Assembly: GCA_902802905.1 (NCBI GenBank)
Contig: CADCNT010000015.1
Location: 1 to 43,023, forward strand
From: an uncultured Erysipelotrichaceae bacterium
Lineage (GTDB): Bacteria > Bacillota_I > Bacilli_A > RFN20 > CAG-826
Direction: 5' to 3'
DNA: 43,023 nucleotides
The notes below the pieces were generated by a model, which was not told where the DNA came from, did not search any database, and saw nothing but the letters and a program-made list of their open reading frames with translations. This document shows positions 1 to 43,023 of the stretch, in pieces. Both the position numbers and the translations under genes were made by a program. Position 1 is the stretch's first letter. Every line of letters begins with the position of its first letter.

Positions 1-24
1 CCAGCATATGCGTTGCAATATAAA

Positions 25-55
25 ACCCCACATCAATATAAAGTTGACATGGGGT
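25..55. terminator. Weak candidate terminator hairpin at the window edge
   Basis: ACCCCA (25-30) pairs with TGGGGT (50-55), and an inner TCAA/TTGA (33-36 with 44-47) extends the stem across a 2x2 internal loop. A run of seven T starts at 63, eight bases past the stem, so on the plus strand this could terminate a gene lying upstream of the window. The gap between stem and T run makes it a weak example. The rest of 56-140 contains no gene I can support. Confidence 0.35.
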
Positions 56-140
56 ATTAGGCTTTTTTTGAACTGTCTATTTTCGCTTGACTAGTTCAGC
101 AACCTCCTTTTTTGTTTTCTTAAATGGTAAACTTTCGTAC

Positions 141-169
141 TTGCATATCTTAGGAAAACGTTGTACTAT
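141..169 (+). promoter_or_regulatory. Likely promoter of the beta-glucan operon
   Basis: TTGCAT at 141-146 and TACTAT at 164-169 are separated by 17 bp and resemble sigma-A -35 and -10 boxes (3/6 and 4/6 matches). The predicted start near 176 leaves a leader of about 70 nt ending in the ribosome-binding site AGAGAGGA (233-240). Both LacI-type operators overlap or directly follow this promoter, which supports the choice, but the boxes are not strong matches. Confidence 0.45.
152..167. promoter_or_regulatory. LacI-family-like operator, upstream copy
   Basis: The left half AGGAAAAC is identical to that of the operator at 177-192. The right half GTTGTACT matches the symmetric complement at 6 of 8 bases, around a central CG (159-160) typical of LacI/GalR-family sites. 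It overlaps the proposed -10 box, so binding would block the promoter. The two operator centres are 25 bp apart. No LacI-type gene lies in the window. Confidence 0.5.
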
Positions 170-176
170 ATAGTCA

Positions 177-192
177 AGGAAAACGATTTCCT
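177..192. promoter_or_regulatory. LacI-family-like operator, downstream copy
   Basis: AGGAAAACGATTTCCT is a 16-bp palindrome with one mismatched pair, centred on CG at 184-185, the classical form of a LacI/GalR operator. It covers the predicted transcription start. By analogy with other sugar operons, a LacI-family repressor released by an oligosaccharide or sugar ligand probably controls the operon; the regulator must be encoded outside this window. Confidence 0.6.
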
Positions 193-246
193 AAAAATTC
201 TATGTAATAGGGGTCGTTCAACATAAACATAAAGAGAGGATCTTTT

Positions 247-1686
247 ATGAACAAGAAAATTTTTATTCTTCCAATCGCATTGGCAACTGGTGTTTTTGCT
301 TTAGTGGGATGTGGTAACTCTGGACCAAATAGAAGTGGTGGCAACGAATTATTTGTTACTGTCTATGATGGTGGTTATGGTACAGCCTGGATTGCGCAAG
401 TCGCAAAAGACTATGAAGCAAAGACTGGTGTTAAAGTCAATTGGAACGCCGATCAATCAATTGTTGACAGAATGGATTCTGAATTAGAAAATCCAGCAAG
501 CGACATTTATATGTCTCACGACATTAGATGGCAAGAATATGCAGAAGCTGGTCAATTAGAACAATTAGATGACTTATATAACAGTGAAGTCGAAGGCACT
601 GGTAAAACATTCAAACAAAGACTATGTGCTGGAGCGGAAGAAGTTTCTCGTTTAGATAATGGTCATTATTATAAAGTTTGTTACACCCAAGGTGCTGGTG
701 GACTTGTCTATAACATGGATATGTTTGAAGCCAACAATTGGGAAGTTCCTACTACCTATGATGAATTAGTAACATTATGCCAAACTATCGTTGATGCCAA
801 AGTTCCTACCGATAACTTAACTACAGTTGTACCAATCGCTTGGAGTGGTGCTGATAGAGAATACTATTGGGACTACATCGTCTTTGAGTGGTGGGCTCAA
901 CTCGCTGGTGACGCAGGAATCAACAAATATAAAGCCTTCTTAGGTGATGATGGCAAATATTCCACAGGTTATCAAGTATATAACCCAACAACCAACCACA
1001 AAGAATTTGTGCAAGCATATAGCAAGTGGCATGACTTAATTGTTAAGAACGAAAAATATTCAAATAGTACTCCTCAATCTACAAAGTTAGTGCAAGCCAG
1101 CTCTATCTTTGCTAGTGGTGGTGCAGCGATGATTCCTTATGCTCAATGGGCAAAATATGAAATTCAAAATAACACTGGTATCTCCTTTGATTTTGACATC
1201 GCGATGATGAAGACTCCAAAAGTCTCCGCTACCGCACAAGATTATAACTACAATGTTGGTTTTGGTGATTCCATGATTATTCCTAAAAACATTCCTGCTG
1301 CTAGTAAAGAACTCGCAAAAGATTTCTTAAGATATTTAGCAGGTAAAGAAGCTTGTAAAACATTCGTCGATAAAGCTAGAGGTGCTTTCTTAGCCTTTGA
1401 TTACTCTATCGTTGATTTAGGCAATTTATTACAAGATACATATATCAACTCCATCTATCAAAAATTAACAACATGTAAAGACTTCAACTTAGTCAGTATG
1501 AACCCTGTTGCTTACGTCAATAGTTCTGAAGTTATGCCTTGGATTCATAACACTTATTACTACGCAAAAGCATTTGCCGCTCCAAAGAACACCGCTTATC
1601 AAGCAACCGCAGTTGGCAATACTATTTATAGTTACGCTCAAGGTGCTTGGGGTGACTATGTTAGACTTGCAGGAGTGCATGACTAA
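247..1686 (+). CDS. ABC sugar transporter solute-binding lipoprotein (SBP family 1)
   Basis: Surface lipoprotein that should capture oligosaccharides and deliver them to the two permeases encoded next. The 479-residue protein has a signal peptide with lipobox LVGC; Cys22 would be lipidated. The mature part has the length and layout of extracellular solute-binding protein family 1, including an early segment on a target-cell-like Tyr/Asp/Gly stretch, a central Trp-rich sugar-binding region and a C-terminal helical lobe (SBP_bac_1-like). It is the first gene after a promoter with LacI-type operators and has the ribosome-binding site AGAGAGGA seven bases before ATG. The operon content (GH16 enzymes, glucan phosphorylase) suggests that the ligand is a beta-1,3-gluco-oligosaccharide; that is inference from context. 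Confidence 0.9.
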   Translation: MNKKIFILPIALATGVFALVGCGNSGPNRSGGNELFVTVYDGGYGTAWIAQVAKDYEAKTGVKVNWNADQSIVDRMDSELENPASDIYMSHDIRWQEYAEAGQLEQLDDLYNSEVEGTGKTFKQRLCAGAEEVSRLDNGHYYKVCYTQGAGGLVYNMDMFEANNWEVPTTYDELVTLCQTIVDAKVPTDNLTTVVPIAWSGADREYYWDYIVFEWWAQLAGDAGINKYKAFLGDDGKYSTGYQVYNPTTNHKEFVQAYSKWHDLIVKNEKYSNSTPQSTKLVQASSIFASGGAAMIPYAQWAKYEIQNNTGISFDFDIAMMKTPKVSATAQDYNYNVGFGDSMIIPKNIPAASKELAKDFLRYLAGKEACKTFVDKARGAFLAFDYSIVDLGNLLQDTYINSIYQKLTTCKDFNLVSMNPVAYVNSSEVMPWIHNTYYYAKAFAAPKNTAYQATAVGNTIYSYAQGAWGDYVRLAGVHD

Positions 1687-1714
1687 TTAATAATTTATTA
1701 ATTAAATAAGGACT

Positions 1715-2665
1715 ATGACTAGAATTGTTGAAAACGTAAATTCAACTAATCGTCCAAGAAGGAGAAGACGCTTTTTAAGAGCATCCACAATCTTCATTAT
1801 TGTGATGCTTGCCTATAGTGTCGCTCATTTCTTGCTCATGTGGGTGGGTGTTAACTTTAACTCCATCCTTTTGTCCTTTAAAACTTACAATAGAGATGGA
1901 TCTTATTCTTGGTTAAGCGGAGAAAGATTCTTTGAAAACTTTGAATGGATTTTTAGAAATATTGGTACTGATACAAGTAATTACAGATCAATGTTATTAT
2001 CCTCTTTAGCATTCTTCATTGTGTCTTGCTTTGTGACTTTACCAATTTCTTTATTCTTCTCTTATTTCATCTTTAAAAAGATGTTAGGTTCAGGTTTCTT
2101 TAAAGTTATCTTCTTCCTACCATCAATTATTCCTTTGATTATCTTAACAACCATATACTCGATTACCGTTGGTAATAATGGTCCAGTAGGCCAAATGCTT
2201 AACGCGATGGGGGTTAACTCCGCGAACTTATTCTTAACGCATGAAAGTGCGTCATGGATGATATGGATTTTCTGCGTTTGGGCTGGTATTGGCTATGACG
2301 TTATCTTATTGACAGCTGGTATGTCCCGTATTCCTAGAGACGTATTAGAATCCTGTAAGATGGATGGAACTCCATCCTTCTGGGAATTCCTAAGAATTGT
2401 TATACCTCTAACTTGGTCCACAATTTCTACATTATTCATCTTTGGTATGATGTCAGTATTTACTGTTTTCTTACAACCATTCTATTTAGCGCCAAAAGTG
2501 AATACTACTTGGACAATTGGCACAAATATCTATTTTGCTTCTAAGAGTGGTAGAGCTCTTAACGCTCCAGCAGCAATGGGCTTATTCTATTCTCTTATTG
2601 GCGCTCCAATTATTGTGGGTGCTAGAGGCTTATTAAATAAATTCTTCGGGGAGGTTAGCTATTAA
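1715..2665 (+). CDS. ABC sugar transporter permease 1 (MalF/UgpA-like)
   Basis: Integral membrane subunit of a carbohydrate-uptake ABC importer (CUT1 type). The 316 residues hold about six membrane helices, the first at about residues 24-47 after a basic Arg/Lys-rich N-terminus. The EAA loop that contacts the ATPase is seen around residues 208-229 as ESCKMDG followed by FLRIVIPL. The ATG has AAGGA a few bases upstream. The stop codon overlaps the ATG of the second permease (TAATG at 2663-2667), so translation is coupled. Family assignment is firm; substrate is inferred from the operon. Confidence 0.93.
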   Translation: MTRIVENVNSTNRPRRRRRFLRASTIFIIVMLAYSVAHFLLMWVGVNFNSILLSFKTYNRDGSYSWLSGERFFENFEWIFRNIGTDTSNYRSMLLSSLAFFIVSCFVTLPISLFFSYFIFKKMLGSGFFKVIFFLPSIIPLIILTTIYSITVGNNGPVGQMLNAMGVNSANLFLTHESASWMIWIFCVWAGIGYDVILLTAGMSRIPRDVLESCKMDGTPSFWEFLRIVIPLTWSTISTLFIFGMMSVFTVFLQPFYLAPKVNTTWTIGTNIYFASKSGRALNAPAAMGLFYSLIGAPIIVGARGLLNKFFGEVSY

Positions 2666-3612
2666 TGGCGTCATTTGGTTACACTCTCCGTAAGCATTGG
2701 AGAAAGAAAAGAGACGATATCAGACAAGCACGTTACACACGTGAACATGATGTCTTATTCAAAAGAAAAGGCTTAACACGTGTCTTGTTTATTTTGATGT
2801 TTGTTATTTTAATCATTTTTACTATTTCTTTCTTATTCCCATTTGCATGGATCTTAATGAATGCCTTTAAGCCTACTAGTGAATTTGGTCTTAACATGAT
2901 GGGTTGGCCAAAGAACTTCACTTTTGATAACTTCATTAACGCTTTCACATTTAAAGATTCCACAACCCAAAACAAAACTATCTTAGAGATGTTAATGATG
3001 ACCGTGTTAATCGCTGGTGTTGGTACGTTAGTAACAGTGTTTACTTCTACCGCAGCAGCATATGTCGTTGCTAAATATAAGTTCTTCGGAAGAAACGTCA
3101 TCTTTGCAGTCGTTATCTTCTCTCTTATCGTTCCAATCGTTGGTAGCTTACCAAGCCAGATGCAGATGATGAAAAATGTTCTCCATCTTGACGGCACAGT
3201 TATTGGCTGTATCTTCATCTATTCTGGTGGCTTTGGTGCGAACTTCTTATTACTTTATTCATTCTTTAAGAATTTGTCCTGGACATATGTAGAAGCCGCA
3301 AAAGTTGATGGAGCGAATGACTTTGTCATTTTCTTCCGTATCATCATTCCAATGGCGAAAGGACCAATTATCGCTATTTCTATTATTCAATTAATTGGCT
3401 TATGGAATGATTATCAAACCCCTGCAATTTACTTACCAAAATATCCAACCCTCGCTGTTGGTTTACAATTTTTATTCCAAAAGATGGAAATGCTATCGTA
3501 CCCAATGATGTTCGCTACGATTGTCATTGCCATTCTTCCAATTCTGATTCTATTTGCAGCGTTCTCTAAAACGATTATGGAGAACACCTCTGTTGGAGGA
3601 TTAAAAGGGTAG
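2665..3612 (+). CDS. ABC sugar transporter permease 2 (MalG/UgpE-like)
   Basis: Second membrane subunit of the CUT1-type importer, 315 residues. It has a charged cytoplasmic N-terminus, a first membrane helix at about 40-63 and about six helices in all. The EAA motif is clear near residues 212-233 (EAAKVDGAND then FFRIIIPMAKG). It starts one base inside the preceding stop codon and has GGGGAGG upstream. It should form a heterodimer with the preceding permease and be energised by the ATPase encoded at 11764. Confidence 0.93.
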   Translation: MASFGYTLRKHWRKKRDDIRQARYTREHDVLFKRKGLTRVLFILMFVILIIFTISFLFPFAWILMNAFKPTSEFGLNMMGWPKNFTFDNFINAFTFKDSTTQNKTILEMLMMTVLIAGVGTLVTVFTSTAAAYVVAKYKFFGRNVIFAVVIFSLIVPIVGSLPSQMQMMKNVLHLDGTVIGCIFIYSGGFGANFLLLYSFFKNLSWTYVEAAKVDGANDFVIFFRIIIPMAKGPIIAISIIQLIGLWNDYQTPAIYLPKYPTLAVGLQFLFQKMEMLSYPMMFATIVIAILPILILFAAFSKTIMENTSVGGLKG

Positions 3613-3677
3613 TTAGATTCCGTTGGTGAATCTCTATATAAATGATTTTCATTTCTCAACATAAAGGAGGAAATAAA

Positions 3678-5189
3678 ATGAAATTCAAATACTTAGTTAC
3701 ATGTGCAACCTGCGCATTATTACTAGCCGGATGTGGTGGTGGAGGAAAACCATCTCCTAAAACTATTGATGTTACAGGTGTAACACTCAATGAAACATCC
3801 AAAGAACTTGACATTGGTGACTCTTTCCAACTCGTAGCCACTGTTGCTCCAGAAGATGCCACTAATAAAAACGTGACATGGTCTGCCTCCGGAGACGGCA
3901 TTGTTTCTGTTGATGATGGTTTAGTCACTGCTTTAAAAGCTGGTGAATCCACTGTTACAGTTACTACTGAAAGTGGCAATAAGACCGCTAGCTGTGTTTT
4001 CACAGTTAAAGAAGCTCTCGTTCCTGAAGATATTAAATTTTCTGGTGAAGGTGACAAAGCACCTGATACCTGGGTTTATTGGAACGATCAAAACTGGTGT
4101 GGTTCTACCGTTTCTGTTAGTGAACACACAAAATTAGGAAACAAAGTCACATTTACTTACACAGTTGATGCTGGTCAATGTGATTGGGGTTTCCAAGTAT
4201 TCTACAAGAATAGTCAACTTAACGAAGGTGCGTCTTATAGATTAACCGCTAAAGTTAACTCTAAAGTTGCTGTCGGAGATGGCTTATTAAAGATTAATGG
4301 TACATACGTCACACTTGCTGCTGGTGACAATGATATTGCTGTTAAATATGTTGAAGGTGGCGCTGCTGCATCAAGTTTCCAATTTGTGGCTAATACTACA
4401 ATTGCTGCAAGCAACACATTCGTGATTAGTGATTGGGCTTGGGAAGGCATCTTAGACATCCCAGGTGGAGTCGAAGTTGACGTTGATAAAGGCACAATTA
4501 GTTTTGTTCCTGTTGATGGTGCGGCTTCATATTTAGTCAAATATTATGACGAAAGCAAAGCTTATTTAGATTCTGAATCTGTTGCCGCTACTGGTGCATC
4601 ATTAACTAAACTTGCTTCCTTGGCAGATGGTAATTACTATCTTTCCGTTACTGCAGTTTCTTCTTTAGATGCAAAATATGATTCTATTGAATCTAGTTTA
4701 GTTTTATTCAAAGTTGGTGGAGGAACTATTGTTCCTGCTGGCGGTCCAAAAACTAACATTGCATTTGGTGAAGAAGCTAACTTACCATTAGACAAATTCG
4801 TTTATTGGGCCGGTAGATGGGACTGGAATGTTGGTGGACAAGTCAACATCGCAGAAGGTGATGCTTACACCGAAGAAGGTTTATTACACATTCACTATAC
4901 CGCTGAAGGTAGCTGTGCATTCGGTTTACAAATCTTCTATAAGAACTCTGAATTAAAAGTCGGTACAACCTATACTGTTTCATTTAAAATGAAAGTCGCT
5001 GTTGCTGGTGATTATGGTTTCTTAGCCGCTGATAGCTTAAAGACCATTCCAGCAGATACATGGACTGAAGTCTCCTATGAATACGGAGAAGCAAGTGGTG
5101 CTGCTTCCTTAAAAGTTTTAGCCGCTACCACAATTGCTAATGATAACACCATTGAAATGAAAGACTTTGCTTGGGTTGCTAAAGCCTAG
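3678..5189 (+). CDS. Surface lipoprotein with Big_2 domain and two related carbohydrate-binding-like modules
   Basis: A 503-residue lipoprotein, probably a surface glucan-binding protein. I chose the ATG at 3678 because AAAGGAGG lies eight bases upstream and it gives a proper signal peptide with lipobox LAGC (Cys19); a start 36 bases upstream would spoil the signal. After the lipid anchor comes a bacterial Ig-like Big_2 domain (about 28-112, with DATNKNVTW and VTALKAGESTVTV). A beta-rich module (about 118-255) and a C-terminal module (about 360-503) share FVYW/WVYW, an FGLQIFYKNSEL-like segment and an A-x-TTIA...DFAW-like ending, so they are duplicated. An Fn3-like spacer lies between them. 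They look like jelly-roll CBMs. No catalytic motif is visible. Glucan binding is inferred from the operon. Confidence 0.8.
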   Translation: MKFKYLVTCATCALLLAGCGGGGKPSPKTIDVTGVTLNETSKELDIGDSFQLVATVAPEDATNKNVTWSASGDGIVSVDDGLVTALKAGESTVTVTTESGNKTASCVFTVKEALVPEDIKFSGEGDKAPDTWVYWNDQNWCGSTVSVSEHTKLGNKVTFTYTVDAGQCDWGFQVFYKNSQLNEGASYRLTAKVNSKVAVGDGLLKINGTYVTLAAGDNDIAVKYVEGGAAASSFQFVANTTIAASNTFVISDWAWEGILDIPGGVEVDVDKGTISFVPVDGAASYLVKYYDESKAYLDSESVAATGASLTKLASLADGNYYLSVTAVSSLDAKYDSIESSLVLFKVGGGTIVPAGGPKTNIAFGEEANLPLDKFVYWAGRWDWNVGGQVNIAEGDAYTEEGLLHIHYTAEGSCAFGLQIFYKNSELKVGTTYTVSFKMKVAVAGDYGFLAADSLKTIPADTWTEVSYEYGEASGAASLKVLAATTIANDNTIEMKDFAWVAKA

Positions 5190-5201
5190 GAGGTAAGCAA
5201 A

Positions 5202-6632
5202 ATGAAACGATTAACATTATTAACCCTTCCACTTTTAGCGGTTTCCACACTTGTTGGTTGTGGTAGAAGTTCTTCTTCTGGCCCAACTTATAAAAAAGGA
5301 GACCGTATCTATCAAGAAAGAATCTTATTTGATACCTCTGATGAAAAAGCGGGTAACGCGAGTATCTATTTAGGTATCGATAAGAAAGTAAAAACAGTCA
5401 AACTTGGTAGAGAAGAAGTTAAATGTGGTTATAAAAACAAAATTCTCACCTTCTCTGCAAAAGATTTAAGAAATGCAGGAGCAGGTGAAAGAACCGCAAC
5501 TGTCACCTTTAACGATGATAGAAAAGCAAGCGTTGATATCTTTAATGCTACTAAGTTCATTAGAACTGCAGAAGAATTCCAAGCAATTGGCGCTTCTAAA
5601 ACAGCGTGTGAAGGGTATTACGTCTTAGCTAACGATATCGATTGTTCCTCAATCTCTAACTTTGAACCAATCGGTCAATACTTCGACGAGAAAGACCCAA
5701 CTAACTATTATTTCCATGGCATTTTAGATGGAGACGGCTATGCGATTAAGAATGTTACATGTTCTTATTCCGATAGCCCTATTGGTCCTTCAGGTGGAAA
5801 TTTACAATCTAACTATGATGTCTATACTGGCAGTCCAAAATTTAGTAATCCTGCCCATCAAAGTGGAGATAATACTGGCATCTTCCAAGTAATTGGTAGT
5901 TCTGGTGTTGTACGTAATGTTGCTTTTGATAATTGTAGAGTGCACGGCCGCACCATCGTTGGTGTTGTCGCTGCTAATATCATGGGTAGAGCAGAGAATA
6001 TCTTAGTCAACTCTAACTGTGTGGCAAAGATGGACACTCACTTCTATGACGATGACTGCAATGTCGGCGCTGCCTTTGGTATCGTTGCTGGAAGTGGTAA
6101 TGTTAAAAACATTATCTGTTTAACAAGCCAAGTATCCGTTTTAGGTTTATATGAAGACTATGGACCAGACTACGCTGGTAAAGATGGTAATGGTTGGGAT
6201 CACCCAGCTGGAAGCCCTGCTAATGAAGCTAACTGGTGGAGATTTGCTGGCGTTTCTAAAGAAGTACCTGACTCTAACCCAAGAGTGAAAATTACTGATA
6301 GTAACGGCAAACGCTCCAATGGTGTTTACGCTGGTGCTGGTAAAGTATGGGGTCAAGTGCAAAACTCTGTAGGTGTCCTTTTTGCGGTCAAACCACAAGA
6401 TAAAGACTCCTATCAATCTAGCTTCTCTCATACTCATCAAGCCATCAATAAGCCAACTTCTGGCGATAGTGATTTAGGCTTAATTGAAAACTGTGGAGTG
6501 CATTCAGTTAGTGATTTAAAAGTTGCCTCTACATTTACTCAATATAATTTCTCAAGCGATGCTTGGGTGTTCCAAGATGGAAGTTTCCCAACACTCGTTG
6601 AAAACATTAATCGTTTCGAAATTGTTAAATAA
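5202..6632 (+). CDS. Surface lipoprotein with GLUG-like repeats
   Basis: A 476-residue lipoprotein with lipobox LVGC (Cys20) followed by a Ser-rich linker. From about residue 120 the pattern is that of GLUG-type, beta-helix surface proteins: a 'yvLANDIDCSS...FEPIG' segment, then 'F-GILDGDGYAIKNVT', and later segments 'GIFQVIGSSGVVRNVAFDNC' and 'AENILVNSNC' that repeat a G-x-V-x-N-hydrophobic pattern. This layout is common in Firmicutes surface proteins. No enzyme active site is visible. Its AGGAGGT ribosome-binding site overlaps the stop codon of the previous gene. It may help hold polysaccharide or wall near the transporter; the function is not known. Confidence 0.7.
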   Translation: MKRLTLLTLPLLAVSTLVGCGRSSSSGPTYKKGDRIYQERILFDTSDEKAGNASIYLGIDKKVKTVKLGREEVKCGYKNKILTFSAKDLRNAGAGERTATVTFNDDRKASVDIFNATKFIRTAEEFQAIGASKTACEGYYVLANDIDCSSISNFEPIGQYFDEKDPTNYYFHGILDGDGYAIKNVTCSYSDSPIGPSGGNLQSNYDVYTGSPKFSNPAHQSGDNTGIFQVIGSSGVVRNVAFDNCRVHGRTIVGVVAANIMGRAENILVNSNCVAKMDTHFYDDDCNVGAAFGIVAGSGNVKNIICLTSQVSVLGLYEDYGPDYAGKDGNGWDHPAGSPANEANWWRFAGVSKEVPDSNPRVKITDSNGKRSNGVYAGAGKVWGQVQNSVGVLFAVKPQDKDSYQSSFSHTHQAINKPTSGDSDLGLIENCGVHSVSDLKVASTFTQYNFSSDAWVFQDGSFPTLVENINRFEIVK

Positions 6633-6644
6633 ACAAATTTTAGA

Positions 6645-6668
6645 GGGTGGGGTGTAAAAGCCCCACCC
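6645..6668 (+). other. GC-rich hairpin just before the phosphorylase start
   Basis: GGGTGGGG (6645-6652) and CCCCACCC (6661-6668) form an 8-bp perfect stem with an 8-nt loop. No T run follows, so it is not a typical terminator. The ribosome-binding site AGGAGA (6671-6676) starts three bases after the stem. It could act as an mRNA-stabilising or partial attenuation element separating the abundant transport part of the operon from the enzyme part. Confidence 0.6.
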
Positions 6669-6683
6669 CTAGGAGATACTATT

Positions 6684-9600
6684 ATGGTTAAGTATTATTT
6701 TGAAGGTTCTACATTTGTTATTGAAGATTACCAACACGCTAAGAGGTTTTCCTCCTTTTTACCTGCAATGGCAGGAAGAGATGGAAAGCCACTTTGGGCG
6801 TTTTACGCCAATGTCGGTCAATGTATGGGTGGATTTGGTATTAATAATAAAGAAACTCCAATTACCCCATTTGATTCTGCAACCTTAGCCTATCAAAATA
6901 TCCCTGTTAAATCTTTTAGAACATTCTTAAAAATTGACGCTAAAGATTATGCCTTATTTGAAGGGGAAGAGAATGCTAAAAGAACCTTAAAGATTAATAA
7001 ATCTAATATCTCCATTTCTGAAGAAAGTGATGAATATAAGATTACTATTATCTATTCCACAGTCAGTCATAGAAACTATGCGGGATTAATTAGAAAAGTT
7101 ACTTTTGAAAATAAATCAAAATCTAGACATTCATATCAATTATGCGACGGACTCCCTGTCTTTTTCCCATTAGGTTTATCTAATTTCTGTTATAAAGAAC
7201 TCGTTTCCCTTATGGGCGCGTATTGTCAAATCGATATGAATAATTCCGCTCCATTTGTGAAATTTAAAACTAGTACTGGCGATAACTCTGTCGTGCAACT
7301 TGCTCATGACGGAAATGGGTTTATCTCAGTAGACAACAAAGGCAATAGACTTAAAAACATCGTCGAGTTATATCAAATCTTTGAAAACGATCCCGCTTTA
7401 ATTACCCCAATCAATTGGCTTAATAAAGGTGTGAAAGTTCTAAAAGAAGAACAACAATTAGAAAATCAACTTCCATGTGCTTTCTCTATTTCTAACTTTG
7501 AACTAGAAGAAGGTGAATCATATGAGTTTGCGTCTTTATATGGTTCCTTTAATAGCATCAACGAATATAACGAAGCTATTAAAGACTTTAATGTTGCTTC
7601 CGCAAGCAAGATGATTGAGGAAACCGAAGAATTAGTGAATTCCTATTTGCCAAAAGGAATTAAGACCTCTAATCCATTATTTGACCAATATATCGTTCAA
7701 TCCTTCTTAGATAATAACTTAAGAGGTGGATTCCCTATTCTTTTAGGTGAAGAACCTTATTATATCTTCTCTCGTAAACACGGAGACATGGAAAGAGATT
7801 ATAACGCCTTTAATATTCCAAACACCTACTATAGTAGTGGTCCAGGTAACTTTAGAGACGTAAATCAAAATAGAAGAAGTGATTTATATTTCGTTAATGA
7901 AGTGAAAGACTATAACATTTATATCTTCTTCTCACTTATCCAAATGGACGGGCAAAACCCGTTAACTGTAAAACCGCTCGTATTTAAAAAGAATGATAAC
8001 TTTGATGAATCTGTGCTAAAGGGTTTATCCAAAGAGATTAAAGAAGAAGTTTTGAAATTAGTCTCTAAAGGTAGTGAACCAGGGAAAATCTATACTTTAT
8101 TAAAAGACAACGGAGTTGATGAAAAAGTATTCTTTGATATCTTGAAGAACTGTCATCAAGAAATCCAAGCTTCCTTCTCTGAAGGATATTGGATTGACCA
8201 TTGGACTTATAACGTTGATTTACTTGAGAACTATTTAAGTGTCTATCCAGATAAGATGGAAGACCTCTTATTTAACCGTGAATATAAATATTTCCATTCT
8301 TTAGTCTATGTTAATCCTAGAGATGAGAAATACTGCCTAGTCGCCCCTAATAAAATTAGACAATATGGGACGATCGATCTAGCGGCATTGAAAAATGAAA
8401 ATGAAAAAGCTGGATTAAAAGGTAATGAGACCTTATGGAAATTAGATCAAAACGGTAAAGAAATCAAAGTCTCATTAGCCTCTAAGATTTTTAATCTTAT
8501 CTTAGTAAAATTCTCTACCCTCGATGCGCATCAAATGGGCATTGAGATGGAATGTGAAAAACCAGGCTGGAACGATGCGATGAATGGACTCCCAGGATTA
8601 TTTGCGTCTGCGATGAGTGAATCTATCGAATTACTTAGACTTGTTAACTTTGCGTTAGATAACTTTAAACATTATCCAAATCACTCTTTAGAGTTAATGG
8701 ATGAACAATATGATTTATTTGTCTCTATTAGAGATAATTTAGCAAAACTCTTAGAAAAGAAACTATCTTCCTTTGAATATTGGGATAAAGTCACATCTTC
8801 TAGAGAAGAATTAAGAAGAAAAACTCACTTAGTAGCGTTTAACTCCAATAAGAAAGTATCTATTAAAGAATCACTAGATTTATTAAGTGAGATGAAGTCT
8901 GTTTTAGAAAAAGGCGTTCTAGAGGCCAAAAAGTTAGGAGGAGGTATAATTCCTTCCTACATCATTAATAACGTCTCTAAATTTGAAATAACTAACAAAG
9001 TTAACCATTTAGGTTATAAGATCGTTAAGCCTTTAGAGTTTACTCAAGAATTAATTCCATATTTCTTAGAAGCCAGCGCGAGAATGGCCAAGCTCGGTCC
9101 TAAGTTCTTTAATGAATCTGATTATCGTTTAATTTATGAAAGTGACTTAAGAGATCAAAAACTCGGTTTCTATAAGACATGCGCGGATATAGAAGACGCT
9201 CCATTTGAAATTGGAAGAGTCCATGCATTCACTAAAGGTTGGCTTGAAAGAGAATGCAACTTCCTTCATATGGGCTATAAATATTTATTAGGCTTACTTA
9301 AGGCTGGTTTATATGTCGACTTCTATAGTGAGATGAAAGTTAACTTTGTTTATAACATGGATCCATACGTCTATGGTAGAAGCCCAATTGAAAACTCTAG
9401 TTTTATCGTTCCTACTTGTAATCCAAATAAGAGAATGCACGGACAAGGTCAATTCGCAAGATTAACTGGCGCGAACGCAGAAATCTTAGACATGTTCTAT
9501 TTGATGTTTTTAGGAGAAAAAGCGTTCTCATACGATGAAGGAGAACTAAAATTCTCTCCATCTCCAAGATTATCTAAAGAGTTCTTTGATAAGAATGATG

Positions 9601-9791
9601 AAGTATCTTATCCATTATTCTCTAAATGCATTATTACAATTCATAATCCAAATAGAGTGGATTTATATAACCATCATAAATATTCCTTTATCGTTGAAGG
9701 AAAGAAATATGATGAAATCAAAGGAGACCTCGCTCTTAAATTAAGAGAAGGAAAGATCTCTAAACTAACAATTGAGGTAGAAGATGAATAA
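6684..9791 (+). CDS. Beta-glucan phosphorylase of clan GH-Q (GH161/GH149/GH94-like)
   Basis: Predicted cytoplasmic phosphorylase that splits imported beta-glucan oligosaccharides with phosphate to give glucose 1-phosphate. At 1035 residues with no signal peptide it fits the long beta-1,3-glucan phosphorylases (GH149/GH161) better than the ~800-residue cellobiose phosphorylases. The N-terminal half is a beta-sandwich (about 1-330); an (alpha/alpha)6 barrel follows. Recognisable segments include GPGNFRDVNQNRR, GYWIDHWTYNVDLLE and the clan motif GWNDAMNGLPG, where Asp631 aligns with the general acid Asp of the GWND/DWND motif. The operon's GH16 laminarinases support a beta-1,3 specificity. I favour GH161 but cannot separate it from GH149 by eye. 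The last bases overlap the next gene by 8 nt. Confidence 0.8.
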   Translation: MVKYYFEGSTFVIEDYQHAKRFSSFLPAMAGRDGKPLWAFYANVGQCMGGFGINNKETPITPFDSATLAYQNIPVKSFRTFLKIDAKDYALFEGEENAKRTLKINKSNISISEESDEYKITIIYSTVSHRNYAGLIRKVTFENKSKSRHSYQLCDGLPVFFPLGLSNFCYKELVSLMGAYCQIDMNNSAPFVKFKTSTGDNSVVQLAHDGNGFISVDNKGNRLKNIVELYQIFENDPALITPINWLNKGVKVLKEEQQLENQLPCAFSISNFELEEGESYEFASLYGSFNSINEYNEAIKDFNVASASKMIEETEELVNSYLPKGIKTSNPLFDQYIVQSFLDNNLRGGFPILLGEEPYYIFSRKHGDMERDYNAFNIPNTYYSSGPGNFRDVNQNRRSDLYFVNEVKDYNIYIFFSLIQMDGQNPLTVKPLVFKKNDNFDESVLKGLSKEIKEEVLKLVSKGSEPGKIYTLLKDNGVDEKVFFDILKNCHQEIQASFSEGYWIDHWTYNVDLLENYLSVYPDKMEDLLFNREYKYFHSLVYVNPRDEKYCLVAPNKIRQYGTIDLAALKNENEKAGLKGNETLWKLDQNGKEIKVSLASKIFNLILVKFSTLDAHQMGIEMECEKPGWNDAMNGLPGLFASAMSESIELLRLVNFALDNFKHYPNHSLELMDEQYDLFVSIRDNLAKLLEKKLSSFEYWDKVTSSREELRRKTHLVAFNSNKKVSIKESLDLLSEMKSVLEKGVLEAKKLGGGIIPSYIINNVSKFEITNKVNHLGYKIVKPLEFTQELIPYFLEASARMAKLGPKFFNESDYRLIYESDLRDQKLGFYKTCADIEDAPFEIGRVHAFTKGWLERECNFLHMGYKYLLGLLKAGLYVDFYSEMKVNFVYNMDPYVYGRSPIENSSFIVPTCNPNKRMHGQGQFARLTGANAEILDMFYLMFLGEKAFSYDEGELKFSPSPRLSKEFFDKNDEVSYPLFSKCIITIHNPNRVDLYNHHKYSFIVEGKKYDEIKGDLALKLREGKISKLTIEVEDE

Positions 9792-10920
9792 GAAGTTATT
9801 AACTTTACTTTTTGTTCCTACTTTCTTAACCACATCTTGTGGGATGTTTTCCTCTAGCCAAGAAGAAAAGGGAGATGACGAACCAAAGGATATTAACTTC
9901 GTAATTACTGAGGCAACCTTCACTGATGAAGAAGGTCATCTTCAAGTGAACTATACTTGTGATTATGATCCTTTCACTCTAGGCGAACATCCATTTTCTA
10001 GACTCACCAACTTTGGTAACAGTGTTACTGAACTTGATTATTCTTTAGAAGGCATATTCACCTTTAAGACTTCATTAATATCTACTTCAATCAAATTAGA
10101 ATTTTTCGATACAAACAATACAGTTTATCTTACCTATCGATATCAAGATGTTACTCAATATGATCCTGGTCAATCTCCAATAGATTATCCAGCTGGATAC
10201 AATACTCTCTACTGGCATGATGAATTTGATGGAGAACAATTAGATACCTCTAAATGGACCTATGAAATTGGTAACGGTGATTGGGGTTGGGGCAATAATG
10301 AAGCAGAATATTACACTGACCATAACGATAGAGTGGAAGATGGGTACCTCCATATCTCTGCGAAAAGAGAGACGGTAGATAACTTCCAATACACATCCAC
10401 AAGAATTAAAACCCAAAATAAAGTCTATTTTACTTATGGCTATATCGAGGCTAGTATTTCTCTTCCTTTAGTGACTGGCATGTGGCCGGCTTTCTGGATG
10501 ATGCCTAATGCTTCCGTATACGGAGGTTGGCCTAATAGTGGAGAAATCGATATCATGGAGGCTAAAGGTAGATTAGCCTATCAATCTAGTAGTGCGCTTC
10601 ATTATTCTCTTCCTGGTGGCGGACATACATATTTAGCCAACGAACATGACGGTCACTATATCGCTAGTTTCCATAAATATGCGGTAGAATGGCAACAAGA
10701 TTATATTAAATATTACATTGATGACACGCTTCATTTGGCTATTAGTAAAGCAGAGTGGTCTACTTCTGGAGCACCAACTAGTGAATACGCTCCATTTGAT
10801 AAAGATTTCTATCTGATTTTAAATCTTGCTGTTGGCGGACATTTTGATGAATATCGTATGCCTCCAGAAAGTTTTACAAGTGCCGATATGGTAGTGGATT
10901 ATGTGAGGGTATTTAAATAG
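9784..10920 (+). CDS. GH16 endo-beta-1,3-glucanase-like lipoprotein with extra N-terminal domain
   Basis: A 378-residue surface lipoprotein (signal ending TTSC, Cys19) that should hydrolyse beta-1,3-glucans such as laminarin. The GH16 domain spans about 140-378. The catalytic signature EIDIME has nucleophile Glu254, Asp256 and acid/base Glu259, the E-x-D-x-x-E bulged form of laminarinases. Other family features are WHDEFDG at the domain start, MWPAFWMMP before the active site and a final DYVRVF strand. Residues 35-130 form a separate beta-rich domain absent from the next paralogue; it may bind carbohydrate or act as a spacer. The ATG overlaps the end of the phosphorylase gene and is preceded by GAGG. 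Confidence 0.92.
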   Translation: MNKKLLTLLFVPTFLTTSCGMFSSSQEEKGDDEPKDINFVITEATFTDEEGHLQVNYTCDYDPFTLGEHPFSRLTNFGNSVTELDYSLEGIFTFKTSLISTSIKLEFFDTNNTVYLTYRYQDVTQYDPGQSPIDYPAGYNTLYWHDEFDGEQLDTSKWTYEIGNGDWGWGNNEAEYYTDHNDRVEDGYLHISAKRETVDNFQYTSTRIKTQNKVYFTYGYIEASISLPLVTGMWPAFWMMPNASVYGGWPNSGEIDIMEAKGRLAYQSSSALHYSLPGGGHTYLANEHDGHYIASFHKYAVEWQQDYIKYYIDDTLHLAISKAEWSTSGAPTSEYAPFDKDFYLILNLAVGGHFDEYRMPPESFTSADMVVDYVRVFK

Positions 10921-10922
10921 TT

Positions 10923-11759
10923 ATGAAAAAGTTAGTGTTATTATCCTTAATCCCTCTTATCCTTACTAGCTGTAGTGGTTCTAGAGGCAGTAATATCCCT
11001 AAAGGATATAAACTTTTCTTTGAAGATAACTTTGATGGTACCCAATTAGATAAGGCAACCTGGAGTTATGAAATTGGTAATGGTGGAGGCTGGGGGAACG
11101 GCGAAGTCGAATATTATCAAGAAGAAAACGCGGTGGTCAAAGATGGTAAACTCCACATTATCGCTAAAAAAGAAGCAGCCCATGGCTTTGAATATACTTC
11201 TGCAAGAATTAAAACAGTCAATAAAATGAAATTTAAATATGGCATCGTGGAGGCCAAGATCTCGCTTCCAGTAGGAAAAGCGATGTGGCCAGCTTTCTGG
11301 ATGATGCCAAATAATTCCGTATATGGAGGTTGGCCTCATAGTGGTGAAATCGACATCATGGAGGCAAACGGCAATTATGAATACGGCACATCTTGTGCGA
11401 TTCATTATTCCCTTCCTGGTGGTGGTCATACCTATGACACTGGCTATAACAATATGAAAACCAGAGACTATACATCCTCAATATCGGAATATCATGTTTA
11501 TAAATGTGACTGGTCTGAAGAAAGTATTGCTATATATGTTGACGATCGATTAATTAAAGAATTCCCACAGAGAATGTGGTCAACAGCAGGAGTGGACAAA
11601 GAAGAGAATCCTGCCGCTCCATTTGATCAAGAATTCTATGTGATATTTAATCTCGCTATTTCTGGTAATTACGTTAGTGGAGATATGCCTAAAGCAGATT
11701 TCACTAGTGCAGAAATGGTAATAGATTATCTAAGAGTGTACACTTATCAAGGAGAATAA
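10923..11759 (+). CDS. GH16 endo-beta-1,3-glucanase-like lipoprotein (short paralogue)
   Basis: A 278-residue lipoprotein (LTSC, Cys17) consisting almost only of a GH16 catalytic domain. Catalytic residues are Glu142, Asp144 and Glu147 in [10 protein letters not shown], the laminarinase-type E-x-D-x-x-E. It is a tandem paralogue of the preceding gene: long stretches such as [17 protein letters not shown] and [11 protein letters not shown] are shared. It begins three bases after the previous stop. The pair probably arose by duplication and may differ in chain-length preference because the second copy lacks the extra N-terminal domain. Confidence 0.92.
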
Positions 11760-11763
11760 ACTT

Positions 11764-13233
11764 ATGGCGGAAAAATTATCAAGAGCAGAAAGACGTGAGT
11801 TAGAAAGACAGCAAGAACAAGAAGAGAAGATTCTTTCTAAAAAAAGAGAAGTTGTCTATAAAGAAATGGTGCAAGCCCAAAGACTCTCTTTAAGAGAAGA
11901 AAAGGTAGCGCCTGCTGATTCTTTTATCTCCCTTCAACATATCAATAAGATCTATCCTAACCGTGTACAAGCTGTCTTTGATTTCAATTTAGAAATTAAA
12001 GAAAGAGAATTCATTGTTTTCGTTGGTCCTTCTGGATGTGGTAAATCCACAACCTTAAGAATGATCGCTGGCTTAGAAGAGATTACCGGTGGTGATTTAT
12101 ATATCAACGGTGAATTCGCTAACGAGTTGGAACCAAAAGATAGAGACACCGCAATGGTGTTCCAAAGCTATGCTTTATATCCTCATATGACCGTATATGA
12201 TAACATGGCGTTTGGTTTACAAATGCGACATGTTCCAAAAGCGGAAATTGAAGAAAGAGTAAAGAAGGTCGCTGAAATTTTACAAATCACAGAATATTTA
12301 GATAGAAAACCAAAAGCCCTTTCAGGCGGACAATGTCAACGTGTCGCTTTAGGAAGGGCGATTGTTAGAAACGCAAAAGTGTTCTTAATGGATGAACCAT
12401 TATCTAATCTTGATGCGAAGTTAAGAGTGCAAATGAGAAGTGAGATTGTTAAGCTCCATAACGAATTAGGAGCGACCACAATTTATGTTACCCATGACCA
12501 AATCGAGGCTATGACTATGGCGAGCAGAATCGTGGTTATGAATAAAGGCTACATTCAACAAATTGGTACTCCAAAAGTGATTTATAATCATCCTGCTAAT
12601 ACATTTGTGGCGACATTCATTGGTTCTCCCGCGATGAATATCATTGAAGGTAAATACTTTAAAGACCATATTGAATTAAGTGATATCTGCTCGATTAAAC
12701 TATCTAAAGAGATGATTGAAGCGCATGATAAGTTCTATCAAGAAGAAATTGAAGCTGCTCATAAACGTATTGAAGAAGTAAAAGAAGTCTTAATCAAATA
12801 CGAACAAGATAAGAAACGTAAAAAAGCAGATGAAGAATTTGTTGTAGATGAAGCACTTATTGAAGAAGAACTTAACGCTGATCCGGAAGTAAACGAATTA
12901 AGAAAGAATATTGAACATTATCAAGAATGCTTATCTAGCAAAGATGGACACGCAATCTATTTTGGTATTAGACCAGAAGACATTATTGAAAAAGGTAGTG
13001 CGTCATTAATTAAAAACCCATCCATGTCTATGAAGTTAAAAGTGTCTATCGCCGAATTACTTGGTAATGAATACTATGCGCATATTGATTTTGCGGGAAA
13101 AGACACAATTGCAAAAGTAAATGCCGAGCTCAATGTCGAAAAAGGACAAGAATTAGAATTAGTCTTTAACCTTGATAAATATTCATTATTTGATACATTT
13201 AATGGTAAGAACATTAAACCATTCAAAGAATAA
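11764..13233 (+). CDS. ABC transporter ATPase, MsmX/UgpC-like, with N-terminal extension and regulatory-domain insertion
   Basis: Energy-coupling subunit for the CUT1 importer encoded upstream. Walker [10 protein letters not shown] starts at Gly88, the signature LSGGQ is at 186-190, Walker B is LMDEP with Asp210/Glu211, the D-loop NLDAK follows and the switch His is His244 (VTHDQ). Two features are odd. The protein has a charged, probably helical N-terminal extension of about 54 residues before the usual start of the ABC domain. The C-terminal TOBE/OB region is interrupted at about 310-388 by a charged coiled-coil-like insert. Both make it 489 residues instead of about 370. AAGGAG precedes the ATG. 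Confidence 0.93.
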
Positions 13234-13724
13234 TGAAGGAATTAGTTAATCAAAACTCAATAGACGAATTAAAGAAAAGTCGCTTAATAAGTGTTATATG
13301 CATCATTGTTTCTCTTGTTCTAGCAGGAGGCTTAATGGTGCCACTTTTCTTATTTGTGAATCGTAATAATAAATTATTAATTGATTTCCTTTTAGCGTTA
13401 CTTTGTACGCTTGAGGCTACTTTTATTTTATATACCTTTGTAGTCTCAATAATTCCTGTTAACCATTACATCAATTTGTCTACCTTATCTCTTAACGGGA
13501 ATAAATATCTCACTAAAGGAAAAGTGGTGGATATCAACTCTAAAGTTACCCACTATAAAGGAGTGGCGGTAAAAGAAATCAAAGTCTTAGATTTAGAAGT
13601 AGAAGAAGAAAAAGAATATATCTTCTATGTTGAACAACATTTAGTGGATAACTTTAAAGTAGAAGAAGCTTATTCTTTTGTTACTTATCAATCATTAATT
13701 ATTAGCTATGAGAAAGATGTATAG
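13233..13724 (+). CDS. Small membrane protein of unknown function
   Basis: A 163-residue protein with two hydrophobic helices at about 18-41 and 48-73, then a soluble beta-rich tail of about 90 residues with alternating charged and hydrophobic residues (about 85-163). Its ATG overlaps the stop of the ATPase gene (TAATG), and its own 3' end overlaps the next gene by 17 nt, so it belongs to the sugar operon. I do not recognise the family. It may assist assembly or regulation of the transporter, but nothing in the sequence shows this. Confidence 0.6.
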   Translation: MKELVNQNSIDELKKSRLISVICIIVSLVLAGGLMVPLFLFVNRNNKLLIDFLLALLCTLEATFILYTFVVSIIPVNHYINLSTLSLNGNKYLTKGKVVDINSKVTHYKGVAVKEIKVLDLEVEEEKEYIFYVEQHLVDNFKVEEAYSFVTYQSLIISYEKDV

Positions 13725-14364
13725 GGATTTATCAAGATCCAAATCTTATTTTTATTATTTTGGTTGGACCCTCTTAGTGTTCTTTGGAGGCTTCTTTCTC
13801 ATTTTCTTCTTTATCTTCCAAAACATGTTCTATGTGAAAAGAAACCAAAGAATTGAAATCTTTATTGCCGCGCACGGCTTAAAAGATGATTCTATTTTTA
13901 AAGGACTGCAAAAAGAATTTAAGTCTCAAGGAATTATTGATGTTAATGTTTATTCTTACTTAGAAGATGACATTAATATCTTTAATTACTTCTCCGCGAA
14001 TGGAGAAAGTGCGGACTTTATTATTTTCTCGGAAACAAATATTAAAGATTTAGAAGATTATCTTATTTATAACTATTATGATGTTTCTACTTTAAGTAGC
14101 GCAGTCCCTTCTTTAAGCAGTTATGACACCCCAATAAGTGAATACGATAACTTACCACATGTAATCAAAATCTTTGACGGGCAAGATGAATATTATAATA
14201 ATGTCCATCACTTTAATGACTACATTGAATTTGAAAAAGCTGGTAAAGAAAAAGAATCTTATTATCTTCTTATTGATAAGGATTCGCCGTTTTTTAAAGA
14301 AAAGAGTAATCCCTCAATTGGAGAGGATGTATTAGAATATCTATTATCTAGCGCCTTAGATTAA
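13708..14364 (+). CDS. Membrane-anchored protein of unknown function, possibly solute-binding-like
   Basis: A 218-residue protein with one membrane helix at about 14-38 and an extracytoplasmic domain. The domain runs VEIFIAAHG-like strand, 'LQKEFKSQGIIDVNVYSY', 'ADFIIFSETNIKDLEDYL', which recalls the first lobe of an extracellular solute-binding protein, but it is far shorter than a full one. The function is unknown. The ATG at 13708 lies inside the previous gene with only a weak ribosome-binding site; an in-frame ATG at 13717 is an alternative. It is probably translated by coupling. Confidence 0.55.
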   Translation: MRKMYRDLSRSKSYFYYFGWTLLVFFGGFFLIFFFIFQNMFYVKRNQRIEIFIAAHGLKDDSIFKGLQKEFKSQGIIDVNVYSYLEDDINIFNYFSANGESADFIIFSETNIKDLEDYLIYNYYDVSTLSSAVPSLSSYDTPISEYDNLPHVIKIFDGQDEYYNNVHHFNDYIEFEKAGKEKESYYLLIDKDSPFFKEKSNPSIGEDVLEYLLSSALD

Positions 14365-14366
14365 TT

Positions 14367-15197
14367 ATGGAAAAAGCTCCACTTAAGTTACCTGATAACC
14401 GCTTTGAATTATTAAAAGATCGTCTTAAGACGAGGTTTTTTGATTTCATGTTGGTTTCTTTACTTATGGGTATTTTTCTTATCCCTTATGTCGTATGGAT
14501 TATCTTAATTAATAACACAGCCTTTTTTATTCCTACTTCGGAAAACTACTTATTAGTCGCCTTAATGGCGTACGCTCCTTATATCATTCTTTCGATGATT
14601 ATTGGTTTAGGAGTTGTGGGCGCGTTATATTACTCAAAACGACTCGCGTTTGGAGAAGGTGCGAATGCCTCTAAAGACTTCTTCTACGGCATTTCTAAAA
14701 ATATTAAAGCAGCCTTAATTGGTTTCTTTATTATTGGCGTATTTTATTTTGCTTTAAGCTATGGGAAAGTCGTAGTGATGTTTAATACTTCCATAGACTC
14801 AATTGTTAAAGGAGTGTTAATTGGCTTAATGTATGTTGGTTTTATTATTATCGCCATGATAGTGAGTTTCTATTTAACCCAAAGCATTCTTTATGTTGGC
14901 AAAACATCGCAGCTTATGTCTAATGCGATTAGATTTTCTTTTGGAATGTTTGGTTGGAACTTATTGATATCTTTAATTACTCTATTGCCATTTATCATTA
15001 TTGAGTTAACTTCATATTTACCCGCGAACTTATTCTTAATTCAATATATCTTTATCTTTATTTGTGTACTTTTCTATTTTGAATTTGAAACCTTTATCTT
15101 TACGATATATTCCCATTCTATCTTTGATTTAACTATCAATGATGATTATCCAGAGATATATCGTAAAGGACTTACTCCAAAAGATCCTTTGAATTAG
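14367..15197 (+). CDS. Polytopic membrane protein, DUF624/YesL-like
   Basis: A 276-residue membrane protein with about six hydrophobic helices (roughly 29-51, 65-90, 114-135, 146-170, 185-215 and 220-250). Size, position at the end of a CUT1 sugar ABC operon, and the short hydrophilic N-terminus that leads into 'RFFDFMLVSLLMGIFLIPYV' fit the DUF624 (YesL) family, which is commonly found beside oligosaccharide transporters and whose role is unknown. It starts two bases after the preceding stop with no clear ribosome-binding site. No convincing terminator follows; the next gene has its own promoter 50 bp downstream. Confidence 0.6.
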   Translation: MEKAPLKLPDNRFELLKDRLKTRFFDFMLVSLLMGIFLIPYVVWIILINNTAFFIPTSENYLLVALMAYAPYIILSMIIGLGVVGALYYSKRLAFGEGANASKDFFYGISKNIKAALIGFFIIGVFYFALSYGKVVVMFNTSIDSIVKGVLIGLMYVGFIIIAMIVSFYLTQSILYVGKTSQLMSNAIRFSFGMFGWNLLISLITLLPFIIIELTSYLPANLFLIQYIFIFICVLFYFEFETFIFTIYSHSIFDLTINDDYPEIYRKGLTPKDPLN

Positions 15198-15220
15198 GTT
15201 TTATATTTTTTTATACTTAG

Positions 15221-15249
15221 TTGCGTATTTATTTTTACGCAGATATAAT
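15221..15249 (+). promoter_or_regulatory. Promoter giving a probably leaderless XRE-MNT mRNA
   Basis: TTGCGT (15221-15226), a 17-bp spacer and a perfect TATAAT (15244-15249) form a sigma-A-type promoter. Only six bases (15250-15255) separate the -10 box from the ATG at 15256, so transcription should start at or next to the A of the start codon. No Shine-Dalgarno sequence is present, as expected for a leaderless message. Confidence 0.7.
15222..15241. promoter_or_regulatory. Dyad operator between -35 and -10 of the XRE-MNT gene
   Basis: TGCGTA (15222-15227) and TACGCA (15236-15241) are perfect inverted repeats separated by eight A/T bases. The dyad overlaps the -35 box and fills the spacer, so a bound dimer would block RNA polymerase. 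The first product contains an XRE-type helix-turn-helix, making self-repression by the toxin-antitoxin module the simplest reading. Confidence 0.55.
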
Positions 15250-15255
15250 GTAGTC

Positions 15256-15732
15256 ATGAATGAACTAAGAAAAAAGAGAAAAGAAATTGGTATTAGTCAA
15301 TTACAAGCCGCGAATGCGTGCGGTGTTTCTTTGCGTACTTATCAAACATATGAAGAAACAGACATCAAAAACGAAACATCTAGCGAGCTATACGAAAAGA
15401 TAAAAGCGATGGGTATTTTTGATGGCACTAACTTTATTGTTGGTGTCAGTTATATAAAGCAAGTATGCAGAAAAATATTTAAGGAACAATATCCAGAAAT
15501 TGAATGTGCATATTTATATGGTAGCTACGCTAGAAGAGAAGCGACTGGTAAAAGTGATATAGATATCCTAGTGGTATTAAAGAAACCGATGGGTTTGAAA
15601 TTCTTTGGAATCTCAGATGTTTTAGAAGAAGAATTACATAAAAAAGTTGATCTGCAATCATACGAACAGCTAATTGGTAATGCCTCAATGCTTAGGGATA
15701 TTCTGGTTGAGGGTATCAAGATTTATGGCTGA
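15256..15732 (+). CDS. XRE helix-turn-helix fused to MNT nucleotidyltransferase (MntA-like antitoxin)
   Basis: A 158-residue fusion. Residues about 3-55 form an XRE-type helix-turn-helix (SQLQAANACGVSLRTYQTYE). Residues about 75-158 form a minimal nucleotidyltransferase with the motif Gly89-Ser90 followed by Asp101-x-Asp103 (GSYARR...SDIDILV) and a third acidic residue, Asp132 in KVDLQ. In MntA-HepT modules this enzyme is the antitoxin and transfers AMP groups to a Tyr near the toxin active site. The next gene encodes the matching HEPN protein and overlaps by 8 nt. The added DNA-binding domain would let the antitoxin also control transcription, probably through the dyad in its own promoter. 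Confidence 0.88.
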   Translation: MNELRKKRKEIGISQLQAANACGVSLRTYQTYEETDIKNETSSELYEKIKAMGIFDGTNFIVGVSYIKQVCRKIFKEQYPEIECAYLYGSYARREATGKSDIDILVVLKKPMGLKFFGISDVLEEELHKKVDLQSYEQLIGNASMLRDILVEGIKIYG

Positions 15733-16609
15733 GAAGATTATTTGTCGAATAGATGGTGTACTTAAAGTAATAAAACAAGTTCAATCTAGAGTTTTAAACG
15801 TTTCGTGCGAAGAGTTTATAAATAATAATGATCTGTCGGAAGCTGTATCCTTTAACATTTTTCTAATAGGCGAAAGAATGAATAAGTTAGAAGAATTATT
15901 AGCGGATAAATATCCACATTTACCATGGAAAGAAGCAAGGGGAATGAGGAATATAATTGCCCATGACTATGATAATGTTAATTTTAAAAAAGTCTATTTA
16001 ACAGCAACAAGAGATCTTCCTGTTCTTAAAAAAGAATTGTTGAAGATTAAAGATGATATTAATCAAACGCATAATTATTTAATTGAAACAGATAGATTAT
16101 TATTAAGGCCTTGGAATGACTTTGACGCTGATGAATTATTTGAATTAGCAAAGGATCCGGAAATTGGCAACTGGTGTGGATGGGAACCTCATAAACATAT
16201 TAGAGATTCATTCTTTGCTCTTCATAATTTCTTAGAAGTGGAAGAAACATACGCAATAGTTCTGAAAGAAAAAGAAATAATAGTGGGCTCTATTGGTTTA
16301 TCTTTCAAAGGCAACACTTTATTAACTGACAAAGATGATGAGTGTGAACTAGGATTTTGGATTGGAAAACCATTCTGGAATAATGGTTATGCAACTGAAG
16401 CAGGTTTAGCGTTGATAGAACGTGCTTTCAATAAGTTGAACATGAAAGTGATTTGGTGTGGTTATTATGAGGGGAACGAGAGTTATAAACACATACAAGA
16501 AAAACTTGGTTTCCGATTCCATCACAAGACTGAGAATCAACTTGTGCCTCAATTAAAGATACATCGTACTTCGTATATAAATTGTTTGAACAAAGAAAAA
16601 CGTGGCTAA
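15725..16609 (+). CDS. HEPN toxin (HepT-like) fused to a GNAT N-acetyltransferase
   Basis: A 294-residue fusion. I chose ATG 15725 because it overlaps the antitoxin stop and begins at the usual HepT N-terminus; an upstream TTG would add 17 unrelated residues. Residues about 1-112 are a HEPN domain with Arg75-Asn-x3-His80-x-Tyr82 (RNIIAHDY), the R-x4-H-x-Y ribonuclease motif; Tyr82 corresponds to the residue that MntA AMPylates. Residues about 118-290 are a RimJ/RimL-type GNAT domain (LIETDRLLLRPW at its start, ELGFWIGKPFWNNGYATEA as the acetyl-CoA-binding region). The reading frame is continuous. GNAT domains occur as tRNA-acetylating toxins or as detoxifying/modifying enzymes; which applies here is open. 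Confidence 0.87.
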   Translation: MAEKIICRIDGVLKVIKQVQSRVLNVSCEEFINNNDLSEAVSFNIFLIGERMNKLEELLADKYPHLPWKEARGMRNIIAHDYDNVNFKKVYLTATRDLPVLKKELLKIKDDINQTHNYLIETDRLLLRPWNDFDADELFELAKDPEIGNWCGWEPHKHIRDSFFALHNFLEVEETYAIVLKEKEIIVGSIGLSFKGNTLLTDKDDECELGFWIGKPFWNNGYATEAGLALIERAFNKLNMKVIWCGYYEGNESYKHIQEKLGFRFHHKTENQLVPQLKIHRTSYINCLNKEKRG

Positions 16610-16621
16610 TCAACCACGTTT
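16598..16621. terminator. Bidirectional terminator between convergent genes
   Basis: AAACGTGG (16598-16605) pairs with CCACGTTT (16614-16621) around an 8-nt loop. On the minus strand the stem is followed by further T residues (TTTTTCTTTG in total), a good U tract; on the plus strand by TATTTATTTA, weaker. It lies between the 3' ends of the HEPN-GNAT gene, whose stop codon is in the loop, and the minus-strand GH16 gene. Confidence 0.75.
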
Positions 16622-16627
16622 ATTTAT

Positions 16628-18079
16628 TTAGTCTAACACTCTAAATAGTTTTGCGTTATCGAATATTGCTGAGCCGTTTTCTACATGAAGGAAGATATCT
16701 AAGTTACCAGCGTTTTCATTCATGGTGATACCCGCTTCATATGTCTTATAAGTAGTGGAGTTAATCACTAGATGTTGTTGACCAACATTACCCATGCCGG
16801 CTTTATTTCTTTGCCATATTAGGATTTCTGCTGTATCAGATGCACCCACTAATTTAGCGTCAATCGCAAAGTGATATTTAAAACCTTCATAAGAACAAGA
16901 GATTCTTTGATAGTAATAGCCATCATTATATTCTTCCGCGTTTCCGCTTGAGATTTTGAATGCTTTGCTACCAGTAGAGGCATCATTTACAAATTCTTTT
17001 GTGCCATTAAATTGATTTGGGTTGAATTTCACCCAACCATAGTTATCGTTCTCTAAGTACTCTTTTGTAATTTCAAATGATGGGTTTGCTAATTTATTTA
17101 ATCCAGATGTCACTGAAGCAAAGCTTACAGTTTGGATATTGGATTGAGATGGAGCTTTTGGAGAATAGGTATTGTACGCTCTTTTGGTTTGATAATATTG
17201 GTTTTCATCAAAAGCTTTATAAGTAACTCTATCCACTAAGATATAGTCTTCTACCCAAGCTGCGTTACCTGCCCAAGAAGGCATCCAAACACCAAGCCAT
17301 AAAGGCATGTCGATATCAGTAACTGTACCTCCAGAAATAGAATTGACTAATTTACCATCAACAAACCAGTCCACTCTACCTTTAGAGGTATTGCCGTATT
17401 CTGTATACCAGTCAAATGTATATTTATGGATTCTACCATCATTCATGTAGCAGATATCACTGACATCTGGTGCATTAGTGGCTTTATTGGTTTTTCTGGT
17501 CCAAGTTGTGCACCACAAGTTGCTATACTGTCCGCTGCCACCGATTTCAATGTCGATTTCGTTTTGGCTTACTTCTTCATTAGATTCACATTTATATGTC
17601 CATAAAGCAGTGACCCCGCCTTCTCTAGGCATAGCCGCCATATATACTTCGTATCTTCCTGGGCCTAAGGAGTTTTTAGTTTCAATACATGATCCTTCAG
17701 GTTTACCTGCTGTAGCAGGATCTTCTAAGTTATATAGACCTCTAGATTTTAAAGCAACATAGCCGTTACCCGCACTATCTTTGGTGTAGAAGATATTTCT
17801 TCTTCTCACTCCATTATGAGGAGTGGTGCCACCATTTTCCCAATAGCCATCTAAGGTATTCCACACATTATCATCTAAGCCGTTTGTGATTTCATCATCA
17901 AAAGATAATTCACTATATTCATCGAATTTGTTTCTTCTTTCTACTAAATCGTAGTAGTCACTTCTAGAATCGTCATATGCTTCTTCATCATATGGTTTAC
18001 TTCCTCCACCAGAACCACCACAAGATGTCATGCTAAGTAGTAAAATTGGAAGAGCGATAATAATGTTGTTCTTTTTCAT
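16628..18079 (-). CDS. GH16 lipoprotein with licheninase-type active site and C-terminal binding module
   Basis: A 483-residue surface lipoprotein (signal ending MTSC, Cys20, then a Gly/Ser linker). The GH16 domain is at about 55-300 with catalytic Glu174, Asp176 and Glu178 (NEIDIEIGG). This E-x-D-x-E spacing without bulge is that of licheninases and related GH16 subfamilies, unlike the E-x-D-x-x-E of the two GH16 genes in the main operon. Residues about 330-483 look like a CBM4/9-type module (NPSFEITKEY at its start). The gene has its own extended -10 promoter and AAAGG upstream. It probably cuts mixed-linkage beta-glucan or a related polysaccharide and complements the main operon. Confidence 0.87.
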   Translation of the reverse strand: MKKNNIIIALPILLLSMTSCGGSGGGSKPYDEEAYDDSRSDYYDLVERRNKFDEYSELSFDDEITNGLDDNVWNTLDGYWENGGTTPHNGVRRRNIFYTKDSAGNGYVALKSRGLYNLEDPATAGKPEGSCIETKNSLGPGRYEVYMAAMPREGGVTALWTYKCESNEEVSQNEIDIEIGGSGQYSNLWCTTWTRKTNKATNAPDVSDICYMNDGRIHKYTFDWYTEYGNTSKGRVDWFVDGKLVNSISGGTVTDIDMPLWLGVWMPSWAGNAAWVEDYILVDRVTYKAFDENQYYQTKRAYNTYSPKAPSQSNIQTVSFASVTSGLNKLANPSFEITKEYLENDNYGWVKFNPNQFNGTKEFVNDASTGSKAFKISSGNAEEYNDGYYYQRISCSYEGFKYHFAIDAKLVGASDTAEILIWQRNKAGMGNVGQQHLVINSTTYKTYEAGITMNENAGNLDIFLHVENGSAIFDNAKLFRVLD

Positions 18080-18100
18080 ATTCGTGTACCTTTATAAATA

Positions 18101-18109
18101 ATTATAACA
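18101..18109 (-). promoter_or_regulatory. Extended -10 promoter of the minus-strand GH16 gene
   Basis: Reading the minus strand, TGtTATAAT gives a perfect -10 box with the TGn extension. About 21 bases separate it from the ATG at 18079, including the AAAGG ribosome-binding site. No good -35 box is visible, as is common for extended -10 promoters. Confidence 0.65.
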
Positions 18110-18177
18110 AAATTTATACTACTTTATAGTAAAAATATATTTTTACAATAAATAGAAAATACACCTCTAAAATATAT

Positions 18178-18194
18178 AGTGCCACTTTGGCACT
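18178..18194. promoter_or_regulatory. Perfect dyad operator upstream of the XRE-UDP-glucose dehydrogenase gene
   Basis: AGTGCCA (18178-18184), CTT and TGGCACT (18188-18194) form a perfect 7-bp inverted repeat where the -35 region should be, and AGTGGCA recurs as a partial half-site at 18209-18215 over the start codon. The gene product carries a helix-turn-helix, so autoregulation is likely. The element is also followed by TTTTTGTTTT and could in principle act as a small terminator, but no plus-strand gene ends upstream. Confidence 0.6.
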
Positions 18195-18202
18195 TTTTGT
18201 TT

Positions 18203-18208
18203 TATAAT
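18203..18208 (+). promoter_or_regulatory. -10 box giving a probably leaderless XRE-dehydrogenase mRNA
   Basis: A perfect TATAAT ends six bases before the ATG at 18215, the same spacing as in the XRE-MNT gene at 15256. Transcription should begin at the start codon. There is no Shine-Dalgarno sequence. The -35 region is poor and covered by the dyad at 18178-18194. Confidence 0.65.
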
Positions 18209-18214
18209 AGTGGC

Positions 18215-19531
18215 ATGACTATAAAAGAACTTAGAAAATCTAAAGGATTAACTCAAGAAGAAGCTTCAAAAATTTGCAACGTTCCTCTTAGAAGCTACAA
18301 AAGATTAGAAAACGATTCCAGTTATCTAACTAGTTTGAGGTATAAAAGCGCCTATTCTTTATTAGATTCATATAAGGTTTATGAACCTCAATCAAAATAT
18401 AACATTTTAGTAATTGGAGCGGGCTACGTCGGGTTTTCGATAGCGATATTGCTTTCTATTAATAACCAAGTCAGTGTTATTGATATCAATTCTGATAAGG
18501 TAAACAAGATCAATAATAGAGAACCTATCTTTAAAGATAAGGAGATTGAAGCTTGGCTTAAAGAAAAGAAACTAAATCTAAAAGCGTACCTCCCAAATAA
18601 AGAGTTATATAAAGGACAAGACTATATCATTATTTCTATTCCAACTGACTACAATATAGAGTCTGGCTTATTATCCACAACTGGGATCGAAAATTTAGTC
18701 AAAGAGATTAGAAGCGTCAATAAGAATGTATTAATCATTATTAAGTCAACTTGCTATATCGGCTTTAGTGAAACATTAAAGGATAAGAATGTTATCTACT
18801 CTCCAGAATTCTTAAGAGAAGGAAAGGCGTTACATGATAATCTCTATCCTTCAAGAATTATCATTGGAGGAGATAAGTCTAATCCAAAAGTGAAGAAGTA
18901 TGGCTTGCTTATGCAATCGCATAGTTTGAATAGAGCCAAAGTTTTATATATGTCCTCTAAAGAAGCAGAAGCAGTTAAGCTATTCTCCAATGCCTATTTA
19001 GCGTTACGTGTTTCTTACTTTAATGAACTCGATAGCTTTGCTATTAAAAACGACATTAATAGTAAAAATGTGATTGAAGGTGTTTCCTTAGATTCTAGAA
19101 TTGGGGATTATTATAATAATCCTTCTTTTGGTTATGGTGGATATTGCCTTCCTAAGGATACGATGTCACTGATTTCTCAAATGGGTGGAGTGGAGAATAA
19201 TGAACTCATTAGCTCTATCAATAGAAGCAACAAATCAAGAAAAGCATATATTGTTAAAGATATCTTAGCTTTATTAAAAGATATCCCTAACCCAGTAGTG
19301 GGCATTTATTCTCTAGAATCTAAAAAGGGTAGTGGGAACATCCGTTATTCTTCTATTCAAGATGTCATTACTGATTTAGAAAGAAGCGGAGTCCAAATCA
19401 TTTATTTATCTGATATGTCTATTGAAGAATTCAAAAAAGTGAGCAACTTGATACTCACTAATAGATATGATTCTCAGTTAGATGATGTTAAAAACAAAGT
19501 CTACACTAGAGACATATTTGCTAGAGACTAA
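18215..19531 (+). CDS. UDP-glucose 6-dehydrogenase with N-terminal XRE helix-turn-helix
   Basis: Predicted NAD-dependent oxidation of UDP-glucose to UDP-glucuronate, a precursor of capsule or exopolysaccharide sugars. The ATG at 18215 follows the promoter at leaderless distance; an upstream in-frame start would lie before the -10 box. Residues about 1-52 are an XRE domain (GLTQEEASKICNVPLRSYKR). The dehydrogenase begins at about 62 with the Rossmann loop GAGYVG (68-73), then KSTCYIG, YSPEFLREG, the KLFSNAYLALR helix and the catalytic Cys311 in GYGGYCLPKDT. The catalytic part has full length. The fusion implies an enzyme that controls its own transcription, perhaps sensing UDP-glucose or NAD(H). 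No other polysaccharide genes are adjacent. Confidence 0.9.
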   Translation: MTIKELRKSKGLTQEEASKICNVPLRSYKRLENDSSYLTSLRYKSAYSLLDSYKVYEPQSKYNILVIGAGYVGFSIAILLSINNQVSVIDINSDKVNKINNREPIFKDKEIEAWLKEKKLNLKAYLPNKELYKGQDYIIISIPTDYNIESGLLSTTGIENLVKEIRSVNKNVLIIIKSTCYIGFSETLKDKNVIYSPEFLREGKALHDNLYPSRIIIGGDKSNPKVKKYGLLMQSHSLNRAKVLYMSSKEAEAVKLFSNAYLALRVSYFNELDSFAIKNDINSKNVIEGVSLDSRIGDYYNNPSFGYGGYCLPKDTMSLISQMGGVENNELISSINRSNKSRKAYIVKDILALLKDIPNPVVGIYSLESKKGSGNIRYSSIQDVITDLERSGVQIIYLSDMSIEEFKKVSNLILTNRYDSQLDDVKNKVYTRDIFARD

Positions 19532-20315
19532 ATTCATTCTTAAAAGCAATAAAATTGCTTTCATCATATTTTGAACAATAAATAGCGAATTCTATTTCTG
19601 TGAAATATTTGCTGTATTCTTTTAACAATTCCTTATATGCTTTAGCGACAATCTTAGGATCATTACGGAACACTCCACAGCCAAAGGCACCTAGAACTAA
19701 AACATTGATGTGGTGAGATAACGCTACTTCAAGAATTGCTTTACCTCTAGATAGATGAATTTTATATAACTCTTCATCATTTATTTTTGTTTCTCTTAAG
19801 TTAGGAGCGGCACAACTTAGGACATCGACTTTTACAAAGTCTTTTTCTTCTAATCTTTTTGGTTTATCAGTGTCACTTTTACAAATGATAATGTCAGGAG
19901 TGTATAACACTGTGTCATTATGAAGAGAATTCTTTATCATTCTGTTTCTAAAGTAATATGCATTTAGAAATACTTCATGATTAAGTACTGGGTATAAAGT
20001 AGAACATCTGCATAATGATTCTTCTTGAGCGGAACTACCTTGCTCTACTCCCCCTCCAGGAGTGGTGGCGCTTGCAAAGTTAAGCACACCAATTCTAGTG
20101 TTAGGATATTTACTTCTAAGTTTTACCGCTGCTTCAAAGGAGCGATGCTTAGTAATACTAATTATTCCTTCTAATTCTTTCTTCTCTACATTACTAGGAA
20201 GAGAATCATGAAAACCAATATGTTTCATAGATTCATTTATAGAAGCGGAGAGAGTTCTATTCTCTCTTATGAAGAGTAAAGTATCTTCAAATACTTTGAT
20301 GTTTTGGTAACTCAT
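19521..20315 (-). CDS. Macro-domain protein, microbial PARG-like (TIGR02452 type)
   Basis: A 264-residue protein of the bacterial poly(ADP-ribose) glycohydrolase-like macro family, expected to bind or remove ADP-ribose. The PARG signature is complete: GGG followed by QEE (ATTPGGGVEQGSSAQEES, about residues 85-103), and the C-terminal loop VLVLGAFGCGVFRNDP is the second ADP-ribose-binding segment. The gene is convergent with the dehydrogenase (11-nt overlap) and divergent from pckA with only 30 bases between start codons. On the minus strand TATTAT sits six bases before the ATG, so this message too may be leaderless. The biological target is unknown. Confidence 0.88.
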   Translation of the reverse strand: MSYQNIKVFEDTLLFIRENRTLSASINESMKHIGFHDSLPSNVEKKELEGIISITKHRSFEAAVKLRSKYPNTRIGVLNFASATTPGGGVEQGSSAQEESLCRCSTLYPVLNHEVFLNAYYFRNRMIKNSLHNDTVLYTPDIIICKSDTDKPKRLEEKDFVKVDVLSCAAPNLRETKINDEELYKIHLSRGKAILEVALSHHINVLVLGAFGCGVFRNDPKIVAKAYKELLKEYSKYFTEIEFAIYCSKYDESNFIAFKNEFSL

Positions 20316-20333
20316 ATCTAAATAATATATAAT
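20304..20333 (+). promoter_or_regulatory. pckA promoter, back to back with the macro-domain gene promoter
   Basis: On the plus strand TTGGTA (20304-20309), an 18-bp spacer and a perfect TATAAT (20328-20333) lie 12 bases before the pckA ATG. On the minus strand TATTAT (20327-20322) abuts it and lies six bases before the macro-gene ATG. The two polymerase sites overlap, so the promoters probably exclude each other. Confidence 0.55.
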
Positions 20334-20345
20334 TAGTTAGGTTTT

Positions 20346-21947
20346 ATGAATAATAAAAAGAGTGAACATAGTCATCTAGCTTGTAAAGATATCATCCGTA
20401 ACCCTAGTTATGATCTTTTATATGAAGAAGAATTAAAAGAATCATTAACTGGTTATGAAAAAGGACAACTGTCTGAACTAGGAGCGGTTAATGTTTTAAC
20501 TGGTAAATACACTGGTAGAAGCCCAAAAGACAAATACGTTGTATTTGATGAAGTCAGTAAGGACACTGTGTGGTGGACCTCTCCAGAATATCCGAATGAT
20601 AATCATCCAGTTAGTGAAGAAGTCTGGAATAAATGTAAAAGTATTGCCTTAGAGCAACTGTCTAATAAAAAAGTGTTTGTAGTAGATGCTTTTTCTGGCG
20701 CCAATAAAGACACTAGAATGGCGGTTCGTTTTATCATGGAAGTCGCTTGGCAAGCTCACTTTGTCACTAATATGTTTATTAGACCAAGCGCAGAAGAATT
20801 GAAGAGCTTTAGACCAGAATTTACAGTCTACTGTGCGAGCAAAGCAAAAGTGAAAAACTATACGGATCTCGGCTTAAATAGTGAAACTGCAATCATGTTT
20901 AACTTAAAAACTAGAGAGCAAATTATTTTAAATACTTGGTATGGTGGAGAGATGAAAAAAGGTATCTTCTCGATGATGAACTATTATCTCCCGCTTAAAG
21001 GAATCGCGAGTATGCATTGCAGTGCAAACACTGATTTAAATGGAGAAAACACCGCAATATTCTTTGGATTAAGTGGAACTGGTAAAACCACATTATCCAC
21101 TGATCCAAAAAGACTACTTATTGGGGACGATGAACATGGCTGGGATGATAACGGAGTGTTCAACCTTGAAGGTGGTTGCTATGCGAAAGTCATCAACTTA
21201 GACAAGAACAGTGAGCCTGATATCTATAACGCGATAAAAAGAGACGCTCTTTTAGAGAATGTGGTTTTAGACGAAAAAGGTCACGTAGATTTTAGTAACA
21301 AGTCTATTACCGAAAACGCCAGAGTGTCCTACCCAATTTATCACATAGACAAAATCGTTAAACCAATCAGCCATGGACCACACGCGACAAAAGTGATTTT
21401 CCTTAGCTGCGATGCTTTTGGAGTGCTACCTCCTGTTTCTAAATTATCTAAAGAACAGACAATGTATTATTTCCTTAGTGGCTATACCTCCAAAGTTGCG
21501 GGTACCGAACAAGGTATAAATGAGCCTGTACCTACTTTCTCATCTTGCTTTGGTCAACCATTCTTAGAGTTGCATCCAAAAAAGTATGCCGAAGAGTTAG
21601 TAAGACACATGAATATGTCTGGAGCGACATGTTATTTAGTGAATACTGGTTGGAATGGAAGCAGAAAGCGCATCTCTATAAAAGACACTAGAGGTATTAT
21701 TGATGCGATATTAAACGGAGAAGTAGATAAAGCTCCTAGTAAAGTAATTCCGATCTTTGATTTAGAAATACCAACTTCATTAACTGGTGTAGATGGAAGT
21801 ATCCTTGATCCTAGAGATACATATGTTGATAAATCGCTTTGGAATCAAAAAGCTAATGATTTAGCGAAGCGTTTTATTGATAATTTCAAGAAATATAACG
21901 ATAATGAATTAGAACCATATGGACCAAAAATTATTAAACAGATTTAA
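20346..21947 (+). CDS. pckA: Phosphoenolpyruvate carboxykinase (ATP)
   Basis: Catalyses the reversible conversion of oxaloacetate and ATP to PEP, CO2 and ADP. In fermenters it often runs towards oxaloacetate with ATP gain. The 533-residue length is normal. Characteristic segments are [11 protein letters not shown] near residue 57, the P-loop-like kinase-1a motif [11 protein letters not shown], the following [23 protein letters not shown] metal/oxaloacetate region and [11 protein letters not shown] near the C-terminus. The leader is very short, with only a weak AGG before ATG. It overlaps the aminotransferase gene by 29 nt, which fits production of oxaloacetate for aspartate synthesis. Confidence 0.97.
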
Positions 21948-23124
21948 TTATTTAAAATCACTGCATTTAGATATTGATATGTCTAGAGGCAAACCATCAA
22001 AAGAACAACTAGATTTATCAAATAAGATGAATGATGTTTTATCGTCTCAAAGTGATTATAAATCACTTGATGGACTTGATGTTAGAAATTATGGCGGCCT
22101 AGAAGGTATTAAAGAAGCTAGACAATTAATGGGTGATGTTTTAGGCATCGACTATCAGAATGTCTTAGTGCTAGGCAACTCCTCTTTAAGTGCGATGTAT
22201 GAACAAATCGCTCGTAGTTTTATCTATGGAGTGTGTGGCAATACCCCTTGGTCAAAATTAGAAAAAGTGCAGTGGCTTTGTCCTATTCCTGGATATGACC
22301 GCCACTTTGCCATGTTAGAGCACTTTGGCATTGAGATGATAAGTGTTCCATATTATAACGATGGACCTGATATGGATTTAATTGAAGCCTTAGTGAACGA
22401 AGAAAACATTAAAGGCATTTGGATAGTCCCTAAATTCTCTAATCCTTTAGGTATCACTTATTCTGATGAAGTTATTAGAAGACTTGCGAGGTTAAAACCT
22501 GCAGCGAAAGACTTTAGAATCTATGTTGATAACGCTTACGCTTTACATGATTTTGAAGGTGATGTGAAGTTGCTCAATATCTATGAAGAAGCTAAGAAAG
22601 TTGGTAATGAAGATATCCTTTATTTGTTTACTTCAACTAGCAAGCTTTCTTTCCCTGGAAGTGGAATTGCCGCGATTGGCGCTAGTGAAAATAATATCAA
22701 AGATATTACTTCGCACCTAAAATATCAAACTATCTCCTATGACAAGATCAATCAGCTCCGACATGTTCGTTTCTTCAAAAACAAAGAAGGATTAAAAGAA
22801 CATGCCTTAAAGCACGGACAAATCTTACTTAGAAAATTCAAGATTGTGGATGAATATTTATCTAAGTACTGTAGCGATGTCGCTGCGTGGAACACCCCAA
22901 AAGGTGGCTACTTTGTGACCTTAAAAGTTAAAGGTGTCGCTAAAGAAGTGGTTGCGAGATGTAAAGAATGTGGTGTTAAACTCACCGAAGCGGGAGCGAC
23001 ACATCCATATCATAATGACCCCACTAACTCTTATATTAGATTGGCCCCATCTTACTTGAGCGATAAAGACTTATCATTAGCGATGGAAATTATTTGTTTA
23101 TCAATTTTGCTTGAGTCAGTCTAA
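21919..23124 (+). CDS. Aspartate aminotransferase of the MocR-like/PF12897 group
   Basis: A 401-residue PLP-dependent aminotransferase. The N-terminal [76 protein letters not shown] and the [20 protein letters not shown] segment with the PLP-binding Lys (in STSKLSF) are typical of this aspartate aminotransferase subgroup. It should interconvert oxaloacetate and aspartate. Overlap with pckA suggests co-translation and a pathway PEP to oxaloacetate to aspartate. The start at 21919 has no strong ribosome-binding site and relies on coupling. Confidence 0.9.
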
Positions 23125-23150
23125 AATTATCATACACGTAGCATGTATTT

Positions 23151-23174
23151 AAGCGCATAGACGCGCTTTTTTTA
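23151..23174 (+). terminator. Intrinsic terminator of the pckA-aminotransferase operon
   Basis: AAGCGC (23151-23156), a 6-nt loop and GCGCTT (23163-23168) form a perfect stem followed by a run of T to 23173. It isolates the following system genes from pckA transcription. Confidence 0.8.
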
Positions 23175-23195
23175 TTTCAAGCGCGTATATATGCA

Positions 23196-23204
23196 TGCTA
23201 TAAT
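23196..23204 (+). promoter_or_regulatory. Extended -10 promoter of the AAA+/GTPase/Hint operon
   Basis: TGcTATAAT at 23196-23204 is a perfect -10 box with TGn extension; a weak TTTCAA (23175-23180) lies 18 bp upstream. Transcription should start near 23211, giving a leader of under 20 nt that includes GGAG (23215-23218). This is the only convincing promoter I see before the nine genes up to 39639. Confidence 0.7.
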
Positions 23205-23227
23205 TTTAGCAATTGGAGATTTTATAT

Positions 23228-25411
23228 ATGAAAGATGGTTATTCTATTAAGTGGATTAACGATTTAAAAATGTATTCACAAATCGTGTCCTCTTTTATTT
23301 TAGAAGGTAATATCCATGACCTTCATCCAGTCGAAGTTGATGACAAATACTTATATCTTCCTGTGGAGCAAGTAATTGCGAAACTCTTAGGAGATAAGTT
23401 CTCAGTCGTTTATTTTGACCACACTAAAAAGCCAGGCAATCCAATCGAATCTTTAGATGATAAAAAAGAAGAAGATGACGATGAGGATGATCCAAGCGAT
23501 AAGAAAGAAGAATTCTCATTTAACTCCTTTGAATTCGCTAACGAAAAGGATGAAGCGAATATCAAAATGTTTAAACGTTATTACTTAAGAAGCTATGTCG
23601 ATAGTGTTTCTCAACAAACCAAGAACAATCTACAATCTGGACTCACTCTTGATATGTTTAGAGTGCATGACGCAGTTGCAGAATTCGATAAGCTTCATCG
23701 AGAAGAAGAATTTAAAAACGCGAAACCATTCTTATTTGTCTTAAAAGATGTATCAAGATACATGACTAGACCAGGTCAACCTAGTGACGGGGAAAATCCT
23801 TCTTTAATCGTCTTATTTAAGACTATTGAGCTTGTCGATGTTTCTTCTAGACTCGTGTTACTCGTTGATAAAAACAATGACTTACCAAGCTGGTTTGAGG
23901 CCGAAAACTCAAATCCATCCACTAAGAAGTTGTTCTTACCATTCCCTGATAGTGATTTCCGTAAGAAATACTATGGCTATGAAATGGATGATGTTTTAGA
24001 AGCACCAAGTGATCCTGCTAAAAAAGATAAACTCATGGATAAATATGCAGCCTTCACTGATAAATACACAGTAAGAAAACTCGAACAATTAAAAGCGTAT
24101 ATTGAATCTTCCGATAATGAGAGCGACAAAAAACTCCTCTATATTGAAAAAACCATTATTAAATTTGACTTAGGTCAAACTAATGACCCATGGAAATCTC
24201 CAGATTTAGTGGGCAAAGTCAAAGATCTTAAAAATGAAGTGGTCAGTCAAATTAAAGGGCAAGACCATGTTATAGAAAAAATCCAAGCCAACCTTAACGG
24301 AGCGGTCGCGGGTGTCACAACCACTAAACCAAATGATCGAAGACCTAAAGCTGTCTTCTTCTTAGCGGGTCCTACCGGTGTTGGTAAAACTGAGATTACA
24401 AAGATTATAACAAGCACCATATTCTCTAATCCTGACCGTATGATTAGATTTGATATGTCGGAATTTAAAGACGAGCACACAGATGCACGTTTATTTGGTG
24501 CCCCGCCAGGATATGTTGGCTATGAAGCGGGCGGTGAACTCACTAAAGCCATTAAGCAAAACCCATTCTCCGTGGTCTTGTTCGATGAAATCGAAAAGGC
24601 TAACGATAAGATTTGGGATAAGTTCTTACAAATCTTAGGTGATGGTAGATTAACGGATGGCAAAGGTGAAACCGTCTATTTCTCCCAGTCCATCATCGTC
24701 TTTACTTCTAACTTAGGTGTTACTTCTAAGAAAAAACTGGAATTAGATGTTGTTAATCGTTTACTTGCAGACTTCAAAGAAAAAGAAGCCGAATTATCTT
24801 CTAAGATTGATGAAGCTAAAGCCGCTGGTAATAAGGGTGAGTTAGAAAAACAAGTTAGCGAACTCATTAATTTAGAAAAACAAAAAGTGGCCTCTTTAGG
24901 CATTAAATACTCCTATAGTGGAGACAAATTATTCGCTTCTTATTATGACCTAGTGAAAATGCCAGGAAGAGATTTCACATATTCTAAACCAATCAATTAC
25001 TTCAATGACTTCTGTGATGAAGTGATTAAAGATAATGTCAAAAATTACTTTGAAGGTATCGGCAGAAGAGAAGTTCTTGGTCGTATTGGTGAAGATAACA
25101 TCATCATCTTCCACTTTATCAACGAAAAGAACGCTAGAGAGATTTCGCTTCTTGCTATTGATAAATTTAAGAAATACTTGCTTGAAGAACATGATCAGCA
25201 CATCTCTTTAGAGATATCTGAAGAAGCAGTGAAGTTCATCCAAGGCAAAGCAAGTGAGCCAAGCGCCCTTGAATTAGGTGGTAGAGGAATTGTGGCTACT
25301 ACTGAAGAATTATTAAAAGAACCAACCAGTAGATTTATTTTAGATCATGTTGGTCAAGAAGATTTAAGAGCCACAATGACTCTTGAAGATGGGTATTTAG
25401 TTGTTAAATAA
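23228..25411 (+). CDS. ClpB-class AAA+ ATPase with degenerate N-terminal AAA-like domain
   Basis: First gene of the putative conflict system; 727 residues from the ATG at 23228 (GGAG nine bases upstream; a TTG inside that ribosome-binding site is not credible). The active AAA+ domain is of ClpA/ClpB D2 type: Walker A GPTGVGKT (381-388), GAPPGYVGYEAGG pore-loop region, Walker B LFDEIEKA (Asp453, Glu454), sensor 1 FTSN (Asn495), an Arg-finger-like RREVLGRIG and sensor 2 GGRGI. Residues about 1-240 contain an EGNIHDL-type start and LIVLFK/LVLLVDKN strands like an AAA domain but no Walker A, and hold an acidic DDKKEEDDDEDD linker. A coiled-coil insert follows sensor 1. It probably remodels or threads a partner protein of the operon. 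Confidence 0.87.
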   Translation: MKDGYSIKWINDLKMYSQIVSSFILEGNIHDLHPVEVDDKYLYLPVEQVIAKLLGDKFSVVYFDHTKKPGNPIESLDDKKEEDDDEDDPSDKKEEFSFNSFEFANEKDEANIKMFKRYYLRSYVDSVSQQTKNNLQSGLTLDMFRVHDAVAEFDKLHREEEFKNAKPFLFVLKDVSRYMTRPGQPSDGENPSLIVLFKTIELVDVSSRLVLLVDKNNDLPSWFEAENSNPSTKKLFLPFPDSDFRKKYYGYEMDDVLEAPSDPAKKDKLMDKYAAFTDKYTVRKLEQLKAYIESSDNESDKKLLYIEKTIIKFDLGQTNDPWKSPDLVGKVKDLKNEVVSQIKGQDHVIEKIQANLNGAVAGVTTTKPNDRRPKAVFFLAGPTGVGKTEITKIITSTIFSNPDRMIRFDMSEFKDEHTDARLFGAPPGYVGYEAGGELTKAIKQNPFSVVLFDEIEKANDKIWDKFLQILGDGRLTDGKGETVYFSQSIIVFTSNLGVTSKKKLELDVVNRLLADFKEKEAELSSKIDEAKAAGNKGELEKQVSELINLEKQKVASLGIKYSYSGDKLFASYYDLVKMPGRDFTYSKPINYFNDFCDEVIKDNVKNYFEGIGRREVLGRIGEDNIIIFHFINEKNAREISLLAIDKFKKYLLEEHDQHISLEISEEAVKFIQGKASEPSALELGGRGIVATTEELLKEPTSRFILDHVGQEDLRATMTLEDGYLVVK

Positions 25412-25416
25412 AATTT

Positions 25417-25989
25417 ATGATTAGCATCACTGGTGATGAACAAGTATATAACTACGCAAGATTCTTAGAACGTATCCAAGAAGGAGAAGGATCTAAGTTT
25501 CTTTATACGTATTTCGATAAGAAATGTGGGAATACGCTTTACTCTAAAAAGCTTCCATGTGTTTATCGTGGTGATGCTTTTATTCTTACTTTAAGAGATT
25601 TTCCAATGCTAATTAAGTTAGAAGCATTGCTAGACCGTATTGTTCCTATTTTAGATAGATTCTTTGATGTGGTTAGCAAATGTAACTTAAAGATACATCC
25701 TGAAGCCGTTGATATACGAACCGTTGAAGGAGAAGTACAAGGTTTAATAATGCAGTTAAACTCAACTTTAAACCTAACTTCTATTGATGAGGCGATTAAG
25801 GGATTAAATTATCTTTTCCCAGTTGAAGGGAAATCTGTTTTAGAAAATAAGATTGCCCAACTTATGGCGCATTATGAAAAGCATGGCACCAAGATTTATA
25901 TCTCTGGTTTACATCACGCGCTTGATTTGGTGGGAGATGTGGATTTCTCCTCTAGAGCTGGCAAAAAGGTTTTTATGGTGAATAAATAA
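25417..25989 (+). CDS. Hypothetical protein, 190 residues
   Basis: I do not recognise this family. The protein is soluble, with no signal peptide or membrane helix. It begins with a mixed alpha/beta region (about 1-55, including VYRGDAFILTLRDFPMLIKL), continues as amphipathic helices (about 56-150) and ends in a short beta-rich tail (ISGLHHALDLVGDVDF). It lies five bases after the AAA+ gene and overlaps the next gene as TAATG, so it is translated together with both. An adaptor role for the ATPase is possible but is inference. Confidence 0.7.
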   Translation: MISITGDEQVYNYARFLERIQEGEGSKFLYTYFDKKCGNTLYSKKLPCVYRGDAFILTLRDFPMLIKLEALLDRIVPILDRFFDVVSKCNLKIHPEAVDIRTVEGEVQGLIMQLNSTLNLTSIDEAIKGLNYLFPVEGKSVLENKIAQLMAHYEKHGTKIYISGLHHALDLVGDVDFSSRAGKKVFMVNK

Positions 25990-27845
25990 TGGGACAAAAA
26001 GTATCTATTCTCACTAATAAAACTAGCAAGACTTACTATGTAAGACTGGAATTTGAAAGTGCCTTAAAGATGGAACTTATAGATAGAAAAGGTCTATCTG
26101 AAGAAGAAAGAAATCGTCTTTTAGAATACTTCAAATGCACAGAAGAATATGATGAGCTAGTCTTTAACGTAAAACTAGAATGTGCGGAAAGAGACAGAGA
26201 AGGTTGGAGTGATTTAGAAAAATGCATTCGTAAATATAATGAAAACCTTCCAACTCAATCCGATTGGCGGAAATATGATGCCTCCACAGATAGACTTTTG
26301 AAGTGCTCCAGAGAAGAATGTGAAGAACTTAATAGATACTTTGAAAACGACATTTTAAAGATTATTGAAAGCGATATCGAACCAAGTAGACAATCTTCTG
26401 ATTCTTTAAAGAGCATTATCAAAGAAGACATCGCAAAAGAAGAAATCAAAAATAGTGATTTCATCTTATATCGCTGTGAATGCGGCAAATACTCCATTCT
26501 TAAAAAAGTGGCCGCGCCGATATGTAATCGCTGCAAAGCTAAATTAAATGATATTGTTTTACGTGGCTCACTAGAAGAGTGCACAGATGAATTTAATCGC
26601 TTAACTAGCTCCCAAATAAAAGATGAATCAGAAGATGAAGTTTTTATCCTTTATGGCAGAAGATATCATTCATCGATTAGAGAAGATGTGATTCGTCTAC
26701 ATAAAGTAATGTTTGATAACTTCGCTGTTAATGAAACATTTAAAGAAGATGAAAGAACTTTATCAATTACTTTCACTCCTAAATTTAAATTCTTTATTGA
26801 TAAATCTCCATTTAAAAAAGAGATTGAAGGATTTGGATATGATTATCTTACTGATAATCTAGAATCCTCATTCTTGCTATATTTAGCAAAGTTTGAAGAA
26901 CTACTTCCAAGTAAACCAATTGGAGTGCATCCAGTCATTCCTTATAAAGGAAGAAGACTAGAAACTATAAAAGAATATTTAGAAGTCTTTTTAGAAGACC
27001 AAAGTATATATCACTTCTATAAAGAGAATTATTTTTACACGAATTTCTTTAAAGCAGAAAAACGTTACAAGGCTAACGAATATTTCTCTTCACTTTTCTA
27101 TTCTGAATTAAAGAAATTTGCGTTTTATAAAGAGCCTGATTTAGTAGTGCTTCCCGATAACTTACTTAAGCTATTAATTGTTGAAGAAAATAAAGATAAG
27201 CAGTCTCTATATCGAAATTTCATCGCGGATTACTTATCCAACTTCTTCCTCTATCCAGGAAACGAAACAAGTTTCTCAATTACTGATTTCGATGCGATGA
27301 ATGTGACTTCCTTCTCTGATTATGACGCTTTAAGTTATTTTGATTATCTTTTAAGCGGTAAGAAAGTATTTAAATATCGAAGCATCGCAATTGGCTTATC
27401 CTATTTAGAACCGCAAAAATATCAAGAACAAGTCTTTGAAACATTAAGAGATATCTATGTCTATTCTTCTGGTGACAGCCAAAAAGAATATGAAGATTTC
27501 TTAAAAGCTGTATCTTCAGAAGCAATAAAACAAGTTTTAGGAAACGAAGGAAAAGAACTATATCAAACCATCTTGGAAGTTAAAGATAGCGGTGATCCGT
27601 CGATTTTAAACATGTATTTATCGATTTGTCCAAAGATTGATTTAAAGAATATGGAATTTAATCTCAGTGGCAATAGAGGCACTTTAGTGGATATCACCAA
27701 AAGTGTTTCTATGTTTGGCTCAGAAGTTATAAAGAATTTTGTTACATCTAGAGACATAGAGAAGATATTGTCTAAAGCCGATGACCATTATAAAGAATTC
27801 AAAAATGAATCAAAGGAAGAATTTATCAGTTTTTTAAATTTATAA
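25989..27845 (+). CDS. Large hypothetical protein with a small zinc ribbon
   Basis: A 618-residue soluble protein that I cannot assign. Visible are a charged helical N-terminal region (about 1-150), a compact zinc-ribbon-like site Cys163-x-Cys165 ... Cys179-x2-Cys182 (YRCECGKYSILKK then ICNRCKAKL), and a long C-terminal region (about 210-618) rich in aromatic residues and helices without an obvious repeat or nucleotide-binding motif. The GTPase of the same operon also has a zinc ribbon, which may indicate joint assembly. It starts by TAATG overlap. Confidence 0.7.
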   Translation: MGQKVSILTNKTSKTYYVRLEFESALKMELIDRKGLSEEERNRLLEYFKCTEEYDELVFNVKLECAERDREGWSDLEKCIRKYNENLPTQSDWRKYDASTDRLLKCSREECEELNRYFENDILKIIESDIEPSRQSSDSLKSIIKEDIAKEEIKNSDFILYRCECGKYSILKKVAAPICNRCKAKLNDIVLRGSLEECTDEFNRLTSSQIKDESEDEVFILYGRRYHSSIREDVIRLHKVMFDNFAVNETFKEDERTLSITFTPKFKFFIDKSPFKKEIEGFGYDYLTDNLESSFLLYLAKFEELLPSKPIGVHPVIPYKGRRLETIKEYLEVFLEDQSIYHFYKENYFYTNFFKAEKRYKANEYFSSLFYSELKKFAFYKEPDLVVLPDNLLKLLIVEENKDKQSLYRNFIADYLSNFFLYPGNETSFSITDFDAMNVTSFSDYDALSYFDYLLSGKKVFKYRSIAIGLSYLEPQKYQEQVFETLRDIYVYSSGDSQKEYEDFLKAVSSEAIKQVLGNEGKELYQTILEVKDSGDPSILNMYLSICPKIDLKNMEFNLSGNRGTLVDITKSVSMFGSEVIKNFVTSRDIEKILSKADDHYKEFKNESKEEFISFLNL

Positions 27846-27855
27846 GGAGAGAGTT

Positions 27856-29670
27856 ATGAGTAGTGGAGTGGAATTTATCTTAGCCCCAGTATACGGGATT
27901 GTGGCCGGTATCGCTGGTCTTGTTTCTGTGACCGCAAAAGCGATTGGGCTTGTCGCAGTTGCCACCAAAGAAGCAATCCAAAAAGAAATTGAAGAAGCCC
28001 ATCGTAGAAGATATGAAAAATGGATCAAAGAAGAACCAGAATGGGTGGAAAGTAGAAGACAGACTGTTAATGCCGAGATTGATTTAGAATTAACTAGATT
28101 AAGAAAAGCTGAGCAAGAATGTCAAAGAATGATCACTCAAGCTTCTAAAACTTATACTGCTTTAGACCATACTTATAACTTGGACAAAGAAAAAGCTAAA
28201 GCCGAAGAAGAGCTTAAAATAATCCAAGAAGATATCGCTGCGCTTGAAAAACGCAAAGTCGCAGTGAATAAAGAACTAGATGAACATCTAACTAAAGTCA
28301 AAAAGTCTAAATCTTACGATGATATCGTTTCTCGTCCTAACTCTAAATACGAAAAAGGAAGAGTGGGAGACCATACGATTAAAAAGATGTCTGATCGAAT
28401 TAAAGAGTTAGATAAAAGAATAACTGAATTCTGCAAAGTAGTTAATGACTTTGCCGAAAAAGTAAGAAATGCATCACATAGTGATTTCCTAAAACGTTTA
28501 GTGAAGAAGTTAGATTCTTTAGATCCAACAGAGGAAAAAGCTTTAGGAGAAATCAAACTCTTTATTGATGATATTAAACGTGAAATCAGATCTATTGAAA
28601 CTAAGTTATTAGATAACTCTTTATCTGCGGAAGCAAGAAAAGCGGCGAATGAAGAAATGATGATGCTTCAAGGCTTATTAGATTCTTTAGCCCCAATTGA
28701 AGAATTACTTATTAAATATCAAAAACTCGATGAAGAAAGCGAAGCACGCGCGGTCGAACTTTTCAAAGAATGCGTTGAAGATATTAAAGAAATAGGCGAG
28801 ATGCGTTATGTTTCTGAAACCACAAAAGGGGAAATGGAAAGACCATTATCTATTTTAAATAGAATCGCCGAATCTTTAGACAACGAGAATGCAGTTACTA
28901 TTTTGAGCAATATCAAAGAAGAGATTAAACAAATCAAAGAAGAAGCCAAAGCGCTTGAAGATAGATATATCAGATACACCAAAGCCCATGATAAATATGT
29001 TGAAATTCACTCTAAATATAGAAAAGAAGACATTAAACGCATTATGGGTGATAGATACGCTGATCCGGAATCATATCATTTTAGAGAAGATGAAAAGATT
29101 GAAGGCGTTATTAGATTATTAGAAATCGCTAACGAGTCACTTGAAGAAGGTTTAAAGGAAGAAGTTAAACGCGGCACAATCCGTTACTTTGAAGAAACCT
29201 TAAAAGATAAAATCGTTTCTAAAAAGAAAGTGGGCGAAACTTATGAAATCGTCTACACCCGTAAAGAAGAAAGAAACGTTCTATATGTTATTAAAATCTT
29301 TGAAGATGGCACAGTAGAAGTTGGACCAAGAGGGGTTAAACTCCATAACGGTCAAGTCTTATCTAGCCGTAAAGATTTAGAAAAATCTGTTTCAACATGC
29401 GCGTGGAAGAAGTCACTTGAAGAAGACTTAGAAGCCTGCAATATGAGCGACGCTATTGTCGTGGATGATGAACGCGCGACAGTGTATGAAGAAAGTGACT
29501 TCTATCAATTAGATAACGAAGAAGAAACAAAACGTTTCTTAAGAAAAAACGGATACAGCGAAGAAGAAATTAATCGCCTTCTTTATGGTGATTCTGAAGT
29601 GTCGGAATCGATAGAAGAAAATAGAGACGAAGAAGTTGCCCAAGCAATAGAAATTGATCCACATAAATAA
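27856..29670 (+). CDS. Coiled-coil protein with hydrophobic N-terminus
   Basis: A 604-residue protein of unknown family with a good ribosome-binding site (AAGGAGAG). Residues about 6-40 are a Gly/Ala/Val-rich hydrophobic stretch (ILAPVYGIVAGIAGLVSVT and on) that could insert in or lie on the membrane. Residues about 50-420 are very rich in Glu, Lys and Leu and should form long coiled coils, including a segment of paired helices around 100-150. Residues about 430-540 switch to a beta-rich domain (ETYEIVYTRKEERNVLYVIKIFEDGTVEVGPRG). The C-terminus is acidic. It may be a scaffold that brings the AAA+ and GTPase proteins to the membrane; this is inference. Confidence 0.7.
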   Translation: MSSGVEFILAPVYGIVAGIAGLVSVTAKAIGLVAVATKEAIQKEIEEAHRRRYEKWIKEEPEWVESRRQTVNAEIDLELTRLRKAEQECQRMITQASKTYTALDHTYNLDKEKAKAEEELKIIQEDIAALEKRKVAVNKELDEHLTKVKKSKSYDDIVSRPNSKYEKGRVGDHTIKKMSDRIKELDKRITEFCKVVNDFAEKVRNASHSDFLKRLVKKLDSLDPTEEKALGEIKLFIDDIKREIRSIETKLLDNSLSAEARKAANEEMMMLQGLLDSLAPIEELLIKYQKLDEESEARAVELFKECVEDIKEIGEMRYVSETTKGEMERPLSILNRIAESLDNENAVTILSNIKEEIKQIKEEAKALEDRYIRYTKAHDKYVEIHSKYRKEDIKRIMGDRYADPESYHFREDEKIEGVIRLLEIANESLEEGLKEEVKRGTIRYFEETLKDKIVSKKKVGETYEIVYTRKEERNVLYVIKIFEDGTVEVGPRGVKLHNGQVLSSRKDLEKSVSTCAWKKSLEEDLEACNMSDAIVVDDERATVYEESDFYQLDNEEETKRFLRKNGYSEEEINRLLYGDSEVSESIEENRDEEVAQAIEIDPHK

Positions 29671-29675
29671 ACTAT

Positions 29676-30275
29676 ATGCAAATTGGTAATATCTTTTCAG
29701 GAATATCATCTTTAGGAATAGGCTCTAGGGTGGTCTTATGGACTCTAGGATGTTTAAAACATTGCCCAGGATGTATCTCTCCTGAATATCAATTCTTCGA
29801 CAAAGAAAAAGAGAGAAGTGTAGAAGACATTATTGAAGAGCTAAAAGAATATAAGTTTGATGGAGTAACCATTTCTGGAGGAGAACCATTCCTCTGGAGT
29901 AAAGAGCTTAAAGAATTAGTAAAACTAATCAAAAAGAATTTCACCGATGATATCCTCATCTATAGTGGCTACACCATTGAAGAGCTATATGCCAAAAATG
30001 ATAAAGATATCAACTATATTCTTAAGAATATTGCAGTTCTAGTAGATGGGCCATTTGTCCAGTCTCAGTTAGATAACGTGCTATTAAGAGGTAGTAAGAA
30101 TCAAAGAATACTAGTGATGAATCCGAAATACTTAAAACCGTATCAAGAGTATTTAAAACAAGAAAAAGTTGTAAACCTAGTTAAACAAGGTCGAGCCATG
30201 TATGTCATCGGAGTGCCAATAGAGGGCATGCAAGATGCCATGATGTCGTTAATGGAGGAAAGTGATTATGAGTGA
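29676..30275 (+). CDS. Radical SAM protein, NrdG/pyruvate-formate-lyase-activase-like
   Basis: A 199-residue radical S-adenosylmethionine protein of the small 4Fe-4S activase type. The cluster motif Cys26-x3-Cys30-x2-Cys33 (GCLKHCPGC) binds the iron-sulfur cluster, and SGGEPF with GGE at 68-70 contacts SAM. The size and lack of extra domains match NrdG and similar glycyl-radical activases. No glycyl-radical enzyme (RVxGY-like motif) is encoded in the operon, so it may modify one of the operon proteins instead. It begins five bases after the previous gene and overlaps the GTPase gene by 8 nt, so it is an integral part of the system. Confidence 0.88.
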   Translation: MQIGNIFSGISSLGIGSRVVLWTLGCLKHCPGCISPEYQFFDKEKERSVEDIIEELKEYKFDGVTISGGEPFLWSKELKELVKLIKKNFTDDILIYSGYTIEELYAKNDKDINYILKNIAVLVDGPFVQSQLDNVLLRGSKNQRILVMNPKYLKPYQEYLKQEKVVNLVKQGRAMYVIGVPIEGMQDAMMSLMEESDYE

Positions 30276-32298
30276 GTACCATTTTGAGTATCAATGTACG
30301 TCCAAAGCTGATGCTTCTAATAAGCAAGCATTAAGATTTTCACTCTATCAAGATTATGATGGGAAAAACCCTGACTCTTTGATGAAGGTAATGATTTATA
30401 TTCCTAAAGAGTTACAAGGTGATGATTTTGTTGAAGCCCGTCTATATTATCAAGAAAACGGAGTGGATTTCCCTGATCCTACTGCTGAAGAGTGGCAGTC
30501 CCGTGTCAAAGTCAAATCCGAAAAAGACATTAAAAAAGATAACGCAGTTTTTATTGTTCCTTCCTATAACTGCTCAGGAACTGGTGTTTTAGAGCTGATT
30601 AGAAAAGGCAATAAGAAAGTGGCGTTAGAAGATACTTATTTATTCACCATTAATTTCTCTAAAAAACAACCAATTTACTACGAAATAAAAGAAAAGAAGA
30701 ACGGCAAATACATTCAAGTAAGAGCGTGTTATCCACGTATTAGAAAAGACATCGACCTACATGTTTGCTTTACTCAAAAACGTAAACCATTAAAAGTTGG
30801 TGAATACACTGATATCACCCATCAAGTTAAAGATAAGGATGGAGATCCAAAAATCTTAACTTTAGGTGTCAAAGAAGATGATATCAATTATTACGCCGAA
30901 ACTATTAAAGTGGAAAAGACCATTGGCCCTGATTATCGTTTAACATTTATCGATAAAGATAACTTTGAATTCTACATCCTTGTTGATGAATCTGAAATCA
31001 CAGTAGAAGAATTAGGTAACAAAGAAAACTACTATAAAGAAGAAAAGCGACTCCCATATAAACGCATCGCTACCTGTCCATATTGTGGCGCTAACCTTGT
31101 TTTACCTACCAAAGATGATGGTTTGGCCCATACGTGTGACGGTAGAGACTTCATTGATGGTTCTTTTGCTAAGCTCAACAAAAGAAGAAAGAAAGACAAA
31201 TCTGGAAAAGATATTACATATGAAAAAACCACAGTGGTCTGTCAAAATTGCTACTATAGTGACACTTTAAAAGGACCACGCGGAGTAGTGGACGGGGTAA
31301 GAATATTACCTGATGATATCTTTAAAAAACCAGTCATGCATACAATGTTTATTGGCGCAAGAAATAGTGGAAAAACTATGTTTTTAGCCTCTTTAATAAA
31401 CTTACAAGATGATAATAAATCAGAACCAAATATCCTCTCTGCTATTACTAGATGTTTTACTCGTAATAAAAATAAAATCGCCGAAGAATTTGAACCAGAA
31501 TCATTTATGTTAGCAGGCAATAAGATTGTCCCTGCTGTTAAAACACAAAAGAATCTTAACCAGTCTAGATACGCTTTGGAGGTCAATAAGAAAGCAGAAA
31601 ACCACACTAAATTAGATAGTAGTGATGCGATTTCCTGGAACCCTCAATCATATGCTCTAGATAAATTAGGCTATGTCTTCTTCTATGATGTACCTGGTGA
31701 AATCTTTGATAGAGAAAATAACAACATGAAACTCCACTCATTTGATATGGTAGATTCAATTATTGCAGTTGTTGATGGTTATCCAACTCTTGAAGATAAT
31801 AATGTCTTAGACGGTTTAGAAAGATGCTTAGATAAGATTCTTGACACCGCAAAAGACAAAGACCAAATTAAAGAGATTCCTCTCGCGGTAGTCTTTACGA
31901 AGATGGACCGTCTATTAAAAGACCACACAGATAAGACACCGCTTCCAGAGTGTTTTGATGATAACTGTCATATCACTAGAGAAGATATCTTCTCTATGCT
32001 TCCTAAAAACGGCAAATATGAAGGTAGCATGTTGCAAAGACATATCGATAACTCATCTTATGAATTAGTCCATTATCTCAAGGAGATGGAACCAGATTCA
32101 TTTGATAGCGCTTCTAAAGGTGAAAACTTTACCAGCAAGATTAAAAGCTTCAAGAGATGGAAATTCTTCTCTGTCTCTGCTTTAGGCAGCAATGAAGTTT
32201 TAGATAATGACAAAAATGTTTTATGCAAACGCCGTACATTAAGGGTGGAACTCCCACTCATTTGGCTGATGTACCAAAAACATTTAATCAAGAAATAG
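30268..32298 (+). CDS. Zinc-ribbon GTPase resembling DO-GTPase conflict-system GTPases
   Basis: A 676-residue protein from the ATG at 30268 (GGAGG upstream; a GTG six bases earlier is less likely). Residues 1-260 are beta-rich and unassigned. A zinc ribbon follows: Cys270-x2-Cys273 and Cys325-x2-Cys328 flank a Lys-rich insert. The P-loop NTPase has Walker A GARNSGKT (363-370), a switch-like Asp474-Val-Pro-Gly (YVFFYDVPGE) and the guanine-recognition motif TKMD (544-547), which together indicate a TRAFAC-type GTPase. The ribbon-then-GTPase order and the next gene's resemblance to GAP1 point to the DO-GTPase group known from bacterial NTP-dependent conflict systems. The second, partner GTPase of those systems is not seen here. 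Confidence 0.8.
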   Translation: MSEYHFEYQCTSKADASNKQALRFSLYQDYDGKNPDSLMKVMIYIPKELQGDDFVEARLYYQENGVDFPDPTAEEWQSRVKVKSEKDIKKDNAVFIVPSYNCSGTGVLELIRKGNKKVALEDTYLFTINFSKKQPIYYEIKEKKNGKYIQVRACYPRIRKDIDLHVCFTQKRKPLKVGEYTDITHQVKDKDGDPKILTLGVKEDDINYYAETIKVEKTIGPDYRLTFIDKDNFEFYILVDESEITVEELGNKENYYKEEKRLPYKRIATCPYCGANLVLPTKDDGLAHTCDGRDFIDGSFAKLNKRRKKDKSGKDITYEKTTVVCQNCYYSDTLKGPRGVVDGVRILPDDIFKKPVMHTMFIGARNSGKTMFLASLINLQDDNKSEPNILSAITRCFTRNKNKIAEEFEPESFMLAGNKIVPAVKTQKNLNQSRYALEVNKKAENHTKLDSSDAISWNPQSYALDKLGYVFFYDVPGEIFDRENNNMKLHSFDMVDSIIAVVDGYPTLEDNNVLDGLERCLDKILDTAKDKDQIKEIPLAVVFTKMDRLLKDHTDKTPLPECFDDNCHITREDIFSMLPKNGKYEGSMLQRHIDNSSYELVHYLKEMEPDSFDSASKGENFTSKIKSFKRWKFFSVSALGSNEVLDNDKNVLCKRRTLRVELPLIWLMYQKHLIKK

Positions 32299-32308
32299 AG
32301 GTGAGATT

Positions 32309-35026
32309 ATGGCGAACTTAAAAGAATGCATTTACTTCTATATTTATAGCGAAGAGTATAAGGGTGACGGTATTTATAATTGCACCAAAGGTTATACTCA
32401 ATATGACTTTAAAAACATCATTGAATTAGGCCTAAATAATGTCAAAAACTCAATGGTAAAGGCTTATTTTGCCTCGAAAGAGCAAATTGTTTATAAGTAT
32501 TTTCCTGGTGAAGGAGCTATAGTGGGCGAATATCTTGATTCACGTATTTCTAAACTCAAAGAAGCCAAGAAAGCTCAAGGCGAAGATTACCGTGGAGACG
32601 AAAATGTAAAACGCGGTATCGAAGATATTGATTTAGAACATTACTACGCTGTTGGTGTGCTTAATCCTTCTAGTACCTATTTAAAAACTAAGCCTGCAAT
32701 TAATTTCGATAGTGAAGGTGTTGCCACTTTTGATTTAACAAGTGACACTCATAAACTTGATGTCGTTGATCAAGATTTAGTATTTAAAAACGATGTTGAT
32801 ATCAAAAAGATTGCTGAACATCGTAATGAATTCATTGAACTTTTAAGAGCGTTCCTTTACTGCAGAAGCAAGGGTAGTTCTTTATATATTGAAGTTAGTG
32901 AAAACCAATATGACTTAGGTAAATTCTATTTAGAAAGTATTTTAAAGATGTTCCCTATTAGCTTTGCTAATAAGGTATCATTCTCTACTTTCTTTACTGG
33001 CGTTAACGAAGATATTTCTTTATTCTTCACTCCTCAAGAAGATGAAGTGATGAAATTTAATGATAATTATTACGATAATGTCATCGTGAAGATTGATGGC
33101 TACGCGCCTGCATGTGACGGAGAATATTTATCTAAGCATGAATTTGAAAATTTATTAATACTTGCTGACGCTAAGAGAGTTGATGAAGCAAGCTTCAAAC
33201 AACTGTTAGAAATCTTTACTAAAAGAATTGCGTATATCAATGACATTGATAGCGGAGACAAACTCTATAACTTACTTTTAGCGTTCGCACATTTATATGA
33301 TAATACGATTGATTTTACCGATGTTCAGGGTGAAGTCTTAAAGGAAATTGAATTTGTTGATAAAAACAAAGTATCCTTAACCAGCACTTTAAAGATCGAA
33401 CAAGACTTAGTGTTTAAGCGCTTACTTAAATTGCTTAATGACCTACTCCCGCTTGCTGATATGGTTTCCGAATATCTCTTTGACCAATTATTAGAGATAA
33501 GATTTGCTTATAAGATTAAAGAGTTAGACACCATTCTTTATGATTTGATTCTTTGTCGTAAAGTTAAAGACGGCAAATTTAATATTGAACTATTAAATGC
33601 TATATTAAAGCTGAAGTTATCTGACGCTGCTAGTGATTATTTAGAATCTTACTTTAAAGCAACTTTAATTGCAGATTTCATTGATAACTATGCTAATTAC
33701 TATGCATTTATCAAAAAGTTCTTAGAAGACTCTGGCTCTAGCGATACTTTGCTTAATCTTTTAGCTAGTGAGATAGCGATTAATGTCACTAGATCCATCA
33801 AAGAAAAACAGTGCTTAGACTTATTAGAAATCTTAGTTAGATGTCATGATAAAGGCTTTAATGTTTGCTTTGATAAGAGTGTAGAAGAAGCTAAAGACAC
33901 TTATATTGGTAATGTGATTAAGTTTTACTTAAAATTCATTCAACATTGCGATGACGCTGATTTAAGAAATAGCTATTTTGAATATGTCTGCACTAAACTC
34001 AGTGACCCAGCATTCTTTGGCGTTTTCTATAATGAATTATTTAACGCTAAAGTAGTCGAACAAAGGCAAATCTATTTCGCAAAAGCCATGGATATGTCTG
34101 CGCCTATTAATGACGAAGATGCTTTAGCGAAATCTATAAGAAGAATTAACGAATTAGTGGAGGCTGTTGAAGGTGGCAAGATAAAAGAAAGTTTATTCAA
34201 AGACTATCATGACCTTCTTATTAGCAATCCTGCTTATGAAAAAGAAAAGAAAATTTCTCTTTCTCTAATTGAGAAATTACATCTCGATTTATTTAAAGAT
34301 GAATCTCTTAAGCTTTATGAGACATTAAAAGAAGCATTTAACTACTTCACTGATCTAAAAGATCAAAAATCGTATCAAGAAGCTTTAGAAAAAAGATATC
34401 AAGAATATATCGTTGCCCAAGAGAGCCAAAAGCAAAAAAGCGAACTCTTGTTGCCTCGAATTGATTTCATTGTTGATAACTACATGACTCTAGGTGATGT
34501 GAGAATGATAGAAATCGCAGTTCGTCTTGTGGGGCAAGGAAAAGTCGATGAGACTTTAACTGATGTAGAAAAACCTTATCAAAATAATCCTATCTTCATG
34601 AAGAGGATGAGAAAAGTTGTTACTGATTTCTTACTTTATGGTGAAGATCCTGACGCGAAAGTCAAGTTTGCAGAAGATGTTAGAAAAGTCTATGAGGATG
34701 ATAAACGCCTTACTGCGAGAATGTCCTTCAAAGGAATTAGCAAGATGGTTGTTGGCTATATTGGCTTAATTGCTATCTTCTTATTAGCGGATGTTTTAGC
34801 TTCCATACTCATCTATTGGTTTGTCCTAAAGAGTGGCTATGTCTTCCTTTTAGGCGCAGTCACACTTTTAAACATTTTAGCGATGAGCATTCTTTATTTT
34901 AAAAACATGAGAATGAGAATGTTTGCTAGTCCGTTTATTAGAACTCTTTGGCAGTCACTTTTAATTACCGGCATTATGTATGCGACACTTTATGGTGCTC
35001 TCATGCTGTTTATTTATTTGGTGTAG
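32309..35026 (+). CDS. GTPase-associated protein 1 (GAP1)-like protein with C-terminal membrane helices
   Basis: A 905-residue protein directly after the GTPase gene (ribosome-binding site GAGGTGAG). The N-terminal region (about 1-290) starts with FYIYSEEYKGDGIYNCTKGYTQYDF and contains FPISFANKVSFSTFF, which resembles the 'LPxxxRRxLSFsTy' segment of GAP1 proteins. The middle (about 300-780) is helical, like a solenoid. Residues about 812-905 hold three to four membrane helices, so the protein is anchored by its C-terminus with the bulk probably in the cytosol. GAP1 proteins accompany DO-GTPases in conflict systems; assignment is by weak motif similarity plus gene order and needs a profile search. 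Confidence 0.6.
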   Translation: MANLKECIYFYIYSEEYKGDGIYNCTKGYTQYDFKNIIELGLNNVKNSMVKAYFASKEQIVYKYFPGEGAIVGEYLDSRISKLKEAKKAQGEDYRGDENVKRGIEDIDLEHYYAVGVLNPSSTYLKTKPAINFDSEGVATFDLTSDTHKLDVVDQDLVFKNDVDIKKIAEHRNEFIELLRAFLYCRSKGSSLYIEVSENQYDLGKFYLESILKMFPISFANKVSFSTFFTGVNEDISLFFTPQEDEVMKFNDNYYDNVIVKIDGYAPACDGEYLSKHEFENLLILADAKRVDEASFKQLLEIFTKRIAYINDIDSGDKLYNLLLAFAHLYDNTIDFTDVQGEVLKEIEFVDKNKVSLTSTLKIEQDLVFKRLLKLLNDLLPLADMVSEYLFDQLLEIRFAYKIKELDTILYDLILCRKVKDGKFNIELLNAILKLKLSDAASDYLESYFKATLIADFIDNYANYYAFIKKFLEDSGSSDTLLNLLASEIAINVTRSIKEKQCLDLLEILVRCHDKGFNVCFDKSVEEAKDTYIGNVIKFYLKFIQHCDDADLRNSYFEYVCTKLSDPAFFGVFYNELFNAKVVEQRQIYFAKAMDMSAPINDEDALAKSIRRINELVEAVEGGKIKESLFKDYHDLLISNPAYEKEKKISLSLIEKLHLDLFKDESLKLYETLKEAFNYFTDLKDQKSYQEALEKRYQEYIVAQESQKQKSELLLPRIDFIVDNYMTLGDVRMIEIAVRLVGQGKVDETLTDVEKPYQNNPIFMKRMRKVVTDFLLYGEDPDAKVKFAEDVRKVYEDDKRLTARMSFKGISKMVVGYIGLIAIFLLADVLASILIYWFVLKSGYVFLLGAVTLLNILAMSILYFKNMRMRMFASPFIRTLWQSLLITGIMYATLYGALMLFIYLV

Positions 35027-35040
35027 AGGAGGGCAAAAAG

Positions 35041-38000
35041 ATGAAACGAGCAAGAAGTATTTTTGCACAAAATTCATATAAACTCTTTGGCCTTTTCTGC
35101 GCGATTGCAGTTATTTTAGGAGCGGTCCCTGTCGCGTTAACTGCGTATTTGTTTGGTTTTGCCCAAAACAAAGTGATGCCAAAATTCTTAAATTATCATA
35201 TTGATGACACCTTATCATTAGATAAAGTCTCTGAGTCTTTAAAAGGCCATAGTGTGCGTTGGGTTTCTAATCTTGACTTCACTGTTAAAACATATGCGAA
35301 GAAAGATGGATTCTATGTTGAAAGTAATGATGTGATTTCCTATTCAAAAACTACAAGATTATTTACTTTTAATGCGGTTGGTGAAGGCTATATTTCGTTT
35401 ATAAATACCTTCGACCAATCCTTAACTGTTAAGCTTGATGTTTCATCAATTTTCTATAGTGAGACTCTTGGTAGATTATTAACTGAAAATCGTCAAGACA
35501 TCACTAGTGATGGGATTATCACTAAAGATGAACTATCAAGTATTTCTAAAGTAACCCTGTTACAGCAATATAGTAGTTATGACTTCTCAGATTTTAAATA
35601 TATGCAGAATGTCATAAAATTCTATGTTCCTAGTTTCTATGATGACGCATTATTAAGCGGCTCTAATATTGATAAAATCAATCAAGACGCTAGTTTCTAT
35701 GTTCCGGAAAACTTATATTACGAATATCAAGACTCTAGCTTTCTTAATTCATTCAAGCAAAAAGACAAACTCTTTGTTAACTTTAATCAACAAGAGGAAA
35801 GAAAATATTCGGTTATTATTCATCCAAACGGAGGTAGCACTCCTGAGTTTGACCAAGATTTATATTTTTCAACTACAACTGGTAAGTTAAGCGATGAAGA
35901 TTTATCTTTCATGAACTCGGTTGCAATTCGTGGTAAACACATTCTTTATTGGTATTACTACGAAAACGGGCAAGAAACACAGTTTGATTTAAATCGTGTT
36001 TTAGATGATGATATCCATATTTACGCTAAATGGGATATTAATAGATATCGCATTAGATATCACTTCAATTCATATGTCGATGTCGTTAATGACTACTATG
36101 ATATTGAATATGAATATGACAAGGAAGGTAAATATTTATCTACAGCTCAACTATTAGAGAGGGCCCCCAACGCTCACATTAAGGAAGAAGAACCTGAAGA
36201 AGATAAATTTATCTTCCTGGGCTGGGCTTATAGTCCAAACTCCAAAACAGTTGATGAAACCATCAACGATGACGCTACTGTGTTTGAATATACTGATGTC
36301 CATAATGATTTAATCGATTTATACGCTATTTGGGCATTTAAAAAAGTCCATATCACATATAAATATGGCGCGGATAAAGCTAGCTCAAAAGAAACCACCT
36401 TATATTACGGTCAATCTTTATCTGTTGGCTACGTTGGTGGTGATAAGATTGATGAATATTGGTATGGTCATACCTTTAAAGGCTGGGGACTTGATCAAGA
36501 AACAACCCCTCAATTTGCCTTTAACGACTCCCTTTCATTGCCAAGATTATCAACTGAATCTAACTATATCACCATTTATGGTGTTTACTTTGAACGTGTT
36601 TTATTCCAAGTGGATTATTATGATGCAGAAGACCACTTTGTGGTAACTGACACTAACCATGGAAATAAATACTATTCTGATGAAAAAGTGAATTTCTTAG
36701 ATGCGATTGATTACACCGATAGCAGCTTTATAGTAGACGGTAAACATTTTATCGGTTGGAAAGATGAAGGTAGTTCAGTTTATGTCTATCGTGATTTTGA
36801 AAATCTTGTTGGCTATTATACTTTACCTGACCTTTATCAAATCGTTTATATCGATAGAGACGATCAAGGTAACTACACCTTAGAAAAAGGCATTGATTTT
36901 GGTGGGACTGAATATAAACTTACTGCTCAATACATCGACAATAGATTTGACATCAAGTTTAACACTGAAAACGGAACAGCCTTCAATGAAATTCAAGAAG
37001 CAATTCCAGGTGGAAACTATGACGTTAGTGGCACAACTACAAAACATGGCTTTAGCAATCCTGACTATACTTATGTATCCGTTAATACCTTTGATGAACT
37101 TAGATACGACTTCAAAAATGAAGGAGTCACACCTGCTAGATCTAAAGCAATGTATGATCAAATAAAAAAGCAAAATGGCTATGATGATAACACCTTCCCA
37201 ACTGGAACCGGTATTTATGATCGTGCTTCTATCAGTTTTGAATCTGTGTTTACCCCTAACCATCACACAATTACACTTAATCCTAATGGTGGTTCCTCTA
37301 GCAAAGATGAAGTAGAAGTCACATATGAAGGTTCCTATGAATTCCCTAAACCAGAAAGATATGGATATACATTTGCTGGATGGTATAACGGGAATGAATT
37401 CTATGAAACTAGTGGAACTTGGCTTGTCGACAGCGATTTAACTTTAACCGCGCATTGGACACCTATTAGCTATAAGATTACTTATAATGCTAACGGTGGC
37501 AGTAATCCTAACACTAAGACAACATATACCATCGAAGATGAATATACATTCTTGGATGCTGCTTTTGCTGGTTATAGCTTTACTGGTTGGTATGACCAAA
37601 ATGGAGTAAAGATAACAAAGATTGTTAAAGGCACAACTGGTAATATCACATTAAACGCTAATTGGAATGCCAAAACTTATAAAGTTATTTATAAAAATGG
37701 TAATATTGAACTTAACTACACTCCAAATACAGCAACATTTAATGAGAAATTTACAGTTACAACTTCTCTTCCAGCTGCCCCTGAAAAGAAGAAATTTAAC
37801 CAATGGGTTGCTTATGAACCAAATGGCAGCAAACTTGATTTAACTGTCGGCTCTGGCGGTAGCTTTACATATAGATATCCATACAATCTTACTTTAAAGA
37901 TCGAATGGGTTGATGACGGCTGTGTTACTGGTGACACTTTGCTAACTATGGAGGACCACAGTCAAAAGGCCGTTAAAGATATTGAACGTGGTGATATGGT

Positions 38001-38631
38001 ACAAACATTGAACCATGAAACTGGATTGATTGATTATAAACCTGTGTTCTTAATTGAAAAAGTTGAGAATACAGTATATCCACAATTCACTGTTAACTTA
38101 GCTAACGGTAATAGTGTGAAGTTCTTAAGCCATCACGATATCTTTATTACTGACACACTTACTTATCAAGAGATTGATTCTGATAACTATTTAGACTTTG
38201 TTGGTAGATATACATTAACTAATGTTAATGATGAACTTGTTAGATCAAGAATCGTTAGTGTATTTAAAGAAGAAGTGGTCACTGATGCATACACCATCTG
38301 TGTAGCGGAGACATTTAATGTCTTCACTAACGGAGTGGTTACACTAACTCCAAATGAATTATGGAGACCATTATTCTCAATTGATGAAAATTATCAATAT
38401 AACAAGGCTGAGTTAGAAAACGATATTGCTACATATGGTTTATTCACCTATGAAGAATTAAGAGCGATTGTTGTTAATTATCTTGGTGAAGATGTTTTTG
38501 ATGAGGAAATTCTCCAATACATGTTCTATTCCACAAACGCCAAATACTTCAAGATTGGTATGGGCAAAGGTATTTATACCTTCGAGGATTTAATGAACTA
38601 CATGGTGAATGATACCTCTAACTACATGTAA
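35041..38631 (+). CDS. Large membrane-anchored InlB-repeat protein with C-terminal Hint domain
   Basis: A 1196-residue protein; ATG 35041 has GAGGAGGGC upstream, and an earlier in-frame start inside the previous gene would add 31 implausible residues. One membrane helix at about 12-38 follows a basic N-terminus, so the rest is probably outside. From about 250 to 950 there are at least six Listeria-Bacteroides (InlB B-type, Flg_new) repeats with a G-W core: Trp395, Trp482, Trp573, Trp781, Trp850 and Trp922. At 961 a Hint (hedgehog/intein) domain starts with Cys961 in GCVTGDTLL, has the His pair 1031-1032 (LSHHDIF) and ends near VFTNGV (about 1100). The usual Asn plus Cys/Ser/Thr of splicing inteins is absent, so cleavage rather than splicing is expected. 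A helical tail of about 95 residues follows. Confidence 0.85.
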   Translation: MKRARSIFAQNSYKLFGLFCAIAVILGAVPVALTAYLFGFAQNKVMPKFLNYHIDDTLSLDKVSESLKGHSVRWVSNLDFTVKTYAKKDGFYVESNDVISYSKTTRLFTFNAVGEGYISFINTFDQSLTVKLDVSSIFYSETLGRLLTENRQDITSDGIITKDELSSISKVTLLQQYSSYDFSDFKYMQNVIKFYVPSFYDDALLSGSNIDKINQDASFYVPENLYYEYQDSSFLNSFKQKDKLFVNFNQQEERKYSVIIHPNGGSTPEFDQDLYFSTTTGKLSDEDLSFMNSVAIRGKHILYWYYYENGQETQFDLNRVLDDDIHIYAKWDINRYRIRYHFNSYVDVVNDYYDIEYEYDKEGKYLSTAQLLERAPNAHIKEEEPEEDKFIFLGWAYSPNSKTVDETINDDATVFEYTDVHNDLIDLYAIWAFKKVHITYKYGADKASSKETTLYYGQSLSVGYVGGDKIDEYWYGHTFKGWGLDQETTPQFAFNDSLSLPRLSTESNYITIYGVYFERVLFQVDYYDAEDHFVVTDTNHGNKYYSDEKVNFLDAIDYTDSSFIVDGKHFIGWKDEGSSVYVYRDFENLVGYYTLPDLYQIVYIDRDDQGNYTLEKGIDFGGTEYKLTAQYIDNRFDIKFNTENGTAFNEIQEAIPGGNYDVSGTTTKHGFSNPDYTYVSVNTFDELRYDFKNEGVTPARSKAMYDQIKKQNGYDDNTFPTGTGIYDRASISFESVFTPNHHTITLNPNGGSSSKDEVEVTYEGSYEFPKPERYGYTFAGWYNGNEFYETSGTWLVDSDLTLTAHWTPISYKITYNANGGSNPNTKTTYTIEDEYTFLDAAFAGYSFTGWYDQNGVKITKIVKGTTGNITLNANWNAKTYKVIYKNGNIELNYTPNTATFNEKFTVTTSLPAAPEKKKFNQWVAYEPNGSKLDLTVGSGGSFTYRYPYNLTLKIEWVDDGCVTGDTLLTMEDHSQKAVKDIERGDMVQTLNHETGLIDYKPVFLIEKVENTVYPQFTVNLANGNSVKFLSHHDIFITDTLTYQEIDSDNYLDFVGRYTLTNVNDELVRSRIVSVFKEEVVTDAYTICVAETFNVFTNGVVTLTPNELWRPLFSIDENYQYNKAELENDIATYGLFTYEELRAIVVNYLGEDVFDEEILQYMFYSTNAKYFKIGMGKGIYTFEDLMNYMVNDTSNYM

Positions 38632-38640
38632 GGAGTGTTT

Positions 38641-39639
38641 ATGGCAGTTAAGCTTATCAAAAAATACGATTATTATGCTTCTTTACTAAACAGCTCCTTT
38701 AGAGCGTACTATGAAAAGGCAATTGATGCCTTAGCAAAAGGCAATAACCATATCCGCGGAAGAGTGGAGGCTGGTGATGATTTTGAAGCGCAGTACAAAC
38801 TCCTTTATCTTGCCATTGATATGGATAATCCAGAAATCTTCTTCTATGACAAAGAAGTGCAAAGGGCCACGGATGGCAACGAACTCATTTTGGACTATAA
38901 GTATGTCTATGATGAAAAAGACATCAAAGAGATGGATCGTGAACTCAATGAAGAAGTTGACCGTATTGTCGCCATTATCAATAAAATCGATGACATCTAT
39001 GATAAGTTATATCGATTAAATCGATATCTCACCATTAGATGTCGTGAATATATGTCTTGGGATCATGTCGCTAGTAACGCTTATGGAGCCTTAATTTCTA
39101 AAAAGAGCAGATGTGAAGGTATTTGTAAAGCCGCCAAGATGATTTTAGACCGCCTTGGTATTAAAAATTTCATCGCTGTTGGAGACGCTACTAATAATGG
39201 CACCAAACAAGCGCATTCATGGAACATGGTTAAAGTAAACGATCAATGGTATCACTTTGATTTCATGTGGGATCTTGGTTTAGCTAGAGAAGGCAAATAT
39301 CCAATCCCGATTTATACGTTCCTTGATGATGCCACAATTTATATTGACCATCGCCCATCTTATAAGTATCCATGTGCTTGTGATACCTCACATTTATATT
39401 GGAATGTACACAATGTTCAAATCAAATCTGTCTTTGATTTAGGAAAAGTGGAAATTGTTCCATTCAAGAGCAATTATTTTGCTCTAGCAATGTTCCCTGA
39501 AGCTTTAACTCCTTATGAAGCAGACTATGAACTTGCTAAATGGGGTATGGATAATTTCAATCCTGGTGGAATTTGTAATTACTTTACCTCATCATATGTA
39601 GCACCATTAAAAATTGGAATTTTCTATTTCGAAAATTAG
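38641..39639 (+). CDS. Transglutaminase-like cysteine enzyme, cytoplasmic
   Basis: A 332-residue protein of the transglutaminase/cysteine peptidase fold. ATG 38641 has AGGAG six bases upstream; a GTG six bases earlier is less suitable. The triad is visible: Cys158 (SRCEGICKAAKMIL; Cys162 is an alternative), His192 (QAHSWNMVKV) and Asp207 (WYHFDFMWD). These domains hydrolyse or crosslink amide bonds. The N-terminal 130 residues are helical and charged. No signal peptide or membrane segment is present, so it acts in the cytosol unless exported by another route. It is the last tightly linked gene of the system, nine bases after the Hint protein, and may process or crosslink an operon partner. 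Confidence 0.83.
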   Translation: MAVKLIKKYDYYASLLNSSFRAYYEKAIDALAKGNNHIRGRVEAGDDFEAQYKLLYLAIDMDNPEIFFYDKEVQRATDGNELILDYKYVYDEKDIKEMDRELNEEVDRIVAIINKIDDIYDKLYRLNRYLTIRCREYMSWDHVASNAYGALISKKSRCEGICKAAKMILDRLGIKNFIAVGDATNNGTKQAHSWNMVKVNDQWYHFDFMWDLGLAREGKYPIPIYTFLDDATIYIDHRPSYKYPCACDTSHLYWNVHNVQIKSVFDLGKVEIVPFKSNYFALAMFPEALTPYEADYELAKWGMDNFNPGGICNYFTSSYVAPLKIGIFYFEN

Positions 39640-39649
39640 AGGCTATAAT
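39621..39649 (+). promoter_or_regulatory. Possible internal promoter before the YbhN-type gene
   Basis: TTTCTA (39621-39626), 17 bp and a perfect TATAAT (39644-39649) lie at the end of the transglutaminase gene, 14 bases before the next ATG. No ribosome-binding site is visible in the remaining leader, so this message would start nearly at the codon. No terminator separates the system operon from these genes, so readthrough is also possible. Confidence 0.5.
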
Positions 39650-39663
39650 ATAACGTCATATAT

Positions 39664-40785
39664 ATGGAAGAATTAACACGTAAAGATATCAAAAAACATA
39701 TAATAAGCAACATTATCTATCTTTTGATTGTGCTTGGCTTAACTGCTTTAGCCTTTTATTTAACAGTGGGCCATAATGTTCATAAGATATTTGATACTTT
39801 AAGTAATGCTAATCCGTGGTATATCGTAGCTATTGTGGCTATTGTTTTTGCCTGCATCTTAGCAAGAAGCATTGCTATATTTGCCTTAACGAGAATCTTT
39901 GATAAAAAATATTTCTTCCATCGAGCAATCGCAATTGATCAAATTGGTAGTTTGTATCGTATGGTGACTCCTGCGGGATTAGGCAGCCATGTAATGGAAA
40001 CCTATACCTATCATAAGCAAGGCATAAGAGTGTCTAATGCTTTAAGCATTTTAGCGATGTATTCAATTGTCTATCAGGTAGTTTTAATTATCTATGGCGT
40101 TATCACTATTTCTGTGAAAGCGGATTTAGCAAACCAAATTGGTTATCTCAACATTAATGGATTCTATATTCCTTTATGGGCTTTAATCGCGGTTGGTTTT
40201 GCTTTTAATGTTATTACTATCGGCTTTATTTTATTGCTCTCTTATTGGGAGCCATTTTATAAGTTTATTCGTGGACCAATCTATGGTCTTTGTAGCAAGC
40301 TCCATTTAGTGAAGGATTTAGAGGCTTCTAGGAACCGTTTAGATGAATCTAAGGTAAATTTCCGAAATAACCTCAAAACCCTCTTAAAACACGTGCCAAC
40401 CCTATTAGTGACCGCATTGATGTTCTTTGTCTATATCACTTTGTCATATTCGGTTCCATATTTAGTGGGTTTGTCTTTAAATAATGCCTCTCCGTATGCA
40501 AATTTCTGGGATAGTGTTTTGTTAAGTAATTTCCATCAAATGGTGACTTGTATTATTCCTATTCCTGGTAGTTCTGGCATTTCCGAATTGTTCTTCTATA
40601 GTTTGTTCTATCCTTCAAATGGACCTCAATTTTATAGTAGTGATGAGATTGCAAGAGCCTCCTTACTCTTATGGAGATCTTTAGTGTTTATCATCCCACT
40701 TATTATTAGCTGTATCTTTACCTTAATTTATAGACCAAGAAAGAGAGTTAGTGAAAATGATCATCAAGAAGATCAAAAAGCTTAA
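39664..40785 (+). CDS. YbhN/UPF0104-type membrane protein (lysylphosphatidylglycerol synthase TM region family)
   Basis: A 373-residue integral membrane protein with about eight helices and a basic loop around residues 195-240. The segments RSIAIFALTRIFDKKYFFHRAIAID, GSLYRMVTPAGLGSHVMETYTY and the late IPIPGSSGISELFFYSLFY are typical of the YbhN/UPF0104 family, whose domain also forms the flippase part of MprF. These proteins are thought to move or bind lipids. It overlaps recX by 29 nt at its 3' end. The exact substrate cannot be read from sequence. Confidence 0.82.
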   Translation: MEELTRKDIKKHIISNIIYLLIVLGLTALAFYLTVGHNVHKIFDTLSNANPWYIVAIVAIVFACILARSIAIFALTRIFDKKYFFHRAIAIDQIGSLYRMVTPAGLGSHVMETYTYHKQGIRVSNALSILAMYSIVYQVVLIIYGVITISVKADLANQIGYLNINGFYIPLWALIAVGFAFNVITIGFILLLSYWEPFYKFIRGPIYGLCSKLHLVKDLEASRNRLDESKVNFRNNLKTLLKHVPTLLVTALMFFVYITLSYSVPYLVGLSLNNASPYANFWDSVLLSNFHQMVTCIIPIPGSSGISELFFYSLFYPSNGPQFYSSDEIARASLLLWRSLVFIIPLIISCIFTLIYRPRKRVSENDHQEDQKA

Positions 40786-41518
40786 ATCTAAGGTGGTTAT
40801 CATTTTTGATAACTCTTCTAAAGTGGAAATCGATAATTCGGTTTACCCAAACTTTTATCTTTATGAAGGTAAAGATGTCTCCAAAAAAGAACTTAACGAG
40901 ATTAGAAGCTATGATAATGTCGCTAAACTACTTCAATACGCATTAAAGATTAGAAGCAAATCCCTCTATAGCGAATTTAAAATGAGAGAAAAGCTATATA
41001 CAAAAGGTGGAAACAAAAAAGAAGTCGATATGGTCATTAAAAGACTAAAACAGTACGACTTAATTGATGACACCGCTTTAGCGGAAGACTTACTGGAATA
41101 CTATAACTCCCTTAATTACGGTGAGAAAAAGATTAGAACTAAGTTATTAGAAAAAGGCGTATTTCAAGAAACTATTGATAAACTTAAATTCCCAACTTCT
41201 ATAGAACGCAAGAAAGCAAATAATATCTTTCCAAAACTAGAGAAGAAATATGAAAAATATAATAACTCACAAAAGAAGTTACATATCTATAACGCTTATC
41301 TCCAATTAGGGTTCTCGAGTGAGATTGCTGATGAGATGAAAAATAAGATTAAGGAAAGTACACAATTTATAGAGTTAACCAAGTTAAAAGCTGATTATCA
41401 AAAAGCTTACACGAGATTAAGTAGAAAATATCAAAAGAAAGAATTAAAACAAAAAATCATCCAAGCTTTATTAGGCAAAGGATATCGACTTAACGATATT
41501 CTTAAAGTGGTGAATTAG
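40757..41518 (+). CDS. recX: RecX regulatory protein
   Basis: A 253-residue RecX-family protein, which in other bacteria binds RecA filaments and modulates recombination. It is all-helical with the three-helix repeats of RecX (LKIRSKSLYSEFKMREKL, then IKRLKQYDLIDDTALAEDLLEYYNSLNYGEKKIRTKLLEKG) and extends to long Bacillota size. A GTG at 40751 is an alternative start; ATG 40757 is preferred. Its stop codon is overlapped by the AGGAGG ribosome-binding site of the next gene. Confidence 0.88.
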   Translation: MIIKKIKKLKSKVVIIFDNSSKVEIDNSVYPNFYLYEGKDVSKKELNEIRSYDNVAKLLQYALKIRSKSLYSEFKMREKLYTKGGNKKEVDMVIKRLKQYDLIDDTALAEDLLEYYNSLNYGEKKIRTKLLEKGVFQETIDKLKFPTSIERKKANNIFPKLEKKYEKYNNSQKKLHIYNAYLQLGFSSEIADEMKNKIKESTQFIELTKLKADYQKAYTRLSRKYQKKELKQKIIQALLGKGYRLNDILKVVN

Positions 41519-41529
41519 GAGGAAAATTT

Positions 41530-42462
41530 ATGGTGTTAATTAAAGAATTACTTGAAGGCGATAGAACCTTAATTCAGGCTCTTGTTGGTTCATGCTCTAA
41601 CGGCACGAATAAATCAGGTAGCCCATATCTTAATGTGGAATTAAGAGATTCTTCAGGAAGTATCTCCGCAAAGAAATGGGAAGTTGATGGCAGTGATAAA
41701 GAAATCTTTGTTGCTGGTAATATTGTTGAAGTTATGGTGGAAGTTATTAAATATAACGATTCCTTACAAGCCAAAATCTTATCTGCAAAATTATTAGACG
41801 CGGACAGTATTGACACTACAAGATTTATCAAAGCTCCTCCTATTCCTAAAGAAGAATTAGTGGCGAGATTTAATAAATTAGTGGGCTCTATTAAAGATGC
41901 TGATTGCAAAGCAATATTAGATTATTTTATTAAAAAGTTTGGTGAAAAAATATTCGTTTCTCCAGCTGCTGCTTCGGTCCATCATGAGTTCGCTTCTGGT
42001 TTACTCATGCATAGTGTTTCTTTAGCGGAACACGCTGATTACTTTGCTAAATATTATCCTAACATCAATCGTGACTTATTAGTCACAGGTGCAATTCTTC
42101 ATGACTTTGGTAAGATGATTGAATTAGTGGGACCCGCAGTTTATCACTATTCTTTGGAAGGCAAATTATTAGGTCACATTTCCATTATGTGTGCAGAACT
42201 TAGAAACGCCGCTAAAGAATTAAAGATTGAAGGCGAAACCCCAATCTTACTTGAACATATGGTGCTTTCTCATCACGGACAACTTGAATTCGGTTCTCCA
42301 GTGATGCCGCTAACAAAAGAAGCTTTGCTTCTATCGATGATTGATAATCTTGACAGCAAGATGTTGGTGGTGGATAAAGCCCTAGAAGATGTCGCCCCAG
42401 GAGAGTGGAGCCAAAAGGTATTCGCTCTTGATGGCAGATCCTTCTATAAAGCAAAGAAGTAA
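41530..42462 (+). CDS. yhaM: 3'-5' exoribonuclease YhaM
   Basis: A 310-residue exoribonuclease acting on RNA and single-stranded DNA 3' ends. Residues about 12-95 form an OB fold (LNVELRDSSGSISAKKW) and residues about 150-300 an HD phosphohydrolase domain: His161 in GLLMHS, His191-Asp192 (GAILHDFGKMIEL) and HHGQLEFGSPVMP. The layout and length match YhaM/Cbf1 of Bacillota. AGGAGG begins eleven bases before the ATG and overlaps the recX stop, so the two are coupled. Confidence 0.93.
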   Translation: MVLIKELLEGDRTLIQALVGSCSNGTNKSGSPYLNVELRDSSGSISAKKWEVDGSDKEIFVAGNIVEVMVEVIKYNDSLQAKILSAKLLDADSIDTTRFIKAPPIPKEELVARFNKLVGSIKDADCKAILDYFIKKFGEKIFVSPAAASVHHEFASGLLMHSVSLAEHADYFAKYYPNINRDLLVTGAILHDFGKMIELVGPAVYHYSLEGKLLGHISIMCAELRNAAKELKIEGETPILLEHMVLSHHGQLEFGSPVMPLTKEALLLSMIDNLDSKMLVVDKALEDVAPGEWSQKVFALDGRSFYKAKK

Positions 42463-42465
42463 CGA

Positions 42466-42495
42466 AAAAGCGAGCCGATTGAACGACTCGCTTTT
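42466..42495. terminator. Bidirectional terminator between yhaM and the HIT gene
   Basis: AAAAGCGAG (42466-42474) pairs perfectly with CTCGCTTTT (42487-42495), with two more C-G pairs inside across one mismatch. T runs are present on both strands. It sits between the convergent 3' ends and should end both transcripts. Confidence 0.88.
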
Positions 42496-42507
42496 AGTTT
42501 GCAACAA

Positions 42508-42918
42508 TTATAGTTCCTTTTTAATTTCTTTAGCTAAGGCTGGTAAATTAAGTCCTTCAGCGTTGTTTTTCATTTCTAAGATGAAGCCTTCAGAATCTCC
42601 ATATCTTGGGATGACATGAACATGGAAGTGAATGACGCTTTGACCTGCTGCTGGATAGCAGTTAGTGAGGATATTTACGCCTCTAGCGCCTAGAAGTTTA
42701 ACTTCGACTTGTCCTAATCTTTGAGCGACATCCATAACTTTATGCATTTCCTCTTGAGGAATAGTTAAGAAGTTATCGTAATGTTTTTTAGAAATTACTA
42801 AGGCATGTCCTTTAGTGGCTTGTGAGATGTCTAAAAAGGCTAAGACATCATCATCTTCATATAACTTATGGCAAGGAATCTCCCCATCAACTATTTTACA
42901 AAATACATCTTTTTCCAT
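42508..42918 (-). CDS. HIT-family nucleotide hydrolase (HinT-like)
   Basis: A 136-residue histidine-triad protein expected to hydrolyse AMP-linked or dinucleoside substrates. The triad motif His97-Phe-His99-Val-His101 (HFHVHVIPR) is complete and the N-terminus FCKIVDGEIPCHKLYEDDDVLAFLDI is typical. On the minus strand TATAAT (42938-42933) lies 14 bases before the ATG, with AAGG between. In Bacilli this gene commonly lies near yhaM, as here. Confidence 0.94.
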   Translation of the reverse strand: MEKDVFCKIVDGEIPCHKLYEDDDVLAFLDISQATKGHALVISKKHYDNFLTIPQEEMHKVMDVAQRLGQVEVKLLGARGVNILTNCYPAAGQSVIHFHVHVIPRYGDSEGFILEMKNNAEGLNLPALAKEIKKEL

Positions 42919-42932
42919 AATATAGACCTTGT

Positions 42933-42938
42933 ATTATA
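42933..42938 (-). promoter_or_regulatory. -10 box of the HIT gene
   Basis: A perfect TATAAT on the minus strand, 14 bases upstream of the HIT ATG. No clear -35 box is present. The remaining 42939-43023 also has a plus-strand TATAAT (42971-42976) that may serve a gene beyond the window; no coding sequence or RNA gene can be supported there. Confidence 0.55.
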
Positions 42939-43023
42939 GAATTCGACCAAAGAATTGATTGATCTTCATCTATAATCCTTTCTTTGGGAACCGTGTGAGT
43001 TATTCATTTCACAGCAATGATAT

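What the first reader, a model, noticed from the sequence alone, without database searches (positions are those of the whole stretch)
23196..39639. Nine-gene operon combining AAA+, GTPase, GAP1-like, radical SAM, Hint and transglutaminase proteins
Seen: nine same-strand genes with gaps or overlaps of -8 to +14 bases after a terminator and one extended -10 promoter. They encode a ClpB-class ATPase, two unknowns, a coiled-coil protein with hydrophobic N-terminus, a radical SAM activase-like protein, a zinc-ribbon GTPase, a GAP1-like membrane protein, a Hint-tailed InlB-repeat protein and a transglutaminase-like enzyme. Known: DO-GTPase and GAP1 proteins occur together in bacterial NTP-dependent conflict systems. 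Inferred: an NTP-controlled, membrane-linked system with a surface effector that self-cleaves, perhaps defence, interbacterial conflict or surface remodelling. I know no description of this exact set.
Basis: partly seen in the sequence, partly recalled or inferred. Interest (0 to 1): 0.88.

Follow-up and report, generated by a model that had tools for sequence, protein, structure and literature searches.

The report
Mobile AAA+/GTPase/GAP1 operon with Hedgehog-like surface protein
Nine adjacent bacterial genes form a conserved, horizontally moving unit, a new variant of the predicted but experimentally untested double-GTPase/GAP1 conflict systems, which here includes a surface protein ending in a Hedgehog-type autoprocessing domain.

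Summary
The nine-gene operon is real and is a unit. All nine genes recur in the same order in five other genomes spanning Bacilli and Clostridia, and near-complete in three more. The block is absent from a same-genus genome where its flanks are neighbours, and it shows cross-class transfer. Kaur et al. 2020 describe GAP1-N2 systems with tubulin, Hsp70 or kinase themes. This gene set (ClpB-like AAA+, NrdG-like radical SAM, transglutaminase-like enzyme, InlB-repeat/Hint surface protein, three lineage-specific proteins) is not among them. A sister subtype without Hint exists. The Hint domain models well and is closest to Hedgehog (Z 19.9). Cys1 and the block-B His are invariant, but the TxxH Thr and the intein C-terminal His-Asn are not, so self-cleavage is unproven. 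Most likely reading: an envelope-sensing, GTPase/GAP1-gated conflict or defence system with AAA+ remodelling and enzymatic effectors. Class membership is well supported; the biological role is inferred and untested. New variant of a known kind.

The parts
23151..23168 (+). intrinsic-terminator-like hairpin of the upstream aminotransferase gene
   Evidence: consensus match only
23197..23205 (+). extended -10 promoter-like TGCTATAAT; a near-identical TATGTATGCTATAAT precedes the flippase gene at the empty site in G002
   Evidence: sequence; consensus match only
23228..25411 (+). ClpB/ClpA-class AAA+ ATPase, one D2-like module after a ~330-aa N-terminal extension (Walker A 381, Walker B 449)
   Evidence: Pfam AAA_2 1.4e-41, NCBIfam ClpB 1.3e-65 but far under its cut-off, 177 invariant positions in 9 relatives
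25417..25989 (+). P2, 190 aa, family of unknown fold, 9 members
   Evidence: no library match; alignment
25989..27845 (+). P3, 618 aa, zinc ribbon plus about six beta-hairpin/helix repeats
   Evidence: alignment and invariant C163 C165 C179 C182; low-confidence model; repeats
27856..29670 (+). CC4, 604 aa coiled-coil protein with conserved PRGVxLxNG C-terminal motif; marker of the operon
29676..30275 (+). NrdG-like radical SAM protein (CLKHCPGC, GGEP)
   Evidence: Pfam Fer4_12 4.7e-32; TIGR02491 110 bits, below cut-off 126; motifs invariant
30268..32298 (+). divergent DO-GTPase2 with ~270-aa N-terminal domain and one zinc ribbon; G1 365, DVPGE 476, TKMD 546 (numbered from the GTG at 30262)
   Evidence: PF19993 hits all 6 members scanned, best 1.7e-7; invariants
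32309..35026 (+). GAP1-N2-type protein (N and M domains) with C-terminal TM helices
   Evidence: hhalign to 13 PF20013 proteins 88-95%; Pfam GAP1-M weak hits in two relatives; TM
35038..37920 (+). membrane-anchored exodomain of the surface protein: TM 16-34, InlB-type repeats
   Evidence: Flg_new 3e-18; TM; fast-diverging, swapped between relatives
37921..38361 (+). Hint domain, Hedgehog-like; Cys1 = residue 962, His = residue 1033 of the surface protein
   Evidence: Pfam Hint 2.2e-6; model pLDDT 89; Hedgehog 1at0 Z 19.9, rmsd 1.6 A
38362..38631 (+). conserved helical tail after Hint (~85 aa, five helices)
38641..39639 (+). transglutaminase-like thiol enzyme, triad C158, H192, D of HFD
   Evidence: Transglut_core 3.1e-7 over cut-off; triad conserved; homologue inside an Hsp70-type GAP1-N2 operon

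Best explanation
This is a horizontally transferred, nine-gene system of the DO-GTPase2/GAP1-N2 class. Shown by sequence: a cytosolic GTPase switch, a membrane GAP1-type partner, a single-pass surface protein with fast-evolving InlB-type repeats, a ClpB-class AAA+ ATPase, a radical SAM enzyme and a transglutaminase-like thiol enzyme are inherited as one cassette. Inferred: the surface repeats sense an envelope-borne threat or contact (the role proposed for the FNIII component in the described systems). The signal passes through the Hint/tail part and GAP1 to the GTPase, which gates the AAA+ remodeller (in the place of Hsp70/GrpE in sister systems). The remodeller frees or activates the transglutaminase-like enzyme as effector, with the radical SAM protein installing a modification on an operon or target protein. 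Outcome: an anti-invader or contact-dependent response at the envelope.
For: Operon order conserved across classes. Three-gene core GTPase-GAP1-surface protein also occurs alone (G043, G102). Sister subtype with the same cassette. DO-GTPase2 and GAP1-N2 homology with negative controls. The transglutaminase-like family is shared with a bona fide Hsp70/DO-GTPase2/GAP1-N2 operon. Empty site and different insertion sites. Cross-class transfer: G051 (Bacilli) is 73% identical to L022 (titled Clostridiales) against 35-41% to the other Bacilli copies. Repeat region of the surface protein replaced (21-36% against 51-75% for the other shared genes). Conflict-type neighbours in relatives: TIR-LRR, trypsin, TIR-STAND. 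The proposed role of such systems: PMC7159879.
Against: No experiment on any member of this class was found in the held library. No PADLOC system match. Not seen in phage or plasmid collections. The GAP1-N2 Pfam model itself gives no hit in the window genome. The sensor, signal direction and effector assignments rest on analogy. TIR/trypsin genes are neighbours in relatives only and may be separate units.
Confidence: 0.5

Rival explanations
1. An envelope-building machine rather than a conflict system: GTPase, GAP1-like protein and AAA+ ATPase assemble or turn over a surface adhesin (the InlB-repeat protein), with Hint, radical SAM and transglutaminase-like enzyme as its maturation enzymes.
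For: Every complete copy carries a large InlB-repeat surface protein next to or near the GAP1-like gene; InlB repeats and TM segments; no toxin domain in the operon.
Against: Patchy presence (6 of 279 genomes of the order), horizontal transfer and swapped repeat region fit conflict better; the transglutaminase-like and radical SAM proteins show no TM or signal segment and so are not on the side of the exodomain.
Confidence: 0.3
2. A Hog-like transferase: the Hint domain forms a thioester at Cys962 and hands the exodomain to a lipid, glycan or amine recognised by the helical tail, as Hedgehog does with cholesterol; the rest of the operon controls this.
For: Hint + helical tail without C-extein chemistry is the Hog layout; Hedgehog is the best structural match; Cys1 and His invariant, tail conserved. 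Hedgehog Hog description: PMC7906309.
Against: The Thr of TxxH is replaced by a hydrophobic residue in nearly all members and the position matching Hedgehog D303 is not conserved; the sister subtype shows no Hint.
Confidence: 0.12
3. A polymorphic-toxin type secreted effector with Hint releasing a C-terminal toxin.
For: Hint domains are used for release in such systems (general knowledge; not tested here).
Against: The part after Hint is a conserved helical domain in all 10 sequences, not a variable toxin, and no immunity gene follows.
Confidence: 0.04
4. Chance neighbours with no common function.
For: None beyond the diversity of domains.
Against: Conserved order across genomes; CC4 found only where the operon is.
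Confidence: 0.01

Closest known systems
GAP1-N2-type DO-GTPase systems (Kaur et al. 2020, eLife 9:e52696, PMC7159879)
   Same: DO-GTPase2 homologue with zinc ribbon and DxPGE motif directly upstream of a GAP1-N2-type protein with C-terminal TM helices; a fast-evolving beta-repeat component; a chaperone-type ATPase; variable enzymes
   Different: No FNIII, tubulin, Hsp70/GrpE or kinase; instead ClpB-like AAA+, NrdG-like radical SAM, InlB-repeat/Hint surface protein, P2, P3 and CC4, none listed in the paper's GAP1-N2 themes. GTPase and GAP1 fall below Pfam cut-offs
Hsp70-type GAP1-N2 operons in Clostridia (loci L047, L048 here)
   Same: DO-GTPase2, GAP1-N2, a zinc-ribbon/beta-repeat protein; L048 shares the transglutaminase-like family
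   Different: Hsp70/GrpE and two or more GTPases, no ClpB-like, radical SAM or Hint protein seen
Hedgehog Hog domain / inteins / BIL domains
   Same: Hint fold, Cys1 and block-B His; Hedgehog-like layout with a helical tail
   Different: No TxxH Thr, no C-terminal His-Asn, no sequence evidence for the tail, exodomain is InlB-repeat
NrdG / glycyl-radical activases
   Same: CxxxCxxC, GGEP, Fer4_12
   Different: Below the NrdG cut-off; no glycyl-radical motif in the operon

Membership tests
DO-GTPase2 (PF19993) | homology to the Double-GTPase 2 domain | tested here: met
   All six members scanned hit PF19993, best 1.7e-7; window protein 5.8e-4, 20 bits, under the curated cut-off of 27
DO-GTPase2 (PF19993) | conserved Glu in the Walker B region (DxPGE) and N-terminal zinc ribbon | tested here: met
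   DVPGE with invariant D, PG and E; four invariant Cys (272, 275, 292, 327) in 11 sequences; one ribbon, not the two usual for GAP1-N2 systems
GAP1-N2 | GAP1-N2 plus GAP1-M domains, encoded downstream of the GTPase | tested here: met
   hhalign 88-95%, E 2.8e-6 to 1.6e-8 against 13 PF20013 proteins, controls at most 1%; weak Pfam GAP1-M in two relatives; below single-sequence detection in the window
GAP1-N2 | GAP1-C domain | not tested
   The profile alignment stops after the M domain
GAP1-N2 system | FNIII-repeat component | tested here: not met
   No fn3 match in any of the nine proteins; InlB-type repeats instead
GAP1-N2 system | one of the described themes (tubulin, Hsp70/GrpE, kinase/PP2C) | tested here: not met
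   No such domain in the nine proteins
GAP1-N2 system | role in biological conflict | not testable with these tools
   Needs phage, plasmid or competition assays
Hint / Hedgehog Hog | Hint fold | tested here: met
   Model pLDDT 89; 1at0 Z 19.9, rmsd 1.6 over 138 residues
Hint / Hedgehog Hog | Cys1 and block-B His | tested here: met
   Invariant in 10 sequences; C13/H84 of the model fall on C258/H329 by the ranges
Hint / Hedgehog Hog | block-B Thr (T326 of fly Hedgehog) | tested here: not met
   Leu in the window, mostly Ile/Val/Leu in relatives
Hint / Hedgehog Hog | autocatalytic cleavage at Cys1 | not testable with these tools
   Needs a purified construct
Intein / BIL-A | C-terminal His-Asn | tested here: not met
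   Absent in all 10 sequences
Transglutaminase-like superfamily (PF01841) | Transglut_core domain with Cys-His-Asp triad | tested here: met
   31.1 bits over cut-off 23; triad in 7 of 7
ClpB (TIGR03346) | full two-AAA chaperone above the equivalog cut-off | tested here: not met
   222 bits against 1232; one recognised AAA+ module
NrdG (TIGR02491) | score above the equivalog cut-off | tested here: not met
   110 bits against 126

The most novel reading that the evidence does not exclude
A bacterial Hog-like module: a Hint domain plus helical recognition tail that, under GTPase/GAP1/AAA+ control, cleaves or transfers a sensor exodomain to an envelope nucleophile as the triggering step of a conflict response.
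Probability: 0.1. Interest if true: 0.88.

Novelty: new variant of a known kind. Interest (0 to 1): 0.64.

Why it matters
The DO-GTPase/GAP1 systems were predicted from genomes in 2020 and I found no experimental study of one in the held library. This finding adds a compact, bounded, mobile cassette with clear catalytic residues in its enzymes and switches, two conserved subtypes, a minimal three-gene core and an empty site. That makes the question of what GAP1 systems do testable by moving one cassette into a laboratory host. It also shows a Hedgehog-like Hint domain wired to a GTPase switch in bacteria.

Tried and rejected
Single-protein scan of genome contigs found nothing; the profile scan did. 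GAP1-N2 Pfam search of the window's phylum found nothing, so reference GAP1-N2 proteins were taken from the class of L022. The structure of P3 was poor (pLDDT 57) and was not searched. P2, P3 and CC4 were compared with proteins of Hsp70-type operons: no homology beyond a zinc ribbon. Glycyl-radical motifs for the radical SAM protein: none. Plasmid and phage collections: no match. The GAP-position protein of the sister subtype is not detectably GAP1 (5%). The EAD11 match in one CC4 relative (0.0045) is taken as a coiled-coil chance match. The tail after Hint found no fold match of its own, but it was never searched alone. Chance adjacency and the toxin-release reading were rejected.
Full report
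OBSERVATION. The window is contig 15 of a 1.54-Mb genome. Nine + strand genes lie at 23228-39639 with gaps of -8 to +11 bases, behind a terminator-like hairpin and an extended -10. Domain scans give a ClpB-class AAA+ ATPase, two unknowns (P2, P3), a coiled-coil protein (CC4), an NrdG-like radical SAM protein, a zinc-ribbon GTPase, a protein with C-terminal TM helices, an InlB-repeat protein with a Hint domain, and a transglutaminase-like enzyme.

IT IS A UNIT. The GTPase was sought in 279 genomes of the order: six have it. In G051, G001 and G097 all nine genes recur in the same order on the same strand. A profile scan of genome contigs added five loci titled Clostridiales, Christensenellaceae, Borkfalkia or Clostridia. 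L024 and L027 show all nine; in L024 the radical SAM gene was masked by a longer antisense ORF in the gene map but is recovered. L021 shows the last eight plus a ClpL-profile ORF, L022 lacks only the transglutaminase-like gene, and L023 is cut by the contig end. CC4 was found only in genomes that have the operon: 4 of 279 in the order; in 291 genomes around L022 only L022's own genome, apart from one marginal coiled-coil match. G043 and G102 hold only GTPase, GAP1-like and surface protein, so these three are the core and the five-gene 5' module plus the transglutaminase-like gene are an add-on.

IT MOVES. In G002 of the same genus the aminotransferase and the flippase that flank the operon are neighbours about 0.2 kb apart, so the site is empty. 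In G001 the operon lies about 170 kb from its flippase gene. The G051 GTPase is 73% identical to that of L022 but 35-41% to those of the window, G001, G043, G097 and G102, while the two same-genus copies are 34% identical. The surface-protein repeat region (residues about 200-700) is 21-36% identical between G051 and L022 while the other genes they share are 51-75% identical and the first 200 residues 52-58%, so this region was replaced. I read this as transfer between classes and diversification of the exposed part. Record titles, not a tree of the hosts, are the basis for 'Clostridia'.

WHAT THE SWITCH IS. All six GTPases scanned match Pfam DO-GTPase2, best 1.7e-7, though the window protein scores below the curated cut-off. 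They keep G1, DxPGE and TKxD motifs and four zinc-ribbon cysteines. The next protein gives no Pfam hit alone. An alignment of its 11 members aligned to 13 true GAP1-N2 proteins (found by PF20013) with 88-95% probability across the N and M domains, while the eight other operon families reached at most 1%. Pfam's GAP1-M shows weakly in two relatives at the right place. So this is a divergent GAP1-N2 system by homology. The GAP1-C domain was not tested.

WHAT IS DIFFERENT. Kaur et al. (PMC7159879) list GAP1-N2 systems with FNIII proteins and tubulin, Hsp70/GrpE or kinase themes. The operon has none of these. Radical SAM and transglutaminase are each mentioned once in that paper, in other systems. 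Two of the fetched GAP1-N2 loci, L047 and L048, are Hsp70-type operons; L048 holds a homologue of our transglutaminase-like enzyme beside a GTPase, an independent bridge between the two themes. The paper's supplementary tables could not be read, so an unlabelled example there cannot be excluded.

A SISTER SUBTYPE. A class-wide profile search found four more loci, three of them with the order TGL-ClpL-P2'-P3'-CC4-radical SAM-GTPase-GAP'-X-surface protein (G133, G023, G057; G132 is a contig fragment from P3' on). AAA+ (100%), transglutaminase-like (98.5%), CC4 (95%) and the surface repeats (99.4%) are homologous to ours by hhalign; the GAP' link is not significant (5%, though it falls on the GAP1-M region). 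The surface protein there has InlB-type repeats but no Hint match. So the cassette is older and wider than the window's form, and Hint is an option of one subtype.

THE HINT DOMAIN. Residues 950-1197 modelled at pLDDT 89. Residues 13-157 of the model align to the Hedgehog autoprocessing domain, Z 19.9 and rmsd 1.6 A, the top of the list, with inteins and BIL domains close behind; differences of under 1 in Z are ties. Cys1 and the block-B His are invariant in ten sequences and fall on Hedgehog C258 and H329 by the aligned ranges. The Thr of TxxH is hydrophobic in nearly all, and the C-terminal His-Asn of inteins is absent. An 85-residue conserved helical tail follows, which recalls the Hint-plus-SRR layout of Hedgehog Hog domains (PMC7906309), without sequence evidence. 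Splicing is excluded on sequence; Cys-dependent cleavage or transfer remains possible but unproven.

MECHANISM. Shown: constituents, motifs, membrane segments, co-inheritance, mobility. Inferred: the surface repeats sense, GAP1 and GTPase switch, the AAA+ ATPase remodels (in place of Hsp70), the transglutaminase-like enzyme acts, the radical SAM protein modifies an unknown partner (no glycyl-radical motif in the operon). Support for a conflict role is circumstantial: patchiness, transfer, repeat swapping, and TIR-LRR, trypsin or TIR-STAND neighbours in G043 and G133. An envelope-assembly role is the main rival.

VERDICT. Real, conserved, mobile; a new variant of the predicted DO-GTPase2/GAP1-N2 systems. 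Its function is untested.

Noticed in passing
window 15256-16609: HTH-nucleotidyltransferase (MntA-like) gene followed by a HepT-like ribonuclease fused to a GNAT acetyltransferase domain, an unusual fusion in a HEPN/MNT-type pair.
   Followed up: no
window 18179-19531: N-terminal HTH_3 domain fused to a UDP-glucose/GDP-mannose dehydrogenase.
   Followed up: no
window 19521-20315 (-): Microbial-type PARG (poly-ADP-ribose glycohydrolase) beside the operon's upstream genes.
   Followed up: no
window 9784-11759 and 16628-18079: Three glycosyl hydrolase family 16 proteins with an ABC sugar transporter set: probably a beta-glucan utilisation locus.
   Followed up: no
L011 3100-14723: Downstream of the three-gene core in G043: FtsK-type ATPase, two TIR plus leucine-rich-repeat proteins (one with InlB repeats), AAA ATPase and a zinc-ribbon trypsin. 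A 217-base gap separates them from the core.
   Followed up: partly
L024 20635-21957; L102 860-2539: Conjugative coupling-protein (TrwB/TraG) type ATPases beside the operon in two unrelated loci; role unknown.
   Followed up: partly
L101 2269-6090: TIR-STAND-TPR-aminoglycoside-phosphotransferase-like protein about 26 bases downstream of the surface gene of the sister subtype in G133.
   Followed up: no
L047 15433-16200 (-): A TNT (tuberculosis necrotizing toxin type) domain protein next to an Hsp70-type DO-GTPase2/GAP1-N2 operon.
   Followed up: no
window 25989-27845: P3 has about six repeats of a beta hairpin plus helix (pattern YYxGxxYxLsxxdFxxLhxxLY) that no library names.
   Followed up: partly
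window 23187-23205 and L064 about 2637-2660: The promoter-like stretch before the operon resembles the one before the flippase at the empty site in G002; the operon may have entered just downstream of the flippase's old promoter.
   Followed up: no
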